Assembly (NCBI GenBank): GCA_030372965.1 | Contig: JAUCQC010000289.1 | Location: 1-45,000 of the forward strand | Source of the DNA: a bacterium | GTDB taxonomy: Bacteria > Zhuqueibacterota > QNDG01 > DTFT01 | Length of the DNA: 45,000 bases | Direction of reading: 5' to 3' | Part shown: positions 1-45,000 of the stretch, one piece after another | Position numbering within the stretch: position 1 is the first letter of the stretch | How the letters are laid out: every line of letters starts with the position of its first letter | Notes under the pieces: model-generated | Databases searched by the model: none | Seen by the model: the letters and a program-made list of their open reading frames with translations, nothing else | What the model was told of the DNA's origin: nothing | Program-made: the position numbers and the translations under genes

Positions 1-40
1 AGCGCTGTCTCGTGGGCTCGGAGATGTGTATAAGAGACAG
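1..40. other. Residual Nextera sequencing adapter at contig end
   Basis: Bases 7-40 match the 34-base Nextera Read 2 adapter: the 15-base index-side part (7-21) is followed by the 19-base Tn5 mosaic end AGATGTGTATAAGAGACAG (22-40). Six further bases precede it. This is library sequence, not genome. Translating it gives the spurious peptide MCIRDR, a familiar contaminant in protein databases. Genomic sequence starts at about base 41. Confidence 0.97.
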
Positions 41-224
41 AGATGGTGGCGCTTCGGGCGGGTTACAAGAGCCTTTTCGCGAAGGACAGCGAGGAGGGCC
101 TGACGTTCGGGGGCGGGGTGAACTACCGGATGTTCGGGACCTCGTCCCTGATGCTGGACTCGCGTGGGCGGATTTCGGGGTGCTGAAGGAGATCCAGAAG
201 TTCTCGATCGGGCTCACGTTCTGA
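41..224 (+). pseudogene. C-terminal fragment of a PorV/UPF0164-family outer-membrane protein, frameshifted
   Basis: Reading from base 43 gives LRAGYKSLFAKDSEEGLTFG and onward, up to LMLD at 159. The frame then breaks, and the next frame (162-224) continues DFGVLKEIQKFSIGLTF and stops at 222-224. Inserting one A after base 160 restores a continuous ending of the type LDYAWADFG...GLTF. It lines up with the end of the complete PorV-like protein at 20791-21849 (RSGYRGLF..., IDYALKS..., TVGASF), so this is a paralogue. The beta-strand pattern and terminal Phe suit an outer-membrane barrel. The lost base lies about 120 bases from the contig end, so a sequencing error is as likely as a real pseudogene. 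The 5' part of the gene lies beyond the contig. Confidence 0.8.
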
Positions 225-233
225 GAAGTTCCG

Positions 234-465
234 GGTTCCGAGTTCCGAGTTTAAAGTAAAAAAAATGCTGTTACAATCATTAATTATGGATCATTTAATG
301 CTTTGAAGTTTGAACTTTAAACTTTTAACCCTTCCTAAAACGAGAATGATAAAAAGCGCCGGCATGGACCGGCGCTTTTTTTTATGCGAAAGGCATGTCA
401 GTTCTTACAGTACTTTCATGCCTTTTTGCCTGAGACTCGGAACTCGAAACTCAGAACTCGGAACC
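234..465. repeat. Inverted repeat of GAACTCGGAAC-type words around a terminator
   Basis: Left arm 234-252 (GGTTCCGAGTTCCGAGTTT) and right arm 447-465 (AAACTCAGAACTCGGAACC) are reverse complements with one mismatch in 19. The arms are made of tandem GTTCCGA / TCGGAAC words that also spill outside them (229-240, 436-446). About 194 bases lie between, including A/T-rich AAGTTT...AAACTT words (307-325) and the terminator at 351-383. It looks like a dispersed intergenic repeat or small mobile element; no second copy is seen in this window. Confidence 0.6.
351..383 (+). terminator. Rho-independent terminator, probably bidirectional
   Basis: Stem 351-362 pairs with 369-380 (AAAAAGCGCCGG / CCGGCGCTTTTT) around a 6-base loop and is followed by more T residues. 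The A-run on the left makes it usable from both strands. It can end the PorV-like fragment on the plus strand. The convergent PIG-L gene ends at 472 on the minus strand. Confidence 0.9.
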
Positions 466-471
466 GGATTT

Positions 472-1410
472 TCAACGCCCCGCCACCGCCCGGTTCCAGA
501 CCTGTCTGTCCGTCTCCGAGAGCGGAAACTCAAGCCGGATCTCGACAATGGCGGGGGGGTCACCTTTTACGTCCAGCTTGGTCATTCCCAGATGTTCTCC
601 CCGCGACGTCCGCGGATCGACCGTGATGCCCCTCAAGCCCTCCACGCAGCTCTGCCGCTTCTGCAGATAATGGATGGTATCCGCTTCGGAAATGGCGTGA
701 ACCGCCTCGACCAGCGACTCCGTGATGTCGAAACAGGATGTGCTCTGGCTGTGGTGCTCCATGTTCGCTTCGCGTCTCAGTCGGGAGAGCTCCGGATCGT
801 TGAAAAAGATGACAAAGTTCCGGTCGGAGGGGGGAAGGATGGGCACATGGTTGGTCGGATACTCGACCAGAAGCAGGGGCGAGAAACCGGAGGGATCGCG
901 GCGGTGCCGCTCCTCGATGAAGGAGAGAAGCGAGGCGACGACCATGGCGCGGGTGTTGTAATTGACGGCCTGGGCGGTGTCGCTGAGGTTCGGAATGAAA
1001 ACCATGGTGGGCGATTCCTCCGAGATGAAGGACCTCAGGCGTTCAAGCTCGCCCTCGTCCACCGACTGCGACGTATAGGTCCGGTCGGCCCTGAAATCGA
1101 CCAGCTGATCGGTCCTGAATCCCAGCACCCGCGCCCAGGAAACGGCTTCTTTCCATCGCAGACGTGTTTTTTCCTCGACCGGCAGGTCCTGGTCCACGCC
1201 GAGAAATCCCGGGGACATGACCACGATGCGGACCGCGTTCCTGCGGTTGAGCAGATGAAGCGATCCGCCGAAATACCGGCCGTCGTCCGAGTGCGGCAGA
1301 AAAACGAGAATGCGCTGATTGTTCGGGAGGGCCTCTTCGGTCGCGATATAGGGAACCGGGGCCGGTGTCACGAAACGCTTGACGGGGTAGAAAGGGTACG
1401 CCTGGGTCAA
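472..1410 (-). CDS. PIG-L/LmbE-family deacetylase
   Basis: A 312-residue cytosolic protein with no signal peptide. Its N-terminal Rossmann-like strand ILVFLPHSDD (residues 34-43) is the PIG-L signature PHxDD, in which His and Asp bind zinc and the second Asp is the general base. The family de-N-acetylates amino sugars such as GlcNAc-inositol, GlcNAc-PI, bacillithiol precursors or chitooligosaccharides. The substrate cannot be told here. The usual GG after the motif appears as FGG, and the rest diverges from characterised members. It is on the same strand as, and downstream of, the arabinose operon, but an intrinsic terminator at 1554-1584 separates them, so it is probably transcribed on its own. 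The ATG at 1410 gives the full N-terminal strand. Confidence 0.8.
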   Translation of the reverse strand: MTQAYPFYPVKRFVTPAPVPYIATEEALPNNQRILVFLPHSDDGRYFGGSLHLLNRRNAVRIVVMSPGFLGVDQDLPVEEKTRLRWKEAVSWARVLGFRTDQLVDFRADRTYTSQSVDEGELERLRSFISEESPTMVFIPNLSDTAQAVNYNTRAMVVASLLSFIEERHRRDPSGFSPLLLVEYPTNHVPILPPSDRNFVIFFNDPELSRLRREANMEHHSQSTSCFDITESLVEAVHAISEADTIHYLQKRQSCVEGLRGITVDPRTSRGEHLGMTKLDVKGDPPAIVEIRLEFPLSETDRQVWNRAVAGR

Positions 1411-1553
1411 TCGTCTTCTCCGTTCTCGGATGCGCGGTTTTCACCCGCGTCTCCCGTCGGAGGGATTGAAGCACCTCCCATGAAGACGCGATACACCCGC
1501 CTGGTCCGGTTGGTACCGTATAAGTTAGGGTATTTTTTCAATCCAAGCAAATG

Positions 1554-1584
1554 AAAAAGCCCCGCCGATGACAGGGCGGGGCTT
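1554..1584 (-). terminator. Rho-independent terminator of the arabinose operon
   Basis: Perfect 10-base stem 1557-1566 / 1575-1584 (AAGCCCCGCC / GGCGGGGCTT) with an 8-base loop. Read on the minus strand it is followed by a T-run (1554-1558), 39 bases after the isomerase stop codon. Confidence 0.92.
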
Positions 1585-1622
1585 CGGGAGACCGGTCTTG
1601 ACGGCCGGACCCGGAGAACGGC

Positions 1623-3101
1623 TCAGAACGGGTTTTCCGTCGGATAGGGAAGGGACTTCGGCCGGTTGACGGATATGTCCTCAACCCCGAGCATCCGGCA
1701 GGCGTCGAACAGCGCCCGTCCCGCATGCGCGAAGGCGATGGCCGTGTGATGCGGAAAGCGCTTCTCGATGAGCACATGGCGGTAAAAGCGCCCCATCTCG
1801 GGTATGGCGATGACTCCGATGCCCCCGAATGATTTGGGTTCCATGTCGAGCACTTCGCCCTGCGCCATGTACGCCCTCAGAACCGTGTCCGCGGTCGACT
1901 GGAGACGGAAAACAGTCACCGGGCCCGGCTTGAAGCGCCCTTCGAGAGTGCCGCGCGTGATATTCGGTTCCTTTCCCGCCTCCATCAGCCGGTGCATGAT
2001 GAGCTGGTACTTCATCTCGTGCTGGACCAGGCAGCCGGACGGCGTGTTGCCGCAGTGGAAACCCATGAACAGGTCGTTCGGCTTCCGGCCCGCGGTTTTG
2101 GCCTTCTCGGATTCGATCATGTCAACCGGCACCGTGTTGTTGATGTCGAGCAGGGTGACGGGCAGATCGGTGGCGCACGCGGCCATGTATTCGCTCAGGG
2201 TGCCGTAAATGTCCACCTCGCAGGAGACCGGAATGCCCCTCGACGCCAGGCGGGAATTCACATAACAGGGGACGAATCCGAAGTACTTTTCAAAAGAGGG
2301 CCAGCACTTGTTGGCGAAAATGCCGTACCGGGAGGCTCCGAGGTTTTTCGCCATGAAATCCGTGAGACCGGCCTCGTACTGGGCGAGTTTTTCCAGCAGG
2401 GAGGGATGCTTGTTTCCGGCCCCGAGTTCCCTGGCCATGTCCGCGGCGATCGCCGCGATTTCCGGCCGGCCCTTTGCGCCGAGGAACACGTCGTACAGAT
2501 CCAGTTCGCTGTTTTCCATGATCTCGACGCCGAGATCGTACAGGGCTTTGATCGGCGCGTTGCAGGCGAGAAAGTCCTGGGGCCGGGGACCGAAGGAGAA
2601 GATTTTCAGCCCCTTCAGGCCGAGCAGGATGCGCGACACGGGAACGAATCCGCGAATCATCTCCGCGATCTCGGCCGGAATGCCGATCGGGTATTCGGGA
2701 ATGTAGGGGCGCAGTTTTCTCAACCCGATATTGTAGGAGGCGTTGAGCATGCCGCAGTACGCGTCACCCCGCCCGTTGATCAGATCGTTTCCGCTCTCCT
2801 CCGCGGCGCCGGCCACCATGACCGGTCCCCCGAAACGCTGGGCCAGAATGGTTTCCGGACCCTCCGGGCCGAAATTTCCCAGATAAACGACCAGCGCGTT
2901 GATTCCCTTGTTCCCTGCGTCCGCGAGCGCCTTCATCGCGTCCGCTTCATTCTCGATGACCGGCTCGACCGCCTGGACGGCCAGATTCAGCTTGCGGCGG
3001 GCCTCCAGAACCGCGTCCCTGCGTTTCTGGGAGAGCTGGATGGGAAAGCAGTCCCGGCTGACCGCCGCGATCCCAAGTTTGACTTCAGGTATATTGTTCA
3101 T
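1623..3101 (-). CDS. L-fucose/L-arabinose isomerase-family ketol-isomerase (COG2407 type)
   Basis: A 492-residue aldose-ketose isomerase of the FucI/COG2407 superfamily, shorter than E. coli FucI (591) and different from classical AraA. Likely metal-binding acids and base are Glu295 (in SCEVDIYG), Asp319 (in LLDINNT) and His349 (in GFHCGN), in the order expected for FucI-type enzymes. It is the last gene of araB-araD-isomerase. Since the neighbours are clear ribulokinase and ribulose-5-phosphate 4-epimerase, it most likely converts L-arabinose to L-ribulose. L-fucose to L-fuculose is the alternative, given the GH95 fucosidase 18 kb away. The start at 3101 (MNNIPEVK) is preferred over an upstream ATG at 3140 because AAGGAG lies 8 bases before it. 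Confidence 0.85.
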   Translation of the reverse strand: MNNIPEVKLGIAAVSRDCFPIQLSQKRRDAVLEARRKLNLAVQAVEPVIENEADAMKALADAGNKGINALVVYLGNFGPEGPETILAQRFGGPVMVAGAAEESGNDLINGRGDAYCGMLNASYNIGLRKLRPYIPEYPIGIPAEIAEMIRGFVPVSRILLGLKGLKIFSFGPRPQDFLACNAPIKALYDLGVEIMENSELDLYDVFLGAKGRPEIAAIAADMARELGAGNKHPSLLEKLAQYEAGLTDFMAKNLGASRYGIFANKCWPSFEKYFGFVPCYVNSRLASRGIPVSCEVDIYGTLSEYMAACATDLPVTLLDINNTVPVDMIESEKAKTAGRKPNDLFMGFHCGNTPSGCLVQHEMKYQLIMHRLMEAGKEPNITRGTLEGRFKPGPVTVFRLQSTADTVLRAYMAQGEVLDMEPKSFGGIGVIAIPEMGRFYRHVLIEKRFPHHTAIAFAHAGRALFDACRMLGVEDISVNRPKSLPYPTENPF

Positions 3102-3188
3102 CCGATTCGCTCCTTGTTCCTTGGGACGGTCCGGAGTCAAGGGGCGGAGATTTCCGTCCGCTCCCGCGACGCGTCCGTCTTCAGGCGG

Positions 3189-3890
3189 TTATGGTTTCTG
3201 TCCGTAGGTGGCGTTTTTTCCGTGTTTCCTGTTGAAATGCCTGTCCACGAGCGTCCGGTTCAGGCGCGGCGCGGCCGGATTGATTCCCAGCGTCAGAAAG
3301 GCCATTTTCGCGAGTTCTTCCAGGATGACGGCATGGTACACGGCTTTTTCCGCGGTGGCGCCCCAGGTGAAGGGGCCGTGTCCGTGGACGAGCACCATCG
3401 GCACTGTTTCCGGGGAGTTCGAACGAAACGCCTTCACAATGGCGTTTCCCGTCTCGGCCTCGTAATCCCCGCGTATCGCCTTCGGGCTCATCGGCCGTGT
3501 GCAGGGGACGTCCCGGTCCAGGTGATCGGCGTGCGTGGTGCCCAGCAGCGGTATGGGACGGCCGGCCTGCGCCCAGGCGGTGGCATAAGTGGAATGCGTG
3601 TGCACGATGCCGCAGATCGGGGAGAAGGACCTGTACAGAACGGCGTGGGTGGCCGTGTCCGACGAAGGGGAAAGACGGCCGTCGACGACGCGGCCGTCCA
3701 GATCGATGATAATCATGTCCGCGGGCCGGAGCGCCGCATACGGCACGCCGCTGGGCTTGATGGCGAAAACACCCCTGCCGCGGTCCATCGCGCTGGCGTT
3801 CCCGAACGCGTATTTGACCAGTCCCGACGCGGGCAGCGCCAGGTTGGCCTCGTACGCGAGGCGCCGGAGCTCGGCGTAAGGGCTCGGCAT
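3189..3890 (-). CDS. araD: L-ribulose-5-phosphate 4-epimerase
   Basis: A 233-residue class II aldolase-fold enzyme that converts L-ribulose-5-phosphate to D-xylulose-5-phosphate, feeding the pentose phosphate pathway. The full set of zinc ligands is visible: Asp78 (SSDTATH), His97 and His99 (VHTHST), His171 (HGHGPF). The phosphate-binding GN and SSD motifs, IKPSGV and the GTTHADH segment typical of AraD rather than FucA are also present. Length equals E. coli AraD (231). Its ATG shares one base with the araB stop (TGATG at 3892-3888), so translation is coupled to araB. The isomerase follows after an 87-base gap. Confidence 0.95.
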   Translation of the reverse strand: MPSPYAELRRLAYEANLALPASGLVKYAFGNASAMDRGRGVFAIKPSGVPYAALRPADMIIIDLDGRVVDGRLSPSSDTATHAVLYRSFSPICGIVHTHSTYATAWAQAGRPIPLLGTTHADHLDRDVPCTRPMSPKAIRGDYEAETGNAIVKAFRSNSPETVPMVLVHGHGPFTWGATAEKAVYHAVILEELAKMAFLTLGINPAAPRLNRTLVDRHFNRKHGKNATYGQKP

Positions 3891-5581
3891 CAGCCGGTTT
3901 CCGCGCCGCGGATGCGCGATTCGGTGAATGCCCCGAAATCCCGGTACCGCCGGTACAGGGCGTCGTAGGCCGCCGACCTGGAACGGTCCGGCCGGTACAC
4001 GGTTTCGAAGCCGTTGGACATCGCGGTCTGCGCGTCGAGCAGGGAGGGATACAGTCCCGCGGCCGCGGCCGCGCACATGGCGGCCCCCAGGGCGCAGGCC
4101 TGTTCCGACCGCGCGACCCGGATGTCCATGCCCAGAATGTCGGTGACGGTCTGCATCACGAAGGGGGATTTTTTCGAAACGCCGCCGATCGCGATGACGC
4201 CGCGGATCGGGACGCCCTCGGACAGAAACCGGTCGTTGATCGCCCGGGCGCCGAATGCCGTGGCTTCCACCAGGGTGCGGAACATCCGCGGCGCGTCCGT
4301 GCCGAGGCTGAGCCCGGAGACAGCGGCCTTCAGGCGCTGGTCCGCGTCCGGCGTGCGGCGGCCGTTGAGCCAGTCGAGGGCCACCGGTCCGGAGGGATCC
4401 GGGGCGAGTCTGGACGCGGCTTTCGACAGCGCCGGAATTATCGCGTCGATGGTGTCCGACGCCAGCCTCGCCGCGGAAGCGGTCGACACGCTCTTCGTCT
4501 TCATGAGAACCGCGGAGAGGGGCCAGGCCAGCAGATCGCGGAACCACGCGTACACGTCCCCGAAAGAGGATTGACCCGCCTCCATGCCCAGCATGCCCGG
4601 AATGATGGACCCGTCGACCTGGCCGCAGATGCCCCGCACCAGTTTGTCCCCGAACGCTTCCAGGGGGGCGACCAGCATGTCGCAGGTCGAGGTACCCATG
4701 ATCTTGACCAGGTGATAGGGCTCGATGCCCGCGCCGACGGCGCCCATGTGCGCGTCGAAGGATCCGGTTCCGACCGTGACGGTTTCCGGGAGTCCCAGCC
4801 TCTTGGCCCATTCTTTGGAGAGGGTGCCGGCCGGAATGTCGGCGGTGTACGTTTTCTCATACAACCGTTCCCGGAGAGCGCCGAGCCGGGGATCGAGCTT
4901 CGAGAGGAAAGCGGCGGGCGGGAGGCCGTTCCAGGAGGCGTGCCACATGGCCTTGTGGCCCGCGGCGCAACGGCTCCGCTTGATGGATTTGGGATCCGTG
5001 CGGCCGGTCAGCAGGGCGGGTATCCAGTCGCAGTGTTCCACCCAGGACCAGGCGGCCTCGGCCACAGCCTTGTCCTCGCGGGTCACGTGAAGAATCTTGG
5101 ACCAGAACCATTCCGAGGAGTACACGCCGCCCTCGTACTGCGTGTAATCCGTTCCGCCCCCGGAGCGGGCGGCGCGGTTGATCTCATCGGCCTCCTCGAT
5201 CGCGGTGTGGTCCTTCCAGAGAACGAACATCGCGTTCGGGTTCTTGGAGAACGCGGGCGTCAGGCTGAGCGGTGTTCCGTTCCGATCCACGGCAACGGGG
5301 GTGGAGCCCGTCGTGTCGACGGAAATGCCGGCGACATTGGCGCGTCCGCTTTTCGGGATTTTGGCGAGAACCGCGCGGATGGTGTGCTCCAGCCCTTCCA
5401 CGTAGTCGAGGGGATGCTGCCGGAAAAGGTTCCGGTTCGGAGCGCAGAAAAGACCCTTTTTCCACCGGGGGTACTCGAACACGGAGGAGGCGATGGTTTT
5501 GCCCGATCGGGCGTCGACCAGAACGGATCGGACCGAATCGGTGCCGTAATCCACGCCGATGACATAGGATTTTTGGCTCAT
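3890..5581 (-). CDS. araB: L-ribulokinase
   Basis: A 563-residue FGGY-family sugar kinase, near-identical in length to E. coli AraB (566). It phosphorylates L-ribulose to L-ribulose-5-phosphate. The N-terminal ATPase strand IGVDYGTDSVRSVLVD (residues 8-23) has the GTDS form specific to ribulokinases rather than xylulokinases. DTTGSTP and GTSTCDML are the other FGGY nucleotide/substrate loops, and GGVSKKSP near the C-terminus is the adenosine-binding FGGY segment. It is the first gene of the arabinose operon, with a GAAAGG ribosome-binding site before the ATG and a promoter at 5660-5688. No signal or membrane segment is present. Confidence 0.95.
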   Translation of the reverse strand: MSQKSYVIGVDYGTDSVRSVLVDARSGKTIASSVFEYPRWKKGLFCAPNRNLFRQHPLDYVEGLEHTIRAVLAKIPKSGRANVAGISVDTTGSTPVAVDRNGTPLSLTPAFSKNPNAMFVLWKDHTAIEEADEINRAARSGGGTDYTQYEGGVYSSEWFWSKILHVTREDKAVAEAAWSWVEHCDWIPALLTGRTDPKSIKRSRCAAGHKAMWHASWNGLPPAAFLSKLDPRLGALRERLYEKTYTADIPAGTLSKEWAKRLGLPETVTVGTGSFDAHMGAVGAGIEPYHLVKIMGTSTCDMLVAPLEAFGDKLVRGICGQVDGSIIPGMLGMEAGQSSFGDVYAWFRDLLAWPLSAVLMKTKSVSTASAARLASDTIDAIIPALSKAASRLAPDPSGPVALDWLNGRRTPDADQRLKAAVSGLSLGTDAPRMFRTLVEATAFGARAINDRFLSEGVPIRGVIAIGGVSKKSPFVMQTVTDILGMDIRVARSEQACALGAAMCAAAAAGLYPSLLDAQTAMSNGFETVYRPDRSRSAAYDALYRRYRDFGAFTESRIRGAETG

Positions 5582-5659
5582 GAAGACCTTTCGCGCAGTT
5601 GAAATGAGCGGGTGTCATCCCGTTGACGGATTTGAAGTGGAAAATGAAACCCTCGAAAA

Positions 5660-5688
5660 AACTTAAGAATAAATCGAGTGCAAGTCAA
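5660..5688 (-). promoter_or_regulatory. Predicted araB operon promoter
   Basis: Read on the minus strand: -35 TTGACT (5688-5683), 17-base spacer, -10 TAAGTT (5665-5660). It lies about 80 bases upstream of the araB start. The -35 box is one base from consensus; the -10 box is weaker, as would suit a regulated promoter. Confidence 0.55.
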
Positions 5689-5760
5689 GCCACTTTTCTC
5701 TATAAAATAACCATTTGGCGCAATCGGCCATCCGGCTCTCAGGGGGGACAGCCGATCGAC

Positions 5761-5819
5761 TGCGGAGGCAAGGCGAATGCCGCATCTGAATGTTTTGCCG
5801 ATCGAATTAAAATTCGATC
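5761..5819. promoter_or_regulatory. Dyad-symmetric elements between the divergent araB and merR promoters
   Basis: A perfect inverted repeat GATCGAATT-AA-AATTCGATC occupies 5800-5819. Just before it is a GC stem-loop, TGCGG...CCGCA (5761-5784), and just after it is the palindrome ACTTAAGT (5837-5844). They lie between the two divergent promoters in an otherwise gene-free 400-base stretch, where an arabinose regulator could bind. No regulator is assigned. Confidence 0.5.
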
Positions 5820-5899
5820 CTCGAAAGATAGAAACGACTTAAGTGCATAATAAACAATTAAAGAAAAATTTCAGCAGTCTGTCGTCTGCCATAAAAAAC

Positions 5900-5928
5900 T
5901 TGACTTTGGTGTTCCAGTCCATTATATT
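5900..5928 (+). promoter_or_regulatory. Predicted promoter of the merR-radical SAM pair
   Basis: -35 TTGACT (5900-5905), 17-base spacer, -10 TATATT (5923-5928). The boxes are identical to those of the second rRNA promoter at 41988-42016, so this should be a strong sigma-70-type promoter unless repressed. The 17-base spacer is normal, unlike the 19-20 bases of classical MerR-activated promoters. Confidence 0.75.
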
Positions 5929-5930
5929 CA

Positions 5931-5946
5931 TGTACGTTCACGTACA
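5931..5946. promoter_or_regulatory. Operator-like inverted repeat at the merR transcription start
   Basis: TGTACG-TTCA-CGTACA, a perfect 6-base dyad with a 4-base centre, begins two bases after the -10 box and so covers the expected transcription start. Related half-words (CATACGTA, GGTACAT) follow at 5965-5981 up to the start codon. The position suits autorepression by the MerR-like protein. Confidence 0.6.
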
Positions 5947-5982
5947 CATAAAAAAATGTAAAAACATACGTAGAGGTACATC

Positions 5983-6705
5983 ATGAAAAGCAACATCTAC
6001 CTGCGGGATGAATTGGCCGCGAAATTCAGCATCCCCCGCGCCCGCTTTACCGAACTGGAGCGTCTCAAGCTGATCCGGCCGGCGGGAATGACCGAGGACC
6101 AGTCCCCGGTTTACACGGAGGAGGCGGTTCAGCAGATCGCCCACATCCAGAAGCTCCAGGAACTCGGGTACGGCCTCGATGAAATCACACGAATCGTCCG
6201 CAAGGTGGGCCTCCCGAAGGCGGAGTCGGGAAAAACGGGGAAGGGGAAACCCGATCACTATCTCACCGTGGGCACTCTTGCCGAGAAAGCCGGGCTCAGC
6301 CCCCGCACGCTCAAGCACTGGGAGGAAATCGGCATCCTCACGCCCGAGATGAGAAGCGAGGGCGGTTTCCGGCTCTATCCCGACATCACGGTGTATCTGT
6401 GCCACCTGATCAAGGACCTCCAGCTGTTCGGATACTCGCTTGAAGAAATCAAGGGGTTCTCCGATTTATTCCGCGAGTTTCTCGACATCAGCGACCGGCC
6501 CGAAACCGCCTCCCGCCGGGATGTGCAGGAACGGCTCGATCTGATGCTGGGGGAGATCGACTCCCTTTCCGCGAAAATCCAGCTGTTTAAAAAAGGAATC
6601 GAACGCTGGGAGGACCTGATCAAGAAAAAACGCAAGGAAATACTCCAGCTCAGGAACAGGAATTCCAAGACCGGCGAACCCGAAGAAAGGGCCAGGCATG
6701 CCTAG
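5983..6705 (+). CDS. MerR-type regulator with two DNA-binding domains
   Basis: A 240-residue cytosolic transcription regulator. Residues about 5-72 form one winged-helix MerR domain (FSIPRARFTELERLKLI, then VYTEEAVQQIAHIQKLQELGYG). Residues 93-160 form a second, more canonical one (YLTVGTLAEKAGLSPRTLKHWE, then GGFRLYPD, then DLQLFGYSLEEIKGF). Residues about 185-230 are a charged coiled coil, the usual dimerisation helix. There is no effector domain and no Cys cluster for metals. Two MerR heads in one chain are unusual, because MerR proteins normally bind as dimers of single heads. It overlaps the next gene by 8 bases, so the two are translated together. A GAGG site precedes the ATG. Confidence 0.85.
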   Translation: MKSNIYLRDELAAKFSIPRARFTELERLKLIRPAGMTEDQSPVYTEEAVQQIAHIQKLQELGYGLDEITRIVRKVGLPKAESGKTGKGKPDHYLTVGTLAEKAGLSPRTLKHWEEIGILTPEMRSEGGFRLYPDITVYLCHLIKDLQLFGYSLEEIKGFSDLFREFLDISDRPETASRRDVQERLDLMLGEIDSLSAKIQLFKKGIERWEDLIKKKRKEILQLRNRNSKTGEPEERARHA

Positions 6706-8152
6706 CATCATCCTGATCGAACCGAAATCCCCCAATCTCCACATCTTTTCCATGTTTCCACTCCCCCGGCTGGGCGTGTTCATCCTGGGCGCGATCGCCA
6801 AGCGGGCCGGATGGGAGGTCGAAGTCATTCACGAGCAGAGCCAGCGGATCGATTTCGAGTCGATCCGGGGCGCCGACCTGGTGGGCATTTCGACCATCAC
6901 GTCGACGGCGCCGAGAGCCTACGCGATCGCGGACCGCATCCGCGCCATGGGCGTGCCGGTCATTCTCGGCGGGCCGCATGTCACCTTTCTGGCGGATGAA
7001 GCGCTCGATCACGCCGAGTACGTGATCCGGGGCGAGGCGGAGGACGCCATGGAACTGTTTCTTGCCGCGTGGAGTGGGAACGGGGATCTGAACGCCGTCC
7101 CGGGGCTTTCACGGCGCGTGGACGGAGCGAACGTGCATCAGCCCCTGCGGCCGCGGACCCGGCCGCTGGACGAAATTCCGTTTCCCGATTTTTCGCTCAT
7201 GAAGGCGAAACCCAGGCGCATCGCCGGCAAGATGATCGTTCCGGTTCAGACCTCCCGGGGATGCCCCTTTCATTGTTCCTTCTGCTCCGTCACGGGCCTG
7301 TTCGGCAAGAAATACCGGTTCCGTTCCGCGGAAAACGTCATCGATGAGCTGAGGCGCTGCAACGGCCGCGATCATTATGTTTTTTTCTACGACGACAATT
7401 TCACCGCCGATCCCCGGAGGGCCAAGGCGCTCCTGAGGCGGATGATCGAGGAAAAATTCACATTCAAATGGTCCACCCAGGTCCGAGCCGATGTGGCCCG
7501 CGACCCGGAGCTGGTGGACCTCATGAAAAAAGCCGGCTGCCACACGCTGTTCATCGGCATGGAATCCGTGAATCCCGAGAGCCTCGAATCCATGAAGAAA
7601 CAGCAGACCGTCGAGGACATGGCCCGGGCGGTGCGCGAGCTGAGACGCAGGCGCATACACGTGCACGGCATGTTCGTGTACGGGTTCGATTCGGACGACT
7701 GGAGGACGGTGAAGGAGACGGTCCGGTTCGCCAAACGGGCACGGCTGTCGTCCACGCAGTTCATGATTCTCACGCCCCTGCCCGGATCCGAGTTCTATGA
7801 GCGGGTGAAATGCGAGAATCGCATCCAGTTCAAGGACTGGTCCCTGTACGACGCGCACCACGCGGTCTTCCGTCCCAAACGGCTTTCGCTCTTCGACCTG
7901 CAGCGCGCGCAGATTTTCAGCCATTCGCGTTTCTATTCTCTTTTTGAGGTGATCCGGCGGCTGGCCGCGTTCAAATGGGAGGATTTCGGCATCGCGGTCT
8001 ACGCGCGGAGACTCAACCGGACCTGGCAGAGGAAAAACCGGACGTTTCTGGACGTCATGAGGCTGTGCAGGCCCAGGTCCGAGGCGCGGATCCGGATCGA
8101 TTACGCCGAGAATGTCCTGCTCAACGAGGGAGGCGCCGGAATTCCCGGATGA
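6698..8152 (+). CDS. B12-binding-domain radical SAM protein
   Basis: A 484-residue protein of the cobalamin-binding/radical SAM family. Residues about 1-150 form the Rossmann-like B12-binding domain (PLPRLGVFILGAIAKRAG, ADLVGIST, VILGGPHVTF). It lacks the DxHxxG His ligand, as many members do. The radical SAM barrel begins near 175 with the 4Fe-4S motif C189xxxC193xxC196 (CPFHCSFC), then FFYDDNFT and FIGMESVNPESL. The C-terminal region is rich in Arg and aromatics. The family includes methyltransferases and ring-forming enzymes acting on lipids, hopanoids, bacteriochlorophyll or peptides; the substrate here is unknown. It is encoded in one transcript with the double MerR regulator. Confidence 0.88.
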   Translation: MPSIILIEPKSPNLHIFSMFPLPRLGVFILGAIAKRAGWEVEVIHEQSQRIDFESIRGADLVGISTITSTAPRAYAIADRIRAMGVPVILGGPHVTFLADEALDHAEYVIRGEAEDAMELFLAAWSGNGDLNAVPGLSRRVDGANVHQPLRPRTRPLDEIPFPDFSLMKAKPRRIAGKMIVPVQTSRGCPFHCSFCSVTGLFGKKYRFRSAENVIDELRRCNGRDHYVFFYDDNFTADPRRAKALLRRMIEEKFTFKWSTQVRADVARDPELVDLMKKAGCHTLFIGMESVNPESLESMKKQQTVEDMARAVRELRRRRIHVHGMFVYGFDSDDWRTVKETVRFAKRARLSSTQFMILTPLPGSEFYERVKCENRIQFKDWSLYDAHHAVFRPKRLSLFDLQRAQIFSHSRFYSLFEVIRRLAAFKWEDFGIAVYARRLNRTWQRKNRTFLDVMRLCRPRSEARIRIDYAENVLLNEGGAGIPG

Positions 8153-8350
8153 TCCGGGGGAGGAGGCGTTGCGTCGCGGCCGGACCGCCGGAGAGGCGGC
8201 TTTGACGGGGCACCGTCGTTCCGGCGGCCCGGAACCCGCGGGATTGCGTTTCTGCTCTTTCCGCTTGTATCTGACCCCAATTTTATATACATTTAAGAGG
8301 ACCATGCGAAATGCTCCGAAACGGGGGGTTTCGCCTGAAAGGAGCGGCTG

Positions 8351-8503
8351 GTGATCAAACCCAATTATAAATTCGAGAAACGCCAGAAAGACCTGGCCAA
8401 ACAGAAGAAACAGGAAGAAAAAAGGCTCAAGAAGATGGAAAAGAAAACCGGCGCTTCGGAGGCCACCGTCTCCCCGGAAGGAACCGCGCCGGCCGTGGAA
8501 TAG
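8351..8503 (+). CDS. Small Lys/Glu-rich conserved-type protein (50 residues)
   Basis: GTG start at 8351 with an excellent AAAGGAG site at 8338-8344; stop at 8501. The product starts MIKPNYKFEKRQKDLAKQKK and continues as a highly charged helix, ending in a flexible Ala/Pro/Thr tail. It resembles small basic proteins found near cold-shock genes in other Gram-negative lineages, as I recall them; no function is known to me. The upstream leader holds a GCGAAA...TTTCGC stem (8307-8334). It precedes the cold-shock gene by 108 bases and could share its transcript and be induced with it. It could bind nucleic acid, but nothing in the sequence proves that. Confidence 0.7.
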   Translation: MIKPNYKFEKRQKDLAKQKKQEEKRLKKMEKKTGASEATVSPEGTAPAVE

Positions 8504-8611
8504 AGGGAAAGCGCGGGAGGCGCGGACTCCCCTGTCAGGAAACTCATCACCCGGACGGATGGTTGTAGCGGTCCGACGGAACATCGGTTAACCAAAACAA
8601 AAGAGGAAAGC

Positions 8612-8824
8612 ATGGGCGGCGAGAGAATCAGCGGAACGGTCAAGTGGTTCAACGACTCCAAGGGTTTCGGTTTCATTCAGCAGGAAGGCGGACCGGACGT
8701 GTTTGTGCATCATTCTGCCATACAGGTCCAGGGCTTCAAGTCGCTGAAGGAAGGCCAGAAAGTGACCATGGAAGTGACCCAGGGCCAGAAGGGCCCGCAA
8801 GCGGCGAATGTGATTCCGGAATAA
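8612..8824 (+). CDS. cspA: Cold-shock domain protein
   Basis: A 70-residue single OB-fold cold-shock protein. RNP1 is KGFGFIQ (residues 17-23) and RNP2 is DVFVHHSAI (29-37), with the starting [11 protein letters not shown] segment intact. It binds single-stranded RNA and DNA and acts as an RNA chaperone in the cytosol. An AGAGGA site precedes the ATG. A long leader (from about 8504) may be structured. A very strong terminator follows within 25 bases, so the gene ends its transcript. Cold induction is typical of the family but not shown here. Confidence 0.96.
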
Positions 8825-8848
8825 TCGGTCGGGGCACTCGGCAGTATT

Positions 8849-8883
8849 CCTCGTGGCGCCCTGAGGCGCCACGAGGATTTTTT
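8849..8883 (+). terminator. Rho-independent terminator of the cold-shock gene
   Basis: Perfect 12-base stem 8849-8860 / 8865-8876 (CCTCGTGGCGCC / GGCGCCACGAGG) with loop CTGA, followed by A and seven T residues. Confidence 0.97.
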
Positions 8884-9027
8884 CTTGTTCCGTGCGGTCA
8901 GAAGGAGACGGCGCGGGAAATACAGGCTTGTCCATCCCATCCGGGGAGAGCCGTCCGGCCGCGGGGGCGGCGATGGGTTTTCCCGGTCTCTTGAGGGTTT
9001 TTCCGCCGATTCCAGCGGAGGACTGAA

Positions 9028-9336
9028 ATGGCCGTTTTGAGCCTGAATGCGGTCTGCCTGCCGTCAGAAGAAGTCGCCACCCGGGAGATCGAGGGGGAAG
9101 TCATTGTCGTACCGCTCTTCTCCGGTCCCGGCGGTGATGACGAGGAATTCTACAAATTGAACGACACGGCCCGGTCGATCTGGCTGAAACTGGACGGCCG
9201 GCGGACACTCTCTGAAGTGGCGTCGCTTGTGGCCGAGGAGTTCGACGTTCCCGTGCCGGAACTGCGGAACGACCTCATCGAATTCATCGCTGAAATGACC
9301 GGGCGCCGCCTGCTGACCGTCCGGGAGGCCGGTTGA
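9028..9336 (+). CDS. PqqD-family peptide chaperone (RiPP recognition element)
   Basis: A 102-residue PqqD-like winged-helix protein. These domains bind the leader of a ribosomally made peptide and present it to tailoring enzymes. The family pattern is present: a beta segment ending in the FYKLNDTARSIWLKLDG motif (residues 41-57), then RTLSEVASLVAEEFDVP and a C-terminal helix with MTGRRLL. A GGAGG site lies 9 bases before the ATG. It is the first gene of a compact set with an ABC exporter and an NTP_transf_5 protein, as seen in parts of lasso-peptide clusters. No B-protein protease, cyclase or radical SAM gene is directly adjacent, so the partner enzyme is missing or lies elsewhere. Confidence 0.88.
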   Translation: MAVLSLNAVCLPSEEVATREIEGEVIVVPLFSGPGGDDEEFYKLNDTARSIWLKLDGRRTLSEVASLVAEEFDVPVPELRNDLIEFIAEMTGRRLLTVREAG

Positions 9337-9506
9337 TTGATCCTCGATCTGAGACGGGTCGGCGCCCGGAGCGCCGGCTCTCCGATCAAAGGCCTTTGAC
9401 CGCCTATCAAAGCCGCCCGCTTCGCGGGCGCCGGTTTTCCCTGGCGGTCACTCCGGACCGCGAACCCAGCACCCGGTACTTCACCCCGTCTTTCCGAATC
9501 GGATGA
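9333..9506 (+). CDS. Possible 57-residue ORF bridging pqqD-like and ABC exporter genes
   Basis: A TTG at 9333 overlaps the PqqD stop (TTGA), and the reading frame runs to a TGA at 9504-9506 that overlaps the exporter ATG (ATGA). Both junctions are four-base overlaps typical of coupled genes, and the position is where a precursor peptide could sit. Against it: the start is TTG with no clear ribosome-binding site of its own, the product is Arg/Pro/Ser-rich, and part of it translates a GCCCGC...GCGGGC hairpin (9409-9430). It is as likely to be a chance open frame in GC-rich spacer DNA. Confidence 0.2.
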   Translation: MIDPRSETGRRPERRLSDQRPLTAYQSRPLRGRRFSLAVTPDREPSTRYFTPSFRIG

Positions 9507-11320
9507 CCCGAACCGAACCCACACGACTCCGCATCCGGCGCACCCTGCGCCTCGGCCGCGCGATCCGTCTGGTCTGGCAAACCGCGCGTGGATGGACGGC
9601 CGCCAACGCCTTACTGCTGGCCGTCCAGGGGTTCCTGCCGCTTCTCACCCTGTACCTGACGAAACTCATGATCGATTCCGTGGTGGCCGGAACCACGGCC
9701 CCGGACAAGTCCGCGGCTTTCGGCCGCGTGGCCTCGCTTCTCGCCTGGACCGGGCTGGTCGCCCTCGCGTCTGCCCTGGTCCGGTCCGCTTCGGACCTGA
9801 TCTCGGAGAACCAGGCCATGATCGTGACGGACCGGATCTCCGACATTCTGCATGAAAAATCCGTTGAAATCGATCTCGCCTATTACGAAAATCCCAAATA
9901 TTTCGACACCCTGCATCGCGCCCAGCAGGAGGCGCCGTCCCGGCCCACCCACATCGTGAACGGCCTCGCCCAGGTCGGCATGAACGGGCTTTCCCTGGCG
10001 GCCATGGCCGGACTGCTGGTCACCCTGCACTGGCTGGTCGCGATGGTCCTGTTCATCGCGGTGGTTCCGGGAATTTTTGTCCGGATGCGGTACTCCGGGA
10101 AACTGTACCGCTGGCAGAGGGAAAAGACCCAGACGGAACGGAAGTCCTGGTATTACCACTGGATGCTCACGGGCGATCAGCACGCCAAGGAAATCCGGCT
10201 GTTCGACCTGGGCGGCCTGTTCCGGGAACGCTTCCGCGGACTGCGGCGGATTCTCCGCGGGGAGAAGATGGGCCTTTCCCGGCGGCGCGCCATCGCGGAT
10301 CTCATCGCGCAGATCGGCTCCACGGCCGCCATATACGGTTCCTATGCCTTCATCACCTTCCGGACGGTCCGGGGGGACATCACCATCGGCGATCTGTTCA
10401 TGTACTTCCAGGCCTTTCAGCGCGGCCAGGGTTACCTGCAACAGCTTCTGGCCGGAATGGCCGGCCTGTATGAGGACAACCTGTTCCTCTCCAATTTCTA
10501 CGAGTTTCTGGACATCCGGCCGGGAATCCGGCCGCCGTCCAACCCCAGGTCTTTTCCAAAGCCGATTCAGACCGGCATCCGTTTCGATCATGTCGCTTTC
10601 AGCTATCCGGGAGGCGGAAGGAAGGTCTTCTCGGATCTGTCCCTGTCCATCGGCCCCGGCGAACATGTGGCCCTGGTGGGGAACAATGGGGCCGGAAAAA
10701 CAACCCTGATCAAACTCCTGTGCCGGCTGTACGATCCGGATCAGGGGGATATCCTGCTCGACGGCGCGCCCCTGCGGGAATACGATCCCGCGGCCCTGCG
10801 CAGGGAAATCAGCGTCATCCTGCAGGATTACAGCCGCTACCACGCGTCCGCGAGGGAGAACATCTGGTTCGGCGACGTAGCCATCGCCCGGGATGACGGC
10901 CGGATACTGGAAGCCGCGGCCAGGGCGGGCGCGGACAGCGTGCTCGATGGACTCCCGAAGGGAATCGACACCCTGCTCGGCAAGTGGTTCGAGGAAGGCG
11001 AGGAGCTGAGCATCGGGGAATGGCAGAAGCTGGCCCTGGCGCGAGCGTTCCTGCGGTCCGCGCAAATCCTCGTGCTCGACGAACCGACCAGCTCCCTGGA
11101 CGCGAAATCGGAGTACGAAGTGTTCCGCCGGTTCCGGGAGCTGGCGAAGGGCCGGACCGCCCTGCTCATCAGCCACAGGTTCTCCACGGTGCGCATGGCC
11201 GACCGGATCATGGTCATCGAGAAAGGGTCCATTCTGGAGAACGGCTCGCACGAGGAACTGATTCGGAAAGCCGGTACGTACGCGCAGATGTTCGAGGCGC
11301 AGGCGCGGAATTACCGGTGA
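9503..11320 (+). CDS. ABC exporter (fused membrane and ATPase domains), RiPP-cluster type
   Basis: A 605-residue half-transporter. Residues about 30-320 hold six membrane segments (for example ALLLAVQGFLPLLTLYLT and AAMAGLLVTLHWLVAMVLFI). Residues about 355-605 form the ATPase: Walker A VGNNGAGKTT (about 391-400), signature LSIGEWQKLALARAF (about 501-515), Walker B LVLDEPTSSLD (about 522-532) and switch His in ISHRFS. The GEWQ form of the signature is common in exporters of lasso peptides and other RiPPs. It would work as a homodimer exporting a modified peptide or lipid across the inner membrane. It follows pqqD by 166 bases, and the nucleotidyltransferase follows 12 bases later. Confidence 0.9.
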   Translation: MTRTEPTRLRIRRTLRLGRAIRLVWQTARGWTAANALLLAVQGFLPLLTLYLTKLMIDSVVAGTTAPDKSAAFGRVASLLAWTGLVALASALVRSASDLISENQAMIVTDRISDILHEKSVEIDLAYYENPKYFDTLHRAQQEAPSRPTHIVNGLAQVGMNGLSLAAMAGLLVTLHWLVAMVLFIAVVPGIFVRMRYSGKLYRWQREKTQTERKSWYYHWMLTGDQHAKEIRLFDLGGLFRERFRGLRRILRGEKMGLSRRRAIADLIAQIGSTAAIYGSYAFITFRTVRGDITIGDLFMYFQAFQRGQGYLQQLLAGMAGLYEDNLFLSNFYEFLDIRPGIRPPSNPRSFPKPIQTGIRFDHVAFSYPGGGRKVFSDLSLSIGPGEHVALVGNNGAGKTTLIKLLCRLYDPDQGDILLDGAPLREYDPAALRREISVILQDYSRYHASARENIWFGDVAIARDDGRILEAAARAGADSVLDGLPKGIDTLLGKWFEEGEELSIGEWQKLALARAFLRSAQILVLDEPTSSLDAKSEYEVFRRFRELAKGRTALLISHRFSTVRMADRIMVIEKGSILENGSHEELIRKAGTYAQMFEAQARNYR

Positions 11321-11332
11321 AGGAGCGCGGCC

Positions 11333-12625
11333 GTGCCGGATCCGAATCCTGAGCGCCGCCTGCCGGAGTGCATCGCCTGCCTGGCCTCCGCGGACGGAAA
11401 CCGGGTTCTCGGCCGCTGGTCCGAGCGCGACTGGCTGGGGTGCGTCGGCCAGGCGGAGCGCCACGGGCTGACCGCCTACCTGAACCGCAGGCTGAAGGAA
11501 GCGCGTCCGGCTGTCGCCGTGCCGGCCCCGGTTCAGGACAGACTGCGTCAGACCCTCCTGTCGGACGCGTCGAAGTCGATCCGCCTCTTTCATGGCATCT
11601 CCGGCACGCTCCGAGTCCTGAAGGCCGCCCGAGTGCAGGTCATCGTATTGAAAGGCGCGTACCTGGCGGAGGCCATTTACGGCGAAATCACGCTCAGGCC
11701 GATGGGCGACCTGGATCTGCTCCTGAGGCCGGACTCCATTCCCGCAGCGTCGGAACTCCTGCTCGGCTCGGGTTTCAGGCCGATGAACCCGTCCGCTTCC
11801 TCCTGGCGGGAATGGACCGCGGATGAGAAAAGGGATTTTCTCAGGGGCGCGAAACATTTTTTCGACCTGGTCCATCCCGGCTGGCGGCTGAAGGTGGATC
11901 TCCACGCGTCTCTGGTCCGGGCCAGCGACCCCTTCACGATCGACGCCGGCGCTCTCTGGGACCGTGCCGTGCCGGCGCGCATCGCGGATGAGGACGCGCT
12001 TGTCCTGTCGCCGGTCGACGCGCTGCTCCATCTCTGCCTTCACGCGTCCGTCGCCCACCGCTTCAGGTTCGGCCTGCGTCCGATCGTGGACATATCCGAA
12101 ACCCTCCGGCGCCACGCGGACACCCTTTCCTGGCAGGAAGTGACGGACCGCGCCCGTGAATGGGGCGCGGAAAGGAGCGTCTGGCTGTCCCTGTCACTGT
12201 GCCGGGAGCTTCTGTCGGCGCGGGTTCCCGACTCGGTCCTGAGCGCGCTGGAGCCCCGGATTCCTCATCCCGAATACCGGGATCTCGCGGTTCGAAACAT
12301 CCTCCAACCCGGTCCGGCGCCGCAGGTTCTCCCGGATGACTTCGTCCGATCGTGGAGCGCGGAACGCTTTCGCGACCGGATATCCGCGGTGGCCCGGTCC
12401 CTGTTCCCGCCGGCCCGCGTCATGGCCCTGATGTACCCGGCTTCTCCCGATTCGTGGAGGATCATTCTCTATTATCCGGTTCGCTGGCGGGATGTCTTCT
12501 CCCGGTGGGGGAGGACCTGCTGGGATCTTCTGATGAGGAAAAAAGAGGCATCGGAACGCATGCGGAAAGAAAAGACTGAAGTCGCGTTCACGGACTGGCT
12601 GAAAACGAGGGAATCGCCGCGATAG
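11333..12625 (+). CDS. NTP_transf_5-family nucleotidyltransferase
   Basis: A 430-residue cytosolic protein of the uncharacterised nucleotidyltransferase family (Pfam NTP_transf_5). The core is VIVLKGAYLAEAIYG (residues 103-117) followed by LRPMGDLDLLL (121-131), where Asp126 and Asp128 are the metal-binding pair of the polymerase-beta fold. Relatives accompany RiPP clusters, including lasso-peptide clusters with phosphorylated products, and some capsule loci. The target is unknown. The GTG start has an AAGGAG site (11320-11325) overlapping the exporter stop, so the two are coupled. The long helical C-terminal half (about residues 230-430) matches the usual family length. Confidence 0.82.
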   Translation: MPDPNPERRLPECIACLASADGNRVLGRWSERDWLGCVGQAERHGLTAYLNRRLKEARPAVAVPAPVQDRLRQTLLSDASKSIRLFHGISGTLRVLKAARVQVIVLKGAYLAEAIYGEITLRPMGDLDLLLRPDSIPAASELLLGSGFRPMNPSASSWREWTADEKRDFLRGAKHFFDLVHPGWRLKVDLHASLVRASDPFTIDAGALWDRAVPARIADEDALVLSPVDALLHLCLHASVAHRFRFGLRPIVDISETLRRHADTLSWQEVTDRAREWGAERSVWLSLSLCRELLSARVPDSVLSALEPRIPHPEYRDLAVRNILQPGPAPQVLPDDFVRSWSAERFRDRISAVARSLFPPARVMALMYPASPDSWRIILYYPVRWRDVFSRWGRTCWDLLMRKKEASERMRKEKTEVAFTDWLKTRESPR

Positions 12626-12742
12626 ACGCGCCCGGCGGCCGCCGGACGGAACGGCCGATTCGTCCGCGACGGAATCACTGATCCGATCCAATCCTATCTT
12701 ATTCAATTCAATTCAAATCCATCTCTCGGGAGGTAACGATTC

Positions 12743-13141
12743 ATGAGCCCGATGAATGCGGAATCGCGTGAGACCCGCAAGCCCAAACGCTATTGCAAGA
12801 CGCTGGAGTTGAAAAACGACCCTGAGCTGATTCAGGAGTACATCAACGCCCACGCGCCGGAGGCCTGCTGGCCGGAGATCGCGGAAGGCATGCGCGAAGT
12901 CGGCATACTCGACATGCAGATTTACCGTGACGGCACGCGGCTGTTCATGATCATGGACACGGTTCCGGATTTTGATCATGACCGGGCCATGGCCGACCTG
13001 GCGGGAAAACCGAGGCAGGCGGAATGGGAAGAGCGGATGTCCCGTTTCCAGGCCGCGTCGGCCGGGGCCACGGCCGGGGAAAAATGGAGACTGATGGATC
13101 GAATCTACAACATGGAAGATTCCGCGGGATCCGCCCGATGA
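12743..13141 (+). CDS. L-rhamnose/L-fucose-type mutarotase (DUF718)
   Basis: A 132-residue member of the L-rhamnose mutarotase family, which interconverts alpha and beta anomers of 6-deoxy-L-sugars. Visible family features are RYCKTLELKNDPELIQEYINAH near the N-terminus (containing the Tyr and His of the active site), the MREVGILDMQIYRDGTRLF strand-helix and the C-terminal KWRLMDRIYNMED segment. It lies just upstream of lacI and the receptor/GH95 locus, so L-fucose or L-rhamnose released there is a sensible substrate. A GGGAGGT site (12730-12736) precedes the ATG. The 117-base gap from the nucleotidyltransferase suggests a separate transcript, though no clear promoter is seen. Confidence 0.88.
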   Translation: MSPMNAESRETRKPKRYCKTLELKNDPELIQEYINAHAPEACWPEIAEGMREVGILDMQIYRDGTRLFMIMDTVPDFDHDRAMADLAGKPRQAEWEERMSRFQAASAGATAGEKWRLMDRIYNMEDSAGSAR

Positions 13142-13183
13142 AGCGTGACACGCCAGTTTTCCGTCACGGCATCGAGAAACCGC

Positions 13184-13212
13184 TTGACATTGGCGAATAA
13201 ATGGAGTAAAAT
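13184..13212 (+). promoter_or_regulatory. Strong predicted lacI-family gene promoter
   Basis: -35 TTGACA (13184-13189, perfect consensus), 17-base spacer, -10 TAAAAT (13207-13212). Transcription should start near 13219, directly before the operator-like dyad. Confidence 0.85.
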
Positions 13213-13223
13213 GAGCTTAATAA

Positions 13224-13239
13224 ACTTACACGAGTAAGT
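13224..13239. promoter_or_regulatory. Operator-like dyad for the LacI-family regulator
   Basis: ACTTACAC|GAGTAAGT: seven of eight positions are symmetric about a central CG step, as in LacI-family operators. It begins 12 bases after the -10 box and reaches to two bases before the start codon. Repressor bound here would block transcription and cover the ribosome-binding region. A related site lies at 14290-14305. Confidence 0.7.
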
Positions 13240-13241
13240 CA

Positions 13242-14276
13242 ATGCCCATCATCAATCAATCCGAGATTGCCCGGAAACTGAAAGTCAGCCGCGCCACGGT
13301 TTCCAAGGCGCTCAAGGGCGATTCGGATATTTCGGACGACATGAAACAGCGCGTCCATGACCTCGCTGAAAAACTGAACTACATTCCGCATTATCACGCC
13401 CGGGGGCTTCATTCCCGAAAATCCATGACGATCGGCGTCGTCGTTCCGGACATCTCTAACTCATTCTTCTCCTACGCGGTCGACGGAATCATGGACGCGG
13501 CGGACCGTTCCGGGTATCATGTGATTCTGGCCGTTTCCCGCGAGAAAAGCGAGATCGAGAGAAAAAACATCCTCAATCTGCTTTCCATGCGGGTCGACGG
13601 ACTGCTCATCGCGGTTTCGAAGGAAACGCCGGATGCCGCCATCTACCACAAAGTGAAGATTTCGGATGTCCCGTTGATTTTTTTCGACCGGATTCTGGAG
13701 GAGCAGGGTTCGGGATTTGTCGGAATCGACGACCGGGGCGCGGCGAAAAAACTCGTCGATTTCGTGATCCGGTGCGGATACCGGAAAATCGGCCATCTCG
13801 CCGGGTCTTCCCATGTTCGGATCGGCCGCGACCGTCTCGAGGGGTATCTGGATTCCCTGAAGGATCATGGGTTGCCGATCCGGAAAGAATGGATCGCGGA
13901 GGGGGGCTTCGAAAGAAAGGACGGGATCGCCGGATTCGGGAAGGTCTGGACGGGCCGGGAAAAACCCGAAGTCCTCTTCGCCGCGAACGATCAAATCGCA
14001 CTCGGCGCGTATGACGCCATCCGCGAAAGGGGATTGAAGATACCGGAGGACGTCGGGATTGTCGCCTTCGGCCACCACGATTTCGCCCAGATCCCGTCCC
14101 CCTCCATGACCATCATCAATGTCGATCCCTATTTGCTCGGATTGGAGGCGATGGAGATGATGCTGAAATTCATCCGCGGAGAGAAGGGATTCAAAACCAC
14201 GGTCCGGATCGATTCGGAGATCGAGATCGGGGAATCGATCCGGGTGCCGGAAAATGGCGGATTCCGGAGGATTTGA
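13242..14276 (+). CDS. LacI-family transcriptional regulator
   Basis: A 344-residue LacI/GalR repressor. Residues 4-25 form the helix-turn-helix (SEIARKLKVSRATVSKAL), the hinge is LNYIPHYHARGL, and residues about 62-335 form the periplasmic-binding-protein-like effector domain (IGVVVPDISNSFFSYAVDG, then FVGIDDRG, then EVLFAANDQIALGAYDAIRERG). The ligand is unknown but should be a sugar or oligosaccharide of the adjacent locus. Promoter and operator overlap its own start, pointing to autorepression; there is no good Shine-Dalgarno because the dyad takes that space. The receptor gene begins 91 bases downstream on the same strand and has a similar dyad in its leader. Confidence 0.95.
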   Translation: MPIINQSEIARKLKVSRATVSKALKGDSDISDDMKQRVHDLAEKLNYIPHYHARGLHSRKSMTIGVVVPDISNSFFSYAVDGIMDAADRSGYHVILAVSREKSEIERKNILNLLSMRVDGLLIAVSKETPDAAIYHKVKISDVPLIFFDRILEEQGSGFVGIDDRGAAKKLVDFVIRCGYRKIGHLAGSSHVRIGRDRLEGYLDSLKDHGLPIRKEWIAEGGFERKDGIAGFGKVWTGREKPEVLFAANDQIALGAYDAIRERGLKIPEDVGIVAFGHHDFAQIPSPSMTIINVDPYLLGLEAMEMMLKFIRGEKGFKTTVRIDSEIEIGESIRVPENGGFRRI

Positions 14277-14289
14277 TTTTTAATCCTGG

Positions 14290-14305
14290 GCTTAATCGAT
14301 AAAGT
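14290..14305. promoter_or_regulatory. Second LacI-type operator candidate before the TonB receptor
   Basis: GCTTAATC|GATAAAGT is symmetric at six of eight positions about a central CG and shares 11 of 16 bases with the dyad at 13224-13239, including the outer CTTA and AAGT words. It lies 62 bases before the receptor ATG. Confidence 0.5.
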
Positions 14306-14367
14306 AGGCCTTTTTACGGGCCCGCAGCCCGGCGCACTCAAAGCGGAATAGGGAAGAAGGAGGAAGC

Positions 14368-17106
14368 ATGCGCGGAAGAAACCGGTGTCGTGTCCTTTCT
14401 CTGGCGGCGGCTGTCCTGTTCATCGGATCCGCCCTGGGGCAAACGTCGGGCAAAATCGGGGGCGTCATCATCGACAAGGCCACCCGGGAGCCGCTGATCG
14501 GCGCGAACGTCATGCTGGTGGGAACGGCGATCGGCACGGTCGCCGATCTTCAGGGGAATTACTACATCATCAATGTTTCGCCCGGCACCTACGCGGTTCA
14601 GGCGAACATGATCGGCTACCGGCCGATCCGGATGGAGCATGTCCGCGTCAGTGTCAATGCCACGACCACGCTCAGGTTCGAGATGGAGAAGACCGTCCTT
14701 CAGGGTGAACCCGTTGTCGTGACGGCGAGCGCCGTGTCCTTCAAGAAGGACCAGACCAGCTCGATCCGGAACGTATCGGCCGATCAGATGGCCCGTCTTC
14801 CCGTGGAGAACGTCGATCAGGTGGTGAACATGCAGGCGGGTATCGTCGCTGGCCATTTCCGGGGCGGAAGGACCAGCGAATCCGCTTTTATGATCGACGG
14901 CCTTCAGGTCGTCAACTCCTTCAGCGAGTACTCGCGCCAGAGCGTGTATGTCGAGAAGGAGACCGTGCAGGACCTGGAGGTGATCAAGGGCACGTTCGAC
15001 GCCGAATACGGCCGCGCGATGAGCGGCATGGTCAACGCCGTCACCAAGGACGGCGGCAACGCCTGGCGCATGCAGGTGTCGGGCGGATTCAGCAATTTTC
15101 TCACGTCGCACGACGACATTTTCATCGGACTCGGCAGCTCGGGCGCATTATCCCGGAATCTGAGCCGCGATTACAAGGCCCAGATCGAGGGCCCCATACT
15201 GAAGGACCGGCTGAGCTTTTTTGTCAACTACCGGAAGCAGGACAACCGCGGCCCGATCAACGGCATCCGGCGGTTCAATCCGTGGGATTACAGCGTGTAC
15301 CCGTCGAACGATCCCGCGTCCTGGCATATCGAGCATACCGGCGACAACAGATACGTGGCGATGCAGCGGGATTTCTACGACAATCTGCTCGCGAAGCTGA
15401 CGTTGAAACCGTTCTCCAACTTCAAGGTGAACCTGCTCTACACATTCAACGGGAGCAAGAGCCGGCAGTATGATTTCGCCTACAAGTACAACCCGGACGG
15501 CCTGGGATGGAATTTCGGGGACGTCCGGCTCGGTACCGCGGATGTGAACCACATGCTGTCCCGTTCGCTGTATTATAACCTGAAACTGTCCTACAGCGAC
15601 CGCCGCGAGGAATCCTACCTGTACGAAAATCCGCTGGATCCGCGCTATATCAGTCCGAATTACCACGGAAGCCGGGAAACCGGGTTCTACACCGGCGGGA
15701 TGGCGGACCCCGGCAAGCGGATGGACGCGTTCCTGAGGGGGGACGCCAAATTCGACCTGTACTGGCAGGCCAACCGGAACCATGGATTCAAGACCGGCTT
15801 TCTGTACACCTCGCACGTGGTGGACCGGGACCGGATTGACGTGAGGAACCTGTACGACGGCTTGCCCGAAGCGAACGACATGGCGGTGGACTGGGAAACC
15901 GGCAAGATCACATTCCCGAACTACATTCCTGAAATCATTCCCGTCACCGAAAATACGGTCGGCATCTATCGCGTCAAACCTCGTGAAATGTCCGCCTACC
16001 TCCAGGATAAGATGGAATTCGAGGAGATGGTCATCAAGCTGGGGCTGCGGTACGATTATTTCAACGCCAATTTTCACTATCCGTCCAATTTCAGGAATCC
16101 CGGGAACCAGCTCTCGCTTCCCGATTCCATGATGTCGACTTATCCCGCGAACACCCCCCGGACGCAGTTCAGCCCCCGGCTGGGACTGTCGTACAAGCTG
16201 AGCGACCAGGCGGTGCTCCGGTTCAGCTACGGACATTTCTTCCAAATGCCGCAGATGTACGCCCTGTTCGAAGACAACATTTTCCGCGTCTCCCCGTTCA
16301 ATTACCAGACCACCATGGGCAATTCCCAGCTCAAGGCGGAAAAAACGGTCCAGTACGAGCTCGGAATCTGGCAGCAGCTCATGCCCGGCATGGGTCTCGA
16401 AGTGTCCGTGTACTACAAGGACATCTACAACCTGCTCAGCACCAAGGTCATGACCACGTACAATCAGATCCGGTACGGCCTCTTCACCAACAAGGATTAC
16501 GGCAACGCGCGCGGCATCGAGCTCAGCTGGGATTACGTGACGGGGCGGGTGTCTTCCATCGTCAACTTCACGTACGCCTTCACCCGGGGCGTCGCGGACA
16601 ACCCGCGCGAGACGTTCACCCGGGCGGGTAACAGCATGGATCCGATTTCGCGCCTGATCCCCATGTCCTGGGATCAGCTGTACACGGCGAACGCGACCAT
16701 CGCCTATTCCGCGCGGAATTTCGACGTGGCGCTGACCGGATACCTCAACTCGGGAACGCCGTATTCATACGCGCCTCCCGGATACAGCCCGCTGTACAGA
16801 ATCAATCTCTATCAGAACAATTCGAAAAAACCCGTGAGCACGTCATTCGATCTCTCGGCGGGCTACACGGTGCCGCTTTTCGGACGGCACAGCCTGAGGC
16901 TGACGCTCAACGCGTACAACCTGTTCGACCGGCTGAACGCCGCCTGGGTGTACAGCGACACGGGGGATCCCGGTTCCACCATCGTGACCGAAGGGGACCT
17001 GCTGAATCACCGCAGTGACTTCAACGATTATTACGACCGGATCAATAATCCGACCGCGTATTCGTATCCCCGGTCCGTCAAGCTGACCGTGGGATACGGT
17101 TTCTGA
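14368..17106 (+). CDS. TonB-dependent receptor with carboxypeptidase-regulatory-like N-terminal domain
   Basis: A 912-residue outer-membrane receptor of the Oar/SusC-like type. A signal peptide (residues 1-25, cleaved near GSALGQ) is followed by a CarboxypepD_reg-like domain (about 27-110: GGVIIDKATREPLIGANVML, then TYAVQANMIGYRP). Next come the plug (about 120-240, with MIDGLQVVN and DLEVIKGTFDAEYGRAMSG) and a beta barrel ending in VKLTVGYGF with a terminal Phe. It should import a ligand using TonB energy. An AGGAGG site precedes the ATG. It follows the LacI gene and precedes the large secreted protein by 62 bases. No SusD-like lipoprotein is encoded beside it, so it is not a classical Sus pair. 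Ligand inferred from context only: a fucose- or rhamnose-containing glycan. Confidence 0.93.
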   Translation: MRGRNRCRVLSLAAAVLFIGSALGQTSGKIGGVIIDKATREPLIGANVMLVGTAIGTVADLQGNYYIINVSPGTYAVQANMIGYRPIRMEHVRVSVNATTTLRFEMEKTVLQGEPVVVTASAVSFKKDQTSSIRNVSADQMARLPVENVDQVVNMQAGIVAGHFRGGRTSESAFMIDGLQVVNSFSEYSRQSVYVEKETVQDLEVIKGTFDAEYGRAMSGMVNAVTKDGGNAWRMQVSGGFSNFLTSHDDIFIGLGSSGALSRNLSRDYKAQIEGPILKDRLSFFVNYRKQDNRGPINGIRRFNPWDYSVYPSNDPASWHIEHTGDNRYVAMQRDFYDNLLAKLTLKPFSNFKVNLLYTFNGSKSRQYDFAYKYNPDGLGWNFGDVRLGTADVNHMLSRSLYYNLKLSYSDRREESYLYENPLDPRYISPNYHGSRETGFYTGGMADPGKRMDAFLRGDAKFDLYWQANRNHGFKTGFLYTSHVVDRDRIDVRNLYDGLPEANDMAVDWETGKITFPNYIPEIIPVTENTVGIYRVKPREMSAYLQDKMEFEEMVIKLGLRYDYFNANFHYPSNFRNPGNQLSLPDSMMSTYPANTPRTQFSPRLGLSYKLSDQAVLRFSYGHFFQMPQMYALFEDNIFRVSPFNYQTTMGNSQLKAEKTVQYELGIWQQLMPGMGLEVSVYYKDIYNLLSTKVMTTYNQIRYGLFTNKDYGNARGIELSWDYVTGRVSSIVNFTYAFTRGVADNPRETFTRAGNSMDPISRLIPMSWDQLYTANATIAYSARNFDVALTGYLNSGTPYSYAPPGYSPLYRINLYQNNSKKPVSTSFDLSAGYTVPLFGRHSLRLTLNAYNLFDRLNAAWVYSDTGDPGSTIVTEGDLLNHRSDFNDYYDRINNPTAYSYPRSVKLTVGYGF

Positions 17107-17168
17107 ACCGGCAGGCTCCGATCCATCCGCCTGTGGATGAACGAACTCCAATTCAGGAGAGAATCGGC

Positions 17169-20100
17169 ATGAAAATACAGACTGGAATTCTCGCGGCGTG
17201 TCTCGGTGGGGTGTTGTGCGCATCGGTAGCCTGGGCCCAGGGAAGGCCGTACACGGGTCCCGAGGACCCGGCGGGGGACATATCGGCAATCCGATCCGGA
17301 ACCATGAACATGAACCGCCTCCTGCTGTACTTTGAAAACAACACGCAGATCGCGGACTATCCGGCGACCGGAACGAGCCGGTGGCCGAACGATTACACGG
17401 GACAGCGGATGATCGATGTCGCGTCCATTCTGGTCGGAAGCGAGGTGGTCGTCTACCAGGATTCAATTCCGATCGACCGGCTGGATGATCCCCGCCTGCT
17501 TGAAACCGGTTCCCTCGATACCCTGTACATGGTGGAATCGCATTCCTACCCGGACGACAAACCCGACCTGAACTACGACGGAACCGTCGAGTGGGGAATC
17601 TACCCGGTGCCCGGGTACGCCAATCCGTCCCAGGACTACGCGGCCATGAGCAACAAACCCGAATCCTGGCCGCCGGAAGGGTGGCCGTTGACCGGCTTCA
17701 CCAAGGTATGGCCCGGGGAATGGAACGGCCGTTTCGGCCGGGGCGTCATGAAGGCGGCGCTCGAATCCTACTTCGTCGCGAACGACGCGCAGGACATGGA
17801 ACACATCATCCAGCGCAACGACCCGGAGCAGAAGCTGATCACCCTCGGACCGAGATACCTGCCGCGTCCGGGGCGCGTCATCGGCGACATCGACCCCTAC
17901 GTGACGATCCAGAAAGGGCTTCCATGGGGCGGACTCGGCCTGCGCTACGAGGTGAGGGGATACCAATGGGCCAACAACGAGGCGCAGGACATCGTTTTCT
18001 GGGAATACAACGTTTCAAATATTTCGGATTACGATTTGCCGAAAAGCGGCTTCGGCTATTATGTGGACAACAGCATCGGCGGTGACGCCAGCGGTGAGAA
18101 CGAGGTCGGCTTCCGGGATAAAATTCTCGATCTCGCGTACGTCTGGGAAAGACTGGGGCAGGGCGAGGGCGGTAGGATTCCCGGTGTCATGGGGTACGCC
18201 TATCTGGAGAGCCCCGGCAAGGCCTTCGACGGCGAGGACAACGACGACGACGGAGTCATCGACGAGAGCCGGGACAATCCCGCCGGGCAGTGGGTCGCCG
18301 CGGAGATGGGACCGGGCGGGCGCCTGATCGACGTGGATAAGTTCCGCGCTTTCAACCACCAGGAGCCCCAGCCCCACTGGGAGGGGGACGAGGACCAGGA
18401 CTGGCAGGACGGCATGGACCCCGATCATGACGGCTCCTATGCCGACCGGACCGAAAGCGGAGAATGGGTGCTGGAACTCGGGGCGTTCTGCGGAGACGAT
18501 GTCGGCGTGGACGGCGTCGGTCCGGGTGATCTGAACTACCACGGTCCGGACGCGGACGGGAGCGAATGCAATCACAAGCCGGATTTCATCGACGTCAAGG
18601 GCGAACCCAATTTCGGACCGCTCGACGTCAGCGAATCCGACATGATCGGACTGACCAGTTTCCTGCTGTTCGACTGGGCCCAGTGGCAGAACACCCTCCG
18701 GTTGACCCTGAACGAGGACATGAATGTCTGGAACGTGATGAATTCGGATTCACTGAGCAATTACCTGGTCGCCGGCTCCGTCGGATCCATCTACATGATC
18801 TTCGCGTCCTCGCCGTTTCCGCTCTACAAGGGCCGGACGGAACGGGTGTCCATGGCCTTCATGGCGGCTTATGAAAACCTGGCCACGCTGAACGCCAAGG
18901 CGCACCGGGCGGAGAACCTGTTCCGGCTCAAGGAGGTGGCCCAGATCATCTACGACCACGATTATCAGTTCGCGCAGCCGCCGCTCATGCCCACACTCAA
19001 GGCCGCGGCCGGGGACGGCAAGGTCGTCCTCACCTGGGATGACATATCGGACACCAAGACCCGCGAACCGCTCCTGCAGAACGCCAACGATTTCGAGGGC
19101 TACAAGCTGTACAAGTCGACGGACAAGTTCATGTCGGACGCAAGGGTCATCACCGACGGAAAGGGAACGAAGAAATACCGGGCGCCCTTGTTTCAATGCG
19201 ACAAGGTCGACACCATCAAGGGCTACAGCAATCTCGGGGGAACGATGGACGGGCACCTCGTGTATCTCGGCGACGACACGGGCATCCGCCATTATTTCAT
19301 CGACACCGACGTGCAGAACGGCCGGACCTATTATTACGCGCTGGTGGCCTACGATTACGGCGTCGAGGACCTGGACATCGCGCCGGCCGAGAGCGGCGTG
19401 GACATCGAGCTGGACGAAGCCGAAAACGTGATCCGGATCGGACAGAACGTGCAGGTCGTGAAGCCGGGGCAGCAGGCGGCCGGCTACGTGCCTCCCGAAA
19501 TCGCGATCGACGAGGCCAACACGAGCGAACGGCTCCTGGGCGGATCGATCGTGCCGGCCGTCGTCGATTCGAAAGAGATCCTTCCCGGCCATTCGTACCG
19601 GATCCGGTTCAGCACGTCCAAAATCGGCAACTACGCCCTCTCCAAAACGCGGCGCGCGACCCGGGACGGCAAAATCGTGACTTCGGGGATGCGGATCGAA
19701 GACATCACCGAATCGCCGGTCACCGTCTATCAGGAGGACTCCGCGAAGGGATTCGCCGAATCCAATCTTCAATATGATCCGGACCTGAAAATCTGGCGCC
19801 TGCAGGCTGGATCCGCCATCACCACGGATGTCTTCGAAGGGATCCATTGCCGGATATCGGTTCCGGCCGACTCGGTGTTCATCGACCGCGATCCCGGGAA
19901 GACCGGATGGATTCAGGGGACGGCGCCGATCCGCGTCCAGGCGGGTCCCGCTCTGCCCTTTTTCCCCTTCCAGTACGAGATTGTTTTCGATCCGGATATG
20001 GAATACCAGTCCATCACGAACCGCACGAGCGGAATCTACGACGTGGACGGGTCGCTGGTGTCCAACCGGAAAAGAGGCATCGGACTGCGTTATCCGTTCA

Positions 20101-20744
20101 CCGTGGTCAACACCGCGGTGCCGCCCGACAGCGCCGGAAACCTCGAAAAACTGGACCTGGTTCTGTTTGACGCGAACGAGAATCAGGTGTTCGACTGGGA
20201 TTCCGATCGAATCCTCGTGGGATACGCGGCCAAGGACAAGGACAATTACTGGTGGGGCGGGACGATCTTTTCGATCGATTTTCAATACGCCGGAGTCAAC
20301 GAAAATCCGACCGCGCCCGGCGACCGGTACCGCGTGAGCGTGAACACACCGCTCACGGAGAACGATTCCTTCGTCTTCTCCGTGCGGCCCGAAGTCGAGC
20401 TGAACACCGCCCGGCTGGCCTCCGCCATGGATTCCATCAAGGTCGTGCCGAATCCCTACATTTCCACGAACCTCATGGAAACGGCCGTCGCGAACAAATA
20501 TCTGAACCAGAGGCGGCAGATCATGTTCACGCATGTCCCGGCCGACTGCGTCATCCGCGTCTACACGCCGTCGGGCGTGCTGGTCGACAGGATCGACGTG
20601 GACAACGGGCCGGAAGACGGCACGGTGCACTGGAACCTGGTGTCCCGCGAAGGGCTGGAAATCGCCGCCGGGATGTACATCTATCACGTTCACTCCAACG
20701 CCACCGGCCGGGACAAGGTCGGCAAGTTCGCGGTCATCAAGTGA
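17169..20744 (+). CDS. Large secreted protein with FN3-like and type IX-like C-terminal domains
   Basis: A 1191-residue protein of no family I can name. Start at 17169 is preferred over an in-frame ATG at 17133 because AGGAGA lies just upstream and it begins directly with a signal peptide (MKIQTGILAACLGGVLCASV, cleaved near AWAQG). Near residue 355-370 is a Ca-binding-type acidic loop (DNDDDGVIDES), and residues 395-490 are very Asp/Gly/Trp-rich. An FN3-like stretch begins near 605 (APPLMPTLKAAAGDGKVVLTW in part). The last 110 residues (VVPNPYI, then GVLVDRIDVDNG, then GMYIYHV, then KVGKFAVIK) resemble FlgD-Ig/type IX-secretion sorting tails. It sits between the receptor and the PorV-like gene, so it is probably surface-exposed and may take the SusD role; that is inference. 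Confidence 0.8.
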   Translation: MKIQTGILAACLGGVLCASVAWAQGRPYTGPEDPAGDISAIRSGTMNMNRLLLYFENNTQIADYPATGTSRWPNDYTGQRMIDVASILVGSEVVVYQDSIPIDRLDDPRLLETGSLDTLYMVESHSYPDDKPDLNYDGTVEWGIYPVPGYANPSQDYAAMSNKPESWPPEGWPLTGFTKVWPGEWNGRFGRGVMKAALESYFVANDAQDMEHIIQRNDPEQKLITLGPRYLPRPGRVIGDIDPYVTIQKGLPWGGLGLRYEVRGYQWANNEAQDIVFWEYNVSNISDYDLPKSGFGYYVDNSIGGDASGENEVGFRDKILDLAYVWERLGQGEGGRIPGVMGYAYLESPGKAFDGEDNDDDGVIDESRDNPAGQWVAAEMGPGGRLIDVDKFRAFNHQEPQPHWEGDEDQDWQDGMDPDHDGSYADRTESGEWVLELGAFCGDDVGVDGVGPGDLNYHGPDADGSECNHKPDFIDVKGEPNFGPLDVSESDMIGLTSFLLFDWAQWQNTLRLTLNEDMNVWNVMNSDSLSNYLVAGSVGSIYMIFASSPFPLYKGRTERVSMAFMAAYENLATLNAKAHRAENLFRLKEVAQIIYDHDYQFAQPPLMPTLKAAAGDGKVVLTWDDISDTKTREPLLQNANDFEGYKLYKSTDKFMSDARVITDGKGTKKYRAPLFQCDKVDTIKGYSNLGGTMDGHLVYLGDDTGIRHYFIDTDVQNGRTYYYALVAYDYGVEDLDIAPAESGVDIELDEAENVIRIGQNVQVVKPGQQAAGYVPPEIAIDEANTSERLLGGSIVPAVVDSKEILPGHSYRIRFSTSKIGNYALSKTRRATRDGKIVTSGMRIEDITESPVTVYQEDSAKGFAESNLQYDPDLKIWRLQAGSAITTDVFEGIHCRISVPADSVFIDRDPGKTGWIQGTAPIRVQAGPALPFFPFQYEIVFDPDMEYQSITNRTSGIYDVDGSLVSNRKRGIGLRYPFTVVNTAVPPDSAGNLEKLDLVLFDANENQVFDWDSDRILVGYAAKDKDNYWWGGTIFSIDFQYAGVNENPTAPGDRYRVSVNTPLTENDSFVFSVRPEVELNTARLASAMDSIKVVPNPYISTNLMETAVANKYLNQRRQIMFTHVPADCVIRVYTPSGVLVDRIDVDNGPEDGTVHWNLVSREGLEIAAGMYIYHVHSNATGRDKVGKFAVIK

Positions 20745-20790
20745 CGGATCCGTCGACCCTCTCACGTTCCGACAACACAGGAGATCGATC

Positions 20791-21849
20791 ATGAAGACAC
20801 TTCAAGCCGCGGCGATACTGGCGACGGTGCTCCTGGGCGTCCTTCCCGTGATGGGACAGTCCAAGCCCTACCGTGTGGGAACGACCACCGCCAATTTCCT
20901 GGAAATCGGCGCCGAAAGCGCGGGTTCCGCCATGGGAGAGGCCTATGTCAGCGTCGCCCGCGACCTGTCGGCGCTTTACTGGAATCCGGCCGGCCTTTCC
21001 TTCATGAACCGGAACGAGATCCAGTTCGCCTACCAGCCGTGGATCATCGACATCCAGTTCAGCCATGCGGCCGCGGCCTTCGTTCTGCCGTCTTTCGGCA
21101 CGTTCGCCCTGTCGTTCACCGGCATGAGCTACGGAAACACGCCCGTCACGACGCTCGAGATGCAGGAGGGCACGGGCGAGACATTTTCGGCCATGGACAT
21201 CGCCGCGAGTTTGTCCTACGCGAGGAAACTCGCACAATGGTTCGGATTCGGCGCCACGTTCAAGTACGTGACTTCCGGCATCTGGCACATGCGCGCCAAC
21301 GCGGCGGCTCTGGACATGGGGCTCCTCATCAACACCGGCTTCTTCTCGCCGGATGAGGCCCGGGAAAACGGGCTCGCCATCGGCATGAGCATTTCCAATT
21401 ACGGAACCAAAATGCGGTTTGACGGCATGGACCTGCTCCAGCCGATCGATATCTCGGAGGACGAGGGGAACTACAAGGACGTGGAAGGCCAGTTCCGCCT
21501 CCAGTCCTGGGAGCTGCCCCTCATCTTCAGGGTCGGGGCTTCCATGCTTCCCTTCAAGACGACCCACCATCAGCTCTGCGTGGCGGCGGACGCGCTGCAC
21601 GCCAACAACAACAGCGAATCGGTGAACGTCGGCGGGGAATACCGGATCCTCATTCCGGGGCGGGTCGCGCTCTGCCTCAGGAGCGGATATCGGGGACTTT
21701 TTATGGACCGCAGCGAATACGGCTGGACGTACGGCGGGGGAATCCACTGGGCCCTCATGAACAACCGCGCGCTGAAGATCGACTACGCCCTCAAGTCGAC
21801 CGGGATTCTGGGCGACTACTCCATGTTTACGGTCGGCGCTTCCTTCTAG
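20791..21849 (+). CDS. PorV/UPF0164-family outer-membrane protein
   Basis: A 352-residue FadL-like beta-barrel protein. A signal peptide ([20 protein letters not shown], cleaved after VMGQ) is followed by the family start [20 protein letters not shown] and [15 protein letters not shown], which is diagnostic of PorV/PorQ-type proteins. The barrel ends FTVGASF with a terminal Phe. In Bacteroidota, PorV is the type IX secretion shuttle that takes cargo from the translocon. Here it lies 46 bases behind a protein with a type IX-like tail, which suggests dedicated secretion or anchoring of that cargo. The ATG at 20791 follows AGGAG by 8 bases. A related fragment lies at 41-224. Confidence 0.88.
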
Positions 21850-21913
21850 CGCCGCGCCGGTTTTCGGATTGATTTCACCGTTGGAACCGGAATACTCCGA
21901 AGGGGAGTGCCAC

Positions 21914-24397
21914 ATGAAAAGGCGGATTCTCGCGACCGTGATCCCTCTTCTGATGTCGACTGCGGCCTCAGCGGGCGCGGACGGGACCACGGCGCCGTTC
22001 ACGCTGTGGTACGACAAGCCGGCACGCGCCTGGACCGAGGCGCTGCCGCTGGGAAACGGGCGCCTGGGCGCGATGGTTTTCGGGATTCCCTGGCGCGAGC
22101 GCATCCAGCTGAACGAAGGCACGGTCTGGGCAGGGGGTCCCTACCGCAATGACAATCCGGACGCGCTCCAGGCGCTTCCGGAAGTCCGCCGCCTGATTTT
22201 CAGCGGAGATCCCGGCGCCGCGCAGGCTCTGGCCGACGAAAAAATGGTCTCGAAAATCGCCCACGGCATGCCGTATCAGACCGTCGGGGACCTGGTTCTG
22301 TCCTTTCCCGGGCATGAGCGGGCGTCGGATTACAGGCGTGAACTCGATCTCGAACGGGCGGTCGCGACCACGCGCTACCGGGTGGGGGAGGTGACCTTCC
22401 GGCGCGAAGTGTTCGCATCCTTCGCGGATCAGGTCATCTTTGTCCGAATCACCGCGGACCGGCCCGGGCAGTTGAATTTCGCGGTCTCCATGGACAGGCC
22501 CGCGGCCTTTCATGTGGCGACCGAGGGTCCTGATCGGATCGTGCTGTCCGGAACGACCGGTGACTGTGAGGGCGTTCAGGGGAGGGTCCGGTTCGCAGCC
22601 GCGGCGCGGGTCGTATCCGGAAACGGCGTCACAGACGCGGTCGATGGGGCGATTTTTGTCCGGCATGCGGATTCCGCCCTGATCCTCGTGTCCATCGCCT
22701 CCAGCTTCATCCGGTACGATGACATCAGCGGCGATCCGCAGCGGAGAGCCGGGGAACGGCTCGTCCGGTCCGCGGAAAGGGATTACGCAGCCGCTCTCGA
22801 AGATCATATCGCGGCCTATCGCCGTTATTTCGGACGGGTTCGCTTGAATCTCGGCGTCACGGATTCCGCGCGGAATCCCACCGACGTCCGCATCGAACGG
22901 TTCGGCCGGGGGAACGATCCGCACCTGGCGGCTCTCCTGTTTCAATTCGGCCGCTATCTCCTGATCAGTTCCTCGCAGCCCGGGGGACAGCCCGCGACGC
23001 TGCAGGGGCTCTGGAACGAGCAGCTTTACCCGCCCTGGGACAGCAAATACACGGTCAACATCAACACGGAGATGAATTACTGGCCCGCCGAAACCGCGGG
23101 GCTCCCCGAAATGGCCGAGCCCCTGATCCAGATGGTCCGCGAGCTTTCGGAGACGGGACGGCAGACGGCGAAAAACATGTACGGCGTCGACGGGTGGGTC
23201 GCGCATCACAACACCGATCTGTGGCGCATCACCGGCCCGGTGGACGGGGCGTTCTGGGGGATGTGGCCGTGCGGCGGGGCCTGGCTCTGCCAGCACCTCT
23301 GGCAGAAATACCTGTACAGCGGGGACATCGCCTATCTGCGCTCGGTATACCCGATCCTGAAGGGGGCGGCCCAGTTCTATCTGGGATTTCTCACGGAGGA
23401 ACCCTCGAATCAATGGCTGGTCGTCTGCCCCTCCGTTTCCCCGGAGAACGCCCCTTCCATCCACCCGCAATATTCGATCACGGCCGGAGCGACCCTCGAC
23501 AACCAGCTTGTTTTCGATCTCCTGACGGCGACAGCCCGCTCCGCCCGTCTGCTGAAAACCGATCCGGCGTTTATCCGGGATGTCGAATCCGCCCTGCGGA
23601 GACTGCCGCCCATGCAGATCGGCCGGCACGGACAGCTCCAGGAATGGCTCGAGGACTGGGACAATCCGGAGGACCATCATCGTCATGTTTCGCATCTGTA
23701 CGGCGTTTTTCCGGGGAACCAGATCTCACCCTTCCGGACGCCCGAACTGTTCGAAGCGGCCCGAACGTCCCTGCTGCATCGGGGGGACCCTTCCACGGGC
23801 TGGTCGATGAACTGGAAAATCAACCTGTGGGCGCACTTTCTGGACGGCGATCATGCGTACAAGCTCATTCTCGAACAGATCAAGCCCGTGAACCGGAGGG
23901 TCGGCGGCGGATTCGCCGAATCGGGGGGAACCTACCCGAACCTGTTCGACGCGCATCCGCCGTTCCAGATCGACGGAAATTTCGGTTTCACGTCGGGTGT
24001 CGCGGAGATGCTGCTTCAGAGCGACGACGGAGCCGTTCACGTCCTCCCGGCCCTCCCGGGCGCCTGGAAAGACGGAAGCGTGAGCGGTTTGCGCGCGCGC
24101 GGCGGTTTCGAAATCGCGTCGATGGAGTGGAAAGAGGGGAAAATCATCCGCTTGAGCGTCCGATCCGCGCTCGGCGGCAACTGCCGGATCCGTTCCGGCA
24201 CGCCGTTGAAGGGCGGTCCGGGAACCCGGCTGAAAGCCGCCCGGGGCGGGAATCCGAATCCCCTGTACTGGATTCCGGAGGGAAAGCGTCCCCTGATTTC
24301 CAAAGACGCCCGAATCGAACCCCATCCCGCGCCGGAAGGGTACCTGTACGACATTGAAACGGCGCCCGGCCGGACCTATGATTTTACCGCGATTTGA
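21914..24397 (+). CDS. GH95-family alpha-L-fucosidase (possibly alpha-L-galactosidase)
   Basis: An 827-residue inverting glycosidase with a signal peptide ([20 protein letters not shown]). Domain order fits GH95: N-terminal beta-sandwich ([26 protein letters not shown]), helical linker, (alpha/alpha)6 barrel and C-terminal beta domain. By analogy with Bifidobacterium AfcA, the acid is Glu511 (SVSPEN), and the base system is Asn382/Asn384 ([12 protein letters not shown]) with Asp687 (FQIDGNFG). It would release L-fucose (or L-galactose) from glycan non-reducing ends in the periplasm or outside. The ATG at 21914 starts directly at the signal peptide. It follows the PorV-like gene by 64 bases and is the only catabolic hydrolase of the locus. 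Confidence 0.92.
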
Positions 24398-24501
24398 GGA
24401 AGCGCGGGACCGGTTCGTCCCATCCACGGTCCAGTGAATCTTTCCAAATCCGGGGGTGGTTCCATGGGGCGCGGTCCAAATCGCATCCGATCGAGGTGTC
24501 C

Positions 24502-26019
24502 ATGATGTCCATTCGTAGAAACGCCGTGTTCCTGACCATGGCTGTCCTGGTCTCCCTGCAGTGCGGGAAGAAGCGCCCGGACGACGGCATTCTCGCGGTC
24601 ATCGGAGACCGGGTCATCACGCGCGATGAATTCATCCGCAGAGCCGAGTACACCGTCCGGCCCCCCTATTGCAGGGGAGACTCGCCTCAGGCGAGGAGCA
24701 TTGTCCTGAATTCGCTCGTCGCTGAGAAACTGTACGCGCTGGAGGCCGGGGAACGGAACGCGCTGGCCGCCAGTCCGGCTTTTCAGAGCCTGATCCTGGG
24801 CAGAAAAGAGCAGTCCATGAGACTGCACCTGCTGGAAGCGGTCACGAAGGGAAAAACGGCGCCGGACAATTCCGAACTTCGAAGCCGCGCCAGCGTCGCG
24901 GGCCGGGAATACCGGCTGAGCTTTTTTACCGTTCCCCGGGAACGGATCGGCGTCCTGAAGGATTGGGGCGCGGCCGCGGCGCGGTCGGCATCCTTCGATG
25001 AACTGCACAGGAGGACCGGAGGATTGGGGCCGCCCCCGCGCAAGGTCGTTTCCTGGAAATCGCCGGAGCCGCCGGCGGTCCACCAGGCCCTGTTCTCGGG
25101 TCCGCTCCTGAAAGACCAGGTGGTCGGTCCGGTCGACGTCGGCGAAGACGGGTATCTTATGATGCGGATTCTCGGATGGCTTGACCGGCCCGCCGTTTCC
25201 GATCAGGAAATCCGGGAACGCCGCGAGGCCGTCCGGCGGAGAATGGAGGAAGAGAAAAAGCAGGCCGTCTGGGATGCCTATGTGTTCGGGCTGATGAAAG
25301 GCAAAAGACTCGAGTTTCAGCGGGAGCCGTTCGAGAAAATGGCGGAGCTCATGAGAACGCTCCAGCTGCCGGACCGGAAACCGCAGGACGCGTTGTCCCT
25401 CGGGGGAATGACGAACGACGGCATGGCCGCGCGCCGGACCGCGGATTCGATTCTCTCGGAAATCCGTTCGAACCGGATGGAAGGCCGGCCCTTCTTCACG
25501 TTCGACGGAAGAACCTGGACCGTGTCCGATTTTCTCAAATTGACCGCCTCCCACCCCCTGGTCTTCAGGAAAAGAAGGATGGGGCCCGGCGAATTCCCCG
25601 GCCAGTTCAAGCTGGCTGTCGCGGATCTGCTGAGAGACGCGGTCCTCAATCGGGAAGCCTATGACCGGGGGTTGGACCGGCTTCCCGCGGTTCAGCGGGA
25701 GACGGCGATGTGGCGCGACGCGCTCCTGGCCGCTTATCATCGGCACCGCGTCCTGAGCGCCAGGGGAACGGCCGCCGATCGGGCCGCCGGCGGGGATCGG
25801 GACCCGGACCGTCTCCTGGGGGCCTACACCGACAGCCTGTTCAAGGCCTACAACGGCAGGATCGGAATCAACGTCGGCCTGCTCGAGAGCATTCGCCTGA
25901 CCCGCATCGACATGGTTGCGTTGAACCGCGATCTTCCCTATATTGAAACGGTTCCGGTTTTCCCCGCGGTCACGTCCAGACCGCGTCTGGATTACGGAAA
26001 AAGGCTTGATCGACCCTGA
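24502..26019 (+). CDS. SurA-N-like secreted protein, putative lipoprotein
   Basis: A 505-residue envelope protein. A hydrophobic leader (residues 1-21) ends in SLQC, which is not a perfect lipobox (Gln before the Cys), so lipidation at Cys22 is plausible but unsure. The segment DGILAVIGDRVITRDEFIRRAEY (in part) is the usual beginning of SurA/PpiC chaperone N-domains. A long helical, basic/acidic body follows, with FTFDGRTWTVSDFLKL repeating that motif style in the middle. No parvulin (PPIase) active-site block is visible, so it is probably a periplasmic chaperone rather than an isomerase. Tandem ATGs at 24502 and 24505 follow GAGGTG; either could be used. It lies 105 bases behind GH95 and may be part of that transcript. 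Confidence 0.65.
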   Translation: MMSIRRNAVFLTMAVLVSLQCGKKRPDDGILAVIGDRVITRDEFIRRAEYTVRPPYCRGDSPQARSIVLNSLVAEKLYALEAGERNALAASPAFQSLILGRKEQSMRLHLLEAVTKGKTAPDNSELRSRASVAGREYRLSFFTVPRERIGVLKDWGAAAARSASFDELHRRTGGLGPPPRKVVSWKSPEPPAVHQALFSGPLLKDQVVGPVDVGEDGYLMMRILGWLDRPAVSDQEIRERREAVRRRMEEEKKQAVWDAYVFGLMKGKRLEFQREPFEKMAELMRTLQLPDRKPQDALSLGGMTNDGMAARRTADSILSEIRSNRMEGRPFFTFDGRTWTVSDFLKLTASHPLVFRKRRMGPGEFPGQFKLAVADLLRDAVLNREAYDRGLDRLPAVQRETAMWRDALLAAYHRHRVLSARGTAADRAAGGDRDPDRLLGAYTDSLFKAYNGRIGINVGLLESIRLTRIDMVALNRDLPYIETVPVFPAVTSRPRLDYGKRLDRP

Positions 26020-26091
26020 TCCGAGGCGGCCCTCCCGTGGACGCCCGTCGGACATAAAAGGATTTTCCCAAATCAACAGAAAGAGAGTCAC

Positions 26092-27060
26092 ATGAAAACC
26101 ATTCTCGTGGCGGGGGCGGGAGGATTCATCGGCGGTCATCTGGTCAACGCCCTCAAAAAGAACAACCACGTGCGCGCCGTGGACATCAAGCCGCTCAACC
26201 GTTGGTATCAGCGTTCACCCGAAGCGGAGAACCGCGTCCTGGATCTGCGGATCCGCGAGAATTGCGTCACCGCGGTGAACGGCTGCGACGAGGTCTACAA
26301 CCTGGCGGCGGACATGGGCGGAATGGGGTTCATCGAGACGCACAAGGCGGCCTGCATGCTCAGCGTCCTGATCAACACCCATCTGCTCATGGCGGCCCGG
26401 GAGATCGGCGTGGAGCGCTATTTCTTCGCCTCCTCGGCCTGCGTGTACAACGCCGAAAAGCAGCGGGATCCGGACAATCCCGGACTCCGGGAATCCGACG
26501 CCTATCCCGCCATGGCCGAGGACGGCTACGGATGGGAGAAACTCTTCAGCGAACGGATGTGCCGTCATTTCAGGGAGGATTTCGGCATGGTCACCCGGAT
26601 GGCCCGGTTCCACAACGTCTACGGACCCTTCGGCACGTGGACCGGCGGGCGCGAGAAGGCGCCGGCCGCGATCTGCCGGAAGGTCATCGAGGCCAAACTG
26701 GGCGGCACCCGTGAAATCACGATCTGGGGCGACGGGCTCCAGACGCGGAGTTTCATGTACATCGACGACGGGGTGAAGGGCATTGTGGACATCATGAACA
26801 GCGCGATCGAGGAACCGATCAACCTGGGTTCCAGCGAGATGGTCTCCATCAACGGGCTGGTGGACCTCGTGGAGGCGATCGCCGGGATCAAGCTCGAGCG
26901 GAAATACGACCTCAACGCCCCCAAGGGCGTGCGCGGAAGGAACAGCGACAACACGCTCATCCGGCGGTACTTGAACTGGGAACCTTCCATCTCCCTGAAG
27001 CAGGGGCTGGAGAAGACGTACGCGTGGATTTTCCGGCAGATGACTGAAGGGCGGAAATGA
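26092..27060 (+). CDS. GDP-mannose 3,5-epimerase-like NAD-dependent epimerase
   Basis: A 322-residue extended SDR enzyme. The NAD motif is GAGGFIGG (residues 8-15). The match to plant GME is strong: LAADMGGMGFIETHKA (71-86), ASSACVY with Cys117, YGWEK with Tyr146/Lys150, HNVYGPFGTW, GGREKAPAAICRK with Lys189, WGDGLQTRSF and PKGVRGRNSD. These include the Cys and Lys that carry out the double epimerisation. The expected reaction is GDP-D-mannose to GDP-L-galactose (and GDP-L-gulose). Its stop overlaps the next start by four bases (ATGA), so the two proteins are made together. The family is best known from plant ascorbate synthesis; in bacteria it usually supplies surface polysaccharides. Confidence 0.88.
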   Translation: MKTILVAGAGGFIGGHLVNALKKNNHVRAVDIKPLNRWYQRSPEAENRVLDLRIRENCVTAVNGCDEVYNLAADMGGMGFIETHKAACMLSVLINTHLLMAAREIGVERYFFASSACVYNAEKQRDPDNPGLRESDAYPAMAEDGYGWEKLFSERMCRHFREDFGMVTRMARFHNVYGPFGTWTGGREKAPAAICRKVIEAKLGGTREITIWGDGLQTRSFMYIDDGVKGIVDIMNSAIEEPINLGSSEMVSINGLVDLVEAIAGIKLERKYDLNAPKGVRGRNSDNTLIRRYLNWEPSISLKQGLEKTYAWIFRQMTEGRK

Positions 27061-28202
27061 ACCGGGACGAATCGGGTGAAAAGACGGTCCTGGTCAGCGG
27101 ATGTTTCGATCTGCTGCACGCGGGGCACGTCGCCTTTTTCAAGGAGGCGTCAAAGTACGGCCGCCTGACCGTTTCCCTGGGCACGGACGAAAACATCCGT
27201 CTTCTGAAGGGCCGGCCGCCGGTTTTCACGCAGGACGAACGCCTGTTTCTCGTCCGGTCGATCCGTCACGTCCATGACGCGATCCTGGGATCCGGCAGGG
27301 GTCTGCTCGACTTCGAGCCGGACCTGAAGCGGCTGAAACCGGACCGTTTCGTGGTGAATTCGGACGGGCACACGCCGGAGAAGGAACGCCTGTGCCGCGA
27401 GAACGGCGTGGAGTACATCGTCCTTGACCGCGTGCCCGAGAAGGGCCTGCCGGCCCGTTCGAGTTCCGGCGTCAAGCTGGAGCTCCGCCTGCCGTACCGC
27501 ATCTGCCTGGCCGGCGGTTGGATGGACCAGCCCTGGGTATCCAAACTGCACCCCGGGCCGGTCATCGTCGTTCAGATCCTTCCGACCGTCGTTTTTAACG
27601 AGCGCTCGGGCATGGGCACCAGCTCGCGCAAGGTGGCGCTCGATCTCTGGGGCGACCGCTTCCCGGACGGCGACCCGGAACGCAACGCCAGACTGCTCTT
27701 CGGCGCCGAGAATCCTCCCGGTTCCGGGTACGTGTCCGGATCCCAGGACCATCTCGGGCTTCTGCTGCCGGGCATCAATCGTCTTCACTACGCGGGCGGG
27801 TACTGGCCGGCCCGCATCGACTCGATCACGGACCCGGACGCGGCCCGATGGCTGGAAAGCGTTCTGCGCCTGATTCCCGTCGGACCGCGCCCCCCGCAAT
27901 ATGACCCCCTCCAGGATCGGAACGTGACCGTGGAAGGCGTGCGGATGCTGGCGGAATCCGCTGAATGCTGCTGGTCCGGCATACGCGAGCGGAACGTCGC
28001 ACGGCTGGGCCGATCATTGACCATGAACCTGGAGGCATGGAAACGGCTCCTGCCCCGCGCGGTCCCGAAGGAGCAGGAGGAAAAACTGAGGGCGTACGCA
28101 CGTTATCCGGGCGCGATTTTCTCCGGAAGCGGGGGAGGATACATCATCCTGGTCTCCGAGGAGGACGTTCCGGACGGCCTGGCCGTTCGCATTCGAGTCT
28201 GA
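27057..28202 (+). CDS. Cytidylyltransferase-like / GHMP kinase-like fusion protein
   Basis: A 381-residue two-domain protein. Residues about 9-135 are a HxGH nucleotidyltransferase domain (VSGCFDLLHAGHVAFFKEA, with HAGH at 21-24, then RLFLVRSIRHVHDAI) of the RfaE2/TagD type. Residues about 140-381 show GHMP kinase motifs: LPYRICLAGGWMDQP (motif 1, about 144-158), GMGTSS (motif 2, 185-190) and SGSGGGYIILV (motif 3). The kinase part is about 240 residues, short for the superfamily (about 300-350), so it may be reduced. The arrangement recalls bifunctional kinase/pyrophosphorylases such as FKP, but with a different nucleotidyltransferase fold. It probably activates a sugar for the surface polymer supplied by the upstream epimerase; the exact sugar is unknown. 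Confidence 0.75.
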   Translation: MNRDESGEKTVLVSGCFDLLHAGHVAFFKEASKYGRLTVSLGTDENIRLLKGRPPVFTQDERLFLVRSIRHVHDAILGSGRGLLDFEPDLKRLKPDRFVVNSDGHTPEKERLCRENGVEYIVLDRVPEKGLPARSSSGVKLELRLPYRICLAGGWMDQPWVSKLHPGPVIVVQILPTVVFNERSGMGTSSRKVALDLWGDRFPDGDPERNARLLFGAENPPGSGYVSGSQDHLGLLLPGINRLHYAGGYWPARIDSITDPDAARWLESVLRLIPVGPRPPQYDPLQDRNVTVEGVRMLAESAECCWSGIRERNVARLGRSLTMNLEAWKRLLPRAVPKEQEEKLRAYARYPGAIFSGSGGGYIILVSEEDVPDGLAVRIRV

Positions 28203-28394
28203 TGTGTTGGCCGGTCGAATCCGGTTCGATCAACGATACCCGTTATAAGCCCATTGCGGCCACAGGCGATCCGTGAGGATAAGCGCATTGTCGATGGAAA
28301 ATAATGTCCGAGGAGGTACCAAAAAATTGTTAATTTGTTGATATTAAAAAGATTAACAGATAAGATCCAATTGGTCCGCAGAATATAAAACCTC

Positions 28395-28423
28395 TTGCAT
28401 CCCCAGCATTTTTTCCTTAAATT
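28395..28423 (+). promoter_or_regulatory. Predicted promoter of the ffh-rpsP-trmD operon
   Basis: -35 TTGCAT (28395-28400), 17-base spacer, -10 TAAATT (28418-28423), in an A/T-rich 240-base gap. The -10 box lies about 22 bases before the ffh ATG, so the leader would be only about 15 bases, which agrees with the absence of a Shine-Dalgarno there. Confidence 0.6.
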
Positions 28424-28444
28424 TCATGGCTTTATTGGCATATT

Positions 28445-29758
28445 ATGTTCGAAGATATTGTCCGTAAATTCGACGGTGTCCTGAAAAAAATCAGGGCCAC
28501 CGGCAAGCTCTCGGAGCAGAACATCGAGGAATCGTGCCGTGAGATCAGGCGCGTTCTGCTCGAGGCGGATGTTCATTACAAGGTCGCGTCCGAGTTCATC
28601 GCGTCCGTCAAGGCCAAAGCGGTCGGCCGGGATGTGACAGCCGGCATCCAACCCGGCCAGATGCTCGTCAAGATCGTGCATGACGAGCTTGTCGCGTTGC
28701 TCGGGACCGCGCATGTTCCGGTGCATCTCGACGGCCCGCTGCCGGCCGTGGTCCTGGTGGTCGGCCTTCAGGGATCCGGCAAGACTACCTTCTGCGCGAA
28801 GCTTGGCCGTCACCTGGCGAAGCGCAACCGGAGGGCCCTGCTCGCGGCGGCGGACATCCACAGGCCGGCGGCCGCGGAACAGCTCAAGCGGCTGGGGGAG
28901 GACGCGGGTCTGCCCGTGTACGCGCCCGGCGGTCTTTCCGCGGACCGTGTCGCCGCCGGCGCCGTGGCTGAGGCGCGGAAGCGGAGCCTCGACACGGTCA
29001 TCGTCGACACCGCGGGCCGTCTGCACGTCGACGCGGACATGATGGAAGAAATCGCGGCCGTCAAAGCCGCGGTGAAACCCGCGGAAATCCTGTTCGTCGC
29101 GGACGGGATGACGGGACAGGACGCCGTGAAATCCGCGCAAGCCTTCGCGGTGAATCCCGGATTCGACGGCATCGTCCTCACCAAGATGGACGGAGACGGC
29201 CGCGGCGGCGCAGCGCTGTCGATCCGCGCGGTCACCGGAAAGCCCGTGAAATTTCTGTCCACGGGGGAGAAAACCGACGCCCTCGAGGCATTCCATCCGG
29301 ACCGGCTCGCCTCGCGCATCCTGGGGATGGGCGACATCGTCTCTCTGGTGGAGCGGGCGCAGGAAAGCGTCGACCGGGAGCAGGCGGAGAAACTCGCGAA
29401 ACGGCTCACCGGCAGCGGGTTCACGCTCGAGGATTTTATCGACCAGCTCCGGCAGGTGCGGAAGATGGGGCCCCTGTCCCAGCTGATGGACATGGTGCCC
29501 GGCCTGCGGGGCCGGGTGCCGGTGAACGCCGCGCCGGACGAGAAATCCCTCGTCCGGGTCGAGGCGATCATCCTGTCCATGACCGTTGAAGAACGCCGGA
29601 AGCCCCACGTGATCGACGGCAGCCGGCGCAGGCGCATCGCCTCCGGCAGCGGCACCCGCGTGCAGGACGTGAACCAGCTCCTGCGGGATTTCCAGGCGAT
29701 GCAGACGATGATGAAGAGAATGGGAAAGCTCAGGGGAAAGCGGCTCGCCGGAATCTGA
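28445..29758 (+). CDS. ffh: Signal recognition particle protein Ffh
   Basis: A 437-residue SRP54 GTPase. The N-domain (about 1-90) is followed by the G-domain with P-loop GLQGSGKTT (about 105-113), DIHRPAAAEQL, DTAGR and TKMDGDGRGG, and by the Met-rich M domain (about 300-437) ending RRRRIASGSGTRVQDVNQLL, the SRP-RNA-binding helix-turn-helix. It binds 4.5S RNA and signal sequences and delivers ribosomes to FtsY at the membrane. It heads the ffh-rpsP-khpA-rimM-trmD-rplS group. It has no clear ribosome-binding site, in contrast to its neighbours. A double-hairpin repeat follows its stop within a few bases. Confidence 0.97.
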   Translation: MFEDIVRKFDGVLKKIRATGKLSEQNIEESCREIRRVLLEADVHYKVASEFIASVKAKAVGRDVTAGIQPGQMLVKIVHDELVALLGTAHVPVHLDGPLPAVVLVVGLQGSGKTTFCAKLGRHLAKRNRRALLAAADIHRPAAAEQLKRLGEDAGLPVYAPGGLSADRVAAGAVAEARKRSLDTVIVDTAGRLHVDADMMEEIAAVKAAVKPAEILFVADGMTGQDAVKSAQAFAVNPGFDGIVLTKMDGDGRGGAALSIRAVTGKPVKFLSTGEKTDALEAFHPDRLASRILGMGDIVSLVERAQESVDREQAEKLAKRLTGSGFTLEDFIDQLRQVRKMGPLSQLMDMVPGLRGRVPVNAAPDEKSLVRVEAIILSMTVEERRKPHVIDGSRRRRIASGSGTRVQDVNQLLRDFQAMQTMMKRMGKLRGKRLAGI

Positions 29759-29759
29759 T

Positions 29760-29865
29760 CGCTCGCGCATTCCCCGCCGCTTGCGGCGGGGTAAGCGAGC
29801 GTATATAATGTGTTTTCTTCACTACAGATAGAAGTTTCCCCGCGGCTTGCCGCGGGGAGCTTCAA
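29760..29865 (+). repeat. Double-hairpin repeat, copy 1 (IS200/IS605-like non-autonomous element)
   Basis: Hairpin 1 (29760-29801) has arms CGCTCGC / GCGAGCG and CCCCGCCGC / GCGGCGGGG with a fixed internal bulge (GCATT opposite TAA). A 30-base spacer ends in CTACAGATAGAAG. Hairpin 2 (29831-29863) has GAAG / CTTC outside CCCCGCGGC / GCCGCGGGG and ends in TCAA (29862-29865). The spacer end, hairpin 2 and TCAA recur at 30521-30567. Bulged subterminal hairpins and a terminal TCAA are features of IS200/IS605 ends. No transposase lies inside. Confidence 0.7.
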
Positions 29866-29955
29866 TGCCCGGAAGGTTCCCGTTCGGCTGAGCGATCCGT
29901 GACGTTTGAAACCCGGCACTGAAATAGGCAGTCTCACACCAACAGGAGGTACTGT

Positions 29956-30411
29956 TTGTCAGTCAAAATCCGTTTGACACGGTTCGGCCGCAAGAAGCGT
30001 CCGTTTTACCGGATCGTGGTGACCGATACGCGCTCCCCGCGCGATGGGCGTTACCTCGAGTGTCTCGGCACATATGAGGCGCTGACGAATCCCTCGGCCG
30101 TGAAGGTGGAGGAATCGCGCGTGAATTACTGGCTCGACAAGGGCGCGATTCCCTCGGACACCGTCCGGAGCCTTCTGAGGCACAAGGGCATCCTGGTGCG
30201 CCGCAACCTGAAGAAGCGCGGATTCGATGAGACCCGGATCGACGAGGAAGTGAAGAAGTGGGAGGCCGCGCAGGCCGACCGCTCCAGGCGCGCGGGAGAG
30301 AAAACCCGCGTTTCCAAGAAAGCCAGGGAGAAGGCGGCTAAAGCGGCCGAAGCGAAACCCGAAGCGGCCGCGCCGCCCGCCGAATCCCAGGCCTCAGCCC
30401 CGGCCGCCTGA
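29956..30411 (+). CDS. rpsP: 30S ribosomal protein S16 with long C-terminal tail
   Basis: A 151-residue protein. Residues 1-80 are S16 (VKIRLTRFGRKKRPFYRIVV, then SPRDGRYLECLGTYE, then VNYWLDKGAIPSDTVRSLLRHKGI). Residues about 85-151 are an added Lys/Glu/Ala tail (for example KKAREKAAKAAEAKPEAAAP), well beyond the usual 80-90 residue length; such tails occur in several FCB lineages. The start is TTG at 29956 with a perfect AGGAGG (29944-29949). S16 binds 16S rRNA early in 30S assembly. It is separated from ffh and khpA by 197 and 284 bases, unusually wide for this operon, because of the two repeat elements. Confidence 0.97.
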   Translation: MSVKIRLTRFGRKKRPFYRIVVTDTRSPRDGRYLECLGTYEALTNPSAVKVEESRVNYWLDKGAIPSDTVRSLLRHKGILVRRNLKKRGFDETRIDEEVKKWEAAQADRSRRAGEKTRVSKKAREKAAKAAEAKPEAAAPPAESQASAPAA

Positions 30412-30567
30412 ATCTGACAGCGAGCGCATTCCCCGCGGTTTGTCTTCAACAAGAAGACATATAATAGCTTGATCCCGCATAGCGGGCCGCGGGGTAAGCG
30501 AGCGAATGTCAGATGTCTCTTCTCTACAGATAGAAGATTCCCCGCCGCTTAGGGCGGGGAGCTTCAA
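30412..30567 (+). repeat. Double-hairpin repeat, copy 2, with a structured insert in hairpin 1
   Basis: It begins right after the rpsP stop. Outer arms ATCTGACA (30412-30419) and TGTCAGAT (30507-30514) are perfect inverted repeats. The inner CCCCGCGG / CCGCGGGG stem (30431-30438 / 30487-30494) keeps the same GCATT / TAA bulge as copy 1. Its loop carries a 48-base insert with two mini-hairpins (GTCTTC...GAAGAC and CCCGC-ATA-GCGGG). The second half (CTACAGATAGAAG, hairpin CCCCGCC / GGCGGGG, AGCTTCAA) matches copy 1 closely and ends in TCAA at 30564-30567. Confidence 0.7.
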
Positions 30568-30695
30568 CGATCCCCGGCCGGCCGCCGGTCCCTGTCCGTC
30601 CGTTTCACGCTGAACCGACGTCATCGGAATGAAGTCCTTCTTCCGGAAACGATATCGGAGTCGAGTGGAACCTGACACGTGGAGGGTATGCGGCC

Positions 30696-30926
30696 ATGAA
30701 GGAGTTCGTCGAGTTCATCGCCAGGCATCTGGTCGACCATCCGGAGTCGGTCGTCGTCACGGAGGTCGACGGGGAGAAAACCACGGTGTTTGAACTTCGC
30801 GTCGGAGACGGGGACCTCGGAAAGGTGATCGGACGGAAAGGTCAGACTGCGAAATCAATCAGGACCCTCCTGACGGCGGCCTCGGCCAAGCGCGGCAAAA
30901 GGGCGCTTCTGGAAATTCTGGAATAG
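30696..30926 (+). CDS. khpA: KH-domain RNA-binding protein KhpA
   Basis: A 76-residue single KH domain protein, present between rpsP and rimM in many bacteria. The GxxG RNA-binding loop is IGRKGQ (about residues 49-54, in [18 protein letters not shown]). It is a small cytosolic RNA chaperone, in other bacteria partnered with KhpB (Jag) and linked to cell-size control. The ATG lies 9 bases after GGAGGG. RimM follows after 47 bases. Confidence 0.95.
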
Positions 30927-30973
30927 CCGGGCCGCAGGGCCGGGATCCGGCCGGGCGGAAGGACGCCCCGACC

Positions 30974-31471
30974 GTGTCGGTCGGACGCGTTCACGGCGCC
31001 CACGGACTCCGCGGCGAACTCAAGGTCTTCCCGCTGACCGACGATCCGGAACGATTCAAGCGGCTGCGCGCGGTGTGGCTGGCCGAGGGGGACGAGGAAC
31101 CGGGGGAACGGCGCGCGGTCGAGGCCGTGCGGCTCTCCGGCGCCTTCATCCTGATCAAGCTGAGAGGCATCGACGACCGCACCGCCGCCGAATCGGCGGC
31201 CGGGCGCTGGGTCCGGATCGCGCGGTCCCAGAGCCGGGCGCTTCCGGCCGGATCGTACTACATGTTCGAATTGATCGGCTTGAAGGCCGTGACCGCGGCC
31301 GGAGAAACGGTCGGGACGGTGCGCGAGGTTCTGAAGGCCCCGGCGCAGGACATTCTGGTGATCGACCGGGAAGGGGAGGACATCCTGGTGCCGATGGTGA
31401 AGGAATGGATACGAGCGGTCGATCCCCGGGCGGGAATCGTGACGATCGCCACCATCGAAGGACTGGTCTGA
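30974..31471 (+). CDS. rimM: Ribosome maturation factor RimM
   Basis: A 165-residue protein. The N-terminal RimM domain ([21 protein letters not shown], residues 2-22) is followed by the PRC-barrel (about 95-165: [20 protein letters not shown], then [20 protein letters not shown]). It binds S19 and helps mature the 3' domain of 16S rRNA in the 30S subunit. GTG start at 30974 with an AAGGA about 10 bases upstream. It ends 4 bases before trmD, so the two are coupled. Confidence 0.96.
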
Positions 31472-31475
31472 CCGA

Positions 31476-32216
31476 ATGCGCATCGATGTCATCACCCCGT
31501 TCCCCGGCATGTTCGAGGCGATTTTCGCGGAGAGCATGCTCCGTCAGGCCAGCCTGAAGGAACGGGTCCGTTACCATGTCTGGGACCTGCGGGATTTCGC
31601 GGAAGACCGGCACCGCACGGTCGACGATTACCCGTACGGGGGCGGGGCGGGCATGATTCTGAAGCCCGAGCCGATTTTCCGCTGCATCGAGGCCATCCGG
31701 GGGGACAGCCCGGGGGCGGTTCCGCGGGTTCTGCTGATGTCGCCCCAGGGCGAGACGTTCAGCCAGACGAAAGCCGCGTCGCTGGCGGCCGAACCGCAGC
31801 TGGTCTTTCTGTGCGGCCATTACCGCGGCGTCGACGAACGGGTGATCGAGTCGCTCGTCGACGAGGAGATTTCGATCGGCGATTACATCCTCTCGGGCGG
31901 GGAACTGGCCGCGGCCGTGATCATCGACGCGGTGGTCCGGCTGCAGCCGGGCGTGCTGGGCAACAGCGATTCGGCGGACGGCGATTCGTTCGTCAGCGGC
32001 AGGCTGGACCATCCCCATTACACGCGGCCCGAGGAGTTCCGGGGGTTGAAGGTCCCGGATGTCCTGCTCTCCGGGCACCACGCCCGGATCGACGCGTGGC
32101 GGGAGGAGCAGGCGCTCCGGCGGACGGCCGAGAGGAGGCCGGATCTGCTGAAGCGAGGCCCGGACGGCCTCGCCGAAACATCCGGTTCAAGCGACGCGGA
32201 CGGAAATCAGGTTTGA
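31476..32216 (+). CDS. trmD: tRNA (guanine-37-N1)-methyltransferase TrmD
   Basis: A 246-residue SPOUT methyltransferase that methylates G37 of tRNAs reading CNN codons, using S-adenosylmethionine, to prevent +1 frameshifting. The start [17 protein letters not shown], the [17 protein letters not shown] motif, [12 protein letters not shown] and the knot loop [14 protein letters not shown] (about 131-144) are all present, with the catalytic Asp of the C-terminal YTRPEEFRG region nearby. Length matches E. coli TrmD (255). It works as a dimer in the cytosol. Confidence 0.98.
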
Positions 32217-32263
32217 CATAAACAAAACGATCAATCGATCGCACTCCAAGGAGGATTGTTAAA

Positions 32264-32611
32264 ATGGACATGCTGGAACTGGTGGGCGCGGAGCAGGTCA
32301 AGGCGGACGTCCCCGAATTCAACCCGGGCGACGACGTCGCCGTCCACTTCAAGGTCGTCGAGGGAGACAAGCAGCGCATCCAGGTTTTTCGCGGCCTGTG
32401 CATTCAGAAGCGCGGCGGCGGCATCAACAAGACTTTCACGGTACGGAAAATATCGGGCGGCGTGGGCGTGGAGCGCATTTTTCCGCTGTACTCGCCGCTG
32501 ATCCAGAAAATCGAACGCACGCGCAAGGGCCGCATCCGCCGGGCCAAGCTGTTCTACCTGCGCCAGCTCAAAGGCAAGGCGGCCAAGATCGAGGAGCAGA
32601 TCGAGTCCTGA
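32264..32611 (+). CDS. rplS: 50S ribosomal protein L19
   Basis: A 115-residue L19 with the whole family pattern: [58 protein letters not shown] and [20 protein letters not shown]. It lies at the 30S-50S interface. A strong AAGGAGG site (32249-32255) precedes the ATG. It is the last translation gene of the operon; uvrC starts about 160 bases later without an obvious terminator between. Confidence 0.98.
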
Positions 32612-32774
32612 CCGTCTCCCCCCGATTCCGCTTCACTGAGGCTTTGACGCACGGTTTCCGCGTGTCCGAGCCTTTTTCATTTCCGCCCGCGTCTTCCCGC
32701 CGGGCGGCCGGATGTCCGGGGTTTGACCGACCGGTTCCGGAACCGGGATGAGCGCCAGTGAAGGAATGACCGAC

Positions 32775-34670
32775 ATGCCCCAGAACCTGGATGAGCGCAT
32801 CCGAAATCTTCCTGCCGAGCCGGGCGTGTACCTCTTCAAGGACGCGAAGGGTCAGATCCTGTATGTCGGCAAGGCCAAGGCCCTGCGGAACCGGGTCCGC
32901 TCGCACTTCCGCGTCCCGGATCCGCCGGGAGACCCCAAGCACGCGGTTCTCATGTCCAAGGTCGCCGATTTCGAGTTCATCCACACGGATTCGGAGATCG
33001 AGGCGCTGATCCTCGAGGCCAATTTCATCAAGCGCCACCGGCCGCGCTACAACGTCAACCTGAAGGACGACAAGAGCTATCCGTACATCCGCGTCACGCG
33101 TGAGCCGTATCCCAGGGTGACCGTGGTCCGCAGGCCCGACCGGAACCGCGCGCTCATTTTCGGCCCCTACACCGATGTCGGGTCGATGCGCCAGCTCCTG
33201 TCCGCCATCCGCCGCATCTTCCCGATCCGCACCTGCGGCCTCTCGATCACCGAAGAAACGATCCGCCTGAAGAAACACCGGATCTGCCTGCAGTTCCACC
33301 TCGGCCGCTGCGGCGGACCCTGCGAAGGGAGGGTCACGGAGGCTGATTACCGGGAGGTCATCGACCGGACCGTGGCCTTCATCGAGGGACGGAACCGGAG
33401 CCTGGTGGAGGACCTGGATCGGCGGATGCGGGAACTGGCGGAGCACCGCGATTTCGAGCAGGCCGCCCGGCTGCGCGACCAGATCCGCGCGGTGCTGCAC
33501 TTCCAGTCCAGGCAGAAGGTGGCCGGCGACCCGGAGACCGAACGGGACCTGGTGGCCGCGGCCGGGGACGGGGACGGCGCCTGCGGCCTGGTGTTCGAGG
33601 TGCGCGACGGCAAGATCGTCAACCGCAGGCAGTTCGGCCTCGAGCACGCGGAGGCGACGCCCGAGCCCGAAATCCTGTCCGCTTTCCTCAAGCAGTATTA
33701 CCTGCGCGCCGACAATATCCCCCCGGACATCCACATCCCCTTCGGCATCGACGACCGCGAAGCGGTCGAGGCCTGGCTCTCCGGCCGGAAAGGATCGGCT
33801 GTCCGGCTGACGGTCCCGGCCGGGGGCAAGCCCGCGGAGCTCATGGCCATGGTCCGGCAGAACGCGCGTCTCCTTCTCGAGGAGCTCCGACTTCAGAAAT
33901 CGCAGTCCGGGGACTGGGTGGCGCCGTCCGTGGCCGCGCTTCAGCGCGACCTCGGTCTCCCGCGGCCTCCGAAGCGCATCGAGGCCTTCGACATTTCTCA
34001 TCTGGCGGGCAGGGACACCGTGGCCTCCCTGGTCGTGTTCGAGAACGGACGGCCCCTGAAAAACGGATACCGGAAATTCAGGATCCGGAACGTCGAAGGC
34101 ATCGACGATTTCGCGGCCATGTCCGAGGCGGTCTCGCGCCGCGTTTCGCGGCTGATGCGCGAGGGACTGCCGCTGCCCGACCTGATCCTGGTGGACGGCG
34201 GAAAAGGACAGCTCTCGGCGGCGTGCGAGGCGCTCCGGGCGTGCGGGGCCGGCGGCCAGCCCGTAATCGGCCTCGCCAAGCGGCTCGAAGAGGTCTTCAG
34301 GCCGGGCCTGTCGGAATCACAGACCCTCCCGCGCGCTTCCGCTTCGCTCCACCTGCTCCAGCGCGTGCGCGACGAAGCCCACCGGTTCGCGGTGACGTTC
34401 CACCGGTCCTTGCGCGCCAAGCGCGCCGTGCGCTCGTCCCTCGACGATGTTCCGGGCATCGGGCCGGCGCGCCGCAAGGCCCTGCTCCTCCGATTCGGTT
34501 CCGCGGAAGCCGTCCGGAGGGCGTCGGTCGATGAAATCGCGGCCGTCGCCGGAATGTCCCGGCCGGTCGCGGCGAGAGTCAAGGAGGCGCTCTCCGGTCG
34601 CGGTCCGGTCTCCCCGGACAATCCGGTTCATCCTGACGGAAACGATTCCCCGCCTGCCGGCGCGCCATGA
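32775..34670 (+). CDS. uvrC: UvrABC excision nuclease subunit C
   Basis: A 631-residue UvrC. The GIY-YIG nuclease domain (AEPGVYLFKDAKGQILYVGK, then residues to about 95) makes the 3' incision. The Cys-rich segment RTCGLS...CLQFHLGRCGGPCEG follows, then a UVR motif (about residues 205-240), the RNase H-like domain (RIEAFDISHLAGRDTVASLV, DLILVDGGKGQL) for the 5' incision, and a C-terminal helix-hairpin-helix pair (DDVPGIGPARRKALL, VAGMSRPVAARV). In-frame ATGs exist at 32748, 32766 and 32775; 32775 is preferred because AAGGA (32761-32765) is correctly spaced and the product then starts like other UvrC proteins. A terminator follows at 34719. Confidence 0.95.
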   Translation: MPQNLDERIRNLPAEPGVYLFKDAKGQILYVGKAKALRNRVRSHFRVPDPPGDPKHAVLMSKVADFEFIHTDSEIEALILEANFIKRHRPRYNVNLKDDKSYPYIRVTREPYPRVTVVRRPDRNRALIFGPYTDVGSMRQLLSAIRRIFPIRTCGLSITEETIRLKKHRICLQFHLGRCGGPCEGRVTEADYREVIDRTVAFIEGRNRSLVEDLDRRMRELAEHRDFEQAARLRDQIRAVLHFQSRQKVAGDPETERDLVAAAGDGDGACGLVFEVRDGKIVNRRQFGLEHAEATPEPEILSAFLKQYYLRADNIPPDIHIPFGIDDREAVEAWLSGRKGSAVRLTVPAGGKPAELMAMVRQNARLLLEELRLQKSQSGDWVAPSVAALQRDLGLPRPPKRIEAFDISHLAGRDTVASLVVFENGRPLKNGYRKFRIRNVEGIDDFAAMSEAVSRRVSRLMREGLPLPDLILVDGGKGQLSAACEALRACGAGGQPVIGLAKRLEEVFRPGLSESQTLPRASASLHLLQRVRDEAHRFAVTFHRSLRAKRAVRSSLDDVPGIGPARRKALLLRFGSAEAVRRASVDEIAAVAGMSRPVAARVKEALSGRGPVSPDNPVHPDGNDSPPAGAP

Positions 34671-34718
34671 GCGGCATGCGCGCTCCGGACGCGCGGGGAT
34701 TCGTCCGACAGGCTGAAA

Positions 34719-34756
34719 CCGGCGGTCTTGAATGAGAAGGCCGCCGGAATTTTTTT
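34719..34756 (+). terminator. Rho-independent terminator after uvrC
   Basis: Stem CCGGCGG (34719-34725) / CCGCCGG (34741-34747), extended inside by CTT / AAG, followed by AA and a run of seven T (34750-34756). Confidence 0.9.
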
Positions 34757-34872
34757 ATGGGCCGTCGATCCGGGGCATGGCCTTTGCTTGTTTAATAGCA
34801 TTTTACGGGCGGTCCGCTTTGCCGGACCTTGTTTTGAATCGTTTTTGACCATCTGAAAGCGGACATCGACCA

Positions 34873-36009
34873 GTGAGAAAATCGCTGTCCTGGAGCCTGA
34901 TCCTCGTCTTTCTGCTCGGCGCAGGGGCCTCCCATTCACAGAAGGTTCTGAGGCGCGTGCGCCAGTATGTGCTCATCGACATGAACGCCTCGTCCGGGCT
35001 GGCCGTGGGCGGAGAAATAGACGTGTACCGAAAGAATGAACTCGGATTTTTCAGCCAGGTCGGACGGGTCCGCGTGGTGCGGTACCAGTCCGGAAAGTGC
35101 GCCGCTGAAATCGTCAGCGAGAGCATCGATCTGAAAATTTCAGCGGGCGATTTCGCGGACTTGCCGCAGATGGCGGAGACGCCCGTAGCCGAGCCGGCCG
35201 GTCGTCGAACGGGAAGGCCGGAAGCAGCGCCGCCGGCGGCCGGGACCGGGGAAACGGAAGCGGCCGTCGGCCCGGATGGTGGATCCGAATCCGATGAAAG
35301 GGCGGCGTCCGGAGACCCGTACGATGAATCATTATCCGGGGAACCGGCGGCCGATCCCGGATTCGCGGATTCCGCGACCGCGGTGTACCCCGTTCTCCGG
35401 ATCCGGGGCAGACTGTGCCTGATCGACGCGCCGGAGTCGTCGGGGCTTTCCGTGGGGGACGAAGTGACCGTGTGGCGGAGGAAGAGCGACGGCGGCGACT
35501 GGGACGTCGGCCGGGTCCGGATCCGCAGGTTTCAGGCGGGTCAATGCGCCGCGGAGATCCTGTCCGAGTCTCTCGGCGACCGGATCAGCCGGAACGATTT
35601 CGTGCGCGGCGAGATCCGGTCCGAAATGCCCGGGCTCGGCGACTGGACGATCGAGACCGCGCCTGCCGCCCCCGGGCCTCTGCTCCGGAAGATGGCCGTC
35701 GTTTCCGCGGGAACCGGGCTCGCGTCCGTCGCGCTCGGCCTCATGCAATTCCATTTCGCCGGACAGGCGGAGGACGATTACAGGCGCGCCGCCGCTCCGG
35801 CGGACGCCGACCGGTTTCACGTCCGTTCGGTTCGCCTGAACCGGTCCGCAGGCCTGTGGACGGGCGCGGGCGCGGCCCTCATCCTCACGGGAATCGCCGA
35901 GTGGGCTCTCGCCAGGCGCTCCGGTTCCACGGCGTCCAAACCCTCCTTCTCCCTGGCCCCGTCCGCGGGGCCCCGCGCCGCCGCGCTCAGTCTGAAGCTG
36001 CATTTCTGA
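34873..36009 (+). CDS. Secreted protein with two copies of a FlgT-C-like domain
   Basis: A 378-residue envelope protein of unknown role. The GTG start gives a signal peptide (MRKSLSWSLILVFLLGAGAS). Two related 60-70 residue modules follow: residues about 30-90 (LIDMNASSGLAVGGEIDVYR, then VGRVRVVRYQSGKCAAEIVS) and about 175-240 (LIDAPESSGLSVGDEVTVWR, then VGRVRIRRFQAGQCAAEILS). They are clear internal duplicates, separated by an acidic Ala/Gly/Pro-rich linker. Two hydrophobic helices near residues 275-295 and 328-346 resemble membrane anchors. The module resembles the C-terminal domain of flagellar FlgT, but no flagellar gene is near. It may be a periplasm-facing inner-membrane protein; the function is unassigned. 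Confidence 0.7.
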   Translation: MRKSLSWSLILVFLLGAGASHSQKVLRRVRQYVLIDMNASSGLAVGGEIDVYRKNELGFFSQVGRVRVVRYQSGKCAAEIVSESIDLKISAGDFADLPQMAETPVAEPAGRRTGRPEAAPPAAGTGETEAAVGPDGGSESDERAASGDPYDESLSGEPAADPGFADSATAVYPVLRIRGRLCLIDAPESSGLSVGDEVTVWRRKSDGGDWDVGRVRIRRFQAGQCAAEILSESLGDRISRNDFVRGEIRSEMPGLGDWTIETAPAAPGPLLRKMAVVSAGTGLASVALGLMQFHFAGQAEDDYRRAAAPADADRFHVRSVRLNRSAGLWTGAGAALILTGIAEWALARRSGSTASKPSFSLAPSAGPRAAALSLKLHF

Positions 36010-36166
36010 CCCGGGTCCTTCCGGCATTCCCGTTCGATCACGACGGCAGGCGGGCCGTCACCGGACTTTAGGGATTGTTTTAGGAACCGATTTTTCGTAC
36101 ATTTTTCAGTCCGGCGGGCCCGGTCCCGCTCCCGCTCCCTTTCTGTCATCCACGAGGAGGTCTTTT

Positions 36167-37276
36167 TTGCAGCGCTGCGATTCGTGCATTTTACCGCAAA
36201 CCTACCCCGGAATCGAATTCAACGGTCAGGGGACATGCTGTTTCTGTGAATCCCACACCCGGAAACAGTTTCTGGGACGGGAGGCGCTCGAAACGGTGTT
36301 CGAGCGGCAGAAGGCCAAGGAACAGCCGTACGACGCGGTCGTGGGCATCAGCGGCGGCCGGGACAGCGCGTACGTTCTGCACCAGCTGGTCCGCGTCCAC
36401 AAGATGAAGGTGCTGGCGTATTTCATAGACAACGGCCTCGTTCCGGAAACCGCGGTCCTGAACATGAAAAACATGACCGAGGCCGTGGGCGTCGATTTTC
36501 ACGTGGACCGCGGCGGATCCCTGCTGAAATGCCTCAGGCATAATTTCGAAGCCTGGATCAAGAAACCGTCCCTCGGTTTCATCATGCTGACCTGCACCAT
36601 CTGCAACGGCAACATCGAGATCGGCCTGCGCAAAACCGCGAAGAGAGTCGGAACTTCGCTCATCGTCACCGGGGCAGGCGGTGTGGAGGAGGCCCACTTC
36701 AAGTACGCCCTGGCCGGCGCCGGTTCCCGCAGGGATCGGCGGAGCGCGCTGGGGCTGGTCGGCAATCTGGCCCGGGACCTCTCGGCCAACCCCCGCTATT
36801 TCAAGAGCCCGCCGTGCATGACCGCCGAAGGCCGGGCCTTCCTGTACCAGTACCTGCCGTTTCCGGTGATGCAGAAGCTCTTCTTTCCCGGCCAGACCAA
36901 GGTGGATTACCTCGACTACGTCGGATTCGACGAAGCGGAAATGCACCGGGTGATCGAGACGGAACTGGGCTGGCGCAAACCCGCGAACGTCACCTCCCCG
37001 TGGCGGTTCGACTGCAAGCTGGCATTCCTGAAGCACTGGATATTCATGGAGCTGTTCGATTTCTCCGAGAAGGACGACCTGTTCAGCAGCATGATCCGCG
37101 AGGGGCTCATGACGCGCGAACGGGCGCTGGAGCGGATCCGGACGGAGAACGCGCTTCCGCTCGAGCTGGTCACGGACATGTGCCGGGAGACCGGGCTGGA
37201 TTTCGCGAAGATACAGGCCGCCACGCGGCGGCTGAAAGACGAACTCAGGAGCAGGGGACAGGCGGTTTCCGCCTGA
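36167..37276 (+). CDS. N-acetyl sugar amidotransferase (WbpG/PseA-like PP-loop enzyme)
   Basis: A 369-residue cytosolic enzyme of the PP-loop ATP pyrophosphatase superfamily. The Cys pairs Cys4/Cys7 and Cys24/Cys27 (RCDSCILPQTYPGIEFN, then GTCCFCE) make a zinc-finger-like site, followed by the PP-loop ISGGRDSAYVL (61-71) and further Cys (TCTICNGNIE). Family members convert an acetamido group of a sugar to an acetamidino group in LPS O-antigen or flagellin glycans, usually with HisH/HisF-type ammonia donors. No such partners are nearby. The start is TTG at 36167 with GGAGG seven bases before it. The next gene, a heptose fusion, starts 27 bases downstream, so both probably serve LPS. Confidence 0.85.
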   Translation: MQRCDSCILPQTYPGIEFNGQGTCCFCESHTRKQFLGREALETVFERQKAKEQPYDAVVGISGGRDSAYVLHQLVRVHKMKVLAYFIDNGLVPETAVLNMKNMTEAVGVDFHVDRGGSLLKCLRHNFEAWIKKPSLGFIMLTCTICNGNIEIGLRKTAKRVGTSLIVTGAGGVEEAHFKYALAGAGSRRDRRSALGLVGNLARDLSANPRYFKSPPCMTAEGRAFLYQYLPFPVMQKLFFPGQTKVDYLDYVGFDEAEMHRVIETELGWRKPANVTSPWRFDCKLAFLKHWIFMELFDFSEKDDLFSSMIREGLMTRERALERIRTENALPLELVTDMCRETGLDFAKIQAATRRLKDELRSRGQAVSA

Positions 37277-37303
37277 TTAACCGGGCTTCCGGAGGCGTGT
37301 TCG

Positions 37304-38398
37304 ATGATTGAACAGAAAATCAAGAGCCGGGAGGAACTCGTCCGGATCTGCGAATCCCTCCGATCGGCGGGAAAGACGGTCGGCTTCACGTCCGGCGCCT
37401 TCGACCTGCTGCACGCGGGGCATGCCGACTACCTCGAGAAGGCCAAAGCCCTGTGCGACGTTCTGGTCGTGGGCGTGAATTCGGACCGGTCCGTGCGCGA
37501 ATACAAGGGGCCGGACCGGCCCGTCGTCCCTGAATCACAGAGGCTCAAGCTGGTGGCCGCGCTCGAATCCGTCGATTACGTCTTTCTATTCGACGAGCGG
37601 AGGAACCGCGCCAACCTCGAGGCGCTGAAACCCGGGTTCTATATCAAGGCCGGGGATTACAGCCCGGAGAAGCTGACCTCATCCGACGCGCTGTCCCCGT
37701 TCGGCGGGGAAGTGCGGCTGATCCCCATCACCGAGACGGTCTCCTCGACCGCGGTCATCGAACGCATTCTCGCGTCCGGCGGCCGGCCCGCGGAGACGGT
37801 CGTGGAACAGGATGGCGCCGCGCACATCGAGCGCAGGCCCGCTAAACGGTCTCCCGCGGTGTTTCTGGACCGGGACGGCACCGTGATCGAGGAAGCCGAG
37901 TACCTGCACGAACCGGAACGGGTCCGCGTTCTGCCGAACGCGCTGGAGGGGATGAAACGGTTCCAGGACATGGGCTTCCGCATCGTCCTGATCACGAACC
38001 AGCCGGGAATCGGCATGGGGTATTACTCGAAGGAGGATTTCTACCGCGTGAACCGCGCCTTCCTCAAGCAGGTGTCCGCCGCGGGCGTCCTGGTCGACAA
38101 GGTCTATTTCTGCCCCCACAGCAAATCCGAAAAATGCGGCTGCCGGAAACCCGGGCAGGCGCTGGTGCGCCGGGCGGAAGAGGACCTGAACCTGGATCTG
38201 ACGCGGAGCGTGATGATCGGCGACAAGACATCCGACATCGAGACCGGAAGACGGGCGGGGATGAAAACCGTGGCCGTCCGCACGGGATTCGGCGCGAAGG
38301 ACGGGGAGTATGACGTGCAACCGGACTGGATCGCCGGGGACCTGCTCGACGCGGCCGGGCAGGTGCTGGACTCCGAGAGAAAAACCGCCCGGCCGTGA
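37304..38398 (+). CDS. Fused heptose-1-phosphate nucleotidyltransferase / heptose bisphosphate phosphatase (RfaE2-GmhB)
   Basis: A 364-residue bifunctional protein for LPS heptose synthesis. Residues about 8-160 are the RfaE2/HldE-C domain (GFTSGAFDLLHAGHADYLEK, with HAGH at 37-40; then GVNSDRSVREYKGPDRPVVP), which makes ADP- (or GDP-) heptose. Residues about 183-355 are GmhB, a HAD phosphatase (FLDRDGTVIEE with Asp189/Asp191; LITNQPGIGMGYY; zinc loop CPHSKSEKCGC with Cys260, His262, Cys268, Cys270; GDKTSD at 306-311). GmhB removes the 7-phosphate from heptose-1,7-bisphosphate, the step before RfaE2. HldE normally fuses the kinase to RfaE2, so this pairing differs. The kinase (HldE-N), GmhA and HldD are not in this window. 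Confidence 0.92.
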   Translation: MIEQKIKSREELVRICESLRSAGKTVGFTSGAFDLLHAGHADYLEKAKALCDVLVVGVNSDRSVREYKGPDRPVVPESQRLKLVAALESVDYVFLFDERRNRANLEALKPGFYIKAGDYSPEKLTSSDALSPFGGEVRLIPITETVSSTAVIERILASGGRPAETVVEQDGAAHIERRPAKRSPAVFLDRDGTVIEEAEYLHEPERVRVLPNALEGMKRFQDMGFRIVLITNQPGIGMGYYSKEDFYRVNRAFLKQVSAAGVLVDKVYFCPHSKSEKCGCRKPGQALVRRAEEDLNLDLTRSVMIGDKTSDIETGRRAGMKTVAVRTGFGAKDGEYDVQPDWIAGDLLDAAGQVLDSERKTARP

Positions 38399-38530
38399 CG
38401 CGATGAAAGCCGATGCGCGGAGAGGGACCCGCCATCCGGGCGTTCCGTCCGGATCAGCCTTCCTTGTTCCATTTCCGTTTTAATTCATATTCGGGGGCGC
38501 TGACCCTCGGGTCCGTTCCGGTAATCCGGT

Positions 38531-39739
38531 TCAGTGCCGGGCCGGCGGATGGCCGGCCTGCGGGCTGAGCGTGTTTTCTCCGCCCGGCAGATGGATGCGG
38601 CTCGGATTGCGCACGAAAACCGCCATCACGGCCGCGGAGACGACACCGAGCGCGCCGGACACGAAAAAGATCGGCGCGTATCCGTGCCGCTGGCTGATCA
38701 GCCCCCCCAGAAGCGTGCCGATGAGCGCGGCTCCGTTCAGCACGAAGGTGCTGAAGAACGCCTGGGCCGAGAAGCGGATCGCGGGAGGCGCCTCCGCATC
38801 CATGAAAATCGCCGCGCCCACGTACACGAAGGTGAGGGTGATGATGTGCACGCATTGGAAAGGCAGGAGCATCCACCAGGAGTCGACAAAGGCGAAGGGC
38901 ATCCACCGGAACAGCACGAAAAACGTCCCCAGCACGAGAACGTTCTTCAGCCCGAGCCGGCGGATGATGAAGGGCATGAAGGCCATGGTGATCATTTCCA
39001 TTCCCGTGGCCGTCGCCCAGATCCACCCCGTCTGGGCATTGTTCGCGCCAAGTGATTTGGCGTACACGCTGAGAAAAACGTACGCCATCTGGTTCGCCGT
39101 TTCGGATACCAGGACCGCCAGGATGAAAAACAGCACGTTCCGTCTTCCGAGGAACGCGAGCAGGGACCGCCAGTCGCCCGAAGGCCGGGCGTCCCGTCGG
39201 CGGGAGGGGACCTTCCGTATGAAACCCGCGGAGACCAGCATGCCCAGAGAGAACAGCAGGAAGAGCCAGCGCAGACCGAGCCTGTCGTACAGGGGACCGG
39301 TGAGGATCACGGCCGCGAAGAACCCGAGGGAGGCGAATATGCGGAAACTCCCGAAGTGGTTCCGCCTGGACGCGCCGAGATAATCGAAGGTGATCGTGTC
39401 GCTCATGGAATTGAAGGGCATGATGAAAAAAGCGGAAAGGGCCATGAACAGGAGTACGGCGGGAAAACGATGTCCCGCCAGAACGAGGGGGAAGCAGAGG
39501 GCCGACAGCACGCTCGCGATCGCGGCCAGCCGCGTCCGGCTTCGCGTGGAATCGGCCCGCCAGCTCCAGAACGGCTGTCCCAGGAGCGCCATCGCCGGCC
39601 GCACCATGAGGATGAGGGCCAGTTCCCGGTTGTCGAATCCGAGGCGTTCCTTGAGGAATACGGGCAGAAAGGGAGTTGAGGCGCCCAGGGCGAAAATTCC
39701 GAAAAAATAAGCGTTTCGGATCGCGGATTTATAGGTCAA
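38531..39739 (-). CDS. MFS transporter (MFS_1-like / nucleoside-H+ symporter-like)
   Basis: A 402-residue inner-membrane protein with about twelve hydrophobic segments (for example ELALILMVRPAMALLGQPFW, VLLFMALSAFFIMPFNSMSD, WLFLLFSLGMLVSAGFI). The second segment pattern RPAMALLGQPFWSWRAD and the DTITFDYLG stretch are typical of the MFS_1-like/LacY-related group. Substrate unknown; sugars or nucleosides are usual. The start is TTG at 39739, the only start that keeps the first helix whole; no good ribosome-binding site is seen. It runs opposite to its neighbours and converges on the heptose fusion gene. Confidence 0.8.
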   Translation of the reverse strand: MTYKSAIRNAYFFGIFALGASTPFLPVFLKERLGFDNRELALILMVRPAMALLGQPFWSWRADSTRSRTRLAAIASVLSALCFPLVLAGHRFPAVLLFMALSAFFIMPFNSMSDTITFDYLGASRRNHFGSFRIFASLGFFAAVILTGPLYDRLGLRWLFLLFSLGMLVSAGFIRKVPSRRRDARPSGDWRSLLAFLGRRNVLFFILAVLVSETANQMAYVFLSVYAKSLGANNAQTGWIWATATGMEMITMAFMPFIIRRLGLKNVLVLGTFFVLFRWMPFAFVDSWWMLLPFQCVHIITLTFVYVGAAIFMDAEAPPAIRFSAQAFFSTFVLNGAALIGTLLGGLISQRHGYAPIFFVSGALGVVSAAVMAVFVRNPSRIHLPGGENTLSPQAGHPPARH

Positions 39740-40202
39740 GCCAGCGTTTCCGATCGGTTTTCAGCGCAGATGCCGGACTAAAATACGGGAAAAACAGGCG
39801 GGTTTCAAGGGGAATTTTGCCGAAAATCGCGGGCTTGAAAAGTGCGCGGGCCCGGCCCCAGGAATCGCTTCCGCCTGAAAAAAAGCGGCAGCCGATGAGC
39901 CCGAGATCTGCCTGCGGGGCTTCGGTCGACTCGTGCCGGGAACCCGCGGGTCCCCCGTCCTCTCCCGGCTGACTGGTGTCGACCGATACGGACCGATCCC
40001 GCGACCGGGTCTCTGATGGCATTCCCGCTGAAACATGCGGAACGGACCACAAGCAACCCGAAGGAACCGGCAGGCGGTCGCGATCCGAATACGGAAGGTT
40101 CATCGTCCGAAATTCGGGACCGGACACAAGTAACCCCGAAATCCGAAACATCCTTCAATCCTCCTGCGTATGCCTTGATAGGAACCGTCACACGGAGGAC
40201 CC
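39740..40202. other. Gene-free interval between MFS and LiaF-like genes
   Basis: A 463-base stretch between divergent genes. I see no convincing gene, RNA, tandem repeat or clean promoter. It contains only short GC palindromes, such as ACCCGCGGGT near 39942. The usable site is CGGAGG at 40193-40198, the ribosome-binding site of the next gene. Confidence 0.6.
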
Positions 40203-40970
40203 ATGCCACAGAACCGGATCAAATGGACGGAAGGCCGGGTGATCGTCGCCTTCGGATTCATCCTCATCGGCCTGCTCCTGCTCATGCCCCACATCGGCTT
40301 CGATTGGAGCCTGGACCTGTGGGATTTCTGGCCCTGCCTGCTCATCCTGCAGGGCATTTCCGTGCTGGGAAGGAGCGGAGGCCGACGGGCCGACGGATGG
40401 CTCTGGATCGGCTTCGGCGTCCTGTTCATGGGATCCACTCTCGGATTCTACCGGATGGACATTGATTTCATCTGGCCCCTGCTGATCATCGCAGTGGGCG
40501 TGATGCTTCTGCTCCGTTCCAGGACGAACGCGGCGCCATCCGGGCCTGCCGCTTCCCGGGAACCGGCGGGAGACCGGCGGTTTGACGAACCGTCCGGAAT
40601 CCGAGGCGTTTCCGATTCCTCCGATTCACCCGAGATCCTGTGGGTGCTGGGCGGCACTCACCTTCGCATCGATTCGAGACGGTTTCGGGCCGCCCAGGTG
40701 ACATCCATTCTGTCGAAGGGAAAAGTGGACCTCACCCGCGCCGAACCCGAAGGCGAGGCGTCGCTCGACGTGCTTTCGATTCTCGGCACGGTCGAGATCC
40801 TCGTTCCCAGGGGCTGGGAAATCGAGATCCGCGGAACCTCCCTGATCGGAGACATGAAAAACGAGACCGCGGCCGGAGACGCCGGCCGGCGGACCGGTTC
40901 GCCGGCCGCGAAGAAACTCACCGTGAAGGGACTGGCCCTGCTCGGCGATGTCTTTGTCAGGAACGGATGA
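40203..40970 (+). CDS. LiaF-like membrane protein (DUF5668 plus LiaF C-terminal domain)
   Basis: A 255-residue protein. Four hydrophobic helices lie in the first 105 residues (VIVAFGFILIGLLLLMPHIG, LWDFWPCLLILQGISVL, GWLWIGFGVLFMGSTLGF, FIWPLLIIAVGVMLLL). A low-complexity linker is followed by a cytosolic right-handed beta domain (about 140-255: LGGTHLRIDSRRFRAAQVTS, then LGTVEILVPRGWEIEIRG, then GLALLGDVFV). That is the LiaF/cell-wall-active-antibiotic-response architecture, here without a LiaRS two-component partner. In Firmicutes LiaF holds LiaS off; here a membrane-stress role is only inferred. Confidence 0.82.
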   Translation: MPQNRIKWTEGRVIVAFGFILIGLLLLMPHIGFDWSLDLWDFWPCLLILQGISVLGRSGGRRADGWLWIGFGVLFMGSTLGFYRMDIDFIWPLLIIAVGVMLLLRSRTNAAPSGPAASREPAGDRRFDEPSGIRGVSDSSDSPEILWVLGGTHLRIDSRRFRAAQVTSILSKGKVDLTRAEPEGEASLDVLSILGTVEILVPRGWEIEIRGTSLIGDMKNETAAGDAGRRTGSPAAKKLTVKGLALLGDVFVRNG

Positions 40971-41034
40971 CCCTTCTGCGGCGTTTCACACTCGTTCCGT
41001 CCACTTCCGAATCCGACTCCCGGAGACTGCCGCC

Positions 41035-41805
41035 ATGAGACGCGTCATGCGCCTGTGTCTTGTTATCACCTGCCTGTCCGGCTCGGGCCTTGTTTCCGCC
41101 GGGCCATCGGACCCGGGAGATGCCTTGCTGGACCGGCTTGAGAACGGGTGCCGCAAACTGGGTGAGCCGCCGCCCAAATCCATGACAGCGGTTCAGACCC
41201 TGAAGGAACTGGACGGAGACGGCCGGCCGAAGTCAGTCACCACGGTTCTCAAGTCCGTCGCGTTCCGCGATTCGGCGCGCGTGGACTCGGTGCTGAATGC
41301 CGTTGAAGAAAAAGACGGGAAATCCATCGACGTCACTCAGGAATGGATCAAGAAGACAGCAAAGGAAAGAACGGAACAGGAGAAGAGCAGAAAAGAGAAG
41401 CAGAAAAACACCGGTCGGAAAGAAGGCTCCTATTCGATGGACAGCGAAGACCTGTTCGTATTCCGCAAGGAGATCCGGGGTTATTACCGTTTCTTCTGGG
41501 TGAAAGACACGGTCATCGGCGGACGCAGTTACAGACGGTTCAGGGCCTCGCCCAAGGTTCCGTCGGAGGGCCGTTTTTTCGCGGAATATGTCATGTCCGG
41601 GGATTCGGCGACTGTCCTGTCCGCCCGGCTCAAGCCCGGAAAATTCCCCAAAATGGTGAAACACATGGACATGTCCCTGCGTTTTACCATAGATTCTGAA
41701 GGACGGTATTTCATGGATTACTTCGCGATGCGCTTCAATGCCAGCCTGATCGTGAAGAAAATACGCATGGAAATCACTGAATCTTATAAAGATGTGAGAT
41801 ACTGA
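41035..41805 (+). CDS. Secreted protein of unknown family (LolA-like fold possible)
   Basis: A 256-residue protein with a signal peptide (MRRVMRLCLVITCLSGSGLV, cleaved near SAGPS). The N-terminal third is helical and charged (KKTAKERTEQEKSRKEKQKN). The C-terminal half alternates Phe/Tyr/Arg strands (YYRFFWVKDTVIGGRSYRRF; SEGRYFMDYFAMRFNASLIV), which would suit a LolA/LolB-type barrel that holds a lipid, but no family motif is recognised. The ATG at 41035 starts the signal peptide. It follows the LiaF-like gene by 64 bases and is the last gene before the rRNA promoters. Confidence 0.6.
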   Translation: MRRVMRLCLVITCLSGSGLVSAGPSDPGDALLDRLENGCRKLGEPPPKSMTAVQTLKELDGDGRPKSVTTVLKSVAFRDSARVDSVLNAVEEKDGKSIDVTQEWIKKTAKERTEQEKSRKEKQKNTGRKEGSYSMDSEDLFVFRKEIRGYYRFFWVKDTVIGGRSYRRFRASPKVPSEGRFFAEYVMSGDSATVLSARLKPGKFPKMVKHMDMSLRFTIDSEGRYFMDYFAMRFNASLIVKKIRMEITESYKDVRY

Positions 41806-41904
41806 CGAACCGGGCTTCGGCGTGATGGCAGGGGAGGGCGCTGAACAACCTGACGTAGACACGTCAGATCCATGAAGATTTTTCTGTTTTGATTCATAAT
41901 TCGC

Positions 41905-41933
41905 TTGACAAACGGTCATCCATTTTGTAAATT
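41905..41933 (+). promoter_or_regulatory. rRNA operon promoter P1
   Basis: -35 TTGACA (41905-41910, consensus), 17-base spacer, -10 TAAATT (41928-41933). It lies about 210 bases before the mature 16S start. Confidence 0.85.
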
Positions 41934-41987
41934 TACAGGCTGTTGAAATTCAAGTCCGAAAAATAAATGTAAAATTCATTTTTCCAC

Positions 41988-42016
41988 TTGACTTTCCCTG
42001 GACAAGAAGTTATATT
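41988..42016 (+). promoter_or_regulatory. rRNA operon promoter P2
   Basis: -35 TTGACT (41988-41993), 17-base spacer, -10 TATATT (42011-42016), about 125 bases before 16S and 83 bases after P1. The tandem pair is the usual rRNA layout. Confidence 0.88.
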
Positions 42017-42054
42017 ATCATCTGTCCAAAACGAGACAGCACAACAAAACACCC

Positions 42055-42067
42055 GTTCTTTGAAAAC
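42055..42067 (+). promoter_or_regulatory. BoxA-like antitermination site in the 16S leader
   Basis: GTTCTTTGAAAAC resembles the NusB/S10-binding boxA (consensus near GCTCTTTGACAA), placed between P2 and 16S as in other rRNA operons. A matching site lies before 23S at 44129. Confidence 0.6.
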
Positions 42068-42143
42068 TTCGCGTGCACGGCCTTCGCAGTTCGACGCCTT
42101 TTTGTTTTATCTTCACTCCGAAGTAAATAAGATGAATATATTT

Positions 42144-43692
<1,549 letters not shown>

Positions 43693-43794
43693 CTAAGGAG
43701 TACAGGTTATGGACGCCGCAAGCGGACCATAACGTACTTCAAGGTCGAAAGCGCCGATACTTCGAGCCGTGCACGCGTCGTTTATATAAATATC

Positions 43795-43870
<76 letters not shown>

Positions 43871-43987
43871 CCGCTTAATGTGGGCCGGAGCACTGTCACG
43901 CGAAGGGTTCCCCTTCCGAGGGAGTGGCCCACCCATCCCGGATGACCGTATCCCTGTGCGCTCCGTACAATGGAGAGCGATCCAAGC

Positions 43988-44060
43988 GGGGAATTAGCTC
44001 AGCTGGGAGAGCGTCTGGTTTGCAACCAGAAGGTCACCGGTTCGATCCCGGTCATCTCCA
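43988..44060 (+). tRNA. tRNA-Ala (TGC), with two acceptor-stem mismatches
   Basis: 73 bases. D arm GCTC / GAGC, anticodon stem TCTGG / CCAGA around TTTGCAA (anticodon TGC), T arm ACCGG-TTCGATC-CCGGT. The acceptor GGGGAAT / CATCTCC pairs at 1-5, including the G3-U70 pair that marks tRNA-Ala, but positions 6-67 (A-A) and 7-66 (U-C) do not pair. CCA is not encoded. Normal place in the spacer after tRNA-Ile. Confidence 0.95.
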
Positions 44061-44128
44061 GTAAAACAGCCGATTAAACCCCCAGAGGGTTTTTCAATAA
44101 ATCGAATCCGGCAAATTGCCGGAAAGAA

Positions 44129-44141
44129 GCTCTTTGACAAC
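44129..44141 (+). promoter_or_regulatory. BoxA-like antitermination site before 23S
   Basis: GCTCTTTGACAAC is almost the classical boxA. It follows a small CCGGCAA / TTGCCGG hairpin (44108-44122) in the spacer, 50 bases before 23S. Confidence 0.75.
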
Positions 44142-44192
44142 TTAATAGAATATTAGTGGTATCTTAACACCTAAGGTTTCGCCGAAATTTTT

Positions 44193-45000
44193 GGTCAAGT
44201 TACTAAGGGCGTACGGTGGATGCCTTGGCACGAGAAGGCGATGAAGGACGTGGTAAGCTGCGATAAGCCTCGAGTAGGTGCAAACAACCTTTGACTCGGG
44301 GATTTCCGAATGGGGCAACCCGTTCCGGGTTATGCCGGAACACTCTCCGCTGAATCAAATAGGCGGAGAAGAGCTAACGGGGAGAAGTGAACCATCTCAG
44401 TAACTCCTGGAAGAGAAAGCAATTGCGATTCCCCAAGTAGTGGCGAGCGAACGGGGAACAGCCCAAACCGATTCTGCGTTAAAGCCTGCGTGCGTTGCAG
44501 CGTCGGGGTCGTGGGGTCTTGTCGGGGCCTGATGCAGCGGGTCCGGAAAGTGATAAAACAGTTTCTTAGCCGAATGGCTCTGGAAAGTCCAATCATAGAA
44601 GGTGATAATCCTGTAGGCGAAAAAAAACTGTCTTTCTTGACGAGATTCCCAGGTACCGCGGGACACGTGAAATCCTGTGGGAATTCGGGTGGACCACTAC
44701 CCAAGGCTAAATACTCTCTCGTGACCGATAGTGAACCAGTACCGTGAGGGAAAGGTGAAAAGCACCCCTGTTAGGGGAGTGAAATAGTACCTGAAACCGT
44801 ATGCCTACAATCAGTCGGAGTCCGCGCAAGCGGATGACGGCGTGCCTTTTGTTTAATGAGCTAGCGAGTTACTCGTGCGTTGCAAGGTTAATCCGTTCAG
44901 CGGAGGAACCGTAGCGAAAGCGAGTCTGAATAGGGCGATTTAGTAACGCGCGGTATACCCGAAACCGGGTGATCTACCCATGGCCAGGATGAAGTCTCGG
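44193..45000 (+). rRNA. rrl: 23S ribosomal RNA, 5' part (cut by window end)
   Basis: It begins GGTCAAGTTACTAAGGGCGT, equivalent to the E. coli 23S start, and continues with the conserved GGTGGATGCCTTGGCA, GGCGATGAAGGACGTGGTAA and AGTAGTGGCGAGCGAACGGG. About 808 bases are present, near domain I of roughly 2900; the rest is beyond the window. Confidence 0.97.

Follow-up and report, generated by a model that had tools for sequence, protein, structure and literature searches.

A TonB-dependent receptor, a large secreted protein (SEC) and a PorV/PorQ-family outer-membrane barrel are encoded side by side in the window, a bacterial DNA stretch of 45,000 nucleotides. The three proteins probably belong to a TonB-linked oligosaccharide uptake module, in which SEC would reach the surface via type IX secretion, with its own barrel as the anchor. 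We put the probability of this reading at about 0.6.

Organization of the locus

The genes for a mutarotase, a LacI-family regulator, the TonB receptor, SEC, the barrel and a GH95 enzyme are located on the same strand (Table 1). This order, proposed in the initial annotation, is confirmed by gene calls and Pfam matches. The mutarotase is present as described and is now assigned to the rhamnose type (PF05336). The catalytic, N-terminal and C-terminal domains of the GH95 enzyme all score above the Pfam cut-offs (PF22124, PF14498 and PF21307, respectively). The second PorV-like gene suspected at the contig edge is real; its C-terminal end is preserved and the remainder is cut off by the contig end. 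A role in fucose breakdown was considered for the minus-strand operon at 1626-5581 and rejected, as its kinase is an L-ribulokinase and its epimerase is AraD, which points to arabinose.

LacI would control the operon through a conserved palindrome, the predicted operator. With up to two mismatches allowed, 0.13 occurrences of it are expected by chance in the window. The palindrome is also found 5' of lacI in loci L021, L022 and L023. The second site is a weak match in the window; a better copy occupies the equivalent position in L021 and two are present in L022.

Table 1. Features of the locus and its surroundings (window coordinates).
Feature	Position	Strand	Basis or remark
C-terminal end of another PorV-family barrel	about 34..160	+	31.5 bits, profile built in this analysis
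RhaM-type (L-rhamnose) mutarotase gene	12743..13141	+	PF05336, 96.7 bits
Likely LacI operator, palindrome ACTTACACGAGTAAGT	13224..13239		directly 5' of lacI, behind promoter-like pair TTGACA-17-TAAAAT
LacI-family regulator	13242..14276	+	PF00356, PF00532
Possible second, weaker LacI operator GCTTAATCGATAAAGT	14290..14305		5' of TonB gene
TonB-dependent receptor with CarboxypepD-like N-terminal domain	14368..17106	+	PF13715 (CarboxypepD_reg_2), PF07715 (Plug), PF00593 (barrel, 111.5 bits)
SEC, 1191-aa secreted protein (length from its ATG)	17169..20744	+	no Pfam family
PorV/PorQ-family outer-membrane barrel	20791 (ATG)..21849 (stop)	+	NF033709, 193.9 bits
GH95 glycoside hydrolase (alpha-L-fucosidase / alpha-L-galactosidase family)	21914 (ATG)..24397 (stop)	+	PF22124 (592 bits), PF14498, PF21307
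SurA/PrsA-like lipoprotein, module member	24502..26019	+	homologues downstream of SEC in relatives

The locus had been delimited at the end of the GH95 gene. The conserved unit reaches further, to the gene of a SurA/PrsA-like lipoprotein, a further member of the module that was overlooked at first. Its homologues occur in 40 of 66 near-clade loci with sufficient room, at most five genes downstream of SEC, and in 46 of 79 named loci. A SurA_N_2 domain is recognized in 15 of 54 downstream genes, and the profile of the lipoprotein family recovers PrsA (E=1.7e-5). Taken by itself, the protein of the window has no match in Pfam. This lipoprotein is probably a periplasmic chaperone for SEC or the barrels.

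Recurrence and co-inheritance of the triplet

Co-occurrence of the three genes in other genomes had been proposed as a test and was found. SEC is present in 57 of 59 genomes of the same phylum, and TonB and PorV genes flank it in 116 of the 123 SEC loci whose flanking DNA was long enough, which rejects chance adjacency. The suggestion that the scheme is repeated within the genome also holds (about nine copies of the triplet). The trees of the three proteins, calculated from 113 triplets, agree better than all 1000 within-genome shuffles, and agreement is tightest for the pair of TonB receptor and SEC (0.97); such agreement follows from linkage alone.

The TonB receptor and the absence of SusD

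Against the SusC/RagA model TIGR04056 the receptor reaches 70 bits, far under the cut-off of 368.25. Neither SEC nor any other protein of the locus matches a SusD family in Pfam. The genome-wide search was carried out with PF07980 (SusD_RagB) only and gave zero matches in a genome that is 85% complete. The earlier observation that nothing at the locus resembles SusD is thereby upheld, and a SusD-free locus of the glycan type is supported.

Predicted structure of SEC

SEC is composed of a type I signal peptide, Fn3/Ig-like sandwiches and a type IX C-terminal domain (about residues 1090-1191). The mature protein begins at the conserved Q24. A lipobox is present in two of 104 family members and absent in the other 102; SEC therefore needs another anchor.

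The AlphaFold2 model of SEC has a pLDDT of 91.3 and a pTM of 0.83. It was calculated from 111 sequences (pLDDT 91); an earlier model from 12 sequences (pLDDT 44) was discarded. The model contains 36% strand and 9% helix. SEC is thus confidently predicted to be mostly beta, in contrast to the alpha-helical, TPR-type fold of SusD. SusD is absent among the 50 Foldseek matches listed for the model. The idea that SEC is a SusD in disguise was rejected, as it has no family match and a different predicted fold. For the whole model, TM-scores of the Foldseek matches are low (0.05-0.17), and the matches are due mainly to arrays of beta-sandwiches. A search of the SEC sequence against solved structures recovered only relatives of its tail, and no carbohydrate-binding domain is recognized in SEC.

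Among the Foldseek matches are GH116 and GH94 enzymes (probability 0.96-0.99, TM 0.14-0.17). Part of SEC might contain a sandwich resembling that of sugar enzymes; nothing is built on this here.

The type IX-like tail noted initially is real, although weak by standard models in the window protein: the PorZ model gives 19.9 bits and TIGR04183 gives 14.9 bits, both under the curated cut-offs. In the family it is better recognized, with 37 of 40 tails matching the PorZ model, 34 the PorU model and 33 TIGR04183. Furthermore, the tail profile matches PorU (6za2) and PorZ (5m11), whose tails are the ones that the C-terminal domain of SEC resembles best. SEC tails match the general type A model as well; type A tails are cleaved in known systems.

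Export machinery and the PorV/PorQ-family barrel

The type IX translocon SprA is present in 30 of 30 relatives and the sortase PorU in 20 of 20. In the genome of the window, SprA is encoded on contig C126 and PorU on contig C102.

The barrel passes the PorV/PorQ family model NF033709 with a score well above the cut-off of 90 bits and stays below the equivalog cut-offs of PorV (83.6 of 250 bits) and PorQ (81.3 of 220 bits). It matches the PorV structure (PDB 6h3i, E=8e-8) and, weakly, Toluene_X. The tails of PorU and PorZ are not cleaved off; PorV holds the former and PorQ the latter (PMC5562754, PMC10202324). Because the tail of SEC is most like these retained tails, it is more likely that the barrel anchors SEC as a dedicated, lasting partner than that it acts as a passing shuttle, the role in which the initial annotation had cast it as delivering a surface binder. 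Two loci (L048 and L055) contain three SEC genes per barrel; therefore, one-to-one pairing is not strict.

Carbohydrate-gene context

In the wide sense the locus is a polysaccharide utilization locus, as it combines outer-membrane uptake genes with a CAZyme (GH95) and a sugar-type regulator (LacI). This first impression is borne out by the CAZymes and sugar importers in relatives. The association of the triplet with varied carbohydrate genes, also put forward for testing, was found: GH16 is located near the triplet in 30 of 63 loci, CBM9 proteins in 25 of 47 and sugar-type solute-binding proteins in 14 of 78. The neighborhood also includes sugar ABC transporters, permeases and GH94, and copies in the same genome adjoin a hybrid two-component regulator and GH3. 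The GH95 gene directly adjoins the triplet only in this genus. It and the link to fucose are details of the lineage; in the near clade the most frequent sugar link is GH16, i.e. beta-glucans. Some divergent copies are located near peptidases, so sugar transport need not apply to every copy.

Discussion

In the proposed mechanism the TonB receptor would be the energized pore. SEC would use the type IX translocon SprA to traverse the outer membrane and would keep its C-terminal domain. Its own PorV/PorQ-family barrel would retain it on the cell surface, as PorV does with PorU and PorQ with PorZ. Positioned over or beside the receptor, SEC would capture or gate the glycan and so replace the lipid-anchored SusD. 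In the window copy the GH95 enzyme may trim the glycan.

Surface glycan-binding proteins that adjoin receptors and do not form the pore lid are known from polysaccharide utilization loci. SEC, built as a long array of beta domains, could likewise be an independent glycan-binding protein or adhesin that is anchored by the barrel, with a receptor that is merely co-regulated and shares no complex with it. This is unlikely, as the receptor adjoins SEC in nearly all loci, the trees of these two proteins agree most tightly and the locus encodes no alternative lid candidate such as SusD. Less probable still, the barrel would be a private shuttle that hands SEC over from the translocon to the sortase PorU. 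Once the tail had been cut off, SEC would be linked to lipopolysaccharide or released, and the barrel would be recycled outside the uptake complex. The presence of PorU in all relatives examined and the shuttling of type A substrates by PorV (PMC12618676, PMC5562754) are consistent with this. However, described systems use one general PorV for all type A substrates, whereas here there is a barrel per SEC locus; the dedicated barrels known to date (SprF, PorP, PorQ) occur in complex with their partners (PMC9143113, PMC5562754), and the SEC tails are most like retained ones.

SEC, the barrel and the SurA-like lipoprotein might instead build or insert the TonB receptor and handle no nutrient at all. 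Such a role would recall the FadL-type barrel BamG, to which the extracellular BamH is bound as it arches over BamA (PMC12578637), and would suit the chaperone-like gene of the module. It is improbable, since a single biogenesis factor per genome would be expected rather than a diversified partner that co-varies with each receptor. Least probable of all, the barrel itself would be a FadL-like pore for part of the substrate, alongside the TonB route. PorV belongs to the FadL superfamily, in line with the weak Toluene_X match, but the best family of the barrel is PorV/PorQ and the neighboring SEC carries the matching type IX tail. We know of no PorV/PorQ-family transporter in such a pore role. 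Uptake through the TonB receptor with a barrel-anchored SEC is the preferred reading.

Like the SusCD importers of Bacteroidota polysaccharide utilization loci, the module comprises a TonB-type receptor with a CarboxypepD-like N-terminal domain followed by a large putative surface partner. CAZymes, inner-membrane sugar importers, sugar-responsive regulators and many diversified copies per genome are also common to both. In contrast to SusCD, the module contains no SusD, its receptor is far under the SusC cut-off, and the partner is mostly beta, non-lipidated and equipped with a type IX tail. The module additionally has a PorV-type barrel and, in many cases, a SurA-like lipoprotein. The pairing of a C-terminal domain protein with a PorV/PorQ-family barrel corresponds to PorU-PorV and PorZ-PorQ of the type IX attachment complex, which have proteins of the same families. 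Those pairs are single parts of a secretion machine, whereas the pair of the module occurs repeatedly and is linked with TonB receptors and sugar genes.

In type B substrates (SprB-SprF, PG1035-PorP) the barrel gene is directly 3' of the secreted partner, and the barrel is required for export and anchoring (PMC12618676, PMC9143113). The dedicated barrel gene of the module has the same position; the tail of SEC, however, is of the PorU/PorZ/type A kind, the barrel is of the PorV/PorQ kind, and a TonB receptor is included. In its proposed arrangement the module can also be likened to the Bacteroidota BAM complex (BamA-BamG-BamH), with two neighboring barrels of which the FadL-type one binds a large extracellular protein. 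BamH, unlike SEC, is a lipoprotein, and that machine inserts outer-membrane proteins.

A description of the triplet was not found in the openly accessible literature, which was the scope of the search (closed journals and preprints lay outside it). The triplet, distributed across several little-studied phyla, looks like an alternative to the textbook importer SusCD that has so far not been described. We see an even chance that it represents a second general way of TonB-linked glycan capture in KSB1, Calditrichota, Fidelibacterota (SAR406) and Ignavibacteriota, with a type IX-delivered partner, a private PorV-type barrel in place of a lipid as the tether and many copies per genome. If this is true, widespread groups with few cultured members, among them the marine SAR406 (Fidelibacterota), import glycans by a machine that is missed by SusD-based annotation. 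The triplet would then be a marker of sugar-uptake loci in those phyla, and some of the largest surface proteins annotated as hypothetical there would gain a role. It would also represent a use of type IX secretion beyond enzyme export and gliding.

Organization of the locus

All genes named in the initial annotation (mutarotase, LacI, TonB receptor, secreted protein, PorV-like barrel and GH95) were confirmed on the plus strand, and the PorV-like gene it reported at the contig edge is genuine, as the tail of such a gene. The lipoprotein encoded after GH95 is an additional member of the module.

Features of the 45-kb window
Feature	Position	Strand	Remarks
Isomerase with L-fucose isomerase C-terminal domain, AraD-type L-ribulose-5-phosphate epimerase, L-ribulokinase	1626-5581	-	L-arabinose breakdown operon
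B12-type radical SAM gene	6698-8152		
PqqD-like small ORF (by eye), ABC exporter, PF14907 nucleotidyltransferase	9028-12625	+	in a row
RhaM-type mutarotase	12743-13141	+	part of confirmed locus
LacI	13242-14276	+	part of confirmed locus
TonB receptor	14368-17106	+	CarboxypepD-like N-terminal domain
SEC	17169 (ATG)-20744 (stop)	+	secreted, 1191 residues
PorV/PorQ-family barrel	20791 (ATG)-21849 (stop)	+	
GH95	21914 (ATG)-24397 (stop)	+	
Lipoprotein	24502-26019		after GH95
rRNA operon	42144-45000	+	16S, tRNA-Ile, tRNA-Ala, 23S start

From the TonB gene through the lipoprotein gene, the gaps between stop and start codons are 62, 46, 64 and 104 bases. Thus, the genes of the TonB receptor, SEC (the secreted protein), the barrel, GH95 and the lipoprotein probably form a single operon. 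The palindrome ACTTACACGAGTAAGT separates a promoter-like pair from the lacI start and also precedes lacI in three relatives (loci L021, L022 and L023). L021 and L022 have extra copies ahead of their TonB gene, where the window has a weak copy. Because of this conservation and these copies, LacI probably regulates its own gene and the operon.

The lipoprotein matches the SurA/PrsA chaperone type weakly but consistently, and most members of its family keep a lipobox-like cysteine. Its relatives are encoded downstream of SEC, at most five genes away, in 40 of 66 near-clade loci and 11 of 49 divergent loci. PPIC rotamases are common neighbours of the divergent triplet copies. Elsewhere in the window, the PqqD-like/ABC exporter/PF14907 row is accompanied by the radical SAM gene, and together they resemble a section of a peptide-modification (RiPP) cluster.

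Conservation of the triplet

No Pfam family was matched by SEC. In the genome of the window, SEC or a relative is flanked by genes for a TonB receptor and a PorV-family barrel on contigs C289 (the window), C159, C124, C280, C8, C144 and C298, the last three copies being strongly diverged; C34 and C148 end within the PorV gene, just after its start. A repeated scheme, hinted at in the initial annotation, is therefore present with about nine copies. Nearly all genomes of the phylum encode SEC relatives (57 of 59; 45/46 of those at least 90% complete). The nearest named relatives (70–90% identity) include KSB1 MAGs, which makes a KSB1-like bacterium the probable source of the window. The 79 named loci belong to KSB1, Calditrichota, Fidelibacterota (Neomarinimicrobiota, SAR406) and Ignavibacteriota, with three titled Caldisericaceae, whose bins may be mislabelled. 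These three (L034, L058 and L092) are typical triplets in one MAG, JAGHBR01; probably this bin or its name is wrong.

The count was restricted to SEC genes with room on either side. An upstream TonB gene and an adjacent PorV gene, on the same strand, accompany SEC in 62 of 68 named loci, which bears out the predicted co-occurrence in other genomes; the same holds for 4/4 loci of the own genome and 50/51 divergent paralogues. Most loci that deviate have SEC genes in tandem (L048, L055) or a barrel separated by a few genes (L042). L037, L055, L075 and L097 show the order TonB-PorV-SEC. L048 (SEC-SEC-SEC-PorV) and L055 (TonB-PorV-SEC-SEC-SEC) have a single PorV-type barrel each, which may serve several surface proteins. 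In L145 and L174, two complete triplets lie head to tail; the entire unit was apparently duplicated locally and recently. In L093 (1228-8624) the TonB frame is split into two ORFs and the SEC frame into three, reflecting a decayed copy or sequencing errors.

Path lengths in the protein trees of 113 complete triplets correlate with 0.97 (TonB-SEC), 0.88 (SEC-PorV) and 0.90 (TonB-PorV). Shuffling partners within the triplets of one genome, which keeps the species relationship, gave maxima of 0.94, 0.85 and 0.86, respectively (1000 trials per pair). The three genes are inherited together as a unit. The agreement says no more than this, because linked genes inherited as a block give the same signal without mutual contact.

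Sugar-related neighbours

In the nearest clade, GH16 is encoded downstream in 30 of 63 cases, along with GH3, GH30, GH5 and malectin domains; judged by gene content, this set is a beta-glucan signature. Upstream genes encode CBM9 (25/47) and type IX tails (30/47). Divergent copies are surrounded by sugar-ABC-type solute-binding proteins (14/78), permeases (7) and GH94 (5), and by GH53, ROK and glucoamylase-like proteins. Accordingly, the association with different CAZymes raised in the initial annotation holds. Copies in the own genome adjoin GH3, a protein of the SMP-30/gluconolactonase family and a hybrid two-component regulator that combines Y_Y_Y, kinase and AraC parts. Since a few triplet neighbours are peptidases (M28 or M20), nutrients of other kinds may also be carried by the module. 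GH95 directly adjoins the triplet in this genus only, so fucose as substrate is a local guess. The L-arabinose operon lies 7 kb from the triplet on the opposite strand.

Absence of SusD and predicted fold of SEC

PF07980, the sole SusD family searched genome-wide, had no match in the own genome (85% complete) or in a genus mate; it matches 22 of 59 relatives. Against the SusC model, whose cut-off is 368, the TonB receptor reaches 70 bits. SEC was modelled with AlphaFold2 from 111 diverse relatives (pLDDT 91.3, pTM 0.83). The SusD fold is alpha-helical and of TPR type, whereas mature SEC is predicted to contain 9% helix and 36% strand. Both the search and this mostly strand fold agree with the earlier statement that nothing resembles SusD. 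SusD is absent from the 50 Foldseek matches listed for the model, among which PorZ ranks first and PorU fifth. Because their TM-scores are low, the tail profile is the better guide to the shared part. Acidic stretches at about residues 354-370, 407-425 and 444-491 (DGEDNDDDGVIDE, DEDQDWQDGMD) have Asp residues invariant in the 111 relatives, down to 30% identity, and are a candidate calcium or ligand site.

Proposed export and anchoring of SEC

SprA was found in 30/30 and the PorU sortase in 20/20 relatives searched, the own genome included in both. The PorZ model recognises 37 of 40 SEC tails, the PorU model 34 and the general type A model 33, and a profile built from SEC tails finds PorU (6za2) and PorZ (5m11). 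The signal peptide of SEC ends before a conserved Q; a lipobox is present in 2 of 104 family members.

In P. gingivalis, PorU and PorZ retain their tails, and PorV and PorQ serve as their anchors (PMC5562754); a review suggests that tails may be shielded from cleavage by cognate PorV-like barrels (PMC10202324). The adjacent, dedicated barrel comes from the very family that holds tails of this kind and, by analogy with these relatives, would thus be the natural anchor of SEC. Type B substrates are exported and anchored by a dedicated PorP/SprF barrel, the gene of which often lies directly downstream (PMC9143113; PMC12618676), an arrangement that the SEC-barrel pair resembles. Of the PorV-type shuttle proposed initially, the dedicated barrel stands; the role of an anchor fits better than that of a shuttle.

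A putative uptake complex

A description of the triplet was not found in the open literature; closed-journal or preprint work is possible. The module is not a member of the SusCD family, because none of four defining features tested was found, yet it would work alike. The initial idea of an uptake machine is retained in outline, with an anchor preferred to a shuttle. Together, the data support an uptake complex for oligosaccharides that is linked to TonB; in it SEC would be delivered by type IX secretion, anchored by the barrel and take the position of SusD.

Follow-up and report, generated by a model that had tools for sequence, protein, structure and literature searches.

The window, a stretch of bacterial DNA of 45,000 nucleotides, harbours two overlapping genes coding for a GDP-mannose 3,5-epimerase (GME) and for a protein, here called NTK, in which an HxGH nucleotidyltransferase is fused to a truncated GHMP-fold domain. 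NTK belongs to a widespread family without prior description, and its pairing with GME is not a matter of chance, since GME is adjacent in 22 of the 24 members of the clade to which the NTK of the window belongs. The reading that we prefer, with a probability of roughly one half, is that the two proteins form a Leloir-like pathway leading from L-galactose through L-galactose-1-phosphate and GDP-L-galactose to GDP-D-mannose.

L-galactose occurs in xylan side chains, in RG-II and in algal galactans. The roles reported for GME are vitamin C and cell wall synthesis in plants and, as proposed, LPS and antibiotic synthesis in bacteria; to our knowledge, bacterial GME has so far been assigned to synthesis only. 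If the preferred reading is correct, the cassette gives this enzyme a catabolic role, and an unnamed family of at least 568 loci is defined as activator of L-fucose or L-galactose. All domains of NTK and GME come from known superfamilies, while the searchable literature contains no description of the fusion, of the deletion or of the coupling to GME: neither a kinase-based bacterial route for L-galactose nor a paper describing the NTK fusion or the GME-NTK pairing was found in open-access PMC text.

The epimerase and the gene cluster of the window

Among solved structures, Arabidopsis GME (2c59) is the top match of the window epimerase (319 bits, E 5e-94), with 49% identity over 302 aligned residues, whereas the first structure other than GME reaches 96 bits only. 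The claim of an earlier note that the protein keeps all the active-site motifs of plant GME was confirmed by residue comparison: S143, C145, Y174, K178, N203, E216, K217 and R306 (Arabidopsis numbering) are all retained, with C145, Y174, K178, K217 and R306 corresponding to C117, Y146, K150, K189 and R283 of the window protein. The window protein shares the catalytic Cys, Lys and Arg, as well as YxxxK and GxxGxxG, with the plant and Methylacidiphilum enzymes. A catalytic Cys, a Lys base and an acidifying Arg tell GM35E from GDP-fucose synthase (PMC8787198), and all three are present in the window protein (C117, K189, R283). The assignment to GDP-L-fucose synthase (GMER/Fcl) was rejected, the base position being occupied by Lys and not His and NF047922 scoring 119.7 bits against a cut-off of 500. 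Judged by its sequence, the ORF thus encodes a GDP-mannose 3,5-epimerase, predicted to interconvert GDP-mannose and GDP-L-galactose. The reaction of GME is reversible (PMC8787198), and GDP-L-gulose is also a possible product (PMC6678494). The setting of the window gene differs from that of plant GME, as it is paired with NTK in clusters containing hydrolase, LacI and transporter genes; the four-base overlap (ATGA) of the two ORFs, noted earlier, is confirmed.

Table 1. Features of the gene cluster and of the NTK protein (positions in the window).
Position	Strand	Feature	Basis or remark
13242-14276	+	LacI-family regulator, head of the cluster	PF00356, PF00532
14368-17106	+	TonB-dependent receptor with carboxypeptidase-regulatory-like domain	PF00593, PF13715, PF07715
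17133-20744	+	Secreted protein, 1203 aa, weak T9SS/FlgD-like C-terminus	Weak NCBIfam match
20533-21849	+	PorV/FadL-like outer-membrane protein	PF19572, E 1.4e-8; start probably downstream of 20741
21869-24397	+	GH95, candidate alpha-L-galactosidase/fucosidase, TVNIN with Thr	PF22124, E 7.7e-178
24394-26019	+	Putative lipoprotein, SurA/PpiC-like N-terminus by eye	No significant Pfam match
26092-27060	+	GDP-mannose 3,5-epimerase (GME), 322 aa	Solved-structure match and catalytic residues
27057-28202	+	NTK, HxGH nucleotidyltransferase fused to truncated GHMP-fold domain, 381 aa	
27057-27470	+	NTK nucleotidyltransferase domain, residues 1-138	PF01467
27117-27128	+	HxGH motif of NTK, as HAGH	Intact
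27492-27533	+	GHMP motif 1, PYRICLAGGWMDQP	R148, W155, D157 = FKP R592, W599, D601
27579-27602	+	Junction where FKP ~620-711 (adenine-binding segment) is missing	Spacing comparison
27603-27629	+	GHMP motif 2 (phosphate loop), RSGMGTSSR	
27738-27749	+	GSQD	G228, Q230, D231 = FKP G759, Q761, D762 (D762 proposed general base)
28125-28142	+	GHMP motif 3, GSGGGY	

The genes from LacI through the TonB receptor, the secreted protein, the outer-membrane protein, GH95, the lipoprotein and GME to NTK lie on one strand in this order and, by spacing and strand, apparently share one transcript; ffh and then other housekeeping genes, recognised by eye, follow downstream. Parts of the gene order recur in three relatives (G010, G014, G037), G014 and G037 having kept the TonB receptor close to the pair, and G010 and G014 a homologue of the lipoprotein beside GH95. 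In all three, a homologue of the 1203-aa secreted protein, for which no Pfam match was found, travels with the TonB receptor, a PorV-like protein and GME-NTK, and this protein could be a surface glycan-binding partner.

The solved structure nearest to the window GH95 is the alpha-L-galactosidase BACOVA_03438 (4ufc, 890 bits), followed by the XacAfc95-type 7kmq (764 bits). The Thr at position 370 of BACOVA_03438 is present in the window protein as well; it is, however, shared with XacAfc95, which carries Thr and yet is a fucosidase (PMC8245568), and the Thr/His difference was therefore dropped as proof of specificity. It had been suggested earlier that the GH95 half of the window might be linked to the GME-NTK half, and the apparent operon, with LacI at its head and a GH95 closest to a solved alpha-L-galactosidase, bears this out.

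Two further nucleotidyltransferases are encoded in the window. The ORF at 37304-38395 (+) codes for a protein of 364 aa that joins an HxGH nucleotidyltransferase (PF01467) to a HAD hydrolase, resembling a combination of the heptose enzymes HldC and GmhB and unrelated to the pair, and that at 11333-12622 (+) for an uncharacterised NTP_transf_5 nucleotidyltransferase beside an ABC transporter.

The two domains of NTK

Residues 1-138 of NTK match PF01467 with an E-value of 3.6e-11 (43.8 bits, cut-off 21), and G15, D18, H21, G23 and H24 show no variation across 49 sequences. The best solved sequence match of this domain is ethanolamine-phosphate cytidylyltransferase; the HxGH enzymes nearest to it use CTP or ATP. 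Assignment to HldE/RfaE domain II was rejected, as TIGR02199 gave an E-value of 3.9e-14 but only 52.7 bits, far under its cut-off of 181.5.

The remainder of the window protein (residues 139-381) yields, when taken alone, no significant match to the Pfam GHMP families, PF00288 included. A 28-row profile of this region, in turn, finds the fucokinase FKP of Bacteroides fragilis (E 3e-12) and a heptose kinase (E 1.4e-6). The AlphaFold prediction (pLDDT 90, pTM 0.90) gives a confident GHMP fold, its best matches among GHMP kinases having TM scores of 0.73-0.76; normalised to the query, these are 0.74 for FKP and 0.76 for the heptokinase WcbL, which came first in Foldseek.

The L-fucose contacts of FKP have been named in a structure paper of 2025 (PMC11982464). 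R592, W599, D601, Q761 and D762 of FKP are matched by R148, W155, D157, Q230 and D231 of NTK, and the equivalents of these five and of G759 are identical in all 97 NTK sequences compared, in every one of which the position of T602 is Gln. Motif 1, the phosphate loop and motif 3 of GHMP kinases are invariant or nearly so in the same 97 rows (in the loop, G185 and R191 in all, S189 in 95). Meanwhile, the distance from the first strand to the phosphate loop falls from about 93 residues in FKP to about 9 in NTK. The missing stretch, about 84-85 residues long, contains D644, M645, P666 and I669, which in FKP are thought to be placed around the adenine (PMC11982464). Since phosphate loop and general base lie almost equally far apart in the two proteins (42 vs 40), a single main deletion and no general decay is indicated. 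With the adenine-binding segment gone, ATP-dependent kinase activity should not be assumed, and the function of NTK as an ordinary ATP kinase seems doubtful. The earlier description of a short GHMP kinase was correct in fold and length (243 aa, compared with about 345-420 aa for GHMP kinases), and the degeneracy of the kinase motifs, named at the time as a possible refutation, is half borne out: the sugar-binding and catalytic residues speak against it and the deletion for it. The biochemical question raised is what role a GHMP enzyme devoid of its adenine pocket plays.

The domain may still phosphorylate, with a donor bound in another manner. The other answer would be that the GHMP-derived domain is a module that binds a sugar-1-phosphate and hands L-galactose-1-phosphate or L-fucose-1-phosphate to the HxGH domain, the kinase being encoded elsewhere. 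This explanation, which we rate as plausible though slightly below even odds, concerns a single step and is compatible with either direction of the pathway. The complete loss of the adenine segment alongside a preserved sugar pocket and phosphate loop argues for it, as does the survival of the loops of G717 and A900, the backbone nitrogens of which bind the product phosphate in FKP (PMC11982464), and in Chloroflexota the GHMP domain is a separate protein. However, no other sugar-1-kinase gene was regularly found nearby, the FucP and mutarotase genes of these loci suggest that the substrate is a free sugar, and the equivalents of the general-base Asp and of R592 are invariant, although both also touch the sugar.

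NTK shares with FKP the sugar-binding residues, the phosphate loop, the union of a GHMP domain and a nucleotidyltransferase in one protein and, in its sister clade, the L-fucose locus context. FKP, moreover, accepts L-galactose weakly and makes GDP-L-galactose from it, its affinity for this sugar being about 100-fold weaker (PMC11982464). Besides containing the segment that NTK lacks, FKP is a protein of about 950 aa with an N-terminal PF07959 pyrophosphorylase and a beta-helix, whereas NTK, at 381 aa, carries an HxGH nucleotidyltransferase (PF01467). In HldE, too, a sugar-kinase-type domain is combined with an HxGH nucleotidyltransferase that is similar in sequence to that of NTK, but the kinase is of the PfkB type. 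By these comparisons NTK is neither FKP nor HldE, but a GHMP-fold protein failing one defining feature of GHMP kinases.

The earlier note had also considered a heptose or L-gulose. HddA/HldE-like activation of such a sugar would be in line with the first rank of WcbL in Foldseek, with the weak match of the nucleotidyltransferase domain to HldE domain II and with the ability of GME to yield GDP-L-gulose (PMC6678494). Nevertheless, the sequence profile places FKP far ahead of heptose kinase, the L-fucose contacts are invariant, and the neighbours, often those of L-fucose loci, are of the L-fucose/L-galactose type. On these three grounds the heptose pathway was rejected, and this whole alternative is regarded as very improbable.

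Distribution and neighbourhood of the pair

In the GTDB collection, relatives of NTK are encoded by at least 568 stretches, the best 80 of which were read. The occurrence is sporadic: the full-length protein is present in 9 of 82 genomes of the window's phylum, and NTK was found in 4 of 248 genomes of the phylum of L045 (centre genome included). Counting FKP as a gene that NTK might replace was uninformative (2 of 50 NTK genomes against a background of 3 of 248).

The tree of 97 GHMP parts falls, at an SH-aLRT of 100, into a fucose-type clade of 73 rows and a window-type clade of 24. NTKs of the fucose type often lie near L-fucose genes (FucP, mutarotases, GH29, FucI), and in nine of the 73 loci (L040, L052, L058, L065, L079, L110, L113, L117, L120) GMD and Fcl, sometimes with ManC, stand beside them. 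As these genomes mostly carry only one copy of GMD, chance is not expected to place the genes side by side. The window clade shows specific changes, among them D150 to C/A, W353 to A and K354 to I, which fit a sugar other than that of the fucose clade. For this reason it seems improbable that the window NTK acts on L-fucose, with GME only making GDP-L-galactose as an inducer or side product, even though the pocket is fucokinase-like and the neighbouring GH29 and FucP are of the L-fucose type; moreover, GME stands where GMD and Fcl would, and the GH95 is nearest to an L-galactosidase.

The two exceptions to the coupling in the window clade are L050, where GME lies in the same genome but on a different contig, and L035, in the genome of which no GME was found. 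The search for the gene pair in other phyla, named earlier as a key test, revealed a conserved unit in five: the window's own, Bacteroidota, Ignavibacteriota, Planctomycetota (a divergent pair) and Chloroflexota. In the last of these the genes are split (GME-K-NT-NT) and have LacI, often also GH29, upstream of them; the GHMP domain forms a protein of its own, about 265 aa long, which is adjoined by a tandem nucleotidyltransferase.

Such tandem nucleotidyltransferases, in which the first copy has lost HxGH, adjoin the free-standing truncated GHMP domain at L130:9885-10700, L131:6382-7350, L132:6887-7993, L133:7274-8089 and L085:7928-8845. They resemble ethanolamine-phosphate cytidylyltransferase, itself a tandem HxGH protein, which differs in its phosphoethanolamine substrate and in having no GHMP-derived partner. 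An apparent second association of GME with NTK was noticed in Chloroflexota (L069:11140-12189, L085:11138-12121), where a distant GME (48-50% identity, SSVCVY) sits with a fucose-type NTK, FucI and an FGGY kinase.

The 107 neighbours of 16 pairs include LacI (9), GH29 (9), mutarotase (5), MFS (5), ManC (4) and GH95 (3), and FucP is likewise frequent; no glycosyltransferase occurs among the 25 commonest families, although single ones are possible. By contrast, the 40 neighbours of seven GMEs without NTK include GT2, WecG, GT10, GT11 and GT1, and LacI, GH29 and GH95 are absent from the 25 families listed there. One GME of this kind (L138:6049-7956) adjoins an apparent GT11 fucosyltransferase, which suggests that fucosyltransferase-type enzymes at this locus use GDP-L-galactose.

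These neighbourhoods bear on the direction of GME. The two enzymes might instead provide parallel routes, GME by synthesis from GDP-mannose and NTK by salvage of free L-galactose, to GDP-L-galactose for surface glycans, in the manner of GMD/Fcl and FKP for GDP-L-fucose; the NTK step would be the same as in the linear route, and only the direction of GME would differ. The sister-clade loci with GMD, Fcl and sometimes ManC are in favour of this, because GMD is unlikely to work in reverse and only salvage fits there; ManC is also found near GME-NTK in four loci. Still, glycosyltransferases are frequent beside the GMEs without NTK and not beside the pairs, and the coupling, which is far tighter between GME and NTK (22/24) than between NTK and GMD/Fcl (9/73), fits consecutive steps better than parallel ones. 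We consider the supply of a glycosyl donor unlikely, albeit a stronger candidate than the action of NTK on L-fucose.

A proposed route for L-galactose

According to the preferred reading, GH95 (GH29 in relatives) would cut alpha-L-galactosyl or fucosyl ends off glycans, and the freed L-galactose would be imported via the TonB receptor and an inner-membrane symporter, of the FucP or SSS type in relatives, with a mutarotase (found in relatives) setting the right anomer. The fucokinase-derived pocket of NTK would then hold the sugar, yielding or using L-galactose-1-phosphate, which the HxGH domain would join to a nucleotide, most likely GMP, to give GDP-L-galactose. Reversible 3,5-epimerisation by GME would convert this into GDP-D-mannose, from which ManC, adjoining the pair in several relatives, may release mannose-1-phosphate and regenerate GTP, unless GDP-mannose is used directly.

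The two proteins with their residues, the conserved pairing and the gene context are established by the sequences, whereas we infer L-galactose as the substrate, GTP as the nucleotide, the direction, the kinase activity and the source of the phosphoryl group. NTK most likely acts with GME in converting scavenged L-galactose into GDP-D-mannose. The route is supported by the equivalents of the FKP L-fucose contacts, invariant in 97 rows, and the consuming direction of GME is favoured by the hydrolase, LacI and transporter context of the pairs, which is not proof. Against it stands the phosphoryl donor, left unexplained by the loss of the adenine segment; moreover, GTP is suggested by the GDP-sugar neighbours only, while CTP or ATP is the substrate of the nearest HxGH enzymes. 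The L035 genome, with an NTK of the window clade but no GME found, and the mannose-6-phosphate isomerase sought in vain in the incomplete window genome also speak against the route. Of the earlier proposals, an activated sugar of the L-galactose type remains the best fit, whereas for GME as the supplier of GDP-L-galactose the opposite direction agrees better with the neighbourhoods.

The resemblance to the Leloir pathway (GalK/GalT/GalE) lies in the trio of a GHMP domain, nucleotidyl transfer and an SDR epimerase that act one after another on a galactose, and is a functional analogy only. The two differ in the sugar (L- vs D-galactose), the nucleotide (presumed GDP vs UDP), the epimerisation (3,5- vs 4-), the transferase (HxGH vs GalT) and the truncation of the GHMP domain. 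If active, the cassette would make activated sugars accessible by a short route that starts from the free sugar, L-galactose or L-fucose. The fuller proposition of an undescribed L-galactose catabolism, in which plant vitamin C chemistry is partly reversed and an adenine-less GHMP domain forms a composite active site with the HxGH domain, is put forward tentatively, as something rather less probable than the route itself. In the window genome, which is 85% complete, mannose-6-phosphate isomerase (PF01238) was not found, and a ManC-like gene is present.
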